A stretch of DNA of 64,000 nucleotides from Polynucleobacter sp. CS-Odin-A6 (lineage in GTDB: Bacteria > Pseudomonadota > Gammaproteobacteria > Burkholderiales > Burkholderiaceae). Each line of letters opens with the position of its first letter. Position 1 is the first letter of the stretch. Shown piece by piece: positions 1 through 64,000 of this stretch. The position numbers and the translations under genes are program-made. The stretch is taken from contig NZ_JACVPD010000001.1 of the NCBI RefSeq assembly GCF_018882095.1, forward strand, positions 744,001 to 808,000, given 5' to 3'. Under the pieces are notes generated by a model. That model was not told the DNA's origin. It worked only from the letters and a program-made list of their open reading frames with translations, and ran no database searches.

Positions 1-1
1 C

Positions 2-133
2 TGCACAATTGATGAATGGAAAGTATTAGGCCCTTGGTGGTCTCATGACCAGGATGGTTTGGTTTTGGTTCAGCGATTGAAGGGTTCGCGCATGACCTTA
101 AGACTGGCAAAAGACTGTTCATGCCATAAATAG
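2..133 (+). CDS. C-terminal end of an unidentified protein (partial)
   Basis: An open frame enters from the left edge and runs 43 codons to a TAG at 131-133. The visible tail is Trp-rich (GPWWSHD around residues 10-16) and ends in a basic stretch with two cysteines (CSCHK). The fragment is too short to assign to a family. It lies on the same strand as the DUF455 gene that follows about 245 bp later, but that gap argues against tight coupling. Reality as a coding end is inferred only from the open frame at the window edge. Confidence 0.4.
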   Translation, partial: CTIDEWKVLGPWWSHDQDGLVLVQRLKGSRMTLRLAKDCSCHK

Positions 134-378
134 CATTGTGAAAAAGAATGTTCGTCTAGCTAAAAATCTATATCTAGCTCGATCGATCAAACATCCCTTT
201 CCTTTTATTGACCTCTTGCATCATTTACAGCTTGAGTTGGTGTAACGCTATCCTACAAATGAGCGGGATAGGGTGCGCTGATTAGCCCTGTGATTAGATC
301 AGCAATACCTGCGTACAATATTGATTTATATGGATTTAATTTATTCGCCTCAATCTCACTCCCTCAATCTCTGTCTCC

Positions 379-1191
379 ATGCTTGAGTTGCGGGAAACGA
401 CCCTTGGAATACTGGCAAATACGGATCCTCGGTTCAAGGTAAGTCAGCTACATCATTTGTTTGATGAGTATCAGCATCAACGGGTTGCCCTAAATGTTTC
501 TGCAGTATTGGATTGTCAAAGTCTAGAGCTACCTGGTCGCCCAGCCAAACCAGAATTAGTTCCACCTTTGCAGGCCCCCAAGAGAAGAATGGATACAGTT
601 GAAGGCAGGGCAATGCTTTGGCACTCCCTTGCGCATATTGAATTTAATGCCATGAACCTAGCTTTGGATGCAATCTGGCGTTTCCCGAACATGCCCCAGG
701 AATACTATGAAGATTGGTTAAAGGTTGCTAAAGAAGAGTCTTATCATTTCAGCTTAGTCAATGAACATATTCAGTCTTTTGGATTTAGCTATGGTGATTT
801 TCCAGCACACAATAGCTTGTGGGAAATGGTGGAGAGAACCACAGATTCAGTAATTGCCAGAATGGCCTTAGTCCCAAGGACTATGGAGGCCAGAGGCCTC
901 GATGCCGTTCCAGGAATTAGAGATCGATTCAAGCAAATTAAAGATGACCGCGCTGTAGAAATTTTAGAAATTATTCTCCATGATGAAATTGGCCATGTGC
1001 TCATCGGTAATCGTTGGTTCAATTACTTGTGCGCTGGCAATGAGGTATCGCCAATTATTGCTTATAGAGAATTAGCCAGAAAATATCATGCGCCAACATT
1101 AAGGGGGCCATTTAATCTTGAAGCCCGTCAGCAAGCAGGATTTACCTCTGAAGAATTGAGTTTGCTGGAATCTCACGGCGAGAAACGTTAA
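379..1191 (+). CDS. DUF455 family ferritin-like protein
   Basis: The 270-residue protein matches the DUF455 family of ferritin-like helical proteins, related to the tRNA hydroxylase MiaE. Residues that fit a di-metal site are visible: H86-x-E88 in HIEFNA, E119/E120 with H123 (EESYH), E170 in PRTMEARGLD, and E203/H206 in DEIGH. Their spacing on successive helices fits a non-haem di-iron oxidase fold. The substrate is unknown for the family. The ATG at 379 lacks a clear ribosome binding site, but the N-terminus (LELRETTLGILA) looks typical for the family. The next gene starts 8 bp after the stop, so co-transcription with the radical SAM gene is likely. Confidence 0.85.
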   Translation: MLELRETTLGILANTDPRFKVSQLHHLFDEYQHQRVALNVSAVLDCQSLELPGRPAKPELVPPLQAPKRRMDTVEGRAMLWHSLAHIEFNAMNLALDAIWRFPNMPQEYYEDWLKVAKEESYHFSLVNEHIQSFGFSYGDFPAHNSLWEMVERTTDSVIARMALVPRTMEARGLDAVPGIRDRFKQIKDDRAVEILEIILHDEIGHVLIGNRWFNYLCAGNEVSPIIAYRELARKYHAPTLRGPFNLEARQQAGFTSEELSLLESHGEKR

Positions 1192-1199
1192 AAAACAGC

Positions 1200-3095
1200 A
1201 TGAAGATTCTCAGCCTGATTCCGCCGATGACGCAGCTCAATACGCCATATCCCTCTACTGCGTATCTCACGGGTTTTTTGCGCTCACAAGACTTTGATGC
1301 GGTTCAGGAGGACTTAGCCCTAGCCCTTGTCCTTGGGTTCTTTACGCCAGAAGGTTTAGCAGAGATTCAGAATACTGCATTACAGTTGCCTGAGGAGAAT
1401 CGTAGTGCTAGCGTGAACTTCTTTCTGGATTATTTTTCTGATTACCAAAATAGCATTGCATTGGCTATTAGATTTTTACAGGGGCGAGATAGCACTCTGG
1501 CCCATCGCATTAATAGTCGCGCCTTATTGCCAGAGGGGCCGCGCTTTGCATCCTTAGATGCCTATGATGAAGAAGAGGGTGGGGATTCATTGGCATGGGC
1601 CTTTGGTGCATTAGGTTCTCAGGATCGGGCACGCCATCTGGCAACTCTTTACCTTAACGATTTATCCGATGTCTTACGAGATGCTGTGGACGAGCGCTTT
1701 GAGTTTGTGCGTTATGCAGAATCCTTAGCGGGTAGCCAGCCCACCTTTACCCCATTAGCAGACGCCTTAGCTGTAAGTCCAACCTTAATGGACTCGCATC
1801 TTCAAGCGTTGACGCAATTAGTGATAGATAAGCATCAACCCAGCTTAGTATTGTTATCAGTGCCATTTCCAGGTGCAATGTATGCTGCTTTGAGAATTGC
1901 TCAAACCATCAAACTACATTACCCCGCTATCAAGATTGGCTTGGGTGGCGGGTACGTCAATACTGAGTTGCGTGAGCTCACAGAGCCCCGCATCTTTGAT
2001 TTTGTGGATTACATCACTCTTGATTCCGGTGAGCGACCCTTGCTTGCTCTGATCGAGCATTTGAATGGCAAGCGTTCGGCTGAAAGGCTGGTGCGGACAT
2101 TTATCCGCAATGCCAACACAGTAGTACGCTACATAAATTGGCAAGAGCCCGATGTGCCGTTTGAAAATGTGGGCACTGCTACCTGGGATGGTCTTCCACT
2201 CAATTCATATTTGTCTCTCTTGGATATGCTCAATCCAATGCATCGCCTGTGGAGTGATGGACGCTGGAATAAGCTTACCGTTGCTCATGGCTGCTATTGG
2301 AAAAAATGTAGTTTCTGTGACGTGAGCCTGGACTACATTGCGCGTTATGAGACCGCTTCAGCGAGCCTATTGGTTGATCGAATTGAAGCCATCGTTGCAG
2401 AGACTGGCCAGACGGGATTTCATTTTGTGGATGAGGCAGCACCTCCGAAGATTCTGAAAGCCCTTGCTGAAGAGTTGATCCGTCGCAAGGTGATTATTTC
2501 TTGGTGGGGCAATATCCGTTTTGAAAAAACCTTTACCCCAGAGCTATCTGAGTTGTTGGCGCAAAGTGGCTGTATTGCTATGTCGGGTGGCCTAGAGGTT
2601 GCTTCTGACAGATTGCTTGATCTCATGAAAAAGGGTGTTTCAGTAGAGCAGGTAGCACAAGTGACTAAGGGCTTTTCAGATGCGGGGATTTTGGTACATG
2701 CCTACTTGATGTATGGCTTCCCAACGCAAACAGTCCAAGAGACTGTGGATGCCTTGGAATACGTTCGCCAGTTCTTTGAGAATGGCTGTATTCAGAGTGG
2801 CTTCTTCCATCGCTTTACTTGTACAGTGCACTCACCAGTGGGCAAAGATCCACGGGACTACGGCATCTCTTTAGTACCGTTGCCAGAAATTAGTTTTGCT
2901 AAGAATGATGTGGCATTTATAGATCCGAGTGGCGTAGATCATGATCTTCTGGGGCTGGGCCTCAAGAAAGCCATTTACAACTTTATGCATGGTGTTGGCT
3001 TTGAGCAAGAGGTCGATACTTGGTTTGAGATGCCTGATATTCCCAAGGCGACAGTCCCCCGCAATAAAATAGGCAAAATCTTGCGGCTTATTTAA
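1200..3095 (+). CDS. B12-binding domain radical SAM protein
   Basis: This 631-residue protein has a cobalamin-binding-like Rossmann segment around residues 210-260 (LLSVPFPGAMYA, then IGLGGGYVN), followed by a radical SAM domain. The cluster cysteines are C365, C370 and C373 in GCYWKKCSFCD. This is C-x4-C-x2-C rather than the textbook C-x3-C-x2-C, a spacing seen in some COG1032 members. The GGLEVAS segment near 460 fits the SAM barrel. Members of this group methylate or rearrange diverse substrates, and nothing here identifies the substrate. It starts 8 bp after the DUF455 stop, suggesting one transcript and perhaps one pathway. Confidence 0.85.
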   Translation: MKILSLIPPMTQLNTPYPSTAYLTGFLRSQDFDAVQEDLALALVLGFFTPEGLAEIQNTALQLPEENRSASVNFFLDYFSDYQNSIALAIRFLQGRDSTLAHRINSRALLPEGPRFASLDAYDEEEGGDSLAWAFGALGSQDRARHLATLYLNDLSDVLRDAVDERFEFVRYAESLAGSQPTFTPLADALAVSPTLMDSHLQALTQLVIDKHQPSLVLLSVPFPGAMYAALRIAQTIKLHYPAIKIGLGGGYVNTELRELTEPRIFDFVDYITLDSGERPLLALIEHLNGKRSAERLVRTFIRNANTVVRYINWQEPDVPFENVGTATWDGLPLNSYLSLLDMLNPMHRLWSDGRWNKLTVAHGCYWKKCSFCDVSLDYIARYETASASLLVDRIEAIVAETGQTGFHFVDEAAPPKILKALAEELIRRKVIISWWGNIRFEKTFTPELSELLAQSGCIAMSGGLEVASDRLLDLMKKGVSVEQVAQVTKGFSDAGILVHAYLMYGFPTQTVQETVDALEYVRQFFENGCIQSGFFHRFTCTVHSPVGKDPRDYGISLVPLPEISFAKNDVAFIDPSGVDHDLLGLGLKKAIYNFMHGVGFEQEVDTWFEMPDIPKATVPRNKIGKILRLI

Positions 3096-3133
3096 ACTTG
3101 AATTAATGTTGAATTGCTGTTGAATTTCATTGA

Positions 3134-3850
3134 ATGACTATGGGTAACAATATGAATTTATCTCGCCGTACTTTCATCGCATCCGCTGCCTTGGCGCCTG
3201 TGGCCTGTGGCAGTCTTTCTTATGAACACGGCATCCCGGTTGCTCAACCAAAGCCACTTCCTATAGTACGGCCCCCTCGAGTGGGTCAAGAGTGGACCTA
3301 TATTAAGAAAAATATCTTTGATGGAAAAACGCTAGGTGTGATTAATGAGCGTGTTGCCAGCATTGGCTCGACAATTGTGATCGAGCGTATGAGCAATGAC
3401 GGTGCTAGATTACCCAGTGAAATTCAGACTTCTTGGGGCATGGTCTCTACCGATACCCAGTGGTCACGTCTATTGAACTTCAGCCCCTCTTTACCACTTT
3501 GGCCAGAACAATTGTCCACCTCATGGGCAAAGCAGTTCAATACCAAGTACAGCGTTGCTGGCTACTCCGACTCCAAATTGAATTGGCAGGAATATATGAG
3601 CGTGCAAGGCTGGGAAAAAATCACGGTTCCCGCTGGAGAGTTTGTTGTACTCCGCTTTCAGACCTTGATCAATTATGAAAGCGATGATCCGAATAAAGTA
3701 GATTGCATTCGTAAAGAAACGGTGTGGTTTGCGCCGCAGATTGGTCGTTGGGTGGCGCGTGAGGCCTCGGGTTCCTATCAAATTCAAGGACAAATTGGGG
3801 GAGTGATATTAGAGGGTAGCTATCAATGGCAACTCAGCGCTTACAAATAA
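3134..3850 (+). CDS. Exported protein with Tat-like signal, paralogue of the next gene
   Basis: This 238-residue protein is not recognised by family. The N-terminus carries a twin-arginine-type motif (SRRTFIA, start likely at one of the nearby ATGs at 3134 or 3152) followed by a hydrophobic stretch ending in APVAC, so it may be a Tat-exported lipoprotein, though the lipobox is weak. The mature part begins with a Pro-rich linker and continues as a beta-rich domain containing VGQEWTY, TVPAGEF and IGRWV. The same landmarks occur in the same order in the downstream gene, showing a tandem duplication. Its 3' end overlaps the next gene by 25 bp. Confidence 0.6.
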   Translation: MTMGNNMNLSRRTFIASAALAPVACGSLSYEHGIPVAQPKPLPIVRPPRVGQEWTYIKKNIFDGKTLGVINERVASIGSTIVIERMSNDGARLPSEIQTSWGMVSTDTQWSRLLNFSPSLPLWPEQLSTSWAKQFNTKYSVAGYSDSKLNWQEYMSVQGWEKITVPAGEFVVLRFQTLINYESDDPNKVDCIRKETVWFAPQIGRWVAREASGSYQIQGQIGGVILEGSYQWQLSAYK

Positions 3851-4554
3851 ACCTCACCCGCAGATTTCTTTTACTGCTGTCGCCACTGTTGCTAGTGGCT
3901 TGTATTGCTTCGCAGCCTTACCCTGTCTCAACCCCCTTACCTCAACCCATTAGTCCACCTCAGGTGAGGGCGCCACAAGTGGGTCAGCAGTGGGTTTATA
4001 ACGTGCGCAATGTTTTTAACCAAGAGTTAGTGGACATTGTTACTGAGAGAGTTGTTTCAGTTGGACCGCAGATTCGGATTGAGCGAAGCGGACTCAAAGC
4101 AGGACCACTTCCCGATGAAATTCAGGAGCCTTGGGGTTATGTCCTTCAGGATCCCCATTGGAATCCCCCGCAACGATTTGTCCAGCCTATTCCCTTATGG
4201 CCAGAACAGCTGGTTCCTAGCTGGTCTGGTTTTTACCGCACGCGTTATCAGGTTGTTGGCTATCCCGATAGCAGTTATTACTGGGGGTTAAATGTAACGG
4301 CGCTGCAGTGGGAGGGCGTCACTGTTCCCGCTGGCCAATTCTCCACATTGAAATACCAAAATGAGGCACCTTATTTCACAAGTAACGACTTTTCTCGGGT
4401 AGCCAATATGCGCAATGAAGTTGCCTGGTTTTCACCAGAAATCGGGCGGTGGGTCATTAGGAGAAGCTCAGGGCGGTACTTATGGGCTGGCATATATTGG
4501 AATGATGCGCTATGGGAGGACTATTTGGAGTGGGAGCTCGTGTCCTGGAAGTAG
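3826..4554 (+). CDS. Lipoprotein, tandem paralogue of the upstream gene
   Basis: A 242-residue protein with a signal peptide ending in a good lipobox (LLLVAC), so it is probably a lipoprotein. The mature domain repeats the landmarks of the upstream paralogue: VGQQWVYNVRN, WPEQLVPSW, TVPAGQF, EVAWFSPEIGRWV. Its signal lacks the twin arginine motif of its neighbour, so the two copies may use different export routes. The start overlaps the upstream gene by 25 bp and the copies are clearly co-transcribed. Function is unknown; the conserved Trp and Gly positions suggest a compact beta fold. Confidence 0.65.
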   Translation: MATQRLQINLTRRFLLLLSPLLLVACIASQPYPVSTPLPQPISPPQVRAPQVGQQWVYNVRNVFNQELVDIVTERVVSVGPQIRIERSGLKAGPLPDEIQEPWGYVLQDPHWNPPQRFVQPIPLWPEQLVPSWSGFYRTRYQVVGYPDSSYYWGLNVTALQWEGVTVPAGQFSTLKYQNEAPYFTSNDFSRVANMRNEVAWFSPEIGRWVIRRSSGRYLWAGIYWNDALWEDYLEWELVSWK

Positions 4555-4582
4555 GCAAAGGGCTTAAAATCAGTTCTTAGTT

Positions 4583-5236
4583 ATGTACACCGTAAAAGAA
4601 CTCTTTCCAACCCTTCAAGGCGAGGGCGCCCATGCCGGTCGCGCAGCTGTCTTTTGCCGTTTTGCAGGTTGTAATCTTTGGAGTGGCCGCGAGGAAGATC
4701 GTGCTTCTGCAGCTTGCCAATTTTGCGATACCGACTTTGTTGGTAGCGATGGTGATGGGGGTGGTAAGTTTGAAACGGCCACGCAGCTTGCTGATGCTAT
4801 TGAAGTGGCTTGGAATAGTACCTCTGCTGGACCGCAGCAACGGTATGTTGTGTTTACTGGGGGTGAACCTCTACTGCAACTCGACACTGCTTTAATTGAA
4901 GCTTTGCACGAAAAAGGCTTTTCCGTCGCGATTGAGACCAACGGCACAATCAAAGTACCCAAGGGTGTTGATTGGGTTTGCGTCAGCCCTAAAGCGGGGT
5001 CTGATCTGATTGTGTTGCAGGCTGATGAGATGAAGCTAGTTATTCCTCAAGTAGGTCATCACTCCCTAGAAACGCTGCTAGCCCGATTTGAGAAGATGGA
5101 TTACCGTAATCGTTTCTTACAGGCGATGGACGGCCCCAATCTTGCGCAAAACAGTGCATTGGCAGTTCGCCTCTGTCAAAAGCGGCCATTATGGCGTTTG
5201 AGTGTTCAGACCCATAAAATGATCGGCATCCGTTAA
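4583..5236 (+). CDS. queE: 7-carboxy-7-deazaguanine synthase QueE
   Basis: QueE is a radical SAM enzyme that converts 6-carboxytetrahydropterin to 7-carboxy-7-deazaguanine in queuosine biosynthesis. The N-terminal FPTLQGEG motif (8-15) is diagnostic. The cluster cysteines C30, C45 and C48 show the expanded C-x14-C-x2-C spacing typical of this family. A GGEP motif for SAM binding lies at 93-96. The length of 217 residues is normal. queD follows 48 bp downstream, so two consecutive steps of the pathway are encoded together. Confidence 0.95.
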   Translation: MYTVKELFPTLQGEGAHAGRAAVFCRFAGCNLWSGREEDRASAACQFCDTDFVGSDGDGGGKFETATQLADAIEVAWNSTSAGPQQRYVVFTGGEPLLQLDTALIEALHEKGFSVAIETNGTIKVPKGVDWVCVSPKAGSDLIVLQADEMKLVIPQVGHHSLETLLARFEKMDYRNRFLQAMDGPNLAQNSALAVRLCQKRPLWRLSVQTHKMIGIR

Positions 5237-5284
5237 TCCCTTTATTAAGTAATTTTTCCGTAATTCAGTATTTAGAAAAGTAAA

Positions 5285-7151
<1,867 letters not shown>

Positions 7152-7170
7152 AAATGGTGAGGAAATCGTC

Positions 7171-7824
7171 ATGAAGAATACTTACCTACAGGTATCAGTA
7201 TTTTTAATCAGCCTATTGATTGCGAGCGTTGCAATGGCAACTGAAGAGCCTAAGTATGTTCTCTTAGAAAAATCGGAGCCCTTTGAGTTGCGCGCCTATT
7301 CACCGCGGATCGTCGCAGAAGTCAAGGTTGAGGGTGATTTAGATACAGCCTCTAGTTCGGGCTTCCGCATTTTGGCTGCTTATATCTTTGGAAAAAATCA
7401 GGTAAGCGAAAAAATTGCAATGACTGCTCCCGTCGGAATCGAGTCTAGTGATCAAAGTAAGAGCACTAAGATTGCAATGACTGCCCCAGTAATGATTGAG
7501 GGTAACAAGTCATCGGATAAGACTAGCAATAACCAATGGACGGTTTCATTTTTGATGCCGGCAGGATCCACTCTCGATAACTTGCCTAAACCTTTGGATT
7601 CTCAAGTCAGGATTAGAGAGCTACCCTCAGAAAAGCGGGCAGTCATCACTTTTTCTGGTTTTTACAATGAAGAGAAAGTGCAAGAAAAAACGCAGTCATT
7701 GCGGGAATGGATTAAAACCAAGAATCTGAAGCCCACTGGTGAACCCCAGTTTGCTCGCTACAACCCGCCTTGGACTTTACCCTTTATGCGGCGTAACGAG
7801 ATTTTGATCCAAGTGTTGGACTAG
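7171..7824 (+). CDS. SOUL family haem-binding protein, exported
   Basis: The protein belongs to the SOUL/HEBP haem-binding family. I prefer the ATG at 7171, preceded by a GAGGAAA site. It gives a clean signal peptide with likely cleavage after AMA, whereas the upstream in-frame ATG at 7093 lies inside ldcA and encodes no signal. SOUL landmarks include YVLLEKSEPFELRAYSP near the mature N-terminus, IAMTAPV twice and a C-terminal RYNPPWTLPFMRRNE. The mature protein is probably periplasmic. Its role (haem or porphyrin handling) is inferred from the family. The stop shares a CTAG palindrome with the convergent rlmJ stop. Confidence 0.88.
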   Translation: MKNTYLQVSVFLISLLIASVAMATEEPKYVLLEKSEPFELRAYSPRIVAEVKVEGDLDTASSSGFRILAAYIFGKNQVSEKIAMTAPVGIESSDQSKSTKIAMTAPVMIEGNKSSDKTSNNQWTVSFLMPAGSTLDNLPKPLDSQVRIRELPSEKRAVITFSGFYNEEKVQEKTQSLREWIKTKNLKPTGEPQFARYNPPWTLPFMRRNEILIQVLD

Positions 7825-8687
7825 GCCTCAAAACTCTTTAATACAAATCCAGCATTGCTGTCTTGTCCCAATGCTTTCACTAGGATTGGCAGACTTTCAG
7901 CAAGCTGCTTTTCTAATGTCCACGGTGGATTGATGATGAATATCCCGCTGGCCTGAAGGCGACGTTCCTTAGGCGCATTCTCAATCCGTAACTCAGCCTG
8001 TAGCCAGGAGCGCTTATGGGTTGCCGCAATCTTTTTCATTCGATCGGGTAGTGCAGCAGCTTCGCGTCTAGAGAGGACTGGGTACCAGATTGCATAGCAC
8101 CCGGTAGCAAAGCGATGCAGGGCTTCTTCCATTGCCGTTTCAAGATAACGATAGTCTTGCTTATCTTCGTAGGAGGGATCAATTAAGACTAAGCCACGTC
8201 TACTAGGCGGCGGCACCAATCCCTTGAGCCTTGCAAAACTATCCTCTGCATAAATATCAATTTGTTTTGCCTGTTTAAGCTCGCTGATGTTATGGCGCAA
8301 GATATCAATTTCTTTTGGATGAAGCTCAAAGAGTTTTAGGCGATCTTGAGGTCTGAGTAAGCGTGCCAAGATAAAGGGCGAGCCAGGATATACCGTGGTT
8401 TGATCTTCGCCGTTCTCAGCCTGAATGTACTCAAGATAATTAGCAATTCCCGGACTTAAAGGATGACTTTCTGCAAATTTCTGTAAGCGAAAAATACCCT
8501 CATCCGCTTCTTTGCTAACAGTAGCAAACCCATCTATTAGGCTGTAGATACCAGCACCTGCATGGGTATCCACCATCGTGAGTGCACCCGGTTTTTCTTG
8601 AAGGTATTCCACTAAATGAATCAGAATCAGATGCTTCAGAATATCCGCATGACTGCCAGCATGAAAAGCATGGCGATAACTAAACAT
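7821..8687 (-). CDS. rlmJ: 23S rRNA (adenine(2030)-N(6))-methyltransferase RlmJ
   Basis: RlmJ methylates A2030 of 23S rRNA. The N-terminus (FSYRHAFHAGSHADILKH) is the hallmark of the family, DTHAGAG at 40-46 is the SAM-binding loop, and D170-P-S-Y173 is the catalytic N6-adenine motif. The length of 288 residues is normal. The gene is followed on the minus strand by nothing coding, because its stop overlaps that of the convergent SOUL gene. The PAP2 gene upstream ends 2 bp before its start. Confidence 0.95.
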   Translation of the reverse strand: MFSYRHAFHAGSHADILKHLILIHLVEYLQEKPGALTMVDTHAGAGIYSLIDGFATVSKEADEGIFRLQKFAESHPLSPGIANYLEYIQAENGEDQTTVYPGSPFILARLLRPQDRLKLFELHPKEIDILRHNISELKQAKQIDIYAEDSFARLKGLVPPPSRRGLVLIDPSYEDKQDYRYLETAMEEALHRFATGCYAIWYPVLSRREAAALPDRMKKIAATHKRSWLQAELRIENAPKERRLQASGIFIINPPWTLEKQLAESLPILVKALGQDSNAGFVLKSFEA

Positions 8688-8689
8688 CT

Positions 8690-9487
8690 TTAAATAGCCT
8701 TTGGTTTTTGTGCTTTGATAAACAAAGCTAAAGTGATGCTCACTAATACTACACAGGCGTATTGCAAGGATTGATTTAATGGGGAGTCTAAAGTCTGGGT
8801 TAGCAAGACGTAGATAGCACCTAAACCACCTAAAGCCAGCAAGCGAGGGCCAATTTTATTAGGAGATAGTTGAGTGTCAGGAATAAGGTTCGCTAATATG
8901 GCTCCAAGCATCCCTGACCATATTCCAATAGCAGAGCCTACCAAGACATCGGTCAACCAGTGGGCGCCAAGGGCATTGCGTGATAGTCCCGCTAACCCCG
9001 CCACAACGAATACCCACCAAAGAGATGATCTTTTCAGTCTATCGCTAGCAAAGTAGATTCCGGCAATCACTGCAAAAGCAGTAATCGTATGGCCAGAGGG
9101 CATCGCTCGGTATAACAAGGGTTCCCCAACAATATAAAAGTCCCCTAATGAGAGAACGCTGGCTGGCCTTGGCATTTGCAGTGAGGATTTAATCAGGAGG
9201 CTCACTAGCCCGCCCAACAGGGATGCGAATAATCCAGCGCTCAGTAGTCGAGGTGATAACAATAGCAAGGGAAAGCAGATTGCAAAAATACCCCAACCAT
9301 TACCCAGAAAAGTGAACCAAGCCCAGAGCGTATCTGGAAGCATTTGGGTATAGCGATTAATGAATAAAAACGTCGAAGTTTGTAGTCCGCCAAAGTAAAG
9401 TGCCAATGCTAAACCCAGCGGTATGAGCGGGATACACCAAACCCATAGCGACGCAATTGCAACAGCCGATTTGCGCTGCTCAGCCAT
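8690..9487 (-). CDS. PAP2 family membrane phosphatase
   Basis: A polytopic membrane protein of 265 residues with the three PAP2 (type 2 phosphatidic acid phosphatase) motifs: K100-x6-R107-P108, P130-S131-G132-H133, and S169-R170 with H176-x3-D180. These motifs catalyse phosphomonoester or diphosphate hydrolysis at the membrane surface. Candidates include undecaprenyl pyrophosphate phosphatase, phosphatidylglycerophosphate phosphatase or lipid A phosphatase; the sequence does not decide. It lies directly downstream of a GT9 glycosyltransferase and two other envelope genes on the same strand, which supports a lipid-linked substrate. Confidence 0.88.
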   Translation of the reverse strand: MAEQRKSAVAIASLWVWCIPLIPLGLALALYFGGLQTSTFLFINRYTQMLPDTLWAWFTFLGNGWGIFAICFPLLLLSPRLLSAGLFASLLGGLVSLLIKSSLQMPRPASVLSLGDFYIVGEPLLYRAMPSGHTITAFAVIAGIYFASDRLKRSSLWWVFVVAGLAGLSRNALGAHWLTDVLVGSAIGIWSGMLGAILANLIPDTQLSPNKIGPRLLALGGLGAIYVLLTQTLDSPLNQSLQYACVVLVSITLALFIKAQKPKAI

Positions 9488-9492
9488 CGGAA

Positions 9493-10752
9493 TTAGCGTG
9501 CCCGCTCTTGATCGGCTTCATGTAATTGATCAGCCATCCTCTCTAATACTTGAGGAACGGTAATGGCTTGCATACAGACATTGTCATGACATGGTGTTTT
9601 GCGGTGATTGGCGGCGCTAACACAGGGAGAGCATGCGAGATTGGCTGTAATGGCAATCGACTTCCCGATGGACCCATAGAGGGCTGGAGTTTCAGGTCCA
9701 AACAGAACCACTGTTCTTAATGGCGTTACTGCGGAGAAATGACCAGGACCAGAGTCATTGGTCACCATGACATCGGATAGCGTGTAGAGCGGAGGCAGTT
9801 CAGCAAAGCTCACCTGCCCAGCAAAGTTGAGAGCCTGTTTCACATTGGCAACTTTGCGTACTTTTTCTACGTACTCAAATTCGGCAGGGGAGCCCGTGAT
9901 GAGAATCAGATCACTAGGGTAGTGCCGATTGAGGCCTTGAATCAACTCTGAGAAACGCTGCTGAGCCCAGCGTCTTTGTGGCAACAAATCACTTGCATTT
10001 GGATTAACCAAAATGAGGCGTTGCTTCCCTTGAGTAAATTCGATGCCAGCATCTGCACTGAGCTTTTCAATCCGCTTGCGAACGGTCATTAATACTGTGG
10101 GATCAATCACTGCTTGCTCTAAAAGAACCTCTGAATCTGCAATCTGGATTTTACTAAAAGGCACTTCAATCTCTTTAGCAAAAGCCGCATGAATCAAGGA
10201 TAAAAAATTCTTCGTAATATGAATATGCGGGTTGTAATGTACCTTGCGAGTCAACATAAAACCACGCCATAAACCTTCACCATGAAAGATGTGATAACCA
10301 ACACGACGACGTGCACCACACAGACCTGTCAGCAGTGCAGTAAAGCGGGAAAATAATTCTAAGTCAATCACGGTATCGATACGGTGCTTCCGCGCTACTA
10401 AAAGAAATTTAAGCGTATCTTTGATTAACCCACCAAGGCTAGATGAATCAATCGTAAAAATATTTTCAGGCTTGACGGTATTTAACAAAGTTAAGCTGGC
10501 GCGATTACTCTTAAAGATCAGGAAAAATAATTCAGCACCGCGAGCTTGTGCATTACGCATCGCTGGATCAACCAAAATAGCACTACCCATTTCTGATAAC
10601 TCAATAAAAAGCAATTTACGTGGCTCGTCTGGGCTGCGACTAAAAATATTTTTTACGCCATCCATCAGCGCAACTAGCGGGCTTGCGATTGCGCAGAGTG
10701 GCACACCGACCCAGTGGTCGATGGCGCGCATGATGTTGACGCTAATACTCAT
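9493..10752 (-). CDS. Glycosyltransferase family 9 (heptosyltransferase-like)
   Basis: This 419-residue protein has the GT9/ADP-heptose:LPS heptosyltransferase architecture. The C-terminal nucleotide-sugar domain shows VTNDSGPGHFS (330-340) and FGPETP (351-356). A cysteine set near the C-terminus (CSPC, then PC and CM) is common in this branch of GT9 enzymes. Family members add sugars to lipopolysaccharide core on the cytoplasmic face. The exact donor is not visible. It is flanked on the same strand by a flippase-like membrane protein upstream and a PAP2 phosphatase 5 bp downstream. Confidence 0.82.
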   Translation of the reverse strand: MSISVNIMRAIDHWVGVPLCAIASPLVALMDGVKNIFSRSPDEPRKLLFIELSEMGSAILVDPAMRNAQARGAELFFLIFKSNRASLTLLNTVKPENIFTIDSSSLGGLIKDTLKFLLVARKHRIDTVIDLELFSRFTALLTGLCGARRRVGYHIFHGEGLWRGFMLTRKVHYNPHIHITKNFLSLIHAAFAKEIEVPFSKIQIADSEVLLEQAVIDPTVLMTVRKRIEKLSADAGIEFTQGKQRLILVNPNASDLLPQRRWAQQRFSELIQGLNRHYPSDLILITGSPAEFEYVEKVRKVANVKQALNFAGQVSFAELPPLYTLSDVMVTNDSGPGHFSAVTPLRTVVLFGPETPALYGSIGKSIAITANLACSPCVSAANHRKTPCHDNVCMQAITVPQVLERMADQLHEADQERAR

Positions 10753-10770
10753 AGTAGGACTTTAAAAGAA

Positions 10771-11814
10771 TTATTTCCGTTTTAATAAAAAGTAAGCGCC
10801 CGGCAATACTGAGATCACAGTAATGGCTCCGTAGCTGATGGATGCCAAGACTGTCATTGATGGGTTAACGCCCCACAATGCCAATACAGAAGAGAGTGTG
10901 GCTTCACGTAAGCCCCAACCAGAGATGCTGATGGGCAGCATCAAAAGTAGGCTCAGTGCAGGTAGGCCAATCATCAGCGCTTCAATAGGAGCGTCTACCC
11001 CATAGGCCTTAAGACAAAACAAGAGCGTTAGAATCGTCAGCGCATGAATACCAATTGCGAAGGCCGCTTGAGCTAGATTCATGGGCCAGGAAAAAGCCAG
11101 CTTGATGCCCGGCAGTGCGTGATTCATTTGGAGGCGGTCAAGCAACTTTTGTAAGAGATTACAGGAGGGCCCCCAAGCCAAAATGACTGCAGTCAAGAGA
11201 CCTGCAAAAATCATGAGGCCGGTGACGGCATAACCCAGATCTTGACCCCAGGCAGCCAAAGTGGCGCCGCCTAGAATGAGGCCAATGCCACCTAAGAGAT
11301 TGTTTCCTGCTAAACCAAGCAGGCGGTCTACTAAGACCATCGAAAAGCTGAGGCGCAGTTTTGGGTTTGCGTGCTCCAGGTCAAGCGAATGATGAAGCTC
11401 TGCGTCTAATTCTTTCTCTGCAGTGAGCTTGCCGCTGCTATTGAGATGAGTGGCAGTAATCGCACGATAGCTATCCCCACCAAGAGTGCTTGGCAATCCT
11501 TGGTTAATCAGTCCGCCAGCAAAATAGAGTGCCACAAAGTTGGTGAGACTGCCCTGAAACCCAACCTTGCGCATCAGAAATCCCCAGCGTAATCCGCCAC
11601 AAATAAAGGCGCTCAGCATAGTTAATCCAGCAGCTAAAAACCACCAAGGTTGCATTTGAATCTGAGAATCGAGTAGCGTGTGCCAATCAATCCCGCTAGT
11701 GGCTTTCCAGAGCAGTGCCACGGAAAGCACAATGCGAATCGCCGGCCAAGCCCGTTTAAGGACTGCTTTCCACCCAGATGGGACTTTTGGGATGGCTTGG
11801 GGTTGTGAACTCAT
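10771..11814 (-). CDS. Lysylphosphatidylglycerol synthase transmembrane-type (flippase-like) protein
   Basis: A polytopic inner-membrane protein of the LPG_synthase_TM/UPF0104 family without the catalytic GNAT-like domain of MprF. The ATG at 11814 (MSSQPQ) is preferred. A longer frame starting at a TTG (11853) would add 13 residues without clear support. A charged loop rich in Glu and His (around ELDAELHHSLDLEHANP) interrupts the helices in the middle, and the C-terminus carries ISGWGLREA, a family hallmark. Members translocate or modify phospholipids. In this cluster, between GT9 and GT39-type transferases, a role in moving lipid-linked sugars is plausible but inferred. Confidence 0.78.
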   Translation of the reverse strand: MSSQPQAIPKVPSGWKAVLKRAWPAIRIVLSVALLWKATSGIDWHTLLDSQIQMQPWWFLAAGLTMLSAFICGGLRWGFLMRKVGFQGSLTNFVALYFAGGLINQGLPSTLGGDSYRAITATHLNSSGKLTAEKELDAELHHSLDLEHANPKLRLSFSMVLVDRLLGLAGNNLLGGIGLILGGATLAAWGQDLGYAVTGLMIFAGLLTAVILAWGPSCNLLQKLLDRLQMNHALPGIKLAFSWPMNLAQAAFAIGIHALTILTLLFCLKAYGVDAPIEALMIGLPALSLLLMLPISISGWGLREATLSSVLALWGVNPSMTVLASISYGAITVISVLPGAYFLLKRK

Positions 11815-11896
11815 AGGCGTAAGGATAATGCCTTGAGCGATGAAGGGCCACAAAATGGCCGCAAAAGGGCCCTAAAAGAGTCCTGAGTTTGGGAAA

Positions 11897-13393
11897 TTAA
11901 TGGGCTACACCAGCGTCTTGCCAGTTGCGACAGAGGCTGTATTCAAAGGTAGATAAGACCTGCCCCAAACGGATGATTTCTAAGCGATCTAGTAGTTGGC
12001 AATGCTCAAAGGCCAAATTCCCCCTGACTGGTGAATTAAAGGCCATGCCTGACCAGTTCATGAGTAAAACGCTTGAACCCGCAGGTAATTGCCCAAACCA
12101 GAGATCAAATTGATCCTGACGCTGATCCAGCACAAAGACAGGTAAGGGGCTGGCATACCAAGCGGCTCGGCTAGCCAGTGTCCAGTTTTGGACGGCAATA
12201 CTATTTACTTTGCTTGCTTGAGCTAATTGAGTTGCTTTTTGCCCTGCTAACTTCCATCCATAGAGATCTGCAATCGGATTAGATTTAATCGCTGCAGTCG
12301 AGATCCCGCCGGCCAAAACAAAGCCAAAGCCCAGCAAGCAAATGAGCAGTTGTCCAACAACTAACAGTCGAATGAAGACGCGATGCTTCATGACCCATAC
12401 TTTAGCTAAGCCGATACCGGCAAAAGGCGCCAAGCAAAACCAAGCGGGGGTAGTCCAGTGGGGCAGGCCGCCACCTCCAGACAATGAGGCAAAAATAGCA
12501 AAGGGGATCACAAAGAAGCTGAGCAAAGCGATCAGAATCCACTTTTGTACGTGCAGGAAATTCTTAAGAAATATCCATGCGCCCAAAATGATGAGAGGCC
12601 CAAAGCACACAATTTGAATGCCAAGAAAAACAGCGACTCTGCGCCATGCCCAAGGACCCCCACTGCCATGGTCAAGTTGATACTTAAATGAGATCCAATC
12701 ATTGATCCAGTTCCAGTAGAGCACTGGACTAATTACTATCAACGCGATTACTAAAGCCAACCAAAAACCAGTTTTGGTGACCCACGCCTTCTTGGGGGAT
12801 GCTAAAAAAACCCACAACATGGCGAATGCGGTAAATACAGCAGTATATTTACTCAGACCAGCTAAACCCAATAGCAAGCCGGTAATCACCCAATCCGTGA
12901 TTGAAAAAGTATCCTTGCGGCTCCAACGCAAAGCCATCAACATGAGTCCAAGACTTAAAGGGGCAAGCAAGGTATCGGGTAGTAGGCCAATAGCTAAAAC
13001 ATGAGGCAGTGGTGCTGCAATAACAGCCAAAACGGCCATGAGGCCACACAAATTAGCTGAAGGTAGCGCAGTCGTTAAATAACTAACATTGCGTCCCTGT
13101 ATTAAATGATGAATTTCAAGCGTAACTCGATACACTAGGAAAGCAGAGAGCACCCAGAGTAATTCAGGGATTAGCCGAATAATTCCTTCGGATGATGTCA
13201 GGGAAACCAAGGGCCACTGTATCCAGCCCACGAGTGGTGGGTGATCAAAATAACTCCAGGCTAAATGTTTTGCATATAAAGCGTAATGGGCTTCATCCAC
13301 TGAGAATTCAATCGCAAATCCCAAGGCAAAATGCACCAACGCAGCAATGCAGATGCTAATGGCGGCCCAGTTTGAAGGTGATTGATGGCGCAT
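11897..13393 (-). CDS. ArnT/GT39-like membrane glycosyltransferase
   Basis: A 498-residue polytopic protein of the dolichyl-phosphate-mannose/ArnT-type superfamily. The first periplasmic loop holds the conserved acidic pair D33-E34 (VDEAHYALYA) and YFDHPPLVGW (48-57), the catalytic signature of GT-C enzymes that take sugars from polyprenyl phosphates. Multiple transmembrane helices follow and a soluble tail closes the protein. The target is likely lipid A, a glycan or a protein at the outer face of the inner membrane. It heads the minus-strand envelope group. Its start is close to the divergent DUF3047 gene. Confidence 0.83.
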   Translation of the reverse strand: MRHQSPSNWAAISICIAALVHFALGFAIEFSVDEAHYALYAKHLAWSYFDHPPLVGWIQWPLVSLTSSEGIIRLIPELLWVLSAFLVYRVTLEIHHLIQGRNVSYLTTALPSANLCGLMAVLAVIAAPLPHVLAIGLLPDTLLAPLSLGLMLMALRWSRKDTFSITDWVITGLLLGLAGLSKYTAVFTAFAMLWVFLASPKKAWVTKTGFWLALVIALIVISPVLYWNWINDWISFKYQLDHGSGGPWAWRRVAVFLGIQIVCFGPLIILGAWIFLKNFLHVQKWILIALLSFFVIPFAIFASLSGGGGLPHWTTPAWFCLAPFAGIGLAKVWVMKHRVFIRLLVVGQLLICLLGFGFVLAGGISTAAIKSNPIADLYGWKLAGQKATQLAQASKVNSIAVQNWTLASRAAWYASPLPVFVLDQRQDQFDLWFGQLPAGSSVLLMNWSGMAFNSPVRGNLAFEHCQLLDRLEIIRLGQVLSTFEYSLCRNWQDAGVAH

Positions 13394-13441
13394 GCCCTGA
13401 TTTTAGACTTACTCACCCCATTCTTTGGGACAATCAGTCGT

Positions 13442-14248
13442 ATGTCTAAAAGAATTTCTCTAAAAAGCCTCTTACTGTTAACTGCCACAACCCTATTTTT
13501 AGGCGGTTGCGCTGGCTTGACTGGTAACTCGTTTGAGAATGAGGCGGGCCAAGCCTTTAATGCTGATCAGTTACCAGCCCAAGAGGACTTACCGAAATTC
13601 TCCACTCAGAAAGCGCGCGAGGGCATACCAGAGGGGTGGAGTTTCTATCGGATTGCACCTTATAAGAAAAATACCATTTACCGTCTTGAGAATTATCAGG
13701 GTCGTACTGTTCTTTCCGCTAACTCTAAAACTGCGGCTTCGGGTCTGGCGGTAAAACTCCGCCCACGCTCGGCACAAAATTTATGGCTACAGTGGGAATG
13801 GAAGGCAGTAGGCGCAATTCTGCAAGCAGACAACGCAGATAGTCAACGTGACGATGCACCATTGCGTCTGCTAGTCGCATTTGATGGCAACAAGTCAACG
13901 CTCTCCTTAAAAGAAAAGCTGACCTTTGAAATGGCCAATTTAATTAGCGGTCAAGAGATGCCTTATGCCACCGTAATGTATATCTGGTCAGGCAAGAATG
14001 CGCCCAATACTGTTCTGAATAACGCGCACACCTCACGCGTGAAAATGATTGTGGTGGATTCTGGCTGGGATAATTTAGGTGAGTGGCGTAAGCATGAGCG
14101 TGACCTTGCTGCTGACTACAAACTGGCTTATGGAGTAGCCCCAGGTAATGTGATCGGCATCGCATTGTTGACCGATACGGACAACACCAAATCGGAGGTT
14201 CGCGCTCTCTATGGTGATATCGAGCTATTACGTAAGAATGTAAAGTAA
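13442..14248 (+). CDS. DUF3047 domain lipoprotein
   Basis: A 268-residue exported protein of the DUF3047 family. I chose the ATG at 13442, because it gives a signal peptide ending in a lipobox (LGGC). The frame opens further upstream at 13382, but that start would overlap the divergent GT39 gene. The domain shows the Trp-rich core (LWLQWEWKAVG) and the later VRALYGDIELL end common in the family. Function is unknown. It lies divergently from the envelope cluster and ends 31 bp before the copA stop, so it is not part of either operon. Confidence 0.8.
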   Translation: MSKRISLKSLLLLTATTLFLGGCAGLTGNSFENEAGQAFNADQLPAQEDLPKFSTQKAREGIPEGWSFYRIAPYKKNTIYRLENYQGRTVLSANSKTAASGLAVKLRPRSAQNLWLQWEWKAVGAILQADNADSQRDDAPLRLLVAFDGNKSTLSLKEKLTFEMANLISGQEMPYATVMYIWSGKNAPNTVLNNAHTSRVKMIVVDSGWDNLGEWRKHERDLAADYKLAYGVAPGNVIGIALLTDTDNTKSEVRALYGDIELLRKNVK

Positions 14249-14279
14249 GGTTGTAAGGTAACGCTGCAAAGTAATGCTG

Positions 14280-16592
14280 CTAACGAAGGCTCGGCCGCCA
14301 GCGCTTCAAGAGTAGGGCATTGCTTAATACGCAGAAGCTGGAAAGTGCCATTGCGCTTCCTGCCAGCATGGGTGATAAGTAGCCGAGTGCCGCCATCGGT
14401 ATGCCAATGGTATTAAATGCAAACGCCCAAAACAAATTTTGACGAATTTTGTTCCAAGTTTTCTTGGAGACATCGATTGCATCAGCCACCAAAGTCGGCT
14501 CACCGCGCATGAGGGTAATGCCAGCGGCCTGCATAGCTACATCCGTACCAGTAGACATCGCCATACCAACATCTGCCATCGCCAATGCAGGCGCATCGTT
14601 GACACCATCTCCTACCATTGCAACGTAATGCTTTTTACCTTTCGCCACACTTTGTAATTTCTGAATAATTTCTGCTTTATTGCCAGGCAATATTTGGGCA
14701 AAGACTTCATCAATGCCAATGGTTTTACCAACGCGAGTAGCGGCGGCTTCATTATCACCAGACAGCATGACTGTCCGAATATGTAATTCATGCAGCGCAT
14801 TGATCGCTGCTTGCGCATTCGCTTTGAGTTCATCCCCAAAAGCAATGACTGCAATTGGACGAAGTGTCCCTTTATCACTCGAGCCTGTATTTATTAACAC
14901 AGAAACAGTTTGGCCTTGATCAAAATAGGCCTGCGCTTGTTGCAAAATGGTGTCGTATTCAGCTTCACCTTTAAGGGAGGCTACACTTTGTAAACGTAGT
15001 GTCAGACCTGCAAAAGGACCGGCACTTGGAATACCTTCAATGCCAATCCCCGGCAATGCCTTACTGGCTGATGTCGCAACCGGTGAAAGGTTGTTTTCTT
15101 TTGCTGCATCAAGCAGCGCCTTTGCTAAGGGATGTTCACTACCTAATTGCAAGCCTGCGGCAGTAGCGAGTATTTGATTTACCTCTATTGAAGATGCATC
15201 AAAGGGCGATGAGAAGGGCATCAAGGCGAGCATGCGGGGTTTGCCTAAGGTGAGCGTTCCCGTTTTATCAAAGGCAACAATATCGAGCTTGTGCGCCAGC
15301 TCTAAAACCTGAGGATCCTTGATCAAAATGCCAAAGCGAGCAGCTACGCCAGTGCCAGCCATGATCGCGGCAGGCGTCGCTAAGCCGAGTGCGCAAGGGC
15401 AGGCAATGACCAGAACGGATACAGCGCGCAAGATCGCAATGGAGCTTGAGTCAAAGTAAAGCCAATTACCGATACCGGCCATGAGTGCCAGCACAATGAC
15501 AGTCGGAACAAAAATGGCGCTGACTTGGTCAACCAGTTTTTGAATGGGCGCCTTTTGTGTTTGCGCATCCTCAACCAAGCTAATGATTTGTGAGAGCACG
15601 CTTTCAATCCCAACAGCATGAGCCCTGATCACGAGAACGCCTTCACCATTCAAAGCACCCCCGATCACTGAGGAATCGATCCCCTTTTTGACGGGTTCGC
15701 TTTCGCCAGTGAGTAGAGATTCATCTACATGGCTAGCACCGAAAATAATGACGCCATCTACAGGAATGCGTTCCCCAGGTAGTACCAAGACCCTATCGCC
15801 AGGCAGCACTTGATCCAAAGGGAGGTCGCGATATTGGCCGGCACTCACCCCAGCGTTATCCTGCAGTTCGAGGCCAATATTCAATACCTTGGCATGCTCT
15901 GGCCAAAGTTTTTGTAGGGCGCGAATCGCTTCACCAGTGTGTTGTTTGGCCCGTGCTTCGAGCCATTTACCTAATAAAACCATGCAGATAATGACGGCCG
16001 AACCTTCAAAATACAGTTCATGTACTTGCGCATGAACATGAGTAGGGATCAGCAAGAGGTAGAGGCTAAGTCCGTAAGCAGCACTAGTACCCAGCGCGAC
16101 CAGCAAGTCCATATTGCCAGCCCCAGCTCTTACGGATTTATAGCCAGCCACATAAAAACGCCATCCCAATACAAATTGCACTGGAGTAGCGAGTGCCAGT
16201 TGCCACCATCCTGACAAGGACCATTGCATGCCAAAGGGCATTAAGAACATCGGTAAAAAGAGGGGAGCAGATAATAAAAAACTGAGGATAACCCGACCCA
16301 AGCCATCGTCAGCCCAAAATGACTTGGATATATTTTGATTTTGATTGCCACGAGCCGTGCTTTCTTGGGCTTCATAGCCAGTTTTTTGAACGAGGCCAAT
16401 GATGTCTGAAAGGCTGATTGAGCCAGTCTTAATGCGAATTTTGGCCTGCTCAGTCGCCAAATTGACGCTCGCAGCCTCCACTCCAGGAATCTTCCCCAAG
16501 GCCTTCTCTACGCGACTCACGCAAGACGCACAGGTCATCCCGCCGATATCTAGGGTGAAAAATTCAGAATTGGTCGTATCTTTGGCGCTCAT
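14280..16592 (-). CDS. copA: Copper-translocating P1B-type ATPase CopA
   Basis: This 770-residue protein exports Cu(I) from the cytoplasm. It has a single N-terminal heavy-metal domain with C21-x2-C24 (GMTCASC), eight-helix P1B topology, a C398-P-C400 membrane metal site, the phosphorylated D442 in DKTGTLT, and a late GDGVNDAPAL hinge. The TGE actuator motif is present (LTGESEPVKKG). An MBD copper chaperone is encoded divergently 73 bp away. No clear CueR-type dyad was found in that short gap, so regulation is not resolved. Confidence 0.95.
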   Translation of the reverse strand: MSAKDTTNSEFFTLDIGGMTCASCVSRVEKALGKIPGVEAASVNLATEQAKIRIKTGSISLSDIIGLVQKTGYEAQESTARGNQNQNISKSFWADDGLGRVILSFLLSAPLFLPMFLMPFGMQWSLSGWWQLALATPVQFVLGWRFYVAGYKSVRAGAGNMDLLVALGTSAAYGLSLYLLLIPTHVHAQVHELYFEGSAVIICMVLLGKWLEARAKQHTGEAIRALQKLWPEHAKVLNIGLELQDNAGVSAGQYRDLPLDQVLPGDRVLVLPGERIPVDGVIIFGASHVDESLLTGESEPVKKGIDSSVIGGALNGEGVLVIRAHAVGIESVLSQIISLVEDAQTQKAPIQKLVDQVSAIFVPTVIVLALMAGIGNWLYFDSSSIAILRAVSVLVIACPCALGLATPAAIMAGTGVAARFGILIKDPQVLELAHKLDIVAFDKTGTLTLGKPRMLALMPFSSPFDASSIEVNQILATAAGLQLGSEHPLAKALLDAAKENNLSPVATSASKALPGIGIEGIPSAGPFAGLTLRLQSVASLKGEAEYDTILQQAQAYFDQGQTVSVLINTGSSDKGTLRPIAVIAFGDELKANAQAAINALHELHIRTVMLSGDNEAAATRVGKTIGIDEVFAQILPGNKAEIIQKLQSVAKGKKHYVAMVGDGVNDAPALAMADVGMAMSTGTDVAMQAAGITLMRGEPTLVADAIDVSKKTWNKIRQNLFWAFAFNTIGIPMAALGYLSPMLAGSAMALSSFCVLSNALLLKRWRPSLR

Positions 16593-16665
16593 GTAGAAGA
16601 TAATCTACTTGAAGGCGAAAAAATGCCATCAACAATAGTAATTAAATGATTTAAAAGGGGTTGCG

Positions 16666-16860
16666 ATGTTTACTCTCAAGGTCTCAGGTATGACTTGCGG
16701 CGGCTGCATTAATGCAGTGACTCGTGCAGTTCAGGCGCAAGATCCTCAGGCTCAGGTGAAAGCGGACCTGGCTACCCAGGTAGTGAGTCTGGAAACCAGC
16801 TTATCTGCAGAGCGAGCCGCAGAGCTGATTGCCGATGCCGGATTTCCGGTTTCTGAATAA
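16666..16860 (+). CDS. CopZ-like copper chaperone (heavy-metal-associated domain)
   Basis: A 64-residue protein that is a complete heavy-metal-associated domain with the metal site C11-x2-C14 (GMTCGGC). Such proteins carry Cu(I) in the cytoplasm and hand it to CopA or a regulator. The start has a good AAAAGGGG site. The divergent position next to copA, 73 bp apart, strongly supports copper handling. Length and motif are normal for CopZ/Atx1-type proteins. Confidence 0.9.
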   Translation: MFTLKVSGMTCGGCINAVTRAVQAQDPQAQVKADLATQVVSLETSLSAERAAELIADAGFPVSE

Positions 16861-16969
16861 CCCTAAATTTGGATTGAACATTTTTTCGCGGGCGCGGTTA
16901 ATCTACGCGCTATTGAGATAAAAGAGCTTGGACATCCTTTGATAGGGTTGTTCTTCATAGGAGAAAGTT

Positions 16970-18058
16970 GTGTCGCTTACTGTAGAAACCGTGCAAACAG
17001 CATTAAAGGGTTTTATTGACCCAAATACGCAAATCGATTTTGTCTCGGCAAATAGTGTCAAAAATTTACGAGTAGATGGCGGTGAGATTAGTCTCGATAT
17101 CGTGCTTGGTTATCCTGCAAAAAGCCAATTCGATTCTATCCGAACATCCGTTATTGAGATCTTGCGTAATTTACCTGGCGTCAAAAATATCAATGTGAAT
17201 GTCAGCAGTCACATTGTTGCTCACTCGGTACAACGCGGTGTCAAGCTATTACCGGGCGTTAAAAATATTATTGCGGTAGCGAGTGGTAAGGGTGGCGTTG
17301 GAAAATCCACTACTGCGGTGAACCTCGCTCTGGCTTTATCCGCTGAAGGTGCGCAAGTAGGTATCTTGGATGCCGATATCTATGGTCCGAGCCAACCAAT
17401 GATGTTAGGCATCACTGGCAGACCAGAGTCGATTGAAGAAAATACAATGGAGCCGATGGAAGGCCATGGACTGCAAGCTAGTTCGATTGGTTTCTTGATA
17501 GATGCTGATGCCCCCATGGTGTGGCGAGGCCCCATGGTCACTTCTGCATTGGAGCAGTTGCTTCGTCAAACACGTTGGCGTGATCTGGATTATTTGATTG
17601 TGGATATGCCACCGGGTACGGGTGATATTCAGTTAACGTTGGCTCAAAAGGTGCCTGTTACGGGCGCGATCATTGTTACTACACCGCAAGATATTGCATT
17701 ATTGGATGCTCGCAAGGGCTTGAAGATGTTTGAAAAAGTCGGCGTACCGATTGTTGGCATTATTGAAAACATGAGTACTTACGTTTGCCCTAGTTGTGGC
17801 CATGAAGAACATATCTTCGGCACGGGTGGCGGCCAAAAGATGTGCAAAGAATATGGTGTTGATTTTTTAGGCGATCTACCACTGAATTTATCGATTCGTG
17901 AGCATGCCGATGCAGGTCGTCCTACAGTAGTAGCCGACCCGGATGGAGTCATTAGCGATATTTACAAAACGATTGCCAGAAAAGTCGCTATTAAGGTAGC
18001 CGCCTTATCAAAAGATATGAGCAGTAAATTTCCTAACATTGTGATTCAGAATACCTAA
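16970..18058 (+). CDS. apbC: Iron-sulfur cluster carrier ApbC (Mrp)
   Basis: A 362-residue P-loop ATPase of the Mrp/NBP35 family that carries and transfers [4Fe-4S] clusters. It has an N-terminal DUF59-type domain (about 1-85), a deviant Walker A motif GKGGVGKS (106-113), and the C-P-S-C pair (VCPSCGHEEH) that binds the bridging cluster at the dimer interface. The start is a GTG at 16970 with an AGGAGAAAG site just upstream. It stands alone on the plus strand between copZ and the convergent tungstate-type transporter. Confidence 0.94.
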   Translation: MSLTVETVQTALKGFIDPNTQIDFVSANSVKNLRVDGGEISLDIVLGYPAKSQFDSIRTSVIEILRNLPGVKNINVNVSSHIVAHSVQRGVKLLPGVKNIIAVASGKGGVGKSTTAVNLALALSAEGAQVGILDADIYGPSQPMMLGITGRPESIEENTMEPMEGHGLQASSIGFLIDADAPMVWRGPMVTSALEQLLRQTRWRDLDYLIVDMPPGTGDIQLTLAQKVPVTGAIIVTTPQDIALLDARKGLKMFEKVGVPIVGIIENMSTYVCPSCGHEEHIFGTGGGQKMCKEYGVDFLGDLPLNLSIREHADAGRPTVVADPDGVISDIYKTIARKVAIKVAALSKDMSSKFPNIVIQNT

Positions 18059-18107
18059 GCCTTATATGTTTTTCTGTACTCACAACGCCTCACCAGCGGT
18101 GAAGTAA

Positions 18108-18818
18108 TTAATCTGCCAACAACTCTTGGTGTAAAAAGCTTTTAGCTGCCTGTGTCTGTGGGCTGGAAAAGAAAGGGCCTACGGGGCCCTTTTCTTTGAT
18201 TTCACCCTGATCAATAAATACGATGTACTCTGCCAGTCTTTGCACTTGTGCCAGTTGGTGAGAGGTAAAGATTACATCCGAACCTTGTAGCTTGAATTGA
18301 CGAATAATTTCTTCGACTTGATCAGTGGTGTTCGGATCTAAATTGGCTGTTGGCTCATCCAGTAAGGCCAAATTTGGTTTTTGCAAAATAGCACGACCCA
18401 AGCAGAGCTTTTGTCTTTCACCAGCCGAAAGTTTATGTGCGGGACTATCCGCAAGCTGGCTTAAGCCAATTTGCTCCATCACCGCTTCAATTTGAGAGGA
18501 ATCAATTGAGGAATCTGCATCTCTTACTAAAGAGATATTGACTCTTGCTGATGCTTTAATCATTGGAGTGTGATGCAAGACTAATGCAGATCGAATGGGA
18601 CCGTTTGAATAGGTGATGCTCCCAGAATGGGGCTTGATTAAGCCATCAAGTAATTTCAAGAAGGTAGTTTTACCGGCGCCATTTGGCCCAATGCAGGCAC
18701 AAATACGATCAGTAGGAATAATGGCATGGGGGATATTTAAGATGATGCGTTCATTGCTTTTCACGATGACATCTTTGAGCTCGACAAATTGCTTGAATGG
18801 CTCTGATAAATTAACCAT
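18108..18818 (-). CDS. ABC transporter ATP-binding protein, tungstate (TupC)-type
   Basis: A 236-residue ATPase with Walker A GPNGAGKTT (44-52), the signature LSAGERQ (130-136) and Walker B LLDEP (152-156). The ATG at 18818 is preferred because it overlaps the end of the permease gene by 8 bp, a typical coupling. The pairing with a CysU/TupB-like permease and the compact size fit the TupC group of tungstate/molybdate importers. The substrate is inferred from the pair, not shown by any residue. Confidence 0.75.
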   Translation of the reverse strand: MVNLSEPFKQFVELKDVIVKSNERIILNIPHAIIPTDRICACIGPNGAGKTTFLKLLDGLIKPHSGSITYSNGPIRSALVLHHTPMIKASARVNISLVRDADSSIDSSQIEAVMEQIGLSQLADSPAHKLSAGERQKLCLGRAILQKPNLALLDEPTANLDPNTTDQVEEIIRQFKLQGSDVIFTSHQLAQVQRLAEYIVFIDQGEIKEKGPVGPFFSSPQTQAAKSFLHQELLAD

Positions 18819-19506
18819 ATCGCCGCTCCGCAATTTGCCGAACGGCAAAGGTAAATAGATTAGCCAGCAGCACAATCCCTAAAAGTACAAGTCCTAAAGC
18901 AAGGGCAAGGGGTAGGTCACCTTTGCTGGTTTCCAAGGCAATTGCAGTAGTCATAGTACGCGTGGAGTTGTTAATATTGCCACCGACAATCATGACTGCG
19001 CCTACTTCTGAAATTGCCCTAGCTAATCCGGCAAGAACAGCAATGGTGAGGGAAAAACGGCAATCCCAAATCAGCCATTTCAATGCCGAGAATTTGGGCA
19101 AACGTAGCGCTCTAAACGAGTCCCGATGAATTTTCCATGAGTCTTCTAGGATCTGCCGACTTAAGGCGGCAATTAAAGGGGTTGTGAGGAGGGTTTGGGC
19201 CAGAATCATCCCTTTAGTTGTAAAGAGCCACCCCCACACCCCTAAGGGCCCTGTGCGTGAGAGGAGTAGGTAGACCACGACACCCACAATCACGGTTGGT
19301 ACTCCCATGAGAGTATTTAGGATAACGATAATCGTCTTTTTGCCCTTAAATTCTTCGGATGCTAGGAGTGCGCCTAGCGGGAGGCCGACGAGGGTGCCAA
19401 AGAGGAGTGCTGTCAGGCTTACTTGAAGAGAGACTAAAACAATGCCCATTACTCCAGCATCTAAATGAGAGAGGAGTCTAAAGGCATCCTGAAAGGTTGT
19501 AAACAT
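18811..19506 (-). CDS. ABC transporter permease, tungstate (TupB)-type
   Basis: A 231-residue membrane permease with the binding-protein-dependent (EAA) loop region (ISEVGAVMIVGGNINNSTRT), as in TupB tungstate permeases. The start at 19506 is chosen because it begins a normal N-terminus (FTTFQDAFRLL); a longer frame adds 16 residues without support. The ATPase gene overlaps its stop. No periplasmic binding protein gene (tupA) is seen beside it, as the next gene upstream is divergent. A tungstate or molybdate supply would suit the molybdenum hydroxylase encoded about 13 kb away, which is inference. Confidence 0.75.
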   Translation of the reverse strand: MFTTFQDAFRLLSHLDAGVMGIVLVSLQVSLTALLFGTLVGLPLGALLASEEFKGKKTIIVILNTLMGVPTVIVGVVVYLLLSRTGPLGVWGWLFTTKGMILAQTLLTTPLIAALSRQILEDSWKIHRDSFRALRLPKFSALKWLIWDCRFSLTIAVLAGLARAISEVGAVMIVGGNINNSTRTMTTAIALETSKGDLPLALALGLVLLGIVLLANLFTFAVRQIAERRYG

Positions 19507-19572
19507 GAGCTCGATTCTAGCAAGGGGATGGCAAAATAGGATGAATGCAAACAATTAACCTTATCTCAACCT

Positions 19573-19776
19573 ATGGCTGAAGTCATTTGCCTCTGTAATG
19601 AGATCCTCGATACCGATTTACGTGAATACCTAGACAGTCATTTGATTGAGTCTGTTGACGAGTTGCGCGATCAAGCATCTATTTGCAACAAATGTATGCA
19701 ATGTCAGGATTTAGTGGAGGGTGAGATCTACCAGGCTCGTATGCGTCGACAACGCGCAATAGGACAGTTTTCATGA
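19573..19776 (+). CDS. BFD-type (2Fe-2S)-binding small protein
   Basis: A 67-residue protein matching the BFD-like [2Fe-2S] domain of bacterioferritin-associated ferredoxins. The ligands C6-x-C8 and C38-x2-C41 are in the right spacing, and a fifth cysteine (C44) follows. Helices between the pairs and a basic tail (RMRRQRA) fit the domain. Proteins like this release iron from bacterioferritin or pass electrons, but no bacterioferritin gene is in view. Its stop overlaps the next gene's start (ATGA), so it belongs to the same transcript as the nuclease and cardiolipin synthase. Confidence 0.8.
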   Translation: MAEVICLCNEILDTDLREYLDSHLIESVDELRDQASICNKCMQCQDLVEGEIYQARMRRQRAIGQFS

Positions 19777-20525
19777 TGCAAAGTAAAGTGGGGCGCTTTA
19801 GCGTAATGACGATCAATATGCACAAGGGTGTTTCCCCTTTGCATCGCAAATCTACCATTCATGAATTACGCCAAAAAATGCGCAGCCATCATCCGGACTT
19901 ACTTTTCTTGCAAGAGCTTCAGCAAGAGCATCGAGGCAGAATTAGACGATTTGGTCAATGGCCGTTAACTGAGTTGACCCATTTCTTGTCTGAAGATTTT
20001 TGGCATGATTGGCATTACGGAAAAAATGTCGAATATCCAGATGGCCATCATGGCAATGCCATTCTCTCAAAGAGACCCTTACACAAGGGCAAAAATTACG
20101 ATATCTCAGCCTACCGATTTGAAAGGCGTGGATTACTACATAGCGTTACTCAGCTCGAGGGTGTGGCAACACCGATTCATTGCTTTTGTGTCCATCTGGC
20201 ATTGTTTGAAAGAGGCCGAGAGCGTCAATTAAGTGAAATTATTCATTACATTGATTCATTGGCAGAGGGTGGCCCCACCATTGTTGCTGGAGACTTTAAC
20301 GATTGGCGCAATCGTGTGAGTGCACCAATGCGCACTGCCGGGTTTAACGAAGTCTTTGAAGTGCTTACTGGAGCCCCTGCAAAAACTTTTCCCAGCATGA
20401 AGCCGATGCTCCCAATGGATCGAATTTATGTGCGGGGATTGAAAATTCATTCTGCAGTTATTCTGCATGAATGGTTGAAATTATCTGATCACTTAGGTAT
20501 TACTGCTGAATTGGAAATTGAATGA
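19773..20525 (+). CDS. Endonuclease/exonuclease/phosphatase (EEP) family protein
   Basis: A 250-residue EEP-fold hydrolase. The metal and catalytic landmarks are E48 (LQELQ), HGNAILSK (93-100), G173-D-F-N-D (the GDFND motif), DRIYV (216-220) and S238-D-H240. The fold is shared by DNases, sphingomyelinases and inositol phosphatases, so the substrate cannot be chosen. Relatives encoded next to cardiolipin synthases are common in proteobacteria. Here it overlaps the synthase gene by ATGA and the small BFD gene upstream by ATGA, so a phospholipid-related role is an inference from context. Confidence 0.82.
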   Translation: MMQSKVGRFSVMTINMHKGVSPLHRKSTIHELRQKMRSHHPDLLFLQELQQEHRGRIRRFGQWPLTELTHFLSEDFWHDWHYGKNVEYPDGHHGNAILSKRPLHKGKNYDISAYRFERRGLLHSVTQLEGVATPIHCFCVHLALFERGRERQLSEIIHYIDSLAEGGPTIVAGDFNDWRNRVSAPMRTAGFNEVFEVLTGAPAKTFPSMKPMLPMDRIYVRGLKIHSAVILHEWLKLSDHLGITAELEIE

Positions 20526-22000
20526 GCGATTTATTTGACCTGTTTTTGAAAAATGCTTTTGAGTTAAATTTAAATTGGCTACTCTTAGTCCATTTTTTCT
20601 TAGTTACTTATTTTATTGCTGTCATTATTTCTGTGAGAAGACCAGTAGGGGTTGCATTTGCTTGGATCTTTATTGTGATGACTTTCCCGGTAATGGGAAT
20701 TAGCCTGTATGTATTGATTGGTGAGCGTCCTGTAGGGCGAACATTGACACGTAAGATTAAACGCATGAATCGTGAGTACACTCAAATTACAGAGCAAATG
20801 TGTAAAGAGTATGCGGGTGATAGGGCAAAGCTACCGCTTGAGGCACGGGCTTTGAGTATTTTGGCGGAATCAAAAAATGGCACTCCTGTGGTTGCTGGAA
20901 ACAAGATTGAGCTTCACACCAATTCCCTGACAATTCTTCAGCAATTCATCGATGAGATTAATCAGGCTAAAGAAAGCCTGCATCTAGAGTTCTATATCTG
21001 GGCTCTAGGTGGGGATGCTGATCGCGTTGGTGAAGCAGTGATTGCTGCCTCTAAGCGCGGGGTGGCCTGTCAGGTTTTATTGGACTCATTAGGCAGCAAG
21101 GACTGGTTTAAATCTAGTTGGCCAAACCGCTTCAGAAATGCCGGAATTCAGGTTACCGAAGCACTACCAATTCAGATCGGACGTTTTCAGTTTCGCCGTG
21201 CAGATATTCGGCTTCATCGAAAAATATTTATCATAGATGGCTCTGTTGTATGGACTGGTAGCATGAATCTAGTTGACCCACGTACGTTTAAGCACGATTC
21301 CCGAGTGGGCGAATGGGTTGATGCAATGGTGCGTATTGAGGGCCCAGTAGCAGCGCAGTTCGAGCTGACATTTTCTTTTGATTGGAGTGTCGACAATCTT
21401 AACATTACCCATTTCAATGATCGATCACCTCCAGCTTCGCCAAGGCAGGGTGGAGCGATTGCTCAAGAGCTTGCTTCAGGACCGGTGTATCGTGACGAAA
21501 TTTTGTGTCAAGTCATGCTCTCAGCCATCATTGATGCGCGTGAGGAGCTCACTATTACAACGCCTTATTTTGGACCTGATGATGGCATGCTCCAAGCGCT
21601 AATGGCTTCTGCAAGGCGCGGTGTCAATGTGACATTGATTGTGCCAAAGCTAAACGACTCTACCTTGGTAGCTTGGAGTAGCAAAAGCTTTTATCAAGAT
21701 TTAATGACATCTGGCGTCAAGATCGCTGAGTTTAAGGGCGGCCTTTTACATACGAAGAGTTTGTTAATTGATCAGCGCATTGCTATCTTTGGTTCGGTCA
21801 ACTTTGATCAACGTAGTTTCCGTCTGAACTTTGAAATCAGCTTGCTTGTCTATGATAGGAACTTCTGTGCCAATCTAGAGAAGTTAGTGCAGTCTTATTT
21901 AGAGCAATCCGATTACGTGGATCCTGCGGTCTGGGCAAGGCGACCAAGCTGGCAGCGCTATCTTGAGAACGCCGCACATCTCACATCACCGCTACTTTAA
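20522..22000 (+). CDS. cls: Cardiolipin synthase (phospholipase D family)
   Basis: A 492-residue membrane protein with two N-terminal transmembrane helices, followed by two phospholipase D domains. The HKD motifs are H232-x-K234-x4-D239 (HRKIFIID) and H410-x-K412-x4-D417 (HTKSLLID). It condenses two phosphatidylglycerols to cardiolipin at the inner membrane. The length is normal for ClsA-type enzymes. It ends a three-gene overlapping operon and its stop shares a TTAA palindrome with the convergent CoA-transferase gene. Confidence 0.92.
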   Translation: MSDLFDLFLKNAFELNLNWLLLVHFFLVTYFIAVIISVRRPVGVAFAWIFIVMTFPVMGISLYVLIGERPVGRTLTRKIKRMNREYTQITEQMCKEYAGDRAKLPLEARALSILAESKNGTPVVAGNKIELHTNSLTILQQFIDEINQAKESLHLEFYIWALGGDADRVGEAVIAASKRGVACQVLLDSLGSKDWFKSSWPNRFRNAGIQVTEALPIQIGRFQFRRADIRLHRKIFIIDGSVVWTGSMNLVDPRTFKHDSRVGEWVDAMVRIEGPVAAQFELTFSFDWSVDNLNITHFNDRSPPASPRQGGAIAQELASGPVYRDEILCQVMLSAIIDAREELTITTPYFGPDDGMLQALMASARRGVNVTLIVPKLNDSTLVAWSSKSFYQDLMTSGVKIAEFKGGLLHTKSLLIDQRIAIFGSVNFDQRSFRLNFEISLLVYDRNFCANLEKLVQSYLEQSDYVDPAVWARRPSWQRYLENAAHLTSPLL

Positions 22001-23187
22001 ATTGCCCCTTGGGCTCTTAGCGCCTCAATTTCGTCGGAGGAGATGCCCATTTCCGACAGAATGGCATGAGTGTGCTCTCCAACTGCGGGGACCGGATCCA
22101 TGCGATAGTCGTAAGTATCATTCAGTCCAGGGGGTAACATCGCTGCGATGGTGCCTTGAGGTGAGCCTACTTCCGTGAAGCGCTTACGCGCTTTGAGTTG
22201 TTCGTGCTTCCAAAGACCTTCCATATCATTCAGATGTGCATTGGCAATCTGGGCTTTTTCCAATCGTGCAATTAATTGTTCAGCTGTCAGCTGGCTAAAG
22301 CAGGCATCAATGATTTGAAGTAGTTCAGCGCGCTTTTCATTGCGCTTGAAGTTTCTATCAAAGAGTTCATCCTGAGCAAGTGCAGGATTTTCTAAAACAA
22401 TTTCGCAAAACTGGACCCACTCACGTTCATTTTGCAGACCAAGCATGACTGTTTTACCGTCACCCGCCTTAAATGGACCATAGGGATAAATAGTGGCATG
22501 AGATGCGCCATTCCTAGGCGGTGGGTTAGCCCCTTTGTAGGCGTAATACATTGGAAAACTCATCCATTCACTTAAGGCTTCGAGCATCGAAATATCGATG
22601 ACCGTACCCTTACCAGTCTTTCCTCTTTGCAATAGGGCAGCCAAAATATTGGTATAGGCGTACATTCCTGCGGCAATATCAGCTATGGAGTTGCCAGCCT
22701 TGCTAGGTGTCTCAGGTGTACCGGTAATGGATAAGAAACCCGCTTCGCTCTGAATCAAAAGGTCATAGGCTTTTTTATCGCGATAGGGACCATCACTACC
22801 GTAACCAGAGATAGAGCAAAGAATGAGTCGTGGATTATCCTTTTGCAACGCTTCCGCTGTCAGTCCCATTCGAGCAACTGCACCAGGAGCCAGATTCTGT
22901 ATAAAGACATCAGCCGTTTTGAGTAAATTCTTGAGTATAGATAAAGCAGCGGCTTGCTTGAGATCAAGCGTGAGACTTTCTTTTGAGCGATTCACCCAAA
23001 CAAAGTGCGAAGAAAGTCCCTCTACCTGAGTGTCATATCCTCGGGCAAAATCGCCTTCTCCAGGACGCTCGATCTTAATGATTCGAGCCCCTAGGTCAGC
23101 GAGCTGACGAGTGCAGAAGGGCGCAGCGATCACATGCTCAAGTGCAACTACTGTAATGCCATCTAAGGGGCGAATATTCATACTCAT
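21997..23187 (-). CDS. CaiB/BaiF family (class III) CoA-transferase
   Basis: A 396-residue class III CoA-transferase. The N-terminus (LDGITVVALEHVIAAPFCTRQLADLG) is typical and DLGARIIKIERPGEGDFAR marks the CoA-binding loop. A catalytic aspartate is expected near the IADIAAGMYA segment. Enzymes of this type move CoA between an acid and an acyl-CoA, activating organic acids for degradation. The acyl-CoA dehydrogenase gene lies immediately upstream on the same strand, giving a two-gene catabolic unit. The substrate is unknown. Confidence 0.88.
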   Translation of the reverse strand: MSMNIRPLDGITVVALEHVIAAPFCTRQLADLGARIIKIERPGEGDFARGYDTQVEGLSSHFVWVNRSKESLTLDLKQAAALSILKNLLKTADVFIQNLAPGAVARMGLTAEALQKDNPRLILCSISGYGSDGPYRDKKAYDLLIQSEAGFLSITGTPETPSKAGNSIADIAAGMYAYTNILAALLQRGKTGKGTVIDISMLEALSEWMSFPMYYAYKGANPPPRNGASHATIYPYGPFKAGDGKTVMLGLQNEREWVQFCEIVLENPALAQDELFDRNFKRNEKRAELLQIIDACFSQLTAEQLIARLEKAQIANAHLNDMEGLWKHEQLKARKRFTEVGSPQGTIAAMLPPGLNDTYDYRMDPVPAVGEHTHAILSEMGISSDEIEALRAQGAI

Positions 23188-23198
23188 ATCTACGCCTG

Positions 23199-24368
23199 TT
23201 AAAAGGAGCGTGGGAGACCGAGAATATGCTCGGCTACATAGGAATAAATCAAGTTAGTAGAAATAGGCGCTACTTGATAGAGGCGGGTTTCTCGGAACTT
23301 ACGCTCGACATCGTATTCGTTCGCAAAACCAAACCCACCATGAGTCTGTAAGCAAACGTTAGCCGCCTCCCAAGAGGCCTTTGCAGCAAGGTATTTCGCC
23401 ATATTAGATTCTGCGCCACAAGGCTGTTTGGCATCAAAGAGTTCGCAGGCTTTAAAGCGCATCAGATTAGCCGCTTCAGTTTCAATGTAAGAATCTGCAA
23501 TCGGAAACTGAATGCCCTGATTTTTTCCGATTGGACGATCAAATACTACGCGTTCATTGGCATAACGCCGTGCCTTATCTACAAACCAATAGGCATCACC
23601 AATACATTCTGCAGCGATCAAAGTGCGCTCTGCATTGAGGCCATCCAGGATATATTTGAATCCCTGACCTTCTTCTCCAATCAAATTTTCAGCGGGGATC
23701 TCTAAGTTATCAAAGAAGACTTCATTGGTCTCGTGATTCACCATATTAGCAATGGGTTGGATATCCATACCCTTACCTAAGGCATCTTTTAAATTCACGA
23801 TAAAAATGGACATGCCTTCTGATTTTTTCTTCACTTCTGCGAGCGGAGTGGTGCGGGCCAGCAGAATCATCAAATCAGAATGTTGAATGCGAGAGATCCA
23901 TACCTTCTGACCATTGATGATGTACTTATCACCCTTTTTAACGGCGGTAGTTTTGAGTTTAGTGGTGTCTGTGCCGGTACTGGGTTCAGTGACCGCCATC
24001 GACTGTAAGCGTAATTCGCCAGTGGCAATCTTCGGGAGATAAAACTGTTTTTGAGCATCAGAGCCATGGCGCAGCAAAGTACCCATGTTGTACATCTGAC
24101 CATGACATGAGCCTGCATTACCGCCTGCAAAGTTAATCTCTTCCATGATCACAGAGGCCTCTGCCAGCCCTAAACCTGAGCCACCATATTCTTCTGGAAT
24201 TAAGGCGGCTAGCCAACCCGCTTGTGCCATCGTATCAACGAAGGCTTCGGGATAAGCTCGCTCATGGTCTACTTTTTGCCAGTAAGCGGAATCAAAACTG
24301 CCGCAAAGGTCGCGCAAGGCTTCGCGCATGTCTTGATATTGGTCTGGCTTGGGGATAGGGTGATTCAT
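23199..24368 (-). CDS. Acyl-CoA dehydrogenase
   Basis: An FAD-dependent acyl-CoA dehydrogenase. The start at 24368 (MNHPIPKPDQ) is chosen over a longer frame to 24455, whose extra 29 residues look unlike the family. Conserved landmarks: YGGSGLGLAEASVIMEE, TEPSTGTDTT, the KVWISRIQHSD segment and the late QTHGGFGFANEYDVERKFR loop. It oxidises acyl-CoA to enoyl-CoA, passing electrons to ETF. It is 11 bp from the CoA-transferase gene and probably acts on the acyl-CoA made by that enzyme. Chain length preference cannot be read. Confidence 0.9.
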   Translation of the reverse strand: MNHPIPKPDQYQDMREALRDLCGSFDSAYWQKVDHERAYPEAFVDTMAQAGWLAALIPEEYGGSGLGLAEASVIMEEINFAGGNAGSCHGQMYNMGTLLRHGSDAQKQFYLPKIATGELRLQSMAVTEPSTGTDTTKLKTTAVKKGDKYIINGQKVWISRIQHSDLMILLARTTPLAEVKKKSEGMSIFIVNLKDALGKGMDIQPIANMVNHETNEVFFDNLEIPAENLIGEEGQGFKYILDGLNAERTLIAAECIGDAYWFVDKARRYANERVVFDRPIGKNQGIQFPIADSYIETEAANLMRFKACELFDAKQPCGAESNMAKYLAAKASWEAANVCLQTHGGFGFANEYDVERKFRETRLYQVAPISTNLIYSYVAEHILGLPRSF

Positions 24369-24500
24369 CTGTATGAGAGTTAGAAATAGGAGTGAAAAGG
24401 GTGAGCGAAGATCGGAAGACCTATAGTTTAAGCAAGATTTCAGAATTGCGGTCAACTAGTAACAGGTGGTGCTTATAACCATAGCCATTAGGCTTTACAG

Positions 24501-24532
24501 GGGGATGGAGCATACTAAGGGGATGGAGCACA
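24501..24532 (+). repeat. Short direct repeat carrying two start codons
   Basis: The unit GGGGATGGAGCA occurs at 24501-24512 and 24519-24530, 18 bp apart. Each copy carries a G-rich stretch directly before an ATG in the same frame. This duplicates the beginning (MEHT) of the YqaA-like membrane protein gene. It may be a replication slip or a real alternative initiation arrangement. Confidence 0.75.
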
Positions 24533-25026
24533 CACTTACCCAACTCTTTGACTTCTTTGAGATGCCATCGGTTGGTTTGCCTGCCGTATTTATCAGCGCG
24601 TTTGTCTCTGCAACTTTGCTGCCCATAGGTTCAGAGCCGATACTGTTTGGATACGTCTCACTGAACCCGCACTTATATTGGGTTGCGATTGGTATTGCTA
24701 CGATCGGTAATACATTAGGCGGCATGTTTGATTGGTGGTTAGGATTAGTGAGTCGCAATAGCTTCGAGTCTCTCAAAGGTCCAACCAATGGCAGAATGCA
24801 GCGCTGGTTGGAGGAGCGTGGGCCGAAGATGTTGTTGCTAGCTTGGCTTCCTGGCTTCGGTGATCCCTTATGCTTGGCGGCCGGTTGGCTCAGATTGCCT
24901 TGGCTTCCTTGCATGGCCTATATGGCAGTCGGTAAGCTGTTGCGTTATCTGACAATAACTTGGCTACTAACACTGGTGCCAGATAGTTTTTGGCACCAAT
25001 TAGGCCATTGGCTTAAGATCATCTAA
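24505..25026 (+). CDS. YqaA/DedA-like inner membrane protein
   Basis: A polytopic membrane protein resembling the YqaA group of the SNARE-associated/DedA superfamily. The segment VFISAFVSATLLPIGSEPI and GNTLGGMFDWWLG are typical, followed by WLPGFGDPLCLAAGWLRLPW. Function is unknown; relatives are linked to envelope homeostasis. Start choice is ambiguous. A GGGGATGGAGCA unit occurs twice, giving ATGs at 24505 and 24523. The second (MEHTLTQL) looks more natural, the first adds six residues. It stands alone between two minus-strand groups. Confidence 0.78.
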   Translation: MEHTKGMEHTLTQLFDFFEMPSVGLPAVFISAFVSATLLPIGSEPILFGYVSLNPHLYWVAIGIATIGNTLGGMFDWWLGLVSRNSFESLKGPTNGRMQRWLEERGPKMLLLAWLPGFGDPLCLAAGWLRLPWLPCMAYMAVGKLLRYLTITWLLTLVPDSFWHQLGHWLKII

Positions 25027-25056
25027 TACGGCCTCAATTAGTTCAAGCAACGCATT

Positions 25057-25761
25057 TTAAACAGCGCAATACTTCTGCTGAATCTCTTCATTGTTTAACA
25101 AATTCTGGGCGGTATCATGAAATACAATTTCCCCTTGATCGAGAATATAGGCACGGTCAGATATTTTCAGTGCCTGCTGTACGTTTTGTTCAACCAAAAG
25201 AATAGTTAATCCCTGTTCTTTGAGCTTGGCAAATAATTCAAACATTTCGTCCACCAAGACCGGCATGATGCCCTCTGAAGGTTCATCTAGCAGGATAACT
25301 TTAGGTTTGCCAATCATCGCCCTTGCAATTGCCAGCATCTGCTGCTCGCCACCAGACATGGATGTGCCATCCTGATGCAATCTTTCTTTTAACCGCGGAA
25401 AGGTTTCGGCGATTTCATCAACCAGGGCACTCATATCACCACGATTTTTCTTAGCAATCACGCCCAACTCTAAATTTTCTTTGACAGTCAGGCCTGGAAC
25501 AATGCGACGATCTTCCGGTACGTATGCTAGGCCAAGGTGATAGCGCTCATGAGCGGCAAGATCTAAGAATGAAGTGCCATCAATTGAGGCTTTCCCCTCC
25601 CTTTTAGAAAGTAGTCCCATTAAGGAGCGCAAGGTAGTGGTTTTACCGGCGCCATTTCTACCCATTAAAGTAACAATCTCCCCTTTGTTTACTTCGAGGG
25701 AGACGCCTTGAAGAATATGACTACGGTCGTACCAGGCATTTAACTTTTCTACGCGCAACAT
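25057..25761 (-). CDS. livF: Branched-chain amino acid-type ABC transporter ATPase LivF
   Basis: A 234-residue ATPase of the HAAT family. Walker A is GRNGAGKTTT, the signature is MSGGEQQMLAIARA and Walker B is ILLDEPSEGI. LivF-type proteins have the short C-terminus seen here. It is the last gene of the minus-strand LivKHMGF set and is separated from livG by 13 bp. Substrates of HAAT systems in this group range from branched-chain amino acids to aromatic acids and amides. Its neighbourhood suggests an aromatic or heteroaromatic compound. Confidence 0.9.
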   Translation of the reverse strand: MLRVEKLNAWYDRSHILQGVSLEVNKGEIVTLMGRNGAGKTTTLRSLMGLLSKREGKASIDGTSFLDLAAHERYHLGLAYVPEDRRIVPGLTVKENLELGVIAKKNRGDMSALVDEIAETFPRLKERLHQDGTSMSGGEQQMLAIARAMIGKPKVILLDEPSEGIMPVLVDEMFELFAKLKEQGLTILLVEQNVQQALKISDRAYILDQGEIVFHDTAQNLLNNEEIQQKYCAV

Positions 25762-25774
25762 ATATACACCTTCA

Positions 25775-26530
25775 TTAACCTTGACCTAGGTACACCCGAC
25801 GTACCTCCGCATTATTCTGAATTTCTTCTGGAGTACCTTCAGCCAAAAACTCGCCATGATGAAGCACAATGATGCGCTTGCATAAACCCATAATGAGTTT
25901 CATCTTATGCTCAACCAAAATCACGGTTCTTTCATTGGCTAGCGTACGGATGAGGTCCATCATGACCAGCGTTTCCTCGGGAGACATTCCGGCGGTTGGC
26001 TCATCTAATAAGAGTAGGCTGGGATTGCAGGCGAGGGCCATTGCAATTTCGAGAGCCCGTTGTTGTCCGTGCGCCAGGTCGCCACTTTTCTTATTACGCA
26101 GATGCTCTAAGTTAACGCGACGTAAGAGTTGGTCTGCAAGCTCAATGGGTTCCGCATAGCTTTGTGCATTTCGTAAAAAGTTATACCGAGCAGTTTCCAT
26201 TTGGGCTGCTACGCGAACATTCTCATGAACAGTCAGCTGCTTAAATACATTCGTAATCTGAAAGCTTTTGGAGATGCCAATGCGGGCAAATTCATATTGC
26301 TGCATGCCGGTAATGTCTTTGCCATTAAATAAAATTTGACCGCTTGATGGTGGGAATGCTCCACTGAGAACGTTAAAGAAAGTGCTTTTGCCTGCACCAT
26401 TCGGACCAATGATGGCTGTTAGGGAGCCAGGCATAAAGGTGGTAGAGACATCCTGCAAAGCCTTGAATTTCCCAAAACTCTTGCTGACATTGCGAGCCTC
26501 AAGGATGGGGGTTTGATTTGGGCTACTCAT
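25775..26530 (-). CDS. livG: Branched-chain amino acid-type ABC transporter ATPase LivG
   Basis: A 251-residue ATPase paired with LivF. Walker A is GPNGAGKSTFFN, the signature is LAHGQQRALEIAMAL and Walker B LLLDEPTAGMSPEE. The ATG at 26530 is preferred because it overlaps the livM stop by ATGA; a frame extending to 26578 would read into livM. The C-terminal HGEFLAEGTPEEIQ segment is typical of LivG. It works with LivF as the heterodimeric motor of the importer. Confidence 0.9.
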   Translation of the reverse strand: MSSPNQTPILEARNVSKSFGKFKALQDVSTTFMPGSLTAIIGPNGAGKSTFFNVLSGAFPPSSGQILFNGKDITGMQQYEFARIGISKSFQITNVFKQLTVHENVRVAAQMETARYNFLRNAQSYAEPIELADQLLRRVNLEHLRNKKSGDLAHGQQRALEIAMALACNPSLLLLDEPTAGMSPEETLVMMDLIRTLANERTVILVEHKMKLIMGLCKRIIVLHHGEFLAEGTPEEIQNNAEVRRVYLGQG

Positions 26531-27489
26531 GATTTTGAATCCAGGTTCAAATTGAGCTTGCTTAAGATGGTTCCCCAAATTCCCTTCGGGAAGAACAAGA
26601 CAAAGAACATAAAGACGAACCCAATGACAGCCATCCAGTGTTTAGTAAAGGTGGTAACCACGTCTTCCAGATACAGCATCACTGCGGCGCCAACAAATGG
26701 GCCAAAGAAAGTTCCCATACCACCCAAGATACTCATCATGATTGCCTGTCCTGACTGTAGGTAGTGTAGGGAGTCAATTGGCACAATGGAAAGGTGGAGG
26801 GCACGTAAGGATCCTGCTAAGCCACAGATTGCTGCTGATAACACAAATACCAGCAGCTTTGTGCGAGTGACATCAAATCCACAAGAAGCAGCGCGTTTTT
26901 CATTTTCACGAATCGCTTCCATTACCGCACCCAGTGGTGATTTGAGAATGCGCGAGATCAGCCAAATGGCAATAACGACAAAGAAGAGAATGATGTAGTA
27001 CTTCACTAGTGGATTCAGAAAATCTACCGGAATTCCCAAGATATTAAATGAGTCAACACGGACACCCCTTAAGCCATTCTCGCCACCAGTCAAGCTTTCT
27101 GCTTTATAAAAAATATAGAAAACAATTTGACCTAATGCCAGAGTCACCATGGAGAAGTAGATGCCTCGCGTTCGAATCGCCAAGAAACCCATGAGTAAGC
27201 CACCGATAGCTGCACCAATCACACCGATAAGAATGGCAGCGCCCCAGGGCATCGAGTAGTGGACAATTCCAATTCCAGTGAGATAGCTGCCGATACCGAG
27301 GAAGGCGGCATGGCCGAAAGAAAGCAGCCCCATATAGCCAAATAAAAGGTTAAAGCCCATGGCAAACAAGCCAAAGATCAAGATGTTGATAGCGAGTGCC
27401 TCGTAAGGCATGATGAACGGAAATAACATCAAGAAGAGTGCGCTAACCAGAACGCGATGACGTGCGATCAGTTGGAAAAATGATTTCAT
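26527..27489 (-). CDS. livM: Branched-chain amino acid-type ABC transporter permease LivM
   Basis: A 320-residue polytopic permease of the LivM group. It contains the conserved GLLSFGHAAFLGIGSY, the AIRTRGIYFSMVTLALGQ segment and the GLAGSLRAL loop. The C-terminal GGMGTFFGPFVGAAV stretch is typical. It forms the membrane channel with LivH. The gene lies between livH (12 bp) and livG (4-bp overlap) in a single transcription unit. Confidence 0.92.
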   Translation of the reverse strand: MKSFFQLIARHRVLVSALFLMLFPFIMPYEALAINILIFGLFAMGFNLLFGYMGLLSFGHAAFLGIGSYLTGIGIVHYSMPWGAAILIGVIGAAIGGLLMGFLAIRTRGIYFSMVTLALGQIVFYIFYKAESLTGGENGLRGVRVDSFNILGIPVDFLNPLVKYYIILFFVVIAIWLISRILKSPLGAVMEAIRENEKRAASCGFDVTRTKLLVFVLSAAICGLAGSLRALHLSIVPIDSLHYLQSGQAIMMSILGGMGTFFGPFVGAAVMLYLEDVVTTFTKHWMAVIGFVFMFFVLFFPKGIWGTILSKLNLNLDSKS

Positions 27490-27501
27490 AAATATACGGG
27501 C

Positions 27502-28386
27502 TTAACCCATCGCCCCCGCTTTACCAAACAAGCCTTGCGGTCGAATTAAGAGCACTACCGCCATCAAAATAAAAATGGAAAGTTCTGATAGGTCTGGGAA
27601 GAAGAGAGATGTCATGCTGTAGACCACGCCAACCAGAAGGCCGGCAAGAACTGCACCTAAGGGGGAGCCCATGCCACCGACGACTGTCACAACAAATGAC
27701 TCGGCCAAGATGGGGATACCCATCTCAGGATTAACGGAGCGGGTAGGTGAGGCGAGTATTCCGGAGAGACCGGCAATCGCACAGCCAAGACCAAAGACCA
27801 TCAGCCATACCTTGGCAATATCTACGCCAAGTACTTTGACAATATCTTGATCAACAGCGCCTGCCTTAATGATGAGACCATACCGCGTCTTTTGAATGAA
27901 GAACCAGACTGCAAAAATAATGAGCGCTGTAGCGGCAATTAAAAAGAGGCGATATTTTGGAAAGAAGCCAAAGCCAACATCAAGAGATCCTTTGAGCCCA
28001 TCCGGGGTAACAGAAGGAAGTCCCTCGATTCCGAAGGTGACGCGCATTGCTTCGATCAACACGTAAGATAAGCCGAAAGTGAGGAGTAGCGGATAGTCGA
28101 GACCTCTTCCATAGAGAGGGCGAACTAGGAAGCGCTCAGTCAGCAGTCCCAGTCCCCCGGTAACAATAGGAGTCAGAATTAAGCTAAACCAGAAGTTACC
28201 AGTGACGCCTAAAAAGTAGACGCCCATGAATGCGCCCACCATGAAAAATGCGCCGTGCGCAAAGTTCACCACATTGAGCATGCCAAAAATCAGGCATAAG
28301 CCTAATGCGAGAAGTGCATAAATGCTACCCAGGGCAATTCCCGTGAGTAACTGCATGCAGAGAAGTTCAAATGTAAGGCCGGTCAT
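27502..28386 (-). CDS. livH: Branched-chain amino acid-type ABC transporter permease LivH
   Basis: A 294-residue permease of the LivH group. ALLALGLCLIFGMLNVVNFAHGAFFM is represented by its conserved core GMLNVVNFAHGAFF, and the C-terminal GGMGSPLGAVLAGL loop is typical. Together with LivM it forms the translocation path. The gene is separated from the binding-protein gene upstream by 88 bp that hold two inverted repeats, one terminator-like, so the binding protein may be expressed at a higher level than the membrane parts. Confidence 0.92.
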   Translation of the reverse strand: MTGLTFELLCMQLLTGIALGSIYALLALGLCLIFGMLNVVNFAHGAFFMVGAFMGVYFLGVTGNFWFSLILTPIVTGGLGLLTERFLVRPLYGRGLDYPLLLTFGLSYVLIEAMRVTFGIEGLPSVTPDGLKGSLDVGFGFFPKYRLFLIAATALIIFAVWFFIQKTRYGLIIKAGAVDQDIVKVLGVDIAKVWLMVFGLGCAIAGLSGILASPTRSVNPEMGIPILAESFVVTVVGGMGSPLGAVLAGLLVGVVYSMTSLFFPDLSELSIFILMAVVLLIRPQGLFGKAGAMG

Positions 28387-28398
28387 ATAGGTACTCAG

Positions 28399-28432
28399 AA
28401 AAACTCCCCTTGAGCTTTTGGCCTCGGGGGAG
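28399..28432 (-). terminator. Terminator-like hairpin between livK and livH (probable attenuator)
   Basis: On the minus strand, a CTCCCC arm and a GGGGAG arm (forward 28404-28409 and 28427-28432) enclose a 17-nt loop with a short inner GAG/CTC pairing. The transcript then runs into a U5 tract (forward A-run 28399-28403). It lies between the binding protein gene and the permease gene. Partial termination or 3' protection here would favour the binding protein, a common arrangement in ABC operons. Confidence 0.55.
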
Positions 28433-28436
28433 AGGT

Positions 28437-28464
28437 TCAGGGTAAATCACATGATCTACCCTGA
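28437..28464 (-). repeat. 8-bp inverted repeat after the livK stop
   Basis: TCAGGGTA and TACCCTGA form a perfect 8-bp stem around a 12-nt loop, only about 10 bp downstream of the binding protein gene's stop. It has no T-tract, so it is more likely an mRNA-stabilising stem than a terminator. It precedes the terminator-like hairpin in the same gap. Confidence 0.5.
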
Positions 28465-28474
28465 TAGGTGAGTC

Positions 28475-29710
28475 TTAAGCCTTATGGCCTAGCTCTGCGC
28501 AACTCCGCATATTCTTCTCGGTAGTCGGTTCGATAGTCAGAATATTAAAGACGTCGTACTTGTCTTTCATATTCTTTGATTTGGACTCAACAATAATGAC
28601 CGTTTGAACAGCTTGATGGTCACACTTACGGTAATACTCGGGGCCTTTGTAAAAGTCGAACTTCATATTCTCTAATGCATTGACCACCTTCATTGTGTCG
28701 GTAGATTTGGCAGTCTTAACGGCGGTAAGAACTGTTTTCACGCCGGCATAACCTAAGGCACCATAGTCAGATGGGACTGAACCGTTATACATTTTGCGGA
28801 AAGCATCATTAAATGCTTTTGCTGTGGGGATGCGATCTTCAAGGCCCCAATAGTAGGAAGTGCCACCGAGGATTCCTTCGAATGCTTCTGGTCCACCAGC
28901 TAAGCGTGCTGTGTAAAGGAGAACTGGAGTCACAATCTTCATACTGGACTTTAAGCCAAAGTCCGTACATTGTTTAGCGGCGTTTACCAGGTCGCGACCA
29001 AAATTACAGAGCACTAAGATGTCAGGATTTAAGGCTTTAATCCGTGGCAAGAATGCAGAGTAGTCCGAGGTGCCGAGTGGATGACGGATATCTGCTAATG
29101 TCGTTGCACCCATTTCTTTGCCGGCACGCTCAAATGCACGTACCATCTCGTGACCATAGGCATAGTCTGCAGTTAAAAAGACAATCCTCTTACCAAAGCG
29201 GGGGATGGAGTAGCGGGCAACTGCTCCAGCTGTCATGGTTGGATTGAGCGCTTCGTGGAATGTGTACACACTCCAATCCTTCGCTTCATTAATTGCATCA
29301 GACTGACTAATCGAATTGAAGAGAACCTTACGTTCCTTACAAACGGCATTAATAGACAGTTGAGTTGCAGCGGAAAGTGAACCCACTACATAATTGACTT
29401 TATCTTTTTCAATCAATTCAAGGGTTCTGGTTGCAGCTTCACCTGGATTCAGTTTGTCATCACGCACTAAGAGCTCTGCTTTGCGACCATTGAAGCCACC
29501 GGCGTCGTTGAATTCTTTGATGGCCAACTCAGCTGCTTTTACTTGATCCTGCGCTTCTGCAGAGAAGGGGCCTGTTAATGGTGTCGGAAAGCCAATCTTA
29601 ATCGTCTCAGCTTGGGCACTTGCTACATTCATCCAAAGCGGGGTGCTTGCTGCTGCAGCTCCACCAATCAACATCTTTCTTCTCGTTTGATTCGTTACTT
29701 TTTGTTTCAT
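28475..29710 (-). CDS. Periplasmic amino-acid/amide-type binding protein (LivK-like)
   Basis: A 411-residue substrate-binding protein of the HAAT (Peripla_BP_6) family. The start at 29710 (MKQKVTNQTRRK) gives a signal with a twin-arginine-like RRKMLIGG motif and cleavage after the ASAQA region. The mature protein begins TIKIGFPTPLTGPFS and has the conserved LVRDDKLNPGEAATR segment. Relatives bind branched-chain amino acids, amides, benzoate-type or other aromatics. The ligand is not read from the sequence. It heads the transporter operon, and the monooxygenase gene lies about 100 bp upstream in the same orientation. Confidence 0.88.
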   Translation of the reverse strand: MKQKVTNQTRRKMLIGGAAAASTPLWMNVASAQAETIKIGFPTPLTGPFSAEAQDQVKAAELAIKEFNDAGGFNGRKAELLVRDDKLNPGEAATRTLELIEKDKVNYVVGSLSAATQLSINAVCKERKVLFNSISQSDAINEAKDWSVYTFHEALNPTMTAGAVARYSIPRFGKRIVFLTADYAYGHEMVRAFERAGKEMGATTLADIRHPLGTSDYSAFLPRIKALNPDILVLCNFGRDLVNAAKQCTDFGLKSSMKIVTPVLLYTARLAGGPEAFEGILGGTSYYWGLEDRIPTAKAFNDAFRKMYNGSVPSDYGALGYAGVKTVLTAVKTAKSTDTMKVVNALENMKFDFYKGPEYYRKCDHQAVQTVIIVESKSKNMKDKYDVFNILTIEPTTEKNMRSCAELGHKA

Positions 29711-29814
29711 GGCTGTCTCCTCCATTTAAAACAGTTTATTAATAAAATACCGTGTTATTTCGTCAATCTTAGCTGAATGTTTCTGGTGATACTGAACTCT
29801 ACATCTGGGCTTCA

Positions 29815-31053
29815 TTAATACGACTCTGGAACTGCTTTTCCTGCTGCCAATAAGCTGCTGATATCTACAGCAGTTTCTGCCATTACGGTATCTGCATTTC
29901 TGCGCAAACTATTGCCATCCCTTGTGCCTTTACTACCTTGCGATTGCATATAACGTCCTAAATATTGGGCTCTGGCAACGACCTGCTGCCCCAGTGTAAG
30001 CCGTTCTTGACTATAGGCTTCTAGAGCAGCAGGGGTTGCACCTAATTGAGCTATGTGATGCGCAATAGCCATAGCTTCATCTCCGGCTTTAGTAACGCCC
30101 ATACCGACGTGCGGCCGACCAACAAAGGCTGCATCACCCATTAAAGCAATTCTGCCAAAGACAATTTGTTCTGACCGCACATCATAAATAGTCTGCAAGA
30201 ATGGGGATGCTGTCTTCTCTAGAATTTCTGCATATTGAGGTGCCAGAATTTGATGAGCGACTTTCCGCATTTCCGCGATGTGTTTCCATGACACTTTCAG
30301 CGGAGGAATGCCAGTCGGATAATAGTGACCATCCGCATCCGTTAAGAGTTTGATGAGCTCCTCATGTTCAGATGCAGGGCGGTACCAAACAAAGTTGTAG
30401 CGGCGCTTTCCTGGTCTAGTATCGTTACCAGACCCTGCAACTGGGTAACCTAGCATCTGTTCGCCATTCGGCAGGCAGAATCCAAAATAATTAAAGAGCG
30501 TTTCTAGGGTGTAATTGGATAAATGACTCTCATCACAAACACCACGCCACGCAATGTATCCAGCGTACTCCGGCTGAATCTGTGGCGCCACTTGGGCTCG
30601 TACTACAGAGCGTATGCCATCGGATGCTATCAACAGTTCAGCTTGATAAGAGCTTCCGTCTTCACACTTAACCTGAACGCTATGAGCATCTTGAGTAACG
30701 GTCTTTACATTCTTACCCTGCAAATAACGCTCGCTCGGAAAATGCTCTTTGAGAAGGTGGTACAGCCTGCTCCACGAGGTTAAGGTTTGTGAGAGTGGCA
30801 TTTCACCTAAGCTTTCACCATCAACGCCGAGAGTGATGCGTTTAGATACACAAACCCCGAGGCTGTCATCAACGGTAATACCAGCTGCACGCAAGGCATC
30901 CGCAAGGGCATCATGAGTCACTATCCCAGCACCGCGGCCATCTAGTGAGCCCAGCGTCTTTTCTAGTAGAGTGACGTCGTGTCCTTGGCGCAACAATATA
31001 TTGGCTGCAAATAAGCCTCCAAGTGATCCGCCGACGACGATGATTTTAGCCAT
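29815..31053 (-). CDS. FAD-dependent monooxygenase, 2,6-dihydroxypyridine hydroxylase-like
   Basis: A 412-residue class A flavoprotein hydroxylase. The FAD-binding N-terminus (VVGGSLGGLFAANIL) and the second FAD motif (GDAAFVGRPHVGMG) are clear. RGAGIVTHDAL, GYIAWRGV and the LGYPVAG segment resemble the 2,6-dihydroxypyridine 3-hydroxylase of nicotine degraders more than p-hydroxybenzoate hydroxylase or HpxO. Such enzymes add a hydroxyl to an activated hydroxypyridine ring with NADH and O2. The similarity is from memory of motifs, so the exact substrate is open. The VOC gene ends 6 bp upstream and the molybdenum hydroxylase operon is divergent from this set. Confidence 0.8.
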   Translation of the reverse strand: MAKIIVVGGSLGGLFAANILLRQGHDVTLLEKTLGSLDGRGAGIVTHDALADALRAAGITVDDSLGVCVSKRITLGVDGESLGEMPLSQTLTSWSRLYHLLKEHFPSERYLQGKNVKTVTQDAHSVQVKCEDGSSYQAELLIASDGIRSVVRAQVAPQIQPEYAGYIAWRGVCDESHLSNYTLETLFNYFGFCLPNGEQMLGYPVAGSGNDTRPGKRRYNFVWYRPASEHEELIKLLTDADGHYYPTGIPPLKVSWKHIAEMRKVAHQILAPQYAEILEKTASPFLQTIYDVRSEQIVFGRIALMGDAAFVGRPHVGMGVTKAGDEAMAIAHHIAQLGATPAALEAYSQERLTLGQQVVARAQYLGRYMQSQGSKGTRDGNSLRRNADTVMAETAVDISSLLAAGKAVPESY

Positions 31054-31059
31054 CGTTAT

Positions 31060-31518
31060 TTATGCAGCCTTAGCATCTAGCGCTTCTTTTTCTTCAGCAG
31101 GGTAATTTAGCTCAATCACGATCCCATTAGGATCATCTACAAAGATTTGATGTAATTTGATCGCGGGTACAGTGCGCTGTCTACAAGGCACACCTAACTT
31201 TTCCAGTAGAGCAATTTTGGCTTCCAAGCCTTTAGCAAAGAAGGCAATGTGATCAACTCCTCCGGAGCCATAGAGTGAGGCGGGATCCCGTTCACCAAGG
31301 TATTGTTTGAGGCCATTAGGATCATTCTTATCAATCGCAATTAAATGCAAGACTGCGTTGGCCCAATCGCTGTCATCGCCGTTATATAGCCAGACTCCGG
31401 GGAAGGGAAAGTCAGGGCGGGGACCAACGGTCAGACCGAATATTTCGGTATAGAACTTAGTGGTTTTTTCAATCTCTAAACTGCGGATAGAGAAATGATT
31501 TAGGCTTAGGTTCGTCAT
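31060..31518 (-). CDS. VOC (glyoxalase/dioxygenase superfamily) protein
   Basis: A 152-residue single-module vicinal oxygen chelate protein. Metal ligand candidates are H8 (LNHFSIRS), the His of GGVDHIAFF and the Glu of GIVIELNYP. GPRPDFPFPGVWLY is common in the glyoxalase-like group found with aromatic-degradation genes. It could be a dioxygenase, isomerase or glyoxalase; no activity can be chosen. It is 1 bp downstream of the TetR gene and 6 bp upstream of the FAD monooxygenase gene, so all three are one transcription unit. Confidence 0.85.
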   Translation of the reverse strand: MTNLSLNHFSIRSLEIEKTTKFYTEIFGLTVGPRPDFPFPGVWLYNGDDSDWANAVLHLIAIDKNDPNGLKQYLGERDPASLYGSGGVDHIAFFAKGLEAKIALLEKLGVPCRQRTVPAIKLHQIFVDDPNGIVIELNYPAEEKEALDAKAA

Positions 31519-31519
31519 A

Positions 31520-32224
31520 TTATTGTTTACCAGTAGTAAATAAAGTATTTGCTGAAATCAGGTAGGAGCGAATCCGATCCTGAATAATTTCTTGCTCAGT
31601 ATTGGGATTGCCAGAGTCATAAATAGCCTGACCATAGATCCAGCGGCGCATTCCGATATAAAAAATACCACCATGCAGGCCCATTAAAAACTCTAACTCA
31701 CGCTGAGAAGGTTTGCTGCGTGAGCTGCGACCACAATATTTACGGGTTTCACGAATGAGGCGAGGCAATAAACGATCACGTAACAACTGGAAGAATCGGT
31801 CGCTAATGGAATGATCGCTCAGGCCAGAGAAAATCAGAATGCGCACAAAGTCATAGGTGAGAACCGTATTCGAATAGTCGACATAAAAAGCATTGAGCTT
31901 TTCTTCGGGAGATAAATCTTTATCGTCAAGAAGATCTTCCCATTCAGGCTTCCAACGTGACTCAAACACATTTTCATAGACTGCCTTGATTAAAGCGTCT
32001 TTAGTAGGGAAGTAGTGATAAAGCAGGGTATGCGTGACACCCAGACCCTTTGTAAGATTTCTGAGTTGCCCATCAATCCCATGCTTAGCGAAATACTGAA
32101 TCGCACGATCTAGTATTTGACGCTTGCGATCTGTTGTACTCATTCGACGACGAGTAGGCGACGCAATTACAGCCACATCTGTCACGGCATTATTTATAAA
32201 GGCGGGGTCTTGAGAAAAACTCAT
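31520..32224 (-). CDS. TetR family transcriptional regulator
   Basis: A 234-residue regulator with an N-terminal extension before the DNA-binding domain. The helix-turn-helix lies around residues 35-80 (LDRAIQYFAKHGIDG, then LTKGLGVTHTLLYHYFPTK), typical TetR sequence. The C-terminal domain is the ligand-sensing part and is not assigned. It is the first gene of the minus-strand monooxygenase unit and is divergent from the coxG-type operon 111 bp away, so it is the natural candidate repressor of both. Two dyad elements lie in the gap. Confidence 0.88.
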   Translation of the reverse strand: MSFSQDPAFINNAVTDVAVIASPTRRRMSTTDRKRQILDRAIQYFAKHGIDGQLRNLTKGLGVTHTLLYHYFPTKDALIKAVYENVFESRWKPEWEDLLDDKDLSPEEKLNAFYVDYSNTVLTYDFVRILIFSGLSDHSISDRFFQLLRDRLLPRLIRETRKYCGRSSRSKPSQRELEFLMGLHGGIFYIGMRRWIYGQAIYDSGNPNTEQEIIQDRIRSYLISANTLFTTGKQ

Positions 32225-32245
32225 ATTCTTCAGGGTTTATCCGAA

Positions 32246-32293
32246 TTTGGCCTTATTGACCAAAAGTTAAATAATGGTACATTGTTGAACAAT
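32246..32293. promoter_or_regulatory. Putative TetR operator dyads between the divergent operons
   Basis: Two inverted repeats lie in the 111-bp gap between the TetR gene and coxG. TTTGG and CCAAA (32246-32250 and 32260-32264) have a 9-bp spacer. ATTGTT-G-AACAAT (32281-32293) is a perfect 13-bp dyad. The second has the compact form common for TetR operators. Either could control both directions. This is inference from position and symmetry only. Confidence 0.4.
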
Positions 32294-32335
32294 TGATAGT
32301 TAAGACTCTATTCGTATAAACCCCAAGGAGATGCA

Positions 32336-32803
32336 ATGGAACTAAATGGCGAGCAGTTGATTGCCGCTCCAATCCCTGATGTATGGAAGGGTTTGAATGA
32401 TATTGATGTCCTCGCCAAGTCTATTCCAGGATGCGAAGAAATTAGCCGCGTCTCCCCGGAGGAGATTCACGCCAAAGTCATGTTTAAGATCGGTCCCGTC
32501 AGGGCCAGATTTGCAGGAAAACTATTCTTGAGTGATGTCATCCCAGATCACTCCTGTTCAATGGCATTTGAGGGTTCAGGTGGCGCGGCGGGATTTGCAA
32601 AAGGCCGCTCAAGAGTTGAATTAAAGGCTGCTGAAGGTGGAACTTTGGTTTCGTATACAACCGAAGCTTCCATTGGAGGTAAGTTGGGGCAAATTGGTGG
32701 GCGTTTAATTAGCGCTTCTGCTAAAAAGATTGCAGATGATTTTTTTCAGCGATTTGCAAAAGAATTAGGTGGTGAAGCAACACCTTTGGAGTCAGACGCA
32801 TAG
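32336..32803 (+). CDS. CoxG-like SRPBCC protein (carbon monoxide dehydrogenase subunit G family)
   Basis: A 155-residue SRPBCC-fold protein of the CoxG family. The N-terminal LNGEQLIAAPIPDVWKGLND and the IPGCEEI segment are hallmarks. CoxG-type proteins are accessory to molybdenum hydroxylases, helping membrane attachment or assembly. The start has a strong AAGGAG site. It is the first gene of a plus-strand operon continuing with FAD, iron-sulfur and molybdenum subunits. The presence of this helper argues for an active, assembled hydroxylase. Confidence 0.87.
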   Translation: MELNGEQLIAAPIPDVWKGLNDIDVLAKSIPGCEEISRVSPEEIHAKVMFKIGPVRARFAGKLFLSDVIPDHSCSMAFEGSGGAAGFAKGRSRVELKAAEGGTLVSYTTEASIGGKLGQIGGRLISASAKKIADDFFQRFAKELGGEATPLESDA

Positions 32804-32852
32804 GCTGAATAAAGTCTGGCGAGATTAATTTAAAAGTAGTGGAGGAGGCTCA

Positions 32853-33707
32853 ATGAAATCAGCAGCATTTGATTATGCAAAACCGCAGGTCCTCAGTGAA
32901 GCGCTTGCTTTGCTCACTGAGGCTGGCGAAGATGCGCAATTGATCGCAGGCGGCCAGACGCTGTTGGCCACGCTTAATCTTCGCCTTTCTGAGCCTAGTA
33001 TGCTGATTGACATTACTAACTTAGATGAGCTCAAGGGCATTGCCGTTATCGGCGAACAATTGCGGATCGGAGCCTTAGTCACCCATACGGAGATTGAAGA
33101 CTCCAAATTGATTGCACAACATGCACCGCTTCTGAAGGCTGCAGCACCCCATATCGCCCACAGAGCTATTCGAAATCTCGGTACCTGGGGCGGTTCATTA
33201 GCTTATGGTGACCCAGCTGCTGAGTGGCCTGCGTGTAGCTTAACTCTGAATGCAACCATGTTGATTGCAGGACCAGATGGTGAGCGCCGCATTTCAGCAG
33301 AAGATTTTTTTATTGATCTCTACACCACCTCACTAGAGCCTAACGAAATCCTAGTCGCTACAGAAATACCGATCGCCAATCACAATCAAGTCTTTTATTT
33401 CCATGAATTAGCACGTCGTCATGGAGATTACGCTGTTGCCGGAGTGGCAATGGTTGCTCAAAAGCAAGGAAGCATATTGAGCAATTGTGTTTTTACTTTC
33501 TTTTCAGTTGGCGCCACGCCCATGATGGCCCTCAAGGCGCAGGCATTGGTCGACGGTAAGCCGCTGACCGATGAAGTGATTGCCAGTGCAGTAGCTGCTG
33601 CAAGAGAAGAGCTTGAAGTCATTGCAGACATTACTAACAGCGTAGAAACTAAACAGCATCTCATTGGTGTTTTGTTAGAGCGTGGCTTAAAGCATTTAAT
33701 TGTTTAA
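32853..33707 (+). CDS. Molybdenum hydroxylase FAD-binding subunit (CoxM-type)
   Basis: A 284-residue FAD-binding subunit of the xanthine dehydrogenase family. AGGQTLLATLNLRL is the first FAD motif (equivalent to AGGxSLxxxxxxR). RNLGTWGGSLAYGDPAAEWPA contains the second, with TWGGS replacing the usual T(I/L)GG(S/N). It transfers electrons from the iron-sulfur subunit to an acceptor. Gene order FAD, 2Fe-2S, Mo is the cox (M-S-L) order. It starts 49 bp after coxG, with a GGAGGAGG-type site. Confidence 0.88.
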   Translation: MKSAAFDYAKPQVLSEALALLTEAGEDAQLIAGGQTLLATLNLRLSEPSMLIDITNLDELKGIAVIGEQLRIGALVTHTEIEDSKLIAQHAPLLKAAAPHIAHRAIRNLGTWGGSLAYGDPAAEWPACSLTLNATMLIAGPDGERRISAEDFFIDLYTTSLEPNEILVATEIPIANHNQVFYFHELARRHGDYAVAGVAMVAQKQGSILSNCVFTFFSVGATPMMALKAQALVDGKPLTDEVIASAVAAAREELEVIADITNSVETKQHLIGVLLERGLKHLIV

Positions 33708-33761
33708 TAGATCAATCAACAGATCAATTCATTAAAAGAAAAATCGAGTTCGGAGAGTGCA

Positions 33762-34271
33762 ATGAGCTTAAAGAAAAAAATTACGATGACCGTAAACGGT
33801 TTGCTAGTGAATGCAGAGATAGAGCCGCGTCGCCATTTAGTAGACTTTTTACGAGAAGACCTTCATTTGAAAGGCCCGCATTTAGGTTGTGAGCAGGGTG
33901 CTTGCGGTGCTTGCACTGTCAAAGTTGATGGCCAAATTATTCGGGGCTGTTTGTACTTAGCTGTTCAAGCCGATGGACGTGTAGTGGAAACGATTGAAGG
34001 TTTAACCAAAAGTGGTGCATTGGGAGATTTGCAAGAGTCCTTTATGCGCCATAACGCAATGCAGTGCGGCTTTTGTTCCTCTGGGATGCTGCTTGCCGCT
34101 GCTGAATTAATTGAAAAACAGCCTAAAGCAACTCGCAAAGAAGTGCGCGAATGGATTTCCGGGAATTATTGTCGCTGCACGGGCTATCACTCTATCGTGG
34201 ACGCCATTATGTCCGTGCTGGAAGCTCGCGCCAAAGGGGAAAAAATTAAACCTGTGATTGCTCACGCTTAA
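33762..34271 (+). CDS. Molybdenum hydroxylase 2Fe-2S subunit (CoxS-type)
   Basis: A 169-residue iron-sulfur subunit with two [2Fe-2S] clusters. The plant-type N-terminal cluster is held by C43, C48, C51 and C63. The C-terminal helical cluster is held by C102, C105, C137 and C139 (QCGFC and CRC). All eight ligands are present. It passes electrons from the molybdenum site to FAD. The gene lies 17 bp upstream of the large subunit gene. Confidence 0.93.
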   Translation: MSLKKKITMTVNGLLVNAEIEPRRHLVDFLREDLHLKGPHLGCEQGACGACTVKVDGQIIRGCLYLAVQADGRVVETIEGLTKSGALGDLQESFMRHNAMQCGFCSSGMLLAAAELIEKQPKATRKEVREWISGNYCRCTGYHSIVDAIMSVLEARAKGEKIKPVIAHA

Positions 34272-34288
34272 GACTGAGGAAGCTGATT

Positions 34289-36685
34289 ATGAATAAGCCA
34301 GTAGATCTCAAAGGATTAGTTCTTGATCCAGTAACCAATGATCAACGCTATATTGGTAGTAGCGAGCCTCGTCACCAAGCCCGTCGACTGTTAGAAGGTC
34401 AGGGTACTTACGTTGACGATATTCAACTCCCCAGAATGGGTCATGTTGTGTATTGGCGCTCGCCACTAGCCCATATGAAAATTGGCAAAATTCATACTCA
34501 GCAAGCTAGCAAAATGCCGGGTGTATTAGCGATCGTAGATGGCGTCAAAATGGCCGAGCTGTGCAAGCCATGGGTGGCTACCTTAGGTCATTTAGCTGGC
34601 ATGAAATCCGCCCCTCAATATGCCTTAGCGATTGATCGTGCCTGTTGGCAAGGAGAACCAGTAGTAGCGGTTGTTGCGGAAACACGCGCTCAAGCAGAAG
34701 ATGCTTTGCAGTTTATTGAGGTTGAGTGGGAAGAATTACCCGCAGTCGTGTCTATGGAAACCGCCTTAGATGCAGACACGCCAGTGATTCATCCAGAGCT
34801 AGGTGACAACTTATGTTTCACTCGCAGCTTAGACGTTGGTCAGGTAGACGAGGTATTTGCAAGCGCAGACGTGGTTGCGGAAGCTACCTTCGCATTTGGT
34901 CGACATACGGGTGTCACCTTAGAGCCTCGCTGCCAAATTGCCGACTTCAACCCAGGCGATCGTCGTCTGACGGTATATCACTCGCAGCAAGCGCCACACA
35001 TGATGCAAGATTTGTATTGCCGCCAATTTGGTCTATCTGAATCGGATGTGCATGTGATCTGTAAAGACGTGGGTGGATCGTTCGGTATTAAGGTACATGC
35101 CTATCCCGATGACTTTGCTACCGTTGGTTTAGCGATGATGCTCGAGCGACCAGTCAAATTTGTTGCGGATCGATTGGAATCTTTTACAAGTGATATTCAT
35201 GCACGTGAACATCGTATTAAGGGACGCATTGCGGCTAATAAAGAGGGCGATATTCTGGCGTTTGAGATTGACGATCTCACGGCTATTGGCCCTTATTCGA
35301 TGTTCCCCAGAACCAGCGCGATTGAGGGTAACCAGGTAGTCAATTTAGTTGGTGGTCCTTATAAACATCAACATTACAGAGCCAAACTCAATGTGGTGTT
35401 TCAGAATAAAACGCCTACTTGCCAGTATCGTGGTGTGGGGCACCCGATTGCTTGTGCCGTCACTGAGGGCTTGGTAGATTTAGCAGCTCGCAAGTTAGGG
35501 ATGGATCCCTTGGAGTTTCGTAAACGCAATGTGATTCCCGATGATGCCTATCCTTGCTCTGGCATTTCTGGAATTAAGTTAGAAGTGTTGTCGCACGAGC
35601 AATGCTTACGAACCATTGAAAAAATGATGGATTACAAAGCCTTGCTTCAGGAGCAGTCAGAGTTACGCAAACAAGGCATCTATCGCGGCATTGGTTTCGC
35701 AACCTTAATTGAGTTAACGAATCCTAGTCCAGCTTTCTATGGTGTGGGCGGTGCACGCATTGCCTCTCAGGATGGCGCTTCTGCGCGTTTAGATCCTAGC
35801 GGAGTGGTCTCGATCTTGATTGGTGTTGGCGAACAAGGTCAGGGTACCGAAGGCATCTATGCGCAAATTGCTGCTGATGCAGTAGGCCTCTCGATTAAAG
35901 ATGTTCGTATCATTACCGGCGATACCGACGTTACGCCTTACGGTGGAGGTACCTGGGCCTCGCGTGGTGCTGGAGTAGGTGGTGAGGCCGTGCTGCTCGC
36001 TTGCCAAGCACTGCAAGAAAATATCCTGAAACTGGCCGGAGCAATTCTGAGTAGGCCTCCCGAGGAGTTAACGGTGCGCCGTGGCGCGGTGTTGGATAAG
36101 GCGAGCGGAGAATCCCTTTTACCTTTTAGTGAAATTGGCCGGATTGGTTACTTCCGTACGGATACTTTACCGGTAGGATTCTCTGCCGATCTGATGGTGA
36201 CTCGTCACTACACCCAAAAAGACTATCCCTTTATCTTCACCAATGGTGTTCAGGCTTCGTATGTTGAAGTCGACCCCGATACTGGTTTCGTGAAGCTCTT
36301 AAAACATTGGGCGGTTGAGGATTGCGGTCGAGTCTTAAATCCGATGTTGGTGGATGAGCAGGTCCGCGGCGCCATTGTTCAGGGTATTGGCGGAGTCCTT
36401 TTCGAAGAGTGCCTCTATGACGAGAGTGGTTTACTGCGTAATGGCAGTATGGCTGACTATTTAGTACCGATGGCCAACGAGATGCCAGATATTGAAGTCG
36501 CTCACGTAGAGACCCCAACCCAGTCATCGAAATTGGGTGCAAAAGGGGCAGGTGAGGCGGGTACAGCTGGAGCTCCTGGAGCCGTCCAGAATGCCATCAA
36601 CGATGCTCTCGCGCCGTTGAATGCAGCAGTATTTGATCAGCCGATTACTTGTGAAAAGATACTGAAGGCGCTTGGGAAGATCTAA
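34289..36685 (+). CDS. Molybdenum hydroxylase large subunit (CoxL-like, not a true CO dehydrogenase)
   Basis: A 798-residue molybdopterin subunit of the xanthine dehydrogenase family. GGSFGIKVHAYPDD and QAPHMMQDL are cofactor-site segments. E756 in GAKGAGEAGTAGAP is the general-base glutamate shared by the family. The loop that in true CO dehydrogenases carries the AYxCSFR motif here reads CQYRGVGH (C378-H385), close to the form-II AYRGAGR type, so CO oxidation is unlikely. The substrate is probably an N-heterocycle or aldehyde, hydroxylated with water as oxygen source. Its neighbours, a dihydroxypyridine-hydroxylase-like enzyme and an ABC importer, point to a heteroaromatic. The cofactor could be Mo or W; family precedent favours Mo. 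Confidence 0.88.
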   Translation: MNKPVDLKGLVLDPVTNDQRYIGSSEPRHQARRLLEGQGTYVDDIQLPRMGHVVYWRSPLAHMKIGKIHTQQASKMPGVLAIVDGVKMAELCKPWVATLGHLAGMKSAPQYALAIDRACWQGEPVVAVVAETRAQAEDALQFIEVEWEELPAVVSMETALDADTPVIHPELGDNLCFTRSLDVGQVDEVFASADVVAEATFAFGRHTGVTLEPRCQIADFNPGDRRLTVYHSQQAPHMMQDLYCRQFGLSESDVHVICKDVGGSFGIKVHAYPDDFATVGLAMMLERPVKFVADRLESFTSDIHAREHRIKGRIAANKEGDILAFEIDDLTAIGPYSMFPRTSAIEGNQVVNLVGGPYKHQHYRAKLNVVFQNKTPTCQYRGVGHPIACAVTEGLVDLAARKLGMDPLEFRKRNVIPDDAYPCSGISGIKLEVLSHEQCLRTIEKMMDYKALLQEQSELRKQGIYRGIGFATLIELTNPSPAFYGVGGARIASQDGASARLDPSGVVSILIGVGEQGQGTEGIYAQIAADAVGLSIKDVRIITGDTDVTPYGGGTWASRGAGVGGEAVLLACQALQENILKLAGAILSRPPEELTVRRGAVLDKASGESLLPFSEIGRIGYFRTDTLPVGFSADLMVTRHYTQKDYPFIFTNGVQASYVEVDPDTGFVKLLKHWAVEDCGRVLNPMLVDEQVRGAIVQGIGGVLFEECLYDESGLLRNGSMADYLVPMANEMPDIEVAHVETPTQSSKLGAKGAGEAGTAGAPGAVQNAINDALAPLNAAVFDQPITCEKILKALGKI

Positions 36686-36734
36686 TCCAGGTTCTATCTG
36701 CATCCTGTAACATCGAACTTTAATCGCCTATAAA

Positions 36735-36748
36735 TCCCCTGCAGGGGA
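36735..36748. repeat. Perfect 14-bp palindrome between coxL-like gene and bdhA
   Basis: TCCCCTGCAGGGGA is a perfect palindrome without a loop, about 50 bp downstream of the large-subunit stop and 42 bp before bdhA. It has no T-tract, so it is not a standard terminator. A dimeric regulator site is possible. No further evidence is visible. Confidence 0.35.
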
Positions 36749-36790
36749 CTAAGGCTTAACTTGATTTAGCAATTAAGAGCGAATAAGAAC

Positions 36791-37567
36791 ATGTCGAATT
36801 TAAAAGGTAAAACAGCCCTCGTCACTGGCTCAACTAGTGGCATTGGTTTAGCAATTGCGATTGGGTTGGCAAAGCAGGGTGCCAATATTATGGTGAATGG
36901 CTTTGGTGAGAAAGATGCGGCTGTTGCTGCTATTAAGGCTTGTGGAGTTGAGGTGGAATATCACGGCGCTGATATGAGTAAGCCAAATGAAATTCAAGAT
37001 TTGATTGAGCAAACTGAAAAGCGCTTTGGCACACTAGACATATTAGTGAATAATGCCGGCATTCAGTATGTCGCAAATGTTGAAGACTTTCCTGCGGATA
37101 AGTGGGAATCGATTATTGCCATCAACTTAAGTTCTGCTTTTTATACATCGCATCACGCCTTACCTGGTATGAAAAAACGGAACTGGGGACGCATTATTAA
37201 TATTGCCTCCGTTCATGGTCTCGTTGGCTCCACTCAAAAGTCTGCTTATGTCGCTGCCAAGCATGGGATTATTGGTTTAACCAAGGTAACCGCTTTAGAG
37301 AATGCAAAAACAGGAATTACTTGTAATGCGATTTGTCCAGGCTGGGTTTTAACTCCACTGGTTCAAAAGCAAGTGGATGCGCGCGCAGAGCGTGAAGGGA
37401 TTTCGAATGAGGCTGCTAAGAATGCCTTGGTTTCTGAGAAGCAGCCCTCTGGTGAATTCGTAGCTCCAGAGCAATTGGCTGCCCTGGCAGTTTTTTTATG
37501 TGGCCCCGATGCATCGGAAGTACGCGGAGTTGCTTGGAATATGGATGGGGGCTGGACAGCCCAATAA
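36791..37567 (+). CDS. bdhA: 3-hydroxybutyrate dehydrogenase (short-chain dehydrogenase)
   Basis: A 258-residue short-chain dehydrogenase close to D-beta-hydroxybutyrate dehydrogenase. The NAD-binding TGSTSGIG (12-19), NNAGIQ (87-92) and the catalytic S140, Y153 and K157 are present, and the QKQVDAR segment fits the lid seen in this enzyme. It interconverts 3-hydroxybutyrate and acetoacetate in PHB turnover. A phasin gene elsewhere in the window supports PHB metabolism. It follows the hydroxylase operon by about 105 bp and is probably a separate unit. Confidence 0.88.
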   Translation: MSNLKGKTALVTGSTSGIGLAIAIGLAKQGANIMVNGFGEKDAAVAAIKACGVEVEYHGADMSKPNEIQDLIEQTEKRFGTLDILVNNAGIQYVANVEDFPADKWESIIAINLSSAFYTSHHALPGMKKRNWGRIINIASVHGLVGSTQKSAYVAAKHGIIGLTKVTALENAKTGITCNAICPGWVLTPLVQKQVDARAEREGISNEAAKNALVSEKQPSGEFVAPEQLAALAVFLCGPDASEVRGVAWNMDGGWTAQ

Positions 37568-37649
37568 AAACTCTATTTCCAGGTATTTAAACAAAAAAAT
37601 TAGAATCGTTTATAGTTAGACGCAATTCTTACATTCAGGAGATACCATC

Positions 37650-38243
37650 ATGGCATTCATTTTGACCTCATTAGGGCGCACAGTATTAGCTGGGTTTGTG
37701 CTTCTCGTTTTAATTGTCTTGGCTTTAGGTGGCAACTTTGCTTCCCTTGAATTGCCTTTCTTGTTCCGCTGGATTCACGTCACCGTTGGCGTTATGTGGA
37801 TTGGTTTGCTTTGGTACTTCAATTTTGTGCAGATTCCTTCCATGTCCAAAATCCCAGATGAGCAAAAGCCTGCTATTTCTAAAGTGATTGCACCGACAGC
37901 ATTGTTTTGGTTCCGTTGGGCAGCCCTAGCTACTGTTGTAAGCGGTTTAATCTTGGCCATCTTGAATGGTTATGCACATCAGGCATTTACATTGCAAGCG
38001 CCTTTCCGCGCAATTGGTTTAGGTATGTGGATTGCTATAGTAATGGCCTTCAACGTCTGGTTCATTATTTGGCCAAATCAAAAGCGTGCCTTGGGTATCG
38101 TTGCTGTTGAGCCGGATGTCAAAGCGAAGTCTGCACGCCTTGCAATGCTCACTTCACGCATCAACACAGTACTTTCTATTCCAATGTTATTTTTGATGAG
38201 TGCTCAGTCACACAACTCCACTTGGTTTGTAGTAGTTAATTAA
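37650..38243 (+). CDS. Membrane protein with PuuD-type urate-hydroxylase N-terminal domain
   Basis: A 197-residue polytopic protein resembling the membrane half of PuuD-like proteins (urate oxidase N-terminal domain). FRWIHVTVGVMWIGLLWYFNF and the FNVWFIIWPNQKRALG segment are the main marks; several His and Trp could bind haem. The cytochrome c domain of PuuD is missing, so urate oxidation is not supported. Stand-alone domains of this sort are frequent in aquatic betaproteobacteria and have no known function. A strong terminator follows directly. Confidence 0.72.
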   Translation: MAFILTSLGRTVLAGFVLLVLIVLALGGNFASLELPFLFRWIHVTVGVMWIGLLWYFNFVQIPSMSKIPDEQKPAISKVIAPTALFWFRWAALATVVSGLILAILNGYAHQAFTLQAPFRAIGLGMWIAIVMAFNVWFIIWPNQKRALGIVAVEPDVKAKSARLAMLTSRINTVLSIPMLFLMSAQSHNSTWFVVVN

Positions 38244-38264
38244 TCAAGCCAATGCATCTCATGA

Positions 38265-38290
38265 AAAAGGCCCGCAATTGCGGGCCTTTT
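38265..38290 (+). terminator. Strong bidirectional terminator
   Basis: AAAAGGCCCGC and GCGGGCCTTTT form a perfect 11-bp stem with an AATT loop. The U-tract side works on the plus strand after the PuuD-like gene, and the A-run on the other side allows termination on the minus strand after the rubredoxin reductase gene, which ends at 38344. Confidence 0.9.
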
Positions 38291-38343
38291 CTTATCTGAT
38301 GCAAAATTCAGCAGCAAGTGAATCTAGTATAGATAGTTGCCGA

Positions 38344-39519
38344 TCATTCTGATGACAGTATCGGCGGCAATTCTTTAGTGAATGAGCCGCGTTGAGCAGT
38401 AGCGGAGCCTAGCAGGGCAAAGCCGAGAAGCTTGCCATCGCTAGATTCAAAGCGTGCTTCTAGCCCATCTTCAATAGCATTCATTTTCCAGTCACCTACG
38501 GCACCCTTAGCTGGCGGCGAGACAATAGTTGGAAGTGCAGGAGTCTTCACCATGACTGGCATGGCCGGATAGGTAAGCATAGTTACTTGCCCAAGTAGGT
38601 TGGGGGCTAAGGCCCTTGCTGCCTGCATGATGGGCATGACATAAGGCAGCACTAAGCCATCTACTTCAGCGCAGTCTCCAATCGCATAGACATTCTTTGC
38701 GCTGGTTTCTAAATGGCGGTTGACTGTAATGCCAGCACCGGTTGCAATTCCCGCAGCTTTGGCTAAATCCAAGCGGGGTCTTAAACCCACTGCCGATAAA
38801 AATACGTCACTGTTAATAACGGATCCGTTTGCAAGCGTGATGGAAAGGACATCGCCATTGCGATCAATCGATTTGACCGTAGTAGAAAAGTGCCAACGCA
38901 CACCAGCTGCGCTTAATTTTAATTGAAGCATTTGTGCTGCTGCCTCAGGAAGTAAGTGACCTAAAGCTTGTGGGGCCAAATCAATCACATCTACTTCATA
39001 AGAACCTGACACCAGATCATTGGCAAACTCGCATCCAATCAGGCCAGCCCCAAGAATCGCAATCCGTTTTTTACCTTCAAGCGCCTTACGAAAATGGGCG
39101 TACTCTTCTAGATCGTTTACGGTCATGACTGCGTCGGTAGCATTGCCCTCTAAGGGTAAGCGAATTTGATCAGCGCCCAAACCAAGAACTAGCTTTCCAT
39201 AAGCAATAGTGCCCTTGGAGGTTTCAATCGTTTGTGAAGCAGTATCAATAGCAGATACATCGGTTTCGCCGAGAATAGTTAGCTCAAGTTGAGCTGCCAT
39301 GCCCTCGGCATTAGTGGATGCCAATTGTTCCGGAGACTTCTGGCTGGCTAATGCTGTAGAGAGCATGGGCTTTGAATAGAAGTAACCTGGCTCGCGGGTA
39401 ACTAAAGTGATTGCGGTAGTCTTATCGAGTTTGCGAATCTCGCGAATGACGGTATATCCAGCTAGTCCACTGCCAATAATGACAATGCCCGATTGTGAAG
39501 ATTGATTCTGATGATCCAA
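38344..39519 (-). CDS. FAD-dependent NAD(P)H oxidoreductase, rubredoxin reductase-like
   Basis: A 391-residue pyridine nucleotide-disulfide fold oxidoreductase. It has an N-terminal FAD motif (VIIGSGLAGYTVIREIR), a central NAD motif (IAILGAGLIGCEFANDL) and the second FAD motif (NVYAIGDCAEVDG). No redox-active CxxC pair is seen, as expected for rubredoxin reductases. A 55-residue rubredoxin gene lies upstream on the same strand, 97 bp away, which supports the assignment. Together they would pass electrons from NAD(P)H to an oxygenase or a peroxide-reducing enzyme. Confidence 0.85.
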   Translation of the reverse strand: MDHQNQSSQSGIVIIGSGLAGYTVIREIRKLDKTTAITLVTREPGYFYSKPMLSTALASQKSPEQLASTNAEGMAAQLELTILGETDVSAIDTASQTIETSKGTIAYGKLVLGLGADQIRLPLEGNATDAVMTVNDLEEYAHFRKALEGKKRIAILGAGLIGCEFANDLVSGSYEVDVIDLAPQALGHLLPEAAAQMLQLKLSAAGVRWHFSTTVKSIDRNGDVLSITLANGSVINSDVFLSAVGLRPRLDLAKAAGIATGAGITVNRHLETSAKNVYAIGDCAEVDGLVLPYVMPIMQAARALAPNLLGQVTMLTYPAMPVMVKTPALPTIVSPPAKGAVGDWKMNAIEDGLEARFESSDGKLLGFALLGSATAQRGSFTKELPPILSSE

Positions 39520-39616
39520 AGCTGGGCTCCCTGATGATGCGGTTAGTTACGACTTGGTTGCAGCTTAGTTACAGCTTGGTAAATACTCTTAAGGGGCCGA
39601 ATGGCGCTCAACTAAA

Positions 39617-39784
39617 TTAAGATACTTGAACCATTTCAAAGTCAGATTTTGCGACGCCACAGTCTGGGCATTCCCAATCATCTGGGACATCAGCCCAAAG
39701 AGTGCCAGCAGGAATACCGTCTTCTGGTATGCCTTTAGCTTCGTCATAGATATAGCCACACACAATACATTGCCAAGATTTCAT
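39617..39784 (-). CDS. Rubredoxin
   Basis: A 55-residue protein found by reading the minus strand between the reductase and oxyR. The iron ligands C6-x2-C9 ([10 protein letters not shown]) and C39-x2-C42 (CPDCG) are complete, and the family landmarks [19 protein letters not shown] lie between them. Rubredoxins carry single electrons via Fe(Cys)4. The adjacent rubredoxin reductase gene on the same strand makes a complete electron chain. Its position divergent from oxyR suggests an oxidative-stress link, which is inference. Confidence 0.95.
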
Positions 39785-39955
39785 TATTTCTTCCTTAGAG
39801 GTAGTTTTGTTATTTTAAATTTAATTTCATTTTATTTCTGAATATCAAGCTTTAGCTAATGCGTTTGCCGCGTTTAAGGCTGTTTCTAGCGATTTGCATG
39901 ACCAATGAATTCTGAGCCTCACAGTTAATCAGCCCAATAAATAAGAATGGTATTA

Positions 39956-39976
39956 TTGATCTAATAAATTGATCAA
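39956..39976. promoter_or_regulatory. Inverted repeat upstream of oxyR, possible LysR-type site
   Basis: TTGATC and GATCAA are arranged as an inverted repeat with a 9-bp AT-rich spacer, 13 bp before the oxyR start and 170 bp upstream of the rubredoxin start. The T-N11-A pattern of LysR-type boxes is compatible, which would fit autoregulation by OxyR. It does not match the full four-part OxyR consensus. Confidence 0.35.
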
Positions 39977-39988
39977 AGGGTCTTCCTG

Positions 39989-40936
39989 ATGGCCGCTCTT
40001 CCTTCATTACGTCAGCTGCGCTATTTTGTGGCAATCGCTAAAGAGCTCAATTTCACAAGAGCTGCAGAAATCTGTTACGTCGGACAATCCACTTTAAGTG
40101 CAGGTCTGAAGGAGTTGGAAGATAGCTTGGGCGTGCGCTTGGTGGAGCGCGATCGGCAAAACGTAGCGATTACGCCCATTGGTTTTGAGATTCTGGAGAG
40201 GGCACAGACCATCTTGGCGGCATCTGAAGATTTAGTGGAATATGCCGACGCTGCTGGCAAGCCGATGGCTGGAACGATTCGCCTAGGTGTGATTCCAACG
40301 ATTGCCCCTTTTTTACTGCCGAATGTATTGCCAGATATTCGTACGCGCTTTCCAAATCTGAAAATTGCTCTACGGGAAGATCTCACAGCGAATCTATTAA
40401 ATAGATTAGCGGAACATCAACTGGATTTTATTTTAATTGCCTTACCGTATGAGACTTCAGGTCTGCTAGTCCAGGAGTTATTTGACGATGAGTTTTGGTT
40501 GGTAGCCAGAGAGGATGATCCAGCTCTGAAGGGAAAAGAAATTCATTTGCCAGCAAAAATGGCTGAACGTTTACTGCTCTTAGAGGAGGGGCACTGTTTA
40601 AGAGAGCATACTCTCCAGGCGTGTAAGCGTTCCGATATTCGTAAGGCGGATGGTATGGAGGCCACTAGTTTGCTAACCCTCTTGCAGATGGTGGACTCAG
40701 GCATGGGGATCGCATTGTTACCCGAGATGGCAGTGAGAGGTGGCTTACTCAATGGCACTAGCCTAGTGGCAAGACCCTTAGCGCCTCCTGCTCCGAAGCG
40801 AGTGATTGCTTTGGTTGCTCGCTCCTCTACCGCACACATAGAAGAGTTCCAGGTCTTTTCTAATTGCATTCAAGAGCGTTTTAAGAGAAATGCAAAGAAT
40901 AGTCGCGGAGCAGTCAAGGGTTTGCGTAAAGATTGA
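39989..40936 (+). CDS. oxyR: Hydrogen peroxide-sensing LysR-type regulator OxyR
   Basis: A 315-residue LysR-family regulator. The N-terminal helix-turn-helix (NFTRAAEICYVGQSTLSAGL) is typical. C203 and C212 in GHCLREHTLQAC have the nine-residue spacing of the redox-active pair C199/C208 of E. coli OxyR. Oxidation to a disulfide by peroxide switches the DNA-binding mode. It is divergent from the rubredoxin pair. The old-yellow-enzyme gene follows on the same strand about 80 bp later. Confidence 0.93.
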   Translation: MAALPSLRQLRYFVAIAKELNFTRAAEICYVGQSTLSAGLKELEDSLGVRLVERDRQNVAITPIGFEILERAQTILAASEDLVEYADAAGKPMAGTIRLGVIPTIAPFLLPNVLPDIRTRFPNLKIALREDLTANLLNRLAEHQLDFILIALPYETSGLLVQELFDDEFWLVAREDDPALKGKEIHLPAKMAERLLLLEEGHCLREHTLQACKRSDIRKADGMEATSLLTLLQMVDSGMGIALLPEMAVRGGLLNGTSLVARPLAPPAPKRVIALVARSSTAHIEEFQVFSNCIQERFKRNAKNSRGAVKGLRKD

Positions 40937-41013
40937 GAGGGGCTGGGCAAGAATTGATCTTTCTTGCTACAGTCAGTGGTTAAATTATTTATCAGTAAAA
41001 CAGAAAGAGTCTT

Positions 41014-42114
41014 ATGTCCGGAAAAGAAATGATGTTTACGCCCGTTAAGCTTGGCGCTATTGAATTGCAGAATCGCCTAGTGATGGCGCCTTTAACGAGA
41101 ATGCGCGCCATTGATGGAGATGTGCCAAATCCTTTGGCAAAAACATACTATGCACAAAGAGCAAGTGCTGGTCTCATTATTAGCGAGGCAACGCAAATTT
41201 CCCCTCTTGGAAAAGGCTATCCTGCCACCCCAGGAATCTATTCAGCAGAACAAACCGCAGCTTGGAAAGAAATTGTTGAGGCTGTACATGCAAACAATGG
41301 CAAGATGATCGCGCAGCTATGGCATGTTGGCCGTATCTCTCATTCCTCCTTGCATCCTGAGCAGGGCGTTCCTGAGGCTCCATCTGCCATTGCACCTGCA
41401 GGTCAAACCTACGGTGCCGATTGGCAGTTGCACGACTACGAAACTCCCAAAGCGATGACTGCTGAGGATATTGCGGGTCTCTTAAAAGATTTTGAATTGG
41501 CTGCCAAGAATACGCATACCGCTGGTTTTGATGGTGTAGAAATTCACTCGGCTAATGGCTATTTATTAGATCAATTTTTGCAAGATAAAACGAACCATCG
41601 TACTGATGGGTATGGCGGCTCAATAGAGAATCGGATGCGCTTATTGGGTGAGGTGATCGAGTCTATCGCCAAGGTCTATCCAAGCAATCGTATCGGTGTA
41701 CGCTTATCGCCCTATGGCAGCTTTAACGATATGGCCGATAGCGATCCGGTTGCCTTATTCAATGCAGTCATTCATAAACTGAATGGCTACGGACTTGCTT
41801 ATGTTCACATGATTGAGCCACGCTCGACATCTGCTGGTGGTAATGATCAGAATGATGCAGCGGCACCATTGACCTCTGAGATCTTCCGTAAAGCCTACCA
41901 AGGCCAATTTATTAGTGCTGGTGGATATGATCAGGCCATGGGTGAAGCTGTTCTAGAGGCCGGCTTAGCTGATGCGGTTGCTTATGGACGTTTATATATC
42001 GCGAATCCAGATTTGGCCGAACGTTTCAAGCAAGGTGCAACCCTCAATGCTTATGACCGCGCTACATTCTATGGTGGAGCAGAAGTAGGGTATACAGACT
42101 ATCCAGCGCTCTAA
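41014..42114 (+). CDS. Old yellow enzyme family alkene reductase (NemA-like)
   Basis: A 366-residue FMN-dependent ene-reductase. The N-terminal FTPVKLGAIELQNRLVMAPLTRMRA segment is represented by its core NRLVMAPLTR. The active-site WHVGRISH and the later VEIHSANGYLLDQF and DGYGGSIENR loops are the family marks. It reduces activated C=C bonds, nitro compounds or quinones using NAD(P)H. Location after oxyR suggests a role in electrophile or oxidative stress. A hairpin terminator follows the stop. Confidence 0.9.
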   Translation: MSGKEMMFTPVKLGAIELQNRLVMAPLTRMRAIDGDVPNPLAKTYYAQRASAGLIISEATQISPLGKGYPATPGIYSAEQTAAWKEIVEAVHANNGKMIAQLWHVGRISHSSLHPEQGVPEAPSAIAPAGQTYGADWQLHDYETPKAMTAEDIAGLLKDFELAAKNTHTAGFDGVEIHSANGYLLDQFLQDKTNHRTDGYGGSIENRMRLLGEVIESIAKVYPSNRIGVRLSPYGSFNDMADSDPVALFNAVIHKLNGYGLAYVHMIEPRSTSAGGNDQNDAAAPLTSEIFRKAYQGQFISAGGYDQAMGEAVLEAGLADAVAYGRLYIANPDLAERFKQGATLNAYDRATFYGGAEVGYTDYPAL

Positions 42115-42151
42115 TAGGAACTGCGGTAACCGAGTCTAGCAAAGACTAGTA

Positions 42152-42187
42152 AGGGCCTCGATCGAAAGATGGAGGCCTTATTTTTTG
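42152..42187 (+). terminator. Terminator after the alkene reductase gene
   Basis: AGGGCCTC and GAGGCCTT form an 8-bp stem with one G-U pair and a 12-nt loop, followed by a T-rich stretch. The downstream arm overlaps the stop codon of the convergent 58-residue gene, so the two converging ends share this element. Confidence 0.75.
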
Positions 42188-42354
42188 TCTTCAGGATCTT
42201 TCAAGAGATCGAATTGGTTTGCAACCAAGAGGAATGCAATAGACGCACAACCCATAGCAAAAAATTCCCATTGATGCAGCATTGCAGTCCCAAAGACGGT
42301 CATTAAGATGGTCCAGCCGATTGCCATTTTGGCTTTTTTGCTCAGTGCTTTCAT
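42178..42354 (-). CDS. Small membrane protein, 58 residues, unknown
   Basis: A 58-residue frame read on the minus strand. It begins with a basic N-terminus (MKALSKKAKM), then one or two hydrophobic segments (IGWTILMTVFGTAML and FAMGCASIAFLLVA), then an acidic-basic tail (LLKDPEDKK). It resembles no family I know. It lies 34 bp downstream of another small gene that overlaps the DUF4239 gene, so it is probably the last member of that operon. Coding reality rests on the frame and membrane-protein pattern. Confidence 0.6.
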   Translation of the reverse strand: MKALSKKAKMAIGWTILMTVFGTAMLHQWEFFAMGCASIAFLLVANQFDLLKDPEDKK

Positions 42355-42388
42355 ATGCGTAGATTCTTGTTGAAGTGTTATTTAAAGG

Positions 42389-42580
42389 TCATTTAACTGT
42401 TATGCGCGCTTTTGCACTCAGCTCATTCAGAGTGCCGCGCTTATCTAGTTGAGAGAGCCGCAAGGCCTCTTGTTCAAAGTCAATTTGCGCTGGATGAAAT
42501 TCAATGTTGTTCAGGTGAATGACATAAGTCCATACTAATTCACGACCTCTGTCTTTAAAGACATCAACGACTCGTTTCAT
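42389..42580 (-). CDS. Small hypothetical protein, 63 residues
   Basis: A 63-residue soluble protein (begins MKRVVDVFKDRGRELVWTYV) rich in charged residues and not recognised. Its ATG overlaps the stop of the DUF4239 gene (ATGA), which strongly supports translation by coupling. It belongs to the lldD, DUF4239, small-gene series on the minus strand. No enzymatic motif is visible. Confidence 0.65.
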   Translation of the reverse strand: MKRVVDVFKDRGRELVWTYVIHLNNIEFHPAQIDFEQEALRLSQLDKRGTLNELSAKARITVK

Positions 42581-43377
42581 TTTTGATCACCCATAGAGTT
42601 GGCCACACTATTTTTAGGGGCGATGTTATGTTTTAAGTCAATGAGATTACGTGGATCGATTCGAATAACGCCCCCTCTGGGACTATCAATATCAGCAATC
42701 AAAAAGAAAGCAATTGAAACCATCATCGGGAAAATCATAAAAAGACCGATGTTACTTTTAAAGTTCCTGGCCCCGAAACCCACCAAAATATTGGCACCAA
42801 TAGCGATGGCAGCCATGAGGCACCAGGCAGCAATTGGGATGCGATTCCACCAAGCGGCTTGAGTATAGCCCCGGGAATTAATCACATCATTCATGCCGGA
42901 TACGACTAAGGCAATGGCGGGAGTAGATTGGGTCCGCGCTATCGGAAGTAATTCATTCCAGAGTGCTTTCTCTAATTCATTGGTTCTTCGTGTGATTTTT
43001 TTAGCCGTCTCTTGATCCTGCTCAGAGTAGAACAAGATGCGTTGGTCAAGATATTCATTCAACAAGCCTTTGATCGTTTCTGCAGTATTACTAGGCAGTA
43101 GATCCGCTCTTAAAAACTCCGTACCCACCGCATTGGCTTCCGCTTCTTCATAGTTCTGCCTTAAGTCATAACGCGCAATTGCCATAGAGAAGGTGAAGCC
43201 AATAATTAAGCCGAGCAGTGTCAGCGTTGCCGTCTGAATGATTCCCAGATCTGCCGATGTCTCGGTATCTTTAGTGCGGTATTGGCTTAAAACGGCATTA
43301 CCAAGCCACACTGACCCAGAGAGGGTTACAGCAGAAATGACAAATATGATTTCAGGGGAGTTGGCTAAATTTTGAAT
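42577..43377 (-). CDS. DUF4239 (bestrophin-like) membrane protein, probable ATT start
   Basis: A membrane protein of the DUF4239 group. Landmarks are LTLLGLIIGFTFSMAIARYD and NYEEAEANAVGTEFLRADLL, and two more helices near the C-terminus. The usual first helix is encoded upstream of the only conventional start (GTG at 43311). Reading further gives QNLANSPEIIFVISAVTL, a good N-terminal helix, with no ATG, GTG or TTG before the frame closes. An ATT at 43375-43377 preceded by AGGA at 10-nt spacing is the best start candidate; this is unusual. It would begin only 1-2 bp after the lldD stop. Confidence 0.75.
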   Translation of the reverse strand: MQNLANSPEIIFVISAVTLSGSVWLGNAVLSQYRTKDTETSADLGIIQTATLTLLGLIIGFTFSMAIARYDLRQNYEEAEANAVGTEFLRADLLPSNTAETIKGLLNEYLDQRILFYSEQDQETAKKITRRTNELEKALWNELLPIARTQSTPAIALVVSGMNDVINSRGYTQAAWWNRIPIAAWCLMAAIAIGANILVGFGARNFKSNIGLFMIFPMMVSIAFFLIADIDSPRGGVIRIDPRNLIDLKHNIAPKNSVANSMGDQK

Positions 43378-43378
43378 A

Positions 43379-44524
43379 TTAAAAAGTTCCTGGATACAAA
43401 ATATCTTTAGTCACATTTTGAATGTCGCGGTGTCCAGTAAATGCCATAGTGATATCGAGTTCATTATGAATAATCTCCAAGCATTTAGTCACACCCGCTT
43501 CGCCCATGGCACCCAAGCCATAGAGAAAAGGGCGGCCAATCATCGTGCCGCGAGCGCCCAGCGCCCAGGCTTTGAGCACATCCTGTCCAGACCGAATGCC
43601 ACCGTCCATCCAAACCTCAATATCGTTGCCGACTGCATTCACAATCCCGGGCAATGCCTTAATACTCGAAATCGCACCATCTAGTTGACGGCCACCATGA
43701 TTAGAAACAATCAAGGCATCTGCGCCAGAGTTAGCAGCGAAACGGGCATCTTCTTCATCTAGGATGCCTTTAATAATTAACTTACCACCCCACAGTTTTT
43801 TAATCCACTCCACATCATCCCAGCTTAAGCCGGGATCAAACTGTTCAGCAGTCCAGGAGGAGAGGGAGGACATATTGCCGACACCAGTAGCGTGTCCAAC
43901 AATATTTCGAAAGGTTCTGCGGGGAGTCATTGCCATACCCATACACCAGCGGGGCTTGGTCATCATGTTGACGATGTTGGTCATCGTCAGTTTTGGAGGC
44001 GCTGATAAACCATTTTTCAAATCTTTATGGCGTTGCCCCAAGATCTGTAAATCTAAAGTTAACATCAGAGCGGAGCACTTAGCAACCTTGGCCCGCTCAA
44101 TGAGGCGCTCAATAAAGCCGCGATCCTTCATGACATATAACTGGAACCAAAAAGGTTTCGTGGTTCGTTCGGCTACATCCTCAATAGAGCAAATACTCAT
44201 AGTGGATAAGCAGAATGGCACGCCAAATTTTTCTGCAGCACGGGCGGCCAAAATTTCACCATCAGCACATTGCATGCCAGTTAATCCGGTGGGTGCTAGC
44301 GCAACGGGCATCGCAACTTCTTCACCCACCATGGTTGTCTTGGTGGTGCGATTAGTCATGTTGACAGCAACGCGTTGACGTAGTTTGATCTTCTGAAAAT
44401 CAGACTCGTTGGCGCGGTAGGTAGATTCAGTCCATGACCCGGAGTCTGCATAGTCATAGAACATCTTTGGGGTACGTTTCTGGTGTAAAACTCGTAAATC
44501 TTCAATATTGGTAATGATTGCCAC
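43379..44524 (-). CDS. lldD: FMN-dependent alpha-hydroxy-acid dehydrogenase (L-lactate dehydrogenase-like)
   Basis: A 381-residue flavoprotein that oxidises an L-alpha-hydroxy acid, most likely L-lactate. Landmarks: FYDYADSGSWTE at the start, the FWFQLYVMKDRGF segment, DVEWIKKLWGGKLIIKG, and the catalytic His in SNHGGRQLDGA. I chose the GTG at 44524 because AAGGGG lies 5 nt upstream and the N-terminus matches relatives; a longer frame to 44548 adds residues without support. Other alpha-hydroxy acids (glycolate, mandelate) are possible. It heads the minus-strand operon with the DUF4239 gene. Confidence 0.85.
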   Translation of the reverse strand: MAIITNIEDLRVLHQKRTPKMFYDYADSGSWTESTYRANESDFQKIKLRQRVAVNMTNRTTKTTMVGEEVAMPVALAPTGLTGMQCADGEILAARAAEKFGVPFCLSTMSICSIEDVAERTTKPFWFQLYVMKDRGFIERLIERAKVAKCSALMLTLDLQILGQRHKDLKNGLSAPPKLTMTNIVNMMTKPRWCMGMAMTPRRTFRNIVGHATGVGNMSSLSSWTAEQFDPGLSWDDVEWIKKLWGGKLIIKGILDEEDARFAANSGADALIVSNHGGRQLDGAISSIKALPGIVNAVGNDIEVWMDGGIRSGQDVLKAWALGARGTMIGRPFLYGLGAMGEAGVTKCLEIIHNELDITMAFTGHRDIQNVTKDILYPGTF

Positions 44525-44669
44525 TAAAACCCCTTTATGTGATGCCAATGCCAGTTGCTACTACTAATGTAAGCTCTATCTTAGCAATACCGAGCATTTG
44601 TTTCTACAATGCCTAGGCAATGCCCTTATTGGAGGCTAAAAACCTCATTTTTCCTCTAAATCTCTTTTA

Positions 44670-45575
44670 ATGCCCCAATTAACCCTCTCAACTGTTTTTT
44701 ACTTAACGCTGGCGACCATTTTATGGGCTGCTAATGCGATTGCCGGACGAGCATTGGTTGGTAGCATTTCACCTGTTACCTTAAGTACGGTTCGTTGGGG
44801 TTTGGCAGCACTGATATTACTGCCCTTGGGGTGGCGGGTTTTTAGGAGCAGCAGCGCCTTGTGGCAAAACAAGGTTCGCTTTATCGTCTTAGCTCTCTTA
44901 GGAGTGGGAAGTTATAACGTCTTGCTCTATCTTGCTTTGCAGACATCGACTGCTATTAATGTCACGCTGATTGGTGCCAGCATGCCCATCTGGATGCTGC
45001 TGATTGGCACTTTTTTCTATCAAGTCAAGCCAAGACTGCTACAGCTGGTGGGGGCGATTATTTCCTTGGTTGGTGTCATCGTGGTCTTGACGCGAGGAGA
45101 ACCTGCTAGCCTGCTCACCATGGAAGTGGTGATGGGTGATTTATTCATTATGTTGGCGACGATTCTCTGGGCCTTTTATAGCTGGATGATTAGCCGCCCT
45201 GGTCAGAGTACGGAACGGCAATGGCCTTGGGCAGAGTTCTTAATGGCACAGGTCATGATTGGATTCCTGTGGACCATGCTGTTCGATAGCGTAGAGATTG
45301 CTACTGGACATGCTTTTATTGATCTGAATTACTGGACTGGCGCATTGATCCTCTTTGTCGCAATTGGACCATCCTTGATTGCGTATCGCTGCTGGGGTTT
45401 GGGAGTGAGTGGTGCGGGCCCAACGGTAGCAGCATTTTTTGCTAACCTGATTCCGCTCTTTACAGCCTTACTCTCGGCCGCCATCCTGGGGGACCCACCC
45501 CAGCTATTTCATGGCCTCGCTTTTGCCTTGATCGTTATTGGGATTTTAATTTCCTCAAGTCGAAACCATACTTAG
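44670..45575 (+). CDS. EamA family DMT-type transporter
   Basis: A 301-residue inner-membrane protein with about ten helices and two EamA repeats (first around 10-140, second around 150-295). Conserved pieces are TILWAANAIAGRALVG and the ATILWAFYSWMIS start of the second repeat. Family members export or import metabolites such as amino acids. Substrate is unknown. It ends 10 bp before the convergent DapA-like gene. Confidence 0.88.
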   Translation: MPQLTLSTVFYLTLATILWAANAIAGRALVGSISPVTLSTVRWGLAALILLPLGWRVFRSSSALWQNKVRFIVLALLGVGSYNVLLYLALQTSTAINVTLIGASMPIWMLLIGTFFYQVKPRLLQLVGAIISLVGVIVVLTRGEPASLLTMEVVMGDLFIMLATILWAFYSWMISRPGQSTERQWPWAEFLMAQVMIGFLWTMLFDSVEIATGHAFIDLNYWTGALILFVAIGPSLIAYRCWGLGVSGAGPTVAAFFANLIPLFTALLSAAILGDPPQLFHGLAFALIVIGILISSSRNHT

Positions 45576-45585
45576 GACTAAGCCA

Positions 45586-46539
45586 CTAATTTTTTAATAA
45601 TCCTGAGGCAATCAGGCCATGTCTCACATGAGAGCGATGGGTATCCGTAACATCTACGGCTGGGGGTCTAACAAGGGAATTGGGTATCTGCCCAAGCTGA
45701 ACTAGTGCTTCTTTTACGCAGGCTACTTCACTGGTAGCTGAACTAGGCTCTTGATTCTCAAAAACACCATCCATAATGGGGATGCAGAAATCGCGATGAA
45801 TTTTTTGTGCCTTAGTCGCATCACCTCGCATCGCTGCATCTATCAGATCCACCCATTGAGGTGTATCGATGACACTAATGCCAATTAAGGCGCCATGGAC
45901 ACCATGCAATAGCATCCCAAGTAGGGGAGGGGAGTCCAGTGCTGCCAAGATGGTGAGTTTGTCATGTAACTTTTCCCAGATTTGCACGTATCGTGTCACC
46001 GTTCCGCAGGCAGCTTTTATGGCAACGACATTTCGAATGGAGGCAATTTTTTCGAGGGAGTCTAAAGAATAGGCGCATCCCGATGGATCGGGATACTGAA
46101 ACACAATCATCGGTAGATCCACTTGCTCATCTAACATTTTATAAAACTGGTAAACCGAATCTGGATTTTGTGCGAGCCTGCGATAGGGTCGTGCATCAAA
46201 GGGGTTAAGCACTAACAAAGCATCGGCACCAGCATTCTTTGCGAGAAGACCATCCTTGACAGCCGAAGGCCCTCTGCCCTCAATGCCACTGATGAGAATC
46301 TGACCTGGCAACATCACTTCCCGAGCTAAGGCAAGTATTTTTATTTTTTCCTCATCAGATAACTGAAGAATCTCCGCAAGTCCTGCATTAACCGCTATAC
46401 CTTTGACGCCTGGTGTGCGCGCAGTCTGCTGAAGATGTTGGGCCAGCGCCTCATAGTCCAAAGTTAGGTCGGTCTTGAAAGGAGTGATTGTGGCTGGATA
46501 TAAGCCGCGTAACACCAAAGACTTTTTATTTTCAAGCAT
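45586..46539 (-). CDS. DapA-like (dihydrodipicolinate synthase family) lyase
   Basis: A 317-residue class I aldolase-like protein. The Schiff-base lysine K175 (VVAIKAACG) and the proton-relay Y149 (VFQYPDPSG) are present. The GTTGE motif of true DapA is replaced by NAGLAEIL, so this is a catabolic relative, acting on a 2-keto acid or a related substrate, not lysine biosynthesis. It is divergent from a Bug-type binding protein and near a FAH-family hydrolase, which together suggest carboxylic-acid degradation. Confidence 0.82.
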   Translation of the reverse strand: MLENKKSLVLRGLYPATITPFKTDLTLDYEALAQHLQQTARTPGVKGIAVNAGLAEILQLSDEEKIKILALAREVMLPGQILISGIEGRGPSAVKDGLLAKNAGADALLVLNPFDARPYRRLAQNPDSVYQFYKMLDEQVDLPMIVFQYPDPSGCAYSLDSLEKIASIRNVVAIKAACGTVTRYVQIWEKLHDKLTILAALDSPPLLGMLLHGVHGALIGISVIDTPQWVDLIDAAMRGDATKAQKIHRDFCIPIMDGVFENQEPSSATSEVACVKEALVQLGQIPNSLVRPPAVDVTDTHRSHVRHGLIASGLLKN

Positions 46540-46773
46540 TTTTAACCTTTGAGTACAGATAAATAAACCAGCAAATTTTTTTCTAAAAATAAGCGAGTAA
46601 TGTTTGTTAGAAATTCTATAGTAAAGTAAGTTTGATTATATAAATAATGAATTCAGAGTCTTAAAATATTTTCCATTGGAATTGCTAAGAATCATTTTTA
46701 AAAATCTTGAGTTGTTGTTGGCCCTTCCATGAAGAGGGGGGAAGCTGATAAACCATTAGGGGAGGTAGATATC
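46540..46773. other. AT-rich divergent intergenic region
   Basis: About 230 bp between the DapA-like gene and the divergent Bug-type gene. It is clearly richer in A and T than its surroundings, with runs such as AAATTTTTTT near 46575. It likely holds promoters for both directions. No convincing paired -35/-10 or dyad could be fixed, and no small gene is seen. Confidence 0.4.
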
Positions 46774-47754
46774 GTGTGCTTTAGAGATTACAGTCGCCAT
46801 TTCACCAGATTATTATTTCTGCTATGCTATTTTCTGTTCTCCGGAATGTCCTTCGCTCAGTCCTATCCAAGTAAGCCGATTAAATTAGTAGTGCCATATG
46901 CACCGGGTGGTGGCACTGATCTCACTGCGAGATTGATCGCAAAAATACTCTCCGCTAGCTTAAATCAACCTGTTCTCGTAGAAAATAAAGCGGGTGCAGG
47001 TGGGATCATTGGTCAGGAATATGTTGCCAAGGCCGTACCTGATGGATACACCTTGCTTTTTAGTGCCGCAGGACCCCTGACTATCACTCCATTCACATAC
47101 CCTAGCTTGCCTTATGACCCAGTCCAAAGTTTTGAGCCAATAGTGTTGATTTCAGCGCAACCCTTAGTTTTGGTTGTGAATTCTGATTCAAAAATGTATT
47201 CGATTGCCGATTTGTTAAAGGAGGGGGCTGGTAAACGCTTGAATTATGGCTCCTTTGGAAACGGTAGCGCAGCACATTTGGCAGGTGAATCTTTTAAGAT
47301 GGCTAGCAAGTTGGAAATGACCCATATTCCATACAAAGGCACTAGCCCTGCATTAACTGCGCTACTAGGCGGAGATATCGATATGTTGTTTGATACGGTA
47401 AGTACTGCTACACCATTTATTAAGTCTGGGAAATTAAGGGCGATTGCATTAACGTCCAAAAGTAGATCCTCGTTACTACCCGATGTTCCAACGATGGCGC
47501 AAGCAGGGGTGAGTGGTTTTGAAGCTGGAACTTGGTATGGAATTTTGGCTCCCGTAGGAACTGGCCCAATGGTGATTCAAAAAATAAATCAGGCAGTGAA
47601 TGCTGGCTTAAAGAGCAAGGAAGTGATTGAGGCATTTACCTCAGAGGGTTCAGTGATTCTTGGGGGTAGCCCAGCTCAATTTAGAAATTTTATGGCCGCT
47701 GAGTTAAAAAAGAATGAGCTTGTAGTGAAGGCAGCGGGAATTACTGCAAATTAA
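46774..47754 (+). CDS. Bug-type (TctC) periplasmic solute-binding protein
   Basis: A tripartite tricarboxylate transporter substrate-binding protein. A GTG at 46774 with GGGGAGG upstream is preferred over the ATG at 46729, because it brings the signal peptide (LLFLLCYFLFSGMSFAQ) closer to the start. The mature protein starts YPSKPIKLVVPYAPGGGTDL, the Bug hallmark, and contains KAVPDGYTLLF and the HIPYKGTSPAL loop. It binds a carboxylate, not identified. It converges with another Bug gene at a shared TTAA stop. Confidence 0.88.
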   Translation: MCFRDYSRHFTRLLFLLCYFLFSGMSFAQSYPSKPIKLVVPYAPGGGTDLTARLIAKILSASLNQPVLVENKAGAGGIIGQEYVAKAVPDGYTLLFSAAGPLTITPFTYPSLPYDPVQSFEPIVLISAQPLVLVVNSDSKMYSIADLLKEGAGKRLNYGSFGNGSAAHLAGESFKMASKLEMTHIPYKGTSPALTALLGGDIDMLFDTVSTATPFIKSGKLRAIALTSKSRSSLLPDVPTMAQAGVSGFEAGTWYGILAPVGTGPMVIQKINQAVNAGLKSKEVIEAFTSEGSVILGGSPAQFRNFMAAELKKNELVVKAAGITAN

Positions 47755-48713
47755 TCTGGCTGAATATTATTTGTTTTAATGACTCTAGCCCACTTGTCTA
47801 CCTCTGTTTTAATTTTTAGGGCTGACTGCTCTGGTGTTTGAATATTCACAATAAACCCAAGGGCGGAAAGTTTATTGCGGATATCTTGATCCGTCAGTAC
47901 TTTATTCACTTCTTGATTGAGCTTTTGAATAATGGGTTTTGGCGTCCCCGCAGGAGCCACCAAAAACTGAATGGTTTCACCTTCAAATTCTGGGTAACCA
48001 GATTCAGCTACCGTAGGAATGTCTGGCAAAGATGGATATCTGGTTAAGCTAGTTATTGCCAGGCCAAGTAATTTCCCCCCTTTAATCTGTTGAACTGTTG
48101 GGGGTAGTACTGCAAAAGACATGGGGACATCGTTGCTCAAGACGGCTTGAAGAGCAGGACCTCCCCCGTTATATCCAATGTGTTGAATATCTAAATTGGC
48201 TCGTAACTTCAGTAATTCCGCTGTAAGTTGCGGGCTAGTTCCAGCGCCTGGAGATGAATAATCATATTTTCCAGGATTTTGTTTAATTAGTGCGACGAAA
48301 TCTTTAAAATTCTTGGCTGGAAATGCGTTGTTGACGACGATGATATTTGGGGAGCTTGCTGGGAGGGAGATCGGGGTAAAGTCACGGGATGCATCATAGT
48401 TGGAGTTCGATATGAGGGAGGGATTAATTACAAATGCACTACTGCATAGCAGCAGCGTGTATCCATCTGGATTCGATTTGGCAACCTGTTGAATGCCAAT
48501 ATTTGCACTAGCACCGGGTTTGTTTTCAATGATGAATGTTTTACCAGTAGTTTCGGCTATTTTCTGAAATAACAGGCGGCCAAAAATATCCGATGGACCC
48601 CCAGGGGCGTAAGGAACAATCACTTTAATGGGTTTATTTGGATAATCCTGGGCAAATGCTATGCCGCTGAATATTGTTAGCGCTGTAAATATGATGGTGA
48701 CAGGCTTGCGCAT
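47751..48713 (-). CDS. Bug-type (TctC) periplasmic solute-binding protein
   Basis: A 320-residue Bug protein on the minus strand. It has a signal peptide ending near FSGIAFAQ, then YPNKPIKVIVPYAPGGPSD and SNPDGYTLLLCSS. The mature domain contains HIGYNGGGPALQA, the position equivalent to the usual HIPYKG loop, with a different sequence that may change ligand choice. It is divergent from the FAH-family hydrolase gene with a gap of about 90 bp. No membrane subunits (TctAB) are nearby. Confidence 0.88.
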   Translation of the reverse strand: MRKPVTIIFTALTIFSGIAFAQDYPNKPIKVIVPYAPGGPSDIFGRLLFQKIAETTGKTFIIENKPGASANIGIQQVAKSNPDGYTLLLCSSAFVINPSLISNSNYDASRDFTPISLPASSPNIIVVNNAFPAKNFKDFVALIKQNPGKYDYSSPGAGTSPQLTAELLKLRANLDIQHIGYNGGGPALQAVLSNDVPMSFAVLPPTVQQIKGGKLLGLAITSLTRYPSLPDIPTVAESGYPEFEGETIQFLVAPAGTPKPIIQKLNQEVNKVLTDQDIRNKLSALGFIVNIQTPEQSALKIKTEVDKWARVIKTNNIQPD

Positions 48714-48804
48714 TTTTCATATCTCCTTACATATTGGTTAGGATATGGTATCAACTTTAGCAATAGAAGTGCATTGAAGTAAATTAAACCCACAAGAGAT
48801 CATC

Positions 48805-49743
48805 ATGAGACTAATGACATTTACCCGCGGAACATCATCAATCCCAGAGATCGGCGCTCGCATTCTTCATGCAGTTGGTAAGGAGATTCTCCCTTTTGCT
48901 GATGCAGCAAAATTACAAGGTATAGAATATTTCCCCATCACGATGAGAGAGTTTCTGCGGGCTGGTAACAAGGCAATGGATCAAGCAAAATCTTGGGTTC
49001 AAGAGCTTTCCAAATCCGCCCCCGAATTATTGCTGGGTGTTGACGAAATTACGTATTTGCCGCCGATAACAAATGCTGAAAAGTTTTTATGTGTAGGTAA
49101 GAATTATCGCACTCATCTGGAAGAGCTCAAGCGAACCAATCTGATCAAAGAAATTCCACAAGAGCCCACCTCCTTTATCAAGTTAAATTCATGTTTATCT
49201 GGTCATAATGCAAAAGTAGTTCGCCCAAGAGGGATTTCGCGACTGGATTATGAACCGGAGCTCGTATTCATAATAGGCAAAAGGGCGCTGGGTGCCAAGA
49301 AAGATGAAGCAATGAGTTATGTTGCTGGCGTTACCATTTTGAACGATCTTACTTGCCGAGATTTGCAGTTGCGTGAAGTGGCATCGGGATCGCGTTTTTG
49401 GACTGGAAAAAATATTCCTGGATTTGGCCCTCTTGGACCTGAGATTATTACCATTGATGAAATTCCAGACGTGTATGATTTATGGATGACTTGCTCAGTC
49501 AATGGACAAGAGCGTATGCGCGTCAATACGCAGGATCAGATTTGGAAGATCTCAGATATCTTGGAGCACTTCTCCCGTTTTATTCCGATTGAAGCTGGAG
49601 ATATGTTTTCAACTGGTGCCCCTGGTGGTGTGGCTGTCGGTAAAGAGAATGCAGAGGACCTTTACCTCAAGCCAGGTGATGTGGTCGAGTGCTCTATTGA
49701 TGGTATTTCAACTTTAAGAACAACGATTATTGACGAGTCTTGA
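48805..49743 (+). CDS. Fumarylacetoacetate hydrolase (FAH) family protein
   Basis: A 312-residue FAH-fold protein. The metal-site acid set is in RLDYEPELVFIIGK (D-x-E-x-E), and KPGDVVECSIDGI is the typical C-terminal piece. LCVGKNYRTHLEE is the conserved entry loop. Members hydrolyse or decarboxylate 1,3-diketo or oxo acids, or isomerise ring-cleavage products. The start of the next Bug gene lies just after the stop (TGAAATG), so both are co-transcribed, which suggests use of an imported carboxylate. Confidence 0.87.
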   Translation: MRLMTFTRGTSSIPEIGARILHAVGKEILPFADAAKLQGIEYFPITMREFLRAGNKAMDQAKSWVQELSKSAPELLLGVDEITYLPPITNAEKFLCVGKNYRTHLEELKRTNLIKEIPQEPTSFIKLNSCLSGHNAKVVRPRGISRLDYEPELVFIIGKRALGAKKDEAMSYVAGVTILNDLTCRDLQLREVASGSRFWTGKNIPGFGPLGPEIITIDEIPDVYDLWMTCSVNGQERMRVNTQDQIWKISDILEHFSRFIPIEAGDMFSTGAPGGVAVGKENAEDLYLKPGDVVECSIDGISTLRTTIIDES

Positions 49744-49744
49744 A

Positions 49745-50701
49745 ATGAATATGCTGAGGCGTAGTTTAGTATGCTGTCTTACTATTGCTTGTATGCTTTC
49801 CTGTGCATCTTCACTTGCTCAGGTTGCTAATAGCTTCCCCTCAAAATCTATCAGAATAGTGGTCCCTTTTCCTCCTGGTGGAGGGGCGGATACATTAATT
49901 CGTTTATTGACTCCCTCGATGCTTGAGTTATGGAAGCAATCTTTGGTAATTGAGAATCGGCCTGGAGCAAGTGGATCGATTGGTGCAGAGCTAGTTGCCC
50001 AATCTCCTGCAGATGGCTACACCTTATTAATGGGATCTACTGCCGCTATTACTGATAAAAATATCTCATCATTTGTGCCGGTTGCTTTGGTCTCCGCTTC
50101 ACCCTATCTTGTTACAGCAAGCCCAAGCTTAAATGTGAGCTCTATACGCGGCTTAATTGCTTATGCGAAAGCAAATCCCGGAAAAATTCGTTTCGGCTCC
50201 TCTGGTTCTGGCTCAGCCTCCCATTTAGCTGGCGAATTATTTGCATCCATGGCGGGTATTGATTTGCTCCATGTTCCTTACAAGGGGACTGGTCAAGCAC
50301 TGACAGATTTAATGGCAGGTCATATTGATCTCATGTTTGCGCCTGCTCAAACTGTTATGCCTCAAATTGAAACCGGAAAATTATTGGCATTAGCGCAAAC
50401 TGGATTAAAGCGCTCAGAAGCTTTGCCAAGCATCCCTACTGTTTCAGATTCTGGGCTATTGGGTTACAACGCAGTTGGTTGGTTTGGCTTGTTTGTGCCT
50501 GCTGGAACCCCTAAGCCTATCGTCCAAAAGCTCAATCAGGGTGTCATAGCCGCTCTAAGTCAGGAAAAAAACCGTAAGGCCATGATTGAGCGGGGAAGCG
50601 AACCTGCAAGTGGAAGTTCTGAGGATTTTGCGGCTTTTCTGCGTTTAGACCAAGCAAAGTGGGCTAAATTAATTAAAGAAAATCGAGTTGCAGTGCAATA
50701 A
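49745..50701 (+). CDS. Bug-type (TctC) periplasmic solute-binding protein
   Basis: A Bug protein whose ATG at 49745 lies right behind the FAH-gene stop. A slightly longer frame from 49730 overlaps that gene and is less likely. The signal peptide ends near SSLAQ. The mature part has FPSKSIRIVVPFPPGGGADT and SPADGYTLLMGST, and the HVPYKGTGQALTD loop. It is the third Bug gene in 4 kb. Co-transcription with the FAH gene makes a carboxylate binding role likely. Confidence 0.88.
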   Translation: MNMLRRSLVCCLTIACMLSCASSLAQVANSFPSKSIRIVVPFPPGGGADTLIRLLTPSMLELWKQSLVIENRPGASGSIGAELVAQSPADGYTLLMGSTAAITDKNISSFVPVALVSASPYLVTASPSLNVSSIRGLIAYAKANPGKIRFGSSGSGSASHLAGELFASMAGIDLLHVPYKGTGQALTDLMAGHIDLMFAPAQTVMPQIETGKLLALAQTGLKRSEALPSIPTVSDSGLLGYNAVGWFGLFVPAGTPKPIVQKLNQGVIAALSQEKNRKAMIERGSEPASGSSEDFAAFLRLDQAKWAKLIKENRVAVQ

Positions 50702-50755
50702 AACCCTAAATCAGTATCATTTAGGACTAATCACACGATTTTCTAGGAAATTACT

Positions 50756-51904
50756 ATGCCAGGCTTACTTCCACACGTTGATCCAGACGGTCTCATGGAG
50801 TTCTCGGTTGTTTATACCGATCGCTCACTCAATCACATGTCTGAAGAGTTCAAAAAAGTAATCGTCGATATTTCCAGCGTACTCAAAGATGCCTACAACG
50901 CGAGCTCCGCAGTGATCGTTCCTGGTAGCGGTACTTATGGCATGGAGGCGGTAGCCCGTCAATTTGCTAATAATGAAAAGTGCCTGGTATTACGCAACGG
51001 CTACTTTAGTTATCGCTGGACTCAGATTTTTGATTTAGCCAATATTACACAGGACATCACCGTACTCAAAGGCCGGCAGTTGGAAGATTCAGTGCAAGGT
51101 GTTTTTGCCCCAGCACCGATCGAAGAGGTATTAGCCTTCATCAAGCAAGAAAAGCCAGCAGTGGTTTTTGCTCCGCACGTAGAAACCTCTGCTGGTATTA
51201 TTTTGCCGGACGGCTATCTCAAGGCAGTAGGTGAGGCAGTTCGTTCAGTCAATGGCTTGTTTGTGCTCGATTGCATTGCCTCTGGCGCAATGTGGGTAGA
51301 TATGAAGGCGTGTAATGTCGATGTCCTTATTACTGCGCCACAAAAAGGGTGGAGTAGTTCACCTTGTTGCGCTATGGTTGCCATGGGTGATAGAGCGCGG
51401 GAGCGTATTGAATCTACTCAAAGTAGTAGCTTCTCTATAGATCTTAAGAAGTGGCTCCAAATTATGGAAACCTACGAAAAGGGTGGCCACGTTTACCACA
51501 CGACGATGCCTACTGATGCCCTTAAAGTTTTGCGCAATGTCATGCAAGAAACCCAAACGTTAGGCTTTGCAGCGCTCAAAGAAAGACAGCAGGAATTGGG
51601 TGCTAAGGTTCGCGCCTTGCTCGAGTCCCATGGCTATCACTCGGTTGCTGCGAAAGGCTTTCAGTCTCCAGGTGTCGTAGTGAGCTATACCAAGGATCCT
51701 GAGATTCAGTCGGGCAAGAAGTTTATCGCTTTAGGCTTGCAAACAGCTGCTGGTGTCCCTTTACAATGCGATGAGCGTCCAGACTATCGCACATTCCGGA
51801 TTGGTTTATTTGGCCTCGAAAAGTTGGCTAATATTGATCGCACTGTAGATTATCTTGAGGCAGCACTAGAGAAAATTACTGAGACTGAGGCGCAGCCCGC
51901 TTAA
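50756..51904 (+). CDS. Class V aminotransferase (serine/alanine-glyoxylate type)
   Basis: A 382-residue PLP enzyme of aminotransferase class V. GSGTYGMEA (57-65) binds the cofactor phosphate, D172 (LDCIASGAMW) pairs with the pyridine nitrogen, and K197 in APQKGWSS forms the Schiff base. Class V members include serine-glyoxylate and alanine-glyoxylate aminotransferases and 2-aminoethylphosphonate enzymes. The substrate is not settled. It lies 54 bp downstream of a Bug gene on the same strand and may belong to that catabolic group. Confidence 0.85.
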   Translation: MPGLLPHVDPDGLMEFSVVYTDRSLNHMSEEFKKVIVDISSVLKDAYNASSAVIVPGSGTYGMEAVARQFANNEKCLVLRNGYFSYRWTQIFDLANITQDITVLKGRQLEDSVQGVFAPAPIEEVLAFIKQEKPAVVFAPHVETSAGIILPDGYLKAVGEAVRSVNGLFVLDCIASGAMWVDMKACNVDVLITAPQKGWSSSPCCAMVAMGDRARERIESTQSSSFSIDLKKWLQIMETYEKGGHVYHTTMPTDALKVLRNVMQETQTLGFAALKERQQELGAKVRALLESHGYHSVAAKGFQSPGVVVSYTKDPEIQSGKKFIALGLQTAAGVPLQCDERPDYRTFRIGLFGLEKLANIDRTVDYLEAALEKITETEAQPA

Positions 51905-51962
51905 GTTGCAGTAGTAAAGCTTCCGCTTAAAATTCGGCCTCGCTTTCAAGCTTCTGAGTTTA

Positions 51963-52943
51963 TTAATTCAAGGGACTGCTTGCCTCAAGATCTTTGGATT
52001 TTGAGGCTACAGATTCTTTAGATTCCTTTGGCGCATCATTTCGCACCAGCAGCCACATCGCTCCGATCACCAAACCCATGCCGCCAATCTGAATCCAAGT
52101 AATGGGTTCAGATAAGACGATCCAACCCATCAGTAATGTTGAGATCGGTCCCAGAATGCCAGCTTGGGCAACGAGTGGCGAACCAATGCGATTGATAGCA
52201 ACCATGATGAGCAGCATTGGAATAACAGTACATAAACTTGCATTAAGCAAGCTCAGCCAATAGATTTGCTGTACCTGAACAAAAACAGCCGCAGGATCGT
52301 AAATCAGAATTTGAATCACACTGAGTAGTGCAGATGCAGAGCTGGCATACACCACCAACCGAACGCTACCCACTCTTTTCACCATTTCACCGGAGCCAAT
52401 CATGTAGACGGCATACGAGCACGCGCTAGCAAAGACGAGCAACATACCAAGTAATGCCATCGAACCAGTTGAACTAGCATCCTGAATAAATACCACGATT
52501 ACACCTAAATAGCCCACAAGCAATGCGTACCATTGCAGGCGACTAATGGCTTTTTTTAAAACAAAATAGGAGATCAGCAATACGATGGTTGGAGTGAGGT
52601 AAAGCACAATTCTCTCGAGCCCAACGGATATATATTGGAGACCTAAAAAATCTAGGTAGCTGGAAAAGAAGTAACCCATAAATCCTAAGGCAAATATCTT
52701 CACTTGATCTAAGCGCGTGAGTGGACTCATGGGTTTTTTGCGGGCTTGCCACCAATAAATCGCCCAAAAAAGAGGGAGCGCCATCAGCATTCGTAAAGCA
52801 ATGAGGGTTTCAGCATTGGCACCATAGGTAAAGGCGAGTTTGACCAGAATGGCTTTTCCGGAAAACAGCACGGAGCCTAGGGCGGCCATTAAGAGACCGT
52901 ATACGTAATGGCGCTGAATCAGAATTCGTCGATCTACTTGCAT
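51963..52943 (-). CDS. EamA family DMT-type transporter
   Basis: A 326-residue membrane protein with two EamA repeats. SVLFSGKAILVKLAF starts the first repeat and the second holds VFASACSYAVYMIGSGE and MGWIVLSEPITWIQIGGM. The C-terminus ends in a charged tail (KESVASKSKDLEASS). The substrate is unknown. It lies 6 bp downstream of the NAD(P)HX dehydratase gene on the same strand. Confidence 0.87.
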   Translation of the reverse strand: MQVDRRILIQRHYVYGLLMAALGSVLFSGKAILVKLAFTYGANAETLIALRMLMALPLFWAIYWWQARKKPMSPLTRLDQVKIFALGFMGYFFSSYLDFLGLQYISVGLERIVLYLTPTIVLLISYFVLKKAISRLQWYALLVGYLGVIVVFIQDASSTGSMALLGMLLVFASACSYAVYMIGSGEMVKRVGSVRLVVYASSASALLSVIQILIYDPAAVFVQVQQIYWLSLLNASLCTVIPMLLIMVAINRIGSPLVAQAGILGPISTLLMGWIVLSEPITWIQIGGMGLVIGAMWLLVRNDAPKESKESVASKSKDLEASSPLN

Positions 52944-52949
52944 AGGGAT

Positions 52950-53831
52950 TTATAACAGTTTATTGAGCAGACTACGCATCTCAAAAATGACCTCTGTTGG
53001 AGTGAGTCCAATCGGGCCAACCTGTTTGGCAACAAGACTGTCGGCTGCACTGGCATGAAGTTGTACTCCAATGCAGCTAGCCTCCCACAGATCGAGGTGA
53101 TGGCGGATACCTTGAACGGCAATGGCGGCAATGCTGCCAGTCAAGACATCACCCATTCCACCAACAGCCATACCTGGGTTACCTTGATCACATTGCACTA
53201 CGGCATGAGTCGGCGAAGCGATCAGCGTATGCTGACCCTTGAGCACCACAATCGAATCAGTCATTTTTACCAGGCTGGATAAAGCAGCGATACGATTTTC
53301 TTGGACGACTGCTGCAGAGGTATTCAGTAGGTGTGCAGCTTCTCCAGGATGTGGAGTAATCACGCTCATATTTGGGAATGCTTGATTACGTTGCTTTAGA
53401 AGTTGAAGTAATTCGTGGGTATCGGCTATCAAGTTCAGCGCATCTGCATCAATCACTATTGGCACTTTGGGGTAATGGAGTGCTGCTAATAGCCATTCTC
53501 TAGCGAGAGCAGAAAAACCTAAGCCAGGGCCAATTGCAATTAAATCTGGTTTAGTCACTGCCAATTGCTCTTGAGCATTAAAGCTAGCTAAGCGCACCAT
53601 CAGTTCGGCTTGCTCAGTTACAGCATGAGCGGCAGTGGGATCGAGCATCTCTAAAATCGTCCAGCCAGCACCAAGATGAAGAGCGGCACTGCCCGAAAGG
53701 ATGAGGGCGCCAGACATCCCAGGCGCTCCACCAATGAGCAAGACCTTACCTGCACTTCCTTTATGCTCAGCAGGATCTCGCTTCAGACGGGGAATTAACT
53801 CCAGTGCTTGTAATGGGGTTGGAGCGGTCAT
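52950..53831 (-). CDS. nnrD: ADP/ATP-dependent NAD(P)H-hydrate dehydratase
   Basis: A 293-residue ribokinase-like enzyme that repairs NAD(P)H hydrates. Landmarks are KGSAGKVLLIGGAPGMSGA, the DADALNL motif, TPHPGEAAHLL and GGMGDVLTGSIAA with the catalytic Asp. The length corresponds to the CarD/NnrD domain alone, without the epimerase (NnrE) domain. It precedes the DMT transporter gene on the same strand. Confidence 0.9.
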   Translation of the reverse strand: MTAPTPLQALELIPRLKRDPAEHKGSAGKVLLIGGAPGMSGALILSGSAALHLGAGWTILEMLDPTAAHAVTEQAELMVRLASFNAQEQLAVTKPDLIAIGPGLGFSALAREWLLAALHYPKVPIVIDADALNLIADTHELLQLLKQRNQAFPNMSVITPHPGEAAHLLNTSAAVVQENRIAALSSLVKMTDSIVVLKGQHTLIASPTHAVVQCDQGNPGMAVGGMGDVLTGSIAAIAVQGIRHHLDLWEASCIGVQLHASAADSLVAKQVGPIGLTPTEVIFEMRSLLNKLL

Positions 53832-53910
53832 GCCAACAGTATCGCTCTAATTCAAGGAAAGATGTCCTAGTAAGGCGAGATCTATTGACTTAATGAAGGT
53901 CCATCAGAAT

Positions 53911-54717
53911 TTACTCGGCTACCTTGGCTCCCTCAATGCCGTGGCGTTTCATCGCCTGCGCAATAAATCCAGAAGCCTTGAGTTCGGTGATGATTCCACT
54001 TAAGTAAGCAGTAGTTTTGTCTACTTCAGGGCGTGTTTTAGATATTCCGATGGCTTGATTGATTACCATAAAGCATCCTGGAAGTAGGCGAAGATCGGCA
54101 TAGCGTTTTATATCCGCCTCTAATTGCTGCCTCACTCCTGCAGCTACATTTCCCTTGCCGCTCACAAAGTCATCTACGACCGATTGCGAGTTAGCGGCAC
54201 GAAGTAGAGCGGCATTTTTTATTTCACGTGTGAGATAGAGGTCATAGGCACTCCCTTTGCCGACCACGATTTCATTTCCGTCTACATCAACCTCTGCATT
54301 ATTCTTTAAGGGGGAAGATGCTTTCACTAGATAAGCCCCTTCGATCTGAATATAAGGCGGGGTATAGCTGGTATCAGCACCACGAACAGGATCGATGGCA
54401 ACAAAAATCAGATCAAGCTGATTGGCTTTAAGGGCCTCTACAGTAGCGCTAGCACTTTGATAGGAGATGAGTTCAATGGGTAGCTTAGATTGAATGCTAA
54501 TTTCTCGAGCGATATCAATCGATATTCCCTTGGGTTGTGGTTCACTTTTATCAATTGAGCCGGCTAATACTGGGTTGCCGATATTAATTCCAACGCGCAG
54601 TGTACCGGTTGGTGCAAAGGATTTCATCATAGCTACATCACTGTGGTTGGTGATATTTGGACTAGCAAATATCCATTGAGAAATACAAATCAATCCAATG
54701 CCAAGGTAATTTTTCAT
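53911..54717 (-). CDS. Family 3 periplasmic solute-binding protein
   Basis: A 268-residue protein of the SBP_bac_3 group with a signal peptide ending near IFASPN. TGTLRVGINIGNPVLAG, KGISIDIAREIS and the LKANQLDLIFVAIDPVRG segment are family marks. Relatives bind polar amino acids or small organic anions for ABC importers. No permease or ATPase gene is adjacent. A terminator-like hairpin separates it from the small gene upstream. Confidence 0.82.
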   Translation of the reverse strand: MKNYLGIGLICISQWIFASPNITNHSDVAMMKSFAPTGTLRVGINIGNPVLAGSIDKSEPQPKGISIDIAREISIQSKLPIELISYQSASATVEALKANQLDLIFVAIDPVRGADTSYTPPYIQIEGAYLVKASSPLKNNAEVDVDGNEIVVGKGSAYDLYLTREIKNAALLRAANSQSVVDDFVSGKGNVAAGVRQQLEADIKRYADLRLLPGCFMVINQAIGISKTRPEVDKTTAYLSGIITELKASGFIAQAMKRHGIEGAKVAE

Positions 54718-54737
54718 ATGTTTGATTTAGTCGAGCT

Positions 54738-54765
54738 ATAAAAAAACCGCGGCGGACCGCGGTTT
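54738..54765 (-). terminator. Intrinsic terminator after the 72-residue gene
   Basis: AAACCGCGG and CCGCGGTTT form a perfect 9-bp GC-rich stem with a CGGA loop. On the minus strand it is followed by a T7 run (forward A-run at 54740-54746). It therefore terminates the small gene ending at 54784 and insulates the family 3 binding protein gene. Confidence 0.88.
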
Positions 54766-54783
54766 CGCTTTCTCCAGAGGAGA

Positions 54784-55002
54784 TTATTTCTTAGCCTCAG
54801 TTGCTGGAGCTGCTGCTGGTGCCGGAGGGGTAGTTGGAGCCATCGGAGCTGCGGTAGCATTTTTCTTCGCATCATCGACATGAACTGCATCGGCACCATG
54901 CTTCTCACCGCCCATATCAATATCGCCATCGCCCTTAATTAATAAATAGGCTGTGGCACCAATTAACACTAGTACCATAATGATGATTGAACGATTACTC
55001 AT
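54784..55002 (-). CDS. Small exported or membrane-anchored Ala/Pro-rich protein
   Basis: A 72-residue protein with one N-terminal hydrophobic helix (IIIMVLVLIGATAYLLI) and a low-complexity Ala/Pro/Thr tail ending in lysines. It has a KGDGDIDMGGEKHGADAVH segment in the middle. It is not recognised. It looks like a single-pass membrane protein with a periplasmic tail. The strong terminator directly behind it supports its being a real gene. Confidence 0.6.
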   Translation of the reverse strand: MSNRSIIIMVLVLIGATAYLLIKGDGDIDMGGEKHGADAVHVDDAKKNATAAPMAPTTPPAPAAAPATEAKK

Positions 55003-55158
55003 TGCTTTTCCTTCGATTTGATTGATATTCTCTTATATTAACTCCTAGTAGGCAGACGGTAAATCCGAATAAGCCCTAGGCGTCAAATTAATGCAATATT
55101 CTAGGTAGTACTACTAATTTGGCTAAAGATCAGCCGTCATTTTTTTAAAGATTGTGAC

Positions 55159-56016
55159 ATGAGCCCTAAGTTACCCGTAAACAACTCGCAAACAATCACT
55201 GATTTTCTGAATCTTCAAAAGAGTCAGCTTGCAGAAGACACTTCTGAAGACTCCTATAAATTTGCCTTTGATGATCAAGCTTTTTTAGCTCGCCGAGAAA
55301 CACTAGGACTGCGCTTTCAATTGGAATTACTAAAGCCAGAGATTTTGCTGGGTGAACATGGGGTGGATCACACCATTACGGTATTTGGCTCGACCCGTTT
55401 TGTTAGCAGTCAAACAGCCCGGGAGATGGAAAGTAATGCAAGGACACCGGAGGAGATTGCGGAGGCCAAAAACGCATTACTGCACTGCCAGTATTACGAT
55501 TCAGCAAGGCAGTTCGGTTCAATCGTCGCTGCCTATAACGCCAGGCAATCTAAAATCCAAGATAAGTTGTATATCGCAACAGGTGGTGGTCCCGGCATTA
55601 TGGAGGCCGCTAATCGTGGGGCTTTTGAGGCTGGCGATAAGACGATTGGTTTTAATATTAGCCTCCCAAGGGAGCAGCAACCCAATGCCTACATTACGCC
55701 GGGTTTAAGTTTTCGCTTCCATTATTTTGTCATTCGTAAAATGCATTTCATGCTGAGGGCTAGAGCCATTGTGGCCTACCCAGGCGGATTTGGCTCGATT
55801 GATGAGCTCTTTGAAGTGTTGACCTTAATGCAGACGAAAAAGGCGGAGCGCTTCCCGATCATCCTTGTGGGAAAGGGCTTTTGGCAAGAAGTAATCAATT
55901 TCAATCAAATGCTTGCTCATGGCGTGATCGATCAGACCGATATGGAATTAATGCATTTCGTAGAGAATGCAGAAGAAGCCTGGGAAGTCATACGGAACTG
56001 GTATCAATTAGCTTAA
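55159..56016 (+). CDS. LOG family (TIGR00730-type) protein
   Basis: A 285-residue protein of the LOG/lysine-decarboxylase-like family. The motifs GGGPGIMEAANRG (from 142) and PGGFGSIDE (208-216) are the nucleotide-monophosphate-binding and catalytic marks. Related enzymes cleave nucleoside monophosphates to the base and ribose 5-phosphate, releasing cytokinin-type bases. PGGFGS varies slightly from PGGxGT. N-terminal extension of about 60 residues places it in the long subgroup. It is followed by the channel-like gene on the same strand. Confidence 0.88.
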   Translation: MSPKLPVNNSQTITDFLNLQKSQLAEDTSEDSYKFAFDDQAFLARRETLGLRFQLELLKPEILLGEHGVDHTITVFGSTRFVSSQTAREMESNARTPEEIAEAKNALLHCQYYDSARQFGSIVAAYNARQSKIQDKLYIATGGGPGIMEAANRGAFEAGDKTIGFNISLPREQQPNAYITPGLSFRFHYFVIRKMHFMLRARAIVAYPGGFGSIDELFEVLTLMQTKKAERFPIILVGKGFWQEVINFNQMLAHGVIDQTDMELMHFVENAEEAWEVIRNWYQLA

Positions 56017-56057
56017 GGGTACCCCTAGTAGGCCTGTAAAATACTCACCAAGACATT

Positions 56058-56573
56058 ATGACTATTCCAAATACCTTGATCCTCACCACTGAATTAGATT
56101 TGCCAGCCTATGTATTTGGTATCGCGATGCTCCTGATCGTGATGTTGATTCATGGACTTGTTTTGCTCCAAATTGCTAAGCGCTATGAGGTGAAGTCATT
56201 CCTTTATCTATCGGAACATAAATACTCTGCTGTAGCCTTAGTGTTTTACTTCAGTGTCATGTGCCTCTTTCTACTCCATATCTTTGAAATCATTCTCTGG
56301 GGTATTGCCCTATGGCTATTTAAACTTCTGCCCAACTTAGGAGATAGTATTTTATTTAGCGGCAGCACCTATACAGCAATGGGCTTCATGGAAGATGTGC
56401 TGCCAAGTGGCTGGAAGATGCTCGCTATCATCATCGCTTTTTCAGGAATGTTTGCTTTTGCTTGGACGGCATCGGTCATGATCTCAATGACAAAAAACTT
56501 CCGTCAAGCCTACACCCGTTCGCATATGCAAAAACTCAAATTGCCGCCTGAAGTTATTGAGCGCTTCAAGTAA
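56058..56573 (+). CDS. Channel-like membrane protein with degenerate pore motif
   Basis: A 171-residue protein with three or four hydrophobic helices. Helices around 18-42, 58-90 and 120-143 surround STYTAMGFMED (103-113), a segment at the position where two-TM potassium channels have TVGYGD. It is related in layout to Ion_trans_2-type proteins but the selectivity signature is lost, so potassium selectivity is unlikely. No cytoplasmic RCK domain is attached. The flavoprotein gene starts 2 bp after its stop, a strong operon sign. Confidence 0.6.
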   Translation: MTIPNTLILTTELDLPAYVFGIAMLLIVMLIHGLVLLQIAKRYEVKSFLYLSEHKYSAVALVFYFSVMCLFLLHIFEIILWGIALWLFKLLPNLGDSILFSGSTYTAMGFMEDVLPSGWKMLAIIIAFSGMFAFAWTASVMISMTKNFRQAYTRSHMQKLKLPPEVIERFK

Positions 56574-56575
56574 GC

Positions 56576-57796
56576 ATGAGTAAAGCTTGGGATGCAATTG
56601 TTATTGGCGGCGGGGCGGCGGGACTTTTTTGCGCTGGTATTGCTGGCCAATTGGGTAAAAAAGTATTAGTGCTGGATCACGCAGATGTCTTATGTGAAAA
56701 AATTCGGATTAGTGGGGGTGGTCGATGTAACTTCACTAACTTACACAGCAGTCCAGCTAATTTTCTTTCTCTTAATTCTCATTTTGTTAAAAGCGCCTTA
56801 GCCCGCTATCCCTCAATTGAATTTATTAAGCTGGTTCAGTCTTATCGCATTGCGTATCACGAGAAACATCAAGGACAGTTATTTTGCGATGATTCTGCCA
56901 AGCAAATTATCGAGATGCTGCTTGAGGAGTGCGCTAAGGGGAAAGTCGTGATTCGCCATCCAGTAACTGTGCAGTCAGTTTCTAATGTAGCGGGGGAGTG
57001 GATTGTTCAAACCAATGCGGGATTAGAGTGCTCAAGATCGCTAGTAATGGCAACAGGCGGTTTACCAGTTCCTGCAATTGGTGCAACCGCCTACTCATTG
57101 GATATTGCCAAGCAATTTGGTTTAAAGGTGATAGATCCCCGTCCTGCACTAGTACCGCTCTCATTTACTTCAGGAGAGTTTGACAATCTGACTGAATTAT
57201 CTGGCCTCAGTTTGCCGGTGCGGATTGCTTCCGGATCAAAAGGCAATCGTTATGGTGCTAGTCGTTTTAATGAGGACCTGCTGCTAACGCACAAAGGCTT
57301 ATCGGGGCCAGCAGTGTTACAGGCCAGTAGTTACTGGGCTGAGGGAGAGGCTATTCATATTGATTGGTTAGGTGCAGTGGAAGCCAATGGACGGTTTAAT
57401 TGCGATGAACTGTTTAATAACGAAGATAACCGCCTGAAGTTGACTGAGAATATCTTGTCCTCAGTCATGCCTTTACGACTGGCAAAAGCCTTTGCTGAAC
57501 AAAAAAACCTATTAGGAAAAAAATGGGCTGAGGTTTCTAAAAAAGATCGACATGCCCTGAAAGAGCTGATCACGAATTGGTCAGTGAAACCTGCTGGAAC
57601 GCTAGGCTGGAAAAAAGCAGAAGTGATGTTGGGCGGTGTAGACACCAAGGAGCTCGATGGCCAAACCATGATGGCCCGCAATCATCCCGGCCTCTATTTT
57701 ATTGGTGAGTGTGTTGATGTCACCGGACACCTAGGAGGCCATAATTTCCAGTGGGCCTGGGCCAGTGGCTTTGTTTGTGCTCAAGCACTTAATTAA
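56576..57796 (+). CDS. HI0933-like NAD(P)/FAD-dependent oxidoreductase
   Basis: A 406-residue flavoprotein of the HI0933/YhiN family. The N-terminal GGGAAGLFCAGIAGQLG binds FAD. KIRISGGGRCNFTN is the family signature, and the C-terminal GHLGGHNFQWAWASGF segment is diagnostic. Function of the family is not firmly known; some members act in tRNA or quinone reduction. It is 2 bp behind the channel-like gene and 29 bp ahead of a Bug gene. Confidence 0.88.
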   Translation: MSKAWDAIVIGGGAAGLFCAGIAGQLGKKVLVLDHADVLCEKIRISGGGRCNFTNLHSSPANFLSLNSHFVKSALARYPSIEFIKLVQSYRIAYHEKHQGQLFCDDSAKQIIEMLLEECAKGKVVIRHPVTVQSVSNVAGEWIVQTNAGLECSRSLVMATGGLPVPAIGATAYSLDIAKQFGLKVIDPRPALVPLSFTSGEFDNLTELSGLSLPVRIASGSKGNRYGASRFNEDLLLTHKGLSGPAVLQASSYWAEGEAIHIDWLGAVEANGRFNCDELFNNEDNRLKLTENILSSVMPLRLAKAFAEQKNLLGKKWAEVSKKDRHALKELITNWSVKPAGTLGWKKAEVMLGGVDTKELDGQTMMARNHPGLYFIGECVDVTGHLGGHNFQWAWASGFVCAQALN

Positions 57797-57825
57797 ATCG
57801 TATTTTCGAATCATTCCTCTGATCC

Positions 57826-58806
57826 ATGATGAATAGAATCTTCCGTATTACCAGCCAGTTCACCATAATCTTTTTGAGTTTAGGCTTATGTTTTGGTGTA
57901 CAAGCTGCCTACCCGGAAAAGCCGATTAAAGTCATCATTGGCTTTCCTGCGGGAGGTCCACTAGATGCGCATATGCGATTATTAGTTGAAAAACTCCAAG
58001 CGACTTTAGGTCAAACAATCATTATTGATTACAAGGCAGGTGCGGGTGGAACGGTAGGCGCTCAGTATGTGGCTCAATCTCCTGCCGATGGATATACCTT
58101 GCTTTTAGCCAATACTGGAACGATGGTGATTAATCCTGCTGTGTACACAAAAACGTCTTACGACACGCTGAAAGAATTTCAAGCGATTGCAAGAACAGCT
58201 CAGCAGCCTTTGGCGTTAATAGTGAATAAAGATGTGCCTGCTCAGACTTTAAAAGAGTTTGTAGCTTATGCAAGAGCTAATCCAGGTAAATTGAATTACG
58301 GATCTGCTGGTAATGGAGGTATCTCACACCTTGTGCCAGAAATGCTGAAAAATGAGACTGGGATTTTTATGGTGCATATTCCCTTCAAGGGAAGCGCTCC
58401 AGCTTTTACAGATTTGATTGCGGGTCATGTTCAATTCATGGCCGAATCTGTTCCTCAGGCTGCTAACTATGCAAAATCTGGGAAGGTGCGGGCTTTAGCT
58501 GTTACGAGCGCAAAGCGTAATCCTGCACTCCCCAATACTCCAACAGTCATTGAGACTGGTGTTGCAAACTTAGAAGTAGTTGGCTTTTACGGCATCCTCG
58601 CCCCCAAGGGCACTCCACCTGATGTTGTTAGCAAACTGAATCAAGCTTTTAAGGAGACCCTAGAATCCCCGGAGATTCAGAAGAAAATGCTTGAGCAGGG
58701 CGCTGACCCAGCTTATCTCAATGCAGATCAATTTACAAAATTTCTGACTGGAGAAATGCCTCGCTGGGCCAAGGCAGTAAAGCAGGCTGGCGCAAAGCTA
58801 GATTAG
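57826..58806 (+). CDS. Bug-type (TctC) periplasmic solute-binding protein
   Basis: A 326-residue Bug protein. The signal peptide ends near FGVQA, then YPEKPIKVIIGFPAGGPLDA starts the mature protein. SPADGYTLLLANTG and HIPFKGSAPAFTD are family loops. Two ATGs (57826, 57829) are possible starts. It lies close behind the flavoprotein gene. No tctAB genes are present, so it must use a distant membrane partner or act in another way. Confidence 0.88.
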   Translation: MMNRIFRITSQFTIIFLSLGLCFGVQAAYPEKPIKVIIGFPAGGPLDAHMRLLVEKLQATLGQTIIIDYKAGAGGTVGAQYVAQSPADGYTLLLANTGTMVINPAVYTKTSYDTLKEFQAIARTAQQPLALIVNKDVPAQTLKEFVAYARANPGKLNYGSAGNGGISHLVPEMLKNETGIFMVHIPFKGSAPAFTDLIAGHVQFMAESVPQAANYAKSGKVRALAVTSAKRNPALPNTPTVIETGVANLEVVGFYGILAPKGTPPDVVSKLNQAFKETLESPEIQKKMLEQGADPAYLNADQFTKFLTGEMPRWAKAVKQAGAKLD

Positions 58807-58871
58807 CTCAGCTCAGAACAGATTGTCCTAACTCCCCAAGACTGAATTTGCTTATGAATAATGTAGGGGAA

Positions 58872-58898
58872 TTGGCAAGCCCTGAATTTGGGTATAAA
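58872..58898 (+). promoter_or_regulatory. Candidate sigma-70 promoter of the phasin gene
   Basis: TTGGCA (58872-58877) and TATAAA (58893-58898) are separated by 15 bp, close to the preferred distance, about 57 bp before the phasin start. A G-rich ribosome site (GGGGGGAAA) follows. The spacing is slightly short, so confidence is moderate. Confidence 0.4.
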
Positions 58899-58955
58899 GT
58901 AGAAGCGTCAGTTTGTTCATGCATGAAAACGTATTTAACTTAGGGGGGAAATCGA

Positions 58956-59483
58956 ATGGATCCGAAAGAGATACAAGCTTGGCAGCAAGAAAAGGCGAAA
59001 GAGTTATTTGACTATTCTCAAAAATTATTGGATGCCGCTAAAGATCTGAGTGAACACCATCTGGCTGAAATTCAGTGGGGTATGAAAAATGCGATGGAGA
59101 CAGCTAAATCTGTAGCCAAAAATGATCTGGCTAAGCTTAAGGAATTACAAGCATCAGCTACCAAAGAGGCTGCAAAACGCACGACCCTCTATCAGAAGAA
59201 AGTACAGTCTGTTCTGAAAGAGATCGGCGATGACGCAGCTGATGGCACAGAAAAGCATCTAGAAAAGGTTCGTAGCTCCATGGTGAACTGGCTAGAGGAT
59301 GCTGAAAGCAAAATGCCAGGCCATGCTGATAAGTTATCTAAGGTAGTGCATGAGATGTCTACAGCGGGTCAAAAAATGTTTAAAGAAGGCCGCAAAATTG
59401 TGAATCAAGTTGCGGAAACTGTAGAAAAAAATATTGAAGAGCACCTCAGAAAATCTGCTGACACCAAGAAGGATAGTAAGTAA
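58956..59483 (+). CDS. Phasin family protein
   Basis: A 175-residue, highly helical and charged protein. It resembles phasins (PhaP-type), which coat polyhydroxyalkanoate granules. The N-terminal MDPKEIQAWQQEKAKELFDYS and amphipathic helices rich in Ala, Lys and Glu fit. The sequence is low in motifs, so the family call rests on composition and length. A strong terminator follows. Together with bdhA it suggests storage of PHB. Confidence 0.7.
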   Translation: MDPKEIQAWQQEKAKELFDYSQKLLDAAKDLSEHHLAEIQWGMKNAMETAKSVAKNDLAKLKELQASATKEAAKRTTLYQKKVQSVLKEIGDDAADGTEKHLEKVRSSMVNWLEDAESKMPGHADKLSKVVHEMSTAGQKMFKEGRKIVNQVAETVEKNIEEHLRKSADTKKDSK

Positions 59484-59539
59484 GCGTTCCAAGCGTTCGA
59501 AATGTCCGCAAGGTTCGAGTTATTCATTTCCTTACAAAG

Positions 59540-59573
59540 AGCCGCCTAAGCTTTATCGATAGGCGGCTTTTTT
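59540..59573 (+). terminator. Terminator after the phasin gene
   Basis: AGCCGCCTA and TAGGCGGCT form a 9-bp perfect stem with an 11-nt loop, followed by a T-run (59568-59573). It terminates the phasin transcript. The converging Trp-rich gene ends 59572, so the T-run overlaps its stop region. Confidence 0.88.
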
Positions 59574-59808
59574 ATACCCAGCCCTGTAGCCAGATTTCAG
59601 CATTCTTTAACTCGCGCCAAGGAATGGTTCTGATCTGTTGATCAAAGACCGCTTCGAGTTCTACAAACTCAATAGCGCCATCGGGTAATTCCGGAAGAAT
59701 GACCTTGCTCACTAAAAAGTGTTTCCGCTTGTGAGTGGGTTGCACTGCAGTCCATTTACTCAGTAGCAGTTTCTTTGGATTGAGGGGGTTTTGTTCTTTA
59801 GAGGGCAT
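59572..59808 (-). CDS. TIGR02450 family Trp-rich small protein
   Basis: A 78-residue protein of the TIGR02450 family. The start at 59808 (MPSKEQNPLNPKKLLLSKW) is chosen because the NPKKLLLSKWTAVQP motif begins the family; the frame reads 44 residues further upstream without matching. The KHFLVSKV, WRELKNAEIWLQGW segments are diagnostic. Its role is unknown. The start overlaps the stop of the upstream lipoprotein gene by about 11 bp, so they are probably co-translated. Confidence 0.85.
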   Translation of the reverse strand: MPSKEQNPLNPKKLLLSKWTAVQPTHKRKHFLVSKVILPELPDGAIEFVELEAVFDQQIRTIPWRELKNAEIWLQGWV

Positions 59809-60088
59809 TGCACTGAAATTCTTTGCCGTTGCTAACGAGCTTACCAGAGTCAGTCGTGAAGACATGACTAGCATCTTGGATTCGAACAGTGCACTTCGCA
59901 TCAAAATAGCTCTGAGGACCCAAACTACCGCAGTAATCATATTGTCGATCCTGAAACTGCATCACCGCTTTTTTGAGAACCATCGTGAATTTTGAATCAG
60001 GACTATTGCTACATGACCAAGTAGTGTAGTCTTGTCCACAACCTATGAGTCCACAAGACAAGATCAAGCAAGTTATTACTTTGTTCAT
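59798..60088 (-). CDS. Small hypothetical lipoprotein
   Basis: A 96-residue protein with a signal peptide and lipobox (LIGC). The mature part contains five further cysteines (WSCSNS, DYCGSL, AKCTVR and the end FQCNAL), compatible with disulfides. It is not recognised. It overlaps the TIGR02450 gene, and lies 22 bp downstream of the large rhodanese gene on the other side of its stop. Export and lipidation are predicted only. Confidence 0.65.
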   Translation of the reverse strand: MNKVITCLILSCGLIGCGQDYTTWSCSNSPDSKFTMVLKKAVMQFQDRQYDYCGSLGPQSYFDAKCTVRIQDASHVFTTDSGKLVSNGKEFQCNAL

Positions 60089-60110
60089 ATTGTTTTAGGC
60101 GTCCGCGATG

Positions 60111-61694
60111 CTATAGCACCCAAAAGTGGTGAGTACCATCCTTACCCAGTTGCTCTACCAGACCAAATTCCCAATCCAGATAGGCCTGCATGGCAGCAGG
60201 ATCTACGCTAGTACCCTCATAAGGGCGTTTGTAACGATCCAGTGGAGGGGAAGCTAAATGGGTGGCACCTTTTTCTAAGGGAAGATCTGCTTTAGTCCAG
60301 GCTGCATTACCACCTGATAAAACGACTATCTCTGCTTTCGTCAGTGCTTGGATTTCTTTTGCGGCAAATAGGGCTAGTTCACCTGTGGTGCTAGTAAGGA
60401 CATAGCGATCCGCTTTGGGTAGTATCTGCAAAGCATTAGCAAATTGCGATCGAAGGGCAAACCAGCTTCCTGGGATATGCCCTTTTACATAATTCGCATG
60501 GGTACTTAAGTCAACAAAGATCGTACCGCTATCATTCTTCAACCATATTGCAGCAGTAACAGCATCTACTGTTGGAATTTTAGGGGTTGATGGAAGGGGT
60601 GGTTTCCATAATCCTTTTTCCGTCAGATCTGCTGCCTTGACATCATCAATGACATAAACATCCCAGGCCATTTGGGCGAGCCATGATGCGGGCATGTTTG
60701 CCCTAACGCCGCCTGGATCAGACAAGACGATACGTGCGCCACGAACGGGAGCAACCATCTCCGTTTCTTGAACCAGTTGACCGCCTGGGGTTGAGCGAAA
60801 ACCTGGTAAATGACCTGCTTCATATTCTTCTGGGGTTCTGGGGTCAAAGAAGTAGGTTGTCCGATCGGTCTGGGTTTTCCATTGCTCAATATCCGCAAGA
60901 CTGACGCGCTGCACTCCCGCTTTATTGGCAACATTGCGGGCTCGTTCGGCTGCTTCGCTGGCAGTGCTGTCACTGACTTCTTTAAATTTTCGGCTTTGGC
61001 CCTGATCGAGCTTTTGGCCAGCTAAGGTCCAGCCAATGGTGCCGTTGCGTAATGCATTCACTTCATTGGGGATGCCGGCATTAATTAAGGACTGAGTGCC
61101 GATGATGCTGCGGGTTCTCCCAGCGCAATTCACAATGACTTTAGTCTTTGGATTAGGGGCAATCTCCGGTAAACGTAAAACCAGTTCAGCCCCTGGCACG
61201 CTGATGCCAGTTGGGATGCTCATGGTTTGGTATTCCTCAAAACGGCGAACATCCACCACCACCACATCTTCATGGTTATCGATGAGTTGCTTTACTTCCT
61301 GGGCGGATAGGGAGGGCGTATGTCTTTTGGACTCCACAAATTCCCCAAAAGATTTGCTAGGCACATTCACATCTTTAAAGACTTCGCCACCAGCCGCTTT
61401 CCATGCGGTAACGCCACCTTTTAAAACACTGACATCGAGGTAGCCAAGCGCAATCAGGCGTTGGGCAGCCAGTTGTGCATCACCTTCTCCATCATCTAGC
61501 GTAACAATCGGCACATCCTTTCTTGGAAGCTTGCTGAAGGCATCGACTTCAATACGCGATAGTGGCATATTTGCGGCAAATAAAGGATGCTCCTGAGCAT
61601 GCGGATCTTCTTCGCGAACATCTAGTAAAGCAATCTCTTCTTTTTTAAGCAGTTTATTGCGGACAAATGCGTAGTCTTGATATTGAATCGACAT
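60111..61694 (-). CDS. Four-domain rhodanese-related sulfurtransferase
   Basis: A 527-residue protein composed of four rhodanese-like modules (about 1-110, 125-235, 262-365 and 375-475). Only domain 2 keeps a catalytic cysteine, C190 in NCAGRTRS. In domains 1, 3 and 4 the active-site position is replaced (DDGEGD, SDPGGV, STTGEL). So one module could transfer sulfur while three are structural or binding units. Proteins of this layout occur in betaproteobacteria without a firm function. A Bug gene lies 39 bp upstream on the same strand. Confidence 0.85.
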   Translation of the reverse strand: MSIQYQDYAFVRNKLLKKEEIALLDVREEDPHAQEHPLFAANMPLSRIEVDAFSKLPRKDVPIVTLDDGEGDAQLAAQRLIALGYLDVSVLKGGVTAWKAAGGEVFKDVNVPSKSFGEFVESKRHTPSLSAQEVKQLIDNHEDVVVVDVRRFEEYQTMSIPTGISVPGAELVLRLPEIAPNPKTKVIVNCAGRTRSIIGTQSLINAGIPNEVNALRNGTIGWTLAGQKLDQGQSRKFKEVSDSTASEAAERARNVANKAGVQRVSLADIEQWKTQTDRTTYFFDPRTPEEYEAGHLPGFRSTPGGQLVQETEMVAPVRGARIVLSDPGGVRANMPASWLAQMAWDVYVIDDVKAADLTEKGLWKPPLPSTPKIPTVDAVTAAIWLKNDSGTIFVDLSTHANYVKGHIPGSWFALRSQFANALQILPKADRYVLTSTTGELALFAAKEIQALTKAEIVVLSGGNAAWTKADLPLEKGATHLASPPLDRYKRPYEGTSVDPAAMQAYLDWEFGLVEQLGKDGTHHFWVL

Positions 61695-61733
61695 GAATTC
61701 TTTTCTTAATGTTTGCTGTTATGATTTTGTGTA

Positions 61734-62711
61734 TTAATCGAGCTTAGCGTTGGATTTTTTTACTACTTCGCCCCAACGAACAATCTCTTGATTAATGTAG
61801 GCTGCCAATTCTGGGCGACTCATTTTGGGGACCGTGGCACCCATTGCTGTCCAACGCTCCTTGATATCAGGGGTGGCAAGGGCGATTTGAACTTCTGCAC
61901 TCATCTTGTCAACGATCTCTTTTGGAGTGCCTTTGATAGCCCACATGGCATACCAGCTGTACACCACATAGTCCTTGATGCCGAGCTCTAGTGCAGTAGG
62001 AACATTGGGGAATGCCTCCACACGTTTTTGAGTTGTCACAGCCACGGCAATCAGTTGCCCACTTTTGATGAAGGGTGCTGCACCAGCCAAAGTGTCAAAC
62101 ATCATGTCTACTTGACCTGCTACTAAATCTTGTAAGGCGGGTCCAGTTCCGCGATAGGGGATATGGGTAATGAATAATTTGTTTTGCATCTTAAATAATT
62201 CACCCGTTAAATGCTGAGAGGTGCCATTCCCGGTTGATGCGTAGTTGTACTTTCCTGGGTGCTTGCGAATTTCTTGAATGATGGACTGCAGATCATTTTT
62301 AGGAAACTTAGTTGGGTTCACCACGATCACATGGGGGACACTGCCAATGATGGCCACTGGCTCAAAGTCTTTGGTAATGTCATAAGAGAGGTTGGTGTAC
62401 ATACTTGGCGCAATAGAGTGGTGAACTGCGCCAAGAAGCCAGGTATAGCCATCAGGAGCCATTTTTGCGGCTACTGCTGCCCCAACAGTACCCCCGGCAC
62501 CACCTTTGTTATCGACAATGATTGAGGTTCCCAATTGTGTTCCCAATTGCTTTGCTAATGGGCGTCCAAAGGCATCGACTGCCCCTCCTGGCGGGAAGGG
62601 GTTAATAAAGGTGATGGGTTTATTTGGGGTGGGCCAATTGCTGGCTTGGGCAAAGACCTGCAGGCTGGCGAGGGCGCAAGCCAATAAAACAAGACAATTT
62701 CTGATTTTCAT
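61734..62711 (-). CDS. Bug-type (TctC) periplasmic solute-binding protein
   Basis: A 325-residue Bug protein with a signal ending near LQVFAQ. The mature sequence contains PNKPITFINPFPPGGAVDA, MAPDGYTWLLG and the HIPYRGTGPALQDL loop, each a family mark. It is the fifth and last Bug gene in the window. The rhodanese gene lies 39 bp downstream on the same strand. No TctA or TctB genes are nearby. Confidence 0.88.
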   Translation of the reverse strand: MKIRNCLVLLACALASLQVFAQASNWPTPNKPITFINPFPPGGAVDAFGRPLAKQLGTQLGTSIIVDNKGGAGGTVGAAVAAKMAPDGYTWLLGAVHHSIAPSMYTNLSYDITKDFEPVAIIGSVPHVIVVNPTKFPKNDLQSIIQEIRKHPGKYNYASTGNGTSQHLTGELFKMQNKLFITHIPYRGTGPALQDLVAGQVDMMFDTLAGAAPFIKSGQLIAVAVTTQKRVEAFPNVPTALELGIKDYVVYSWYAMWAIKGTPKEIVDKMSAEVQIALATPDIKERWTAMGATVPKMSRPELAAYINQEIVRWGEVVKKSNAKLD

Positions 62712-62870
62712 GAGGGTCTCCGTCGATTTCTGATCGTTTGAGCTATTTTGGAGGATTTGCAGAATCTAAGAGTTATCCCTGATACTACCCCCGAAATTCT
62801 CTAGTTTTTATGGGGATATACTCATTCTGAGTTTAGTACTCATACATTGATCAGAAATTTAGGAGACTCC

Positions 62871-63059
62871 ATGTCACAACACGAAACATTGTTGGCTGCT
62901 TTTGAAAATTACAAAGCTGAAAACGAAAAGTTTATTGAAAAAGGTGTTAAGGCATCTGCTGCACGTGCGCGTAAGGCTTTGCAAGAAATTGCTGGTGCAT
63001 GCAAAGAGCGCCGCAAAGAAATTACTGCCACTAAAGAGGCGATGGAAGCCAAGAAGTAA
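62871..63059 (+). CDS. Histone H1-like (Hc1-type) basic small protein
   Basis: A 62-residue, lysine- and alanine-rich protein. The stretch KGVKASAARARKALQEI resembles the core of chlamydial Hc1-type histone-like proteins. The frame reaches 62847 upstream, but the ATG at 62871 (MSQHETLLAAF) has a proper AGGAGACTCC site. It may bind DNA or RNA as a small nucleoid protein, though this is inference. A strong terminator follows. Confidence 0.65.
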   Translation: MSQHETLLAAFENYKAENEKFIEKGVKASAARARKALQEIAGACKERRKEITATKEAMEAKK

Positions 63060-63078
63060 TTCTTCTTGCTCTACAGAT

Positions 63079-63112
63079 AAGCCTAGCTTCCAAAAGAAGC
63101 TGGGCTTTATTT
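63079..63112 (+). terminator. Terminator after the Hc1-like gene
   Basis: AAGCCTAGCTTC and GAAGCTGGGCTT make a 12-bp stem with one G-U pair and a CAAAA loop, followed by TATTTTT. It lies 20 bp after the stop codon and before the convergent DUF1330 gene. Confidence 0.88.
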
Positions 63113-63406
63113 TTAAGTGGTTGCGGAAAATAAAGTCAGCTTCATGGCTTTATTCCGAATGGGTAGCAAGCCCAGGTACTCTGGGCTAGTAGCCCATGCT
63201 TGTGAGTGCCCTAAGTCCGGAAACTCCAGCTCCACAAAGGCATTAAAGGATTTGCACTCCAGCTCATTCCAGAGGAATTGATTAAAAGCGCCTCGAGAGA
63301 TAATATTTCCCTTATACAGCGCTACCGTATCTCCAACTTGACTGCGATATTCTTCAAAGGCCTCAAGATCATTTAGTTGAATCAGGCCGATTACTTTAAT
63401 TGTCAT
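63113..63406 (-). CDS. DUF1330 domain protein
   Basis: A 97-residue protein of the DUF1330 family, a ferredoxin-like (alpha/beta dimeric barrel) fold. The N-terminal IQLNDLEAFEEYRSQVG and the central VELEFPDLGHSQAWATSPEY segments are family marks. Function is unknown. It is convergent with the Hc1-like gene and about 100 bp from the mmsB start on the other side. Confidence 0.85.
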   Translation of the reverse strand: MTIKVIGLIQLNDLEAFEEYRSQVGDTVALYKGNIISRGAFNQFLWNELECKSFNAFVELEFPDLGHSQAWATSPEYLGLLPIRNKAMKLTLFSATT

Positions 63407-63509
63407 GTTATCTCCCAGAAATTAATCTCGTTAGTTTATCTGTAGGTATACAAACTATAGGCAGGCTATAGTGAGGCATTAAAACTTCATCATCAAATGC
63501 GAGGTAGAT

Positions 63510-64000
63510 ATGAAAGTAGCATTTATCGGTTTAGGGAATATGGGCTTACCCATGGCCGTCAATTTAATGAAGGCAGGTCACGAGGTTCTGGGTTTTGACT
63601 TGGTGCAGACTCAGCTCGACGCTTTTAAAGCAGCGGGCGGCATCCCAAAACAGAGCGTATCAGAGACTGTCCATGATGCGGACGTCATCATCAGCATGCT
63701 GCCTGCATCTCGCCATGTGGAGGCCTTGTATTTGGGTGATTCTGGTTTGCTTGCTACGGCCAATCCCAAATCCCTGCTAATAGACTGCTCTACGATTTCT
63801 CCTAAGGTAGCCCAGGAAGTGGCTGCAACTGCCAAGTCTAAGGGCTTTGTCATGATGGATGCCCCCGTTTCTGGCGGGACTGCAGGAGCCCAAGCTGGCA
63901 CCTTGACCTTTATGGTTGGTGGTGATGCTGCAGATCTTGAACGAGCTCGACCACTACTCGAGAAGATGGGGAAGAATATTTTTCATGCAGGTGCTAGTGG
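63510..64000 (+). CDS. mmsB: 3-hydroxyisobutyrate dehydrogenase (partial, 5' end)
   Basis: The first 163 codons of a beta-hydroxyacid dehydrogenase, running off the right edge. The N-terminal FIGLGNMGLPMAVNLMKAG binds NAD and DAPVSGGTAGAQAGTLTFMV contains the family signature. The call of 3-hydroxyisobutyrate dehydrogenase (valine degradation) is most likely, but related 2-hydroxy-3-oxopropionate reductases share these motifs. The start has a GAGGTAG site. The catalytic lysine region lies outside the window. Confidence 0.85.
   Translation, partial: MKVAFIGLGNMGLPMAVNLMKAGHEVLGFDLVQTQLDAFKAAGGIPKQSVSETVHDADVIISMLPASRHVEALYLGDSGLLATANPKSLLIDCSTISPKVAQEVAATAKSKGFVMMDAPVSGGTAGAQAGTLTFMVGGDAADLERARPLLEKMGKNIFHAGAS

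Follow-up and report, generated by a model that had tools for sequence, protein, structure and literature searches.

The window, a 64,000-nucleotide stretch of DNA from Polynucleobacter sp. CS-Odin-A6, contains the genes for the three subunits of a molybdenum enzyme, flanked by genes for a CoxG-family protein, a regulator, a flavin monooxygenase (FMO), a small VOC protein and an importer. The features are listed below in coordinates of the window.

34289..36685, plus strand: large, Mo-cofactor-binding subunit, the subject of this study; open reading frame of 798 amino acids with the loop Q379-H385, the predicted general base E756, and W556
33762..34271, plus strand: small 2Fe-2S subunit; Fer2 and Fer2_2 over cut-off
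32853..33707, plus strand: medium FAD-binding subunit; FAD_binding_5 and CO_deh_flav_C over cut-off
32336..32803, plus strand: CoxG-family protein, proposed quinone link; PF06240 at 92 bits, cut-off 22
31520..32224, minus strand: TetR-family regulator, divergent; PF00440 over cut-off
31060..31518, minus strand: small VOC (glyoxalase/dioxygenase superfamily) protein, proposed metal-dependent ring-opening step; PF00903 over cut-off
29815..31053, minus strand: FMO of the PRK07236 group; NF005566 at 462 bits, cut-off 333; PF22607
28475..29725, minus strand: substrate-binding protein of an ABC importer, branched-chain amino-acid type; orthologues of 56-91% identity beside M-S-L in relatives
25057..28386, minus strand: remainder of the ABC importer; two ATPases (25057-25761, 25775-26578) and two permeases (26527-27489, 27502-28386)
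36791..37567, plus strand: SDR dehydrogenase, 3-hydroxybutyrate-dehydrogenase-like; TIGR01963 at 363 bits, cut-off 307

The families of the ABC ATPases and permeases were assigned by eye and by their likeness to the annotated ABC genes of loci L031 and L036. The SDR dehydrogenase is a doubtful member of the module, and its close orthologue (at least 83% identity) adjoins the large subunit only in loci of the same genus. A palindrome at 32281-32293, together with promoter-like matches, was considered as an operator, and both are too poorly conserved for such a claim.

The preliminary description had read residues 378-385 of the large subunit as CQYRGVGH, in place of the loop of CO dehydrogenase, and the residues read exactly so. 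A MAFFT alignment was built from 80 large subunits, including two form I CoxL proteins (L208 from plasmid pHCG3 and L196 from genome G099) and the solved quinoline 2-oxidoreductase (Qor) and 6-hydroxypseudooxynicotine dehydrogenase (Kdh). In this alignment QYRGVGH (379-385) matches AYRCSFR of both CoxL sequences, and the position of the copper cysteine is occupied by Gly382. The loops given in PMC8305194 are AYRAPG for Kdh, AYRGVG for Qor, AFRGFG for nicotinate dehydrogenase and xanthine dehydrogenase, and AYRCSF for CO dehydrogenase. In PMC13240472, (A/S)YRCS(F/L)R is described as diagnostic of form I and AYRGAGR of form II, the latter being present in other molybdenum hydroxylases as well. 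Three of the seven loop positions differ from the form II sequence, namely Q379, V383 and H385. The differences had been placed initially at C378, V383 and H385; the last two are confirmed, but C378 aligns before the motif and it is Q379 that differs instead. V383 is not unusual either, since Qor carries AYRGVG. Neither V383, which occurs in Qor, nor C378, which is variable, can therefore be taken to define a new pocket. Q379 and H385 are the informative and distinctive changes in the loop, and C378 is irrelevant.

Conservation was examined in 161 distinct sequences of at least 44% identity, the window's included, drawn from 210 hits; exact duplicates were removed and near copies kept, many of the sequences are close kin, and the rest of the 210 are duplicates or fall below 44% identity. 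Position 382 is occupied by Ala in 92 of these, Gly in 66 and Ser in three, and Cys occurs there in none of the 161, which upholds the earlier claim that the Mo-S-Cu site cannot form. Glu756 is present in 160, the remaining sequence having a gap, and the position of C378 holds Cys in 136, Gly in 16, Ser in eight and Ala in one. At 54% identity or above (n = 149), H385, V383, Y380 and R381 are found in all 149 sequences, Q379 in 146, W556 in 147, C378 in 136 and F265 in 123, with Tyr in the other 26. All 17 positions inspected are invariant among the 52 sequences of at least 70% identity, many of which are from the same genus. Below 54% identity the signature is looser, with Arg (2), Gln (2), Ile (1) and Leu (1) at position 385. 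The loop is a signature of the clade. Its clade-wide conservation, and neighbouring catabolic genes that differ from those of CO oxidation, support the original suggestion of a distinct substrate pocket.

It is nearly certain that the large subunit is not a CO dehydrogenase, an identity that we reject on motif, score and tree. The form I model TIGR02416 scores 438.9 bits against a cut-off of 991. No NCBIfam equivalog passes its cut-off for the large subunit: the best, glyceraldehyde dehydrogenase alpha, reaches 515 of the 790 bits needed, and XdhA (NF043082) reaches 389 bits against 780, which places the protein below the xanthine dehydrogenase equivalog too. A maximum-likelihood tree was computed from 52 of the 80 rows in the alignment, with 28 close relatives left out, and in it the window's large subunit falls inside a clade of 36 rows supported at 100/100. 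Outside this clade are the two form I rows, which group with two rows that carry AYRGAGR and three that carry variants of it (95/83). The protein is therefore outside both the form I and the AYRGAGR-type rows; there is neither a cysteine at the copper position nor clustering with form I, the two outcomes that had been named as refuting the initial reading. The Mo-cofactor, FAD and 2Fe-2S subunits, with Pfam matches over cut-off, fit the xanthine oxidase family together with the Glu base and the fold.

The gene order had been described as exactly coxG-M-S-L. The M-S-L order is indeed that of pHCG3, but "exactly" is too strong because CoxG is upstream here and downstream of accessory genes on pHCG3. 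The form I CoxMSL of Afipia carboxidovorans pHCG3 is alike in family, subunits, M-S-L order and a CoxG-family partner, but it has AYRCSFR with the copper cysteine, both absent from the window's protein, which is 29% identical to it. It is also accompanied by coxDEF-type genes, whereas a scan of neighbouring genes between 28475 and 39519 found no coxD/E/F-type gene. XdhC-, MobA-, CoxE- and MoxR-like genes do occur together on another contig of the same genome (G000:C4), and these do not decide for or against CO. A form I protein over the TIGR02416 cut-off is present in one of 151 genomes of the window's genus (G099, 1509 bits), and some match to this model at E 1e-100 in 79 of them. The M-S-L order shared with pHCG3, the adjoining CoxG-family gene, the genes of CoxE, MoxR and XdhC type on the other contig and the activity of form II, which PMC13240472 calls unresolved, would all be in keeping with a CO dehydrogenase of a form that works without copper. 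We nevertheless consider this extremely improbable, given the absent copper cysteine, a score of 439 against 991 bits, the separate clade, and catabolic neighbours that include an importer and a monooxygenase.

Though a gene order of the coxG-M-S-L type can be mistaken for CO oxidation, the mislabelling that was feared is not what the public plasmid records listed contain. The relatives there are named "xanthine dehydrogenase family", and the CO dehydrogenase name is borne only by the CoxG neighbour among those records' labels; current annotation therefore does not call the relatives CO dehydrogenase. For two of four strains, a paper on the taxonomy of Polynucleobacter reports "carbon monoxide dehydrogenase", which may or may not be the gene in the window (PMC5018217).

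An AlphaFold2 model built with a 40-row alignment has a mean pLDDT of 87.4 and a pTM of 0.88. The stretches of low confidence are 1-38, 262-266, 485-488 and 726-730, and the second of these is the GGSFG stretch of the pocket. The best fold match is Qor (1t3q_B, Z 45.2, rmsd 2.4 over 759 residues, 35% identity), which is the best solved relative by sequence as well as by fold. CO dehydrogenases come next, from Z 43.3 as compared to 45.2, a small gap, and the fold by itself does not tell the substrate. Qor (Pseudomonas putida 86, PDB 1t3q) has the same fold and shares YRGVG in the loop, but carries Ala, Phe and Tyr where the window's protein has Q379, H385 and Trp556, and it is not a sister in the tree. 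Kdh (Arthrobacter nicotinovorans, PDB 7dqx) has GGSFG, RHxGV and a Trp at the substrate position in common with the window's protein: Trp556 aligns with Trp551 of Kdh, and Glu756 with Glu748. The differences are a loop that reads AYRAPGR, an identity of 28%, a place outside the clade, and Kdh Glu345, which is essential there and has no counterpart in the window's protein as read by eye from the alignment. Kdh is described as a three-subunit pyridine-ring hydroxylase, and its mutants W551A, E748A and E345A are reported as inactive (PMC8305194). The Cys-free loop and Trp556 fit the N-heteroaromatic hydroxylases, though neither Qor nor Kdh is within the 36-row clade and Kdh is flagged as a long branch in the tree; the residues held in common may therefore be convergent.

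Further evidence on the chemistry comes from the FMO and VOC genes. In the Kdh pathway, a 2,6-dihydroxypyridine hydroxylase acts downstream. The best solved match of the window's FMO is 2,6-dihydroxypyridine hydroxylase (2vou), with E 1.7e-49 over 372 residues, and PF22607, which is found on the FMO, is the domain of this enzyme. The two proteins are distant and may differ in substrate, and here the FMO adjoins a VOC gene. In at least 95% of 35 sequences the VOC protein retains H8, H58, H90 and E136, residues such as a metal site requires, and it may be the ring opener; it has no solved relative at E 0.01. Searches of solved structures with the substrate-binding protein, the VOC protein and the FMO named no substrate. 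In two genomes that have the FMO only (G086 and G122), FMO-VOC lies beside an alpha/beta hydrolase whose best solved match is 2,6-dihydroxypseudooxynicotine hydrolase (2jbw, E 4.2e-28), with an acylaminoacyl peptidase close behind at E 1.8e-26; this hydrolase occurs in two of 226 sequences. The genes after VOC-FMO in Burkholderia pyrrocinia encode an acetate-type symporter, an Amidohydro_2 protein, another FMO of the PRK07236 group and a Mo hydroxylase that has cytochrome c, and Paraburkholderia graminis has a similar set, the second FMO being absent from the stretch examined. In Cupriavidus basilensis, FMO-VOC adjoins an ABC importer, the binding protein of which has 58% identity to that of the window, and no Mo hydroxylase is annotated in the 26 kb examined. 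Some sister loci contain PuuE-like proteins of the polysaccharide-deacetylase fold, and in a fungus such proteins have been connected with the hydrolysis of cyclic imides at a stage after trihydroxypyridine (PMC9304392). Multi-component molybdenum enzymes are given as the usual catalysts of pyridine alpha-hydroxylation in PMC6525221, where the routes reported for pyridine derivatives pass via 2,5-dihydroxypyridine or 2,3,6-trihydroxypyridine; the same paper describes trihydroxypyridine as becoming blue on exposure to air.

We compared 129 loci, whose flanks differ in length, to see how far these genes travel together; one locus listing comprised the best 80 of 491, and L114, a broken copy in genome G105, was left out. 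The ABC-FMO-VOC-TetR / (CoxG)-M-S-L arrangement is found repeatedly in Burkholderiales and, with the genes in a changed order, also in Stella, Ferrovibrio and certain other Alphaproteobacteria. A TetR match is found in 73 of the 129, and in five loci of Methylobacterium and Propylenella a cupin-like protein (under the Pfam cut-off) is present beside the FMO or TetR without VOC. Where the large subunit is at least 70% identical, 21 of 25 loci have the FMO and the same 21 have VOC, 16 of them with the orthologous ABC importer. The other four are L076 and L180, which have TRAP transporters, L181, which has only 1.9 kb upstream, and L186, which is unexplained. The 104 loci at 44-70% identity, with varying and often short flanks, contain an LLM-type monooxygenase in 15, a PuuE-like protein in 15 and any substrate-binding-protein match, distant ones included, in 40. 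An FMO match is present in 13 of these 104; its absence from most distant loci speaks against a pyridine substrate. The FMO is not a constant partner of the Mo enzyme: it is missing from four of the 25 close loci, and FMO-VOC also occurs elsewhere without the enzyme. Clusters of further conserved genes around 33 FMO loci were limited to five loci or fewer and, by eye, consisted mainly of housekeeping genes and shadow frames.

The open reading frame at 34289..36685 encodes the large subunit of a molybdenum hydroxylase that has three subunits, belongs to the xanthine oxidase family and cannot build a Mo-S-Cu site. The best-supported reading gives it a pyridine-type N-heteroaromatic ring as the likely substrate. 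The branched-chain-type ABC importer would take up this substrate, and the Mo hydroxylase would hydroxylate the ring at the carbon next to N with oxygen from water, Glu756 serving as the putative base. Electrons would pass from 2Fe-2S to FAD and then, possibly by way of CoxG, to the quinone pool, the role of quinone link being known for CoxG from CO dehydrogenase (PMC13240472). The FMO would then introduce a further hydroxyl onto the product of the Mo enzyme, as 2,6-dihydroxypyridine hydroxylase does, and the VOC metalloprotein would open the ring after the FMO step. The TetR regulator may control the divergent units.

Other substrates must be weighed against a pyridine-type ring. On plasmids of Methylobacterium radiotolerans and M. 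oryzae, the genes uraH, uraH and uraD and an orthologue of the FMO follow one another in one direction, with a gap of 93 bases between uraD and the FMO gene, and an NCS1 transporter, a racemase and the allantoinase gene puuE are near the FMO. There these genes would fit a purine route, in which a purine or methylxanthine is hydroxylated and the flavoprotein is an HpxO-like 5-hydroxylase that feeds UraH and UraD. The Methylobacterium FMO scores 131 bits with the HpxO model, but the cut-off is 500 and the window's FMO reaches 96. Moreover, a uraD match is present in only two of the 129 loci, whose flanks differ in length, and the nearest fold is that of Qor and not of XDH. A search for the OHCU decarboxylase PF09349 found none in the window's genome (99.96% complete), and the same search was positive in four of 14 control genomes. 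We regard the purine route as improbable for the window.

Unlikely, in our estimate, is a substrate that is an aldehyde or another N-heterocycle such as a pyrimidine, an imidazole or a pyrrole acid. It is the glyceraldehyde dehydrogenase alpha model that gives the highest NCBIfam score, though far under its cut-off. Some sister loci have asparaginase, PyrD/PyrK-type and M20 genes and LLM monooxygenases, and a HyuA-like protein is seen by eye at L078, while the FMO resembling 2,6-dihydroxypyridine hydroxylase and the hydrolase similar to 2jbw speak for pyridine chemistry. The substrate may differ across the clade, and an aldehyde or other heterocycle may therefore hold for sister groups.

Literature searches found no paper with the loop sequences and no description of the clade. 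We tentatively propose that the window's genes may belong to a compact pyridine-degradation module not found described, composed of a Mo alpha-hydroxylase of the QYR(G/A)VGH type, a flavoprotein resembling dihydroxypyridine hydroxylase and a small ring opener, which is a VOC protein or, in some Methylobacterium and Propylenella, cupin-like. A dedicated importer (ABC or TRAP) and a CoxG link would complete the module. It would occur in roughly half of the genomes sampled from the genus and be scattered in Alpha- and Betaproteobacteria, with public plasmid records naming only the xanthine dehydrogenase family. If the pyridine reading is true, bacteria whose genomes are about 2 Mb in size possess a dedicated route for uptake and breakdown of an N-heterocycle, and QYR(G/A)VGH would be a simple marker for that route. 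Among the 151 genomes of the genus, counted irrespective of kinship, 75 have both the large subunit and the FMO, three the FMO only, one the large subunit only (G092) and 72 neither; G028, which has only a 34% paralogue, was counted as lacking the large-subunit orthologue. Only two of the three FMO-only genomes are real because in the third, G051, the contig ends within the module. G105 has broken copies of both genes.

Decay of the module's genes is seen in a relative of the same genus (G105, genome completeness 99%), where the following remnants are found:

G105, contig C1, 510924-513116: broken large subunit, split across frames and with a TAG
G105, contig C1, 507048-507557: FMO fragment with a TGA

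Judged from sequence, this is joint decay of the large-subunit and FMO genes.

The FMO is also encountered in other gene settings, and further genes lie downstream of the large subunit in the window:

L031 (Methylobacterium radiotolerans plasmid), 7425-10206: uraH, uraH, uraD and an FMO orthologue in a single run
L223, 6414-7583: alpha/beta hydrolase adjoining FMO-VOC, closest likeness 2,6-dihydroxypseudooxynicotine hydrolase
Window, 37650-38243: membrane protein that matches Urate_ox_N in part (55 bits against a cut-off of 27)
Window, 38344-39519: NorW-like NADH:flavorubredoxin reductase (326 bits, below the cut-off of 392)

Because it shares its run with uraH, uraH and uraD, the M. radiotolerans orthologue might be a urate hydroxylase. 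The L223-type hydrolase stands next to FMO-VOC in two same-genus genomes, and the membrane protein adjoins the module in same-genus loci only. The NorW-like protein carries a rubredoxin-binding domain.

The intergenic stretch from which the TetR and CoxG genes diverge holds one element:

Window, 32281-32293: perfect palindrome, ATTGTTGAACAAT

Its pattern, which was picked post hoc once the palindrome was seen, occurred in 0 of 100 shuffles, and the palindrome is degenerate in three of the five aligned relatives.

Finally, the window's own genome (G000) contains a maturation-type cluster:

L218, contig C4, 116000-132000: XdhC-, MobA-, CoxE- and MoxR-like genes

This cluster does not share a contig with any of the genome's three inferred Mo large subunits.
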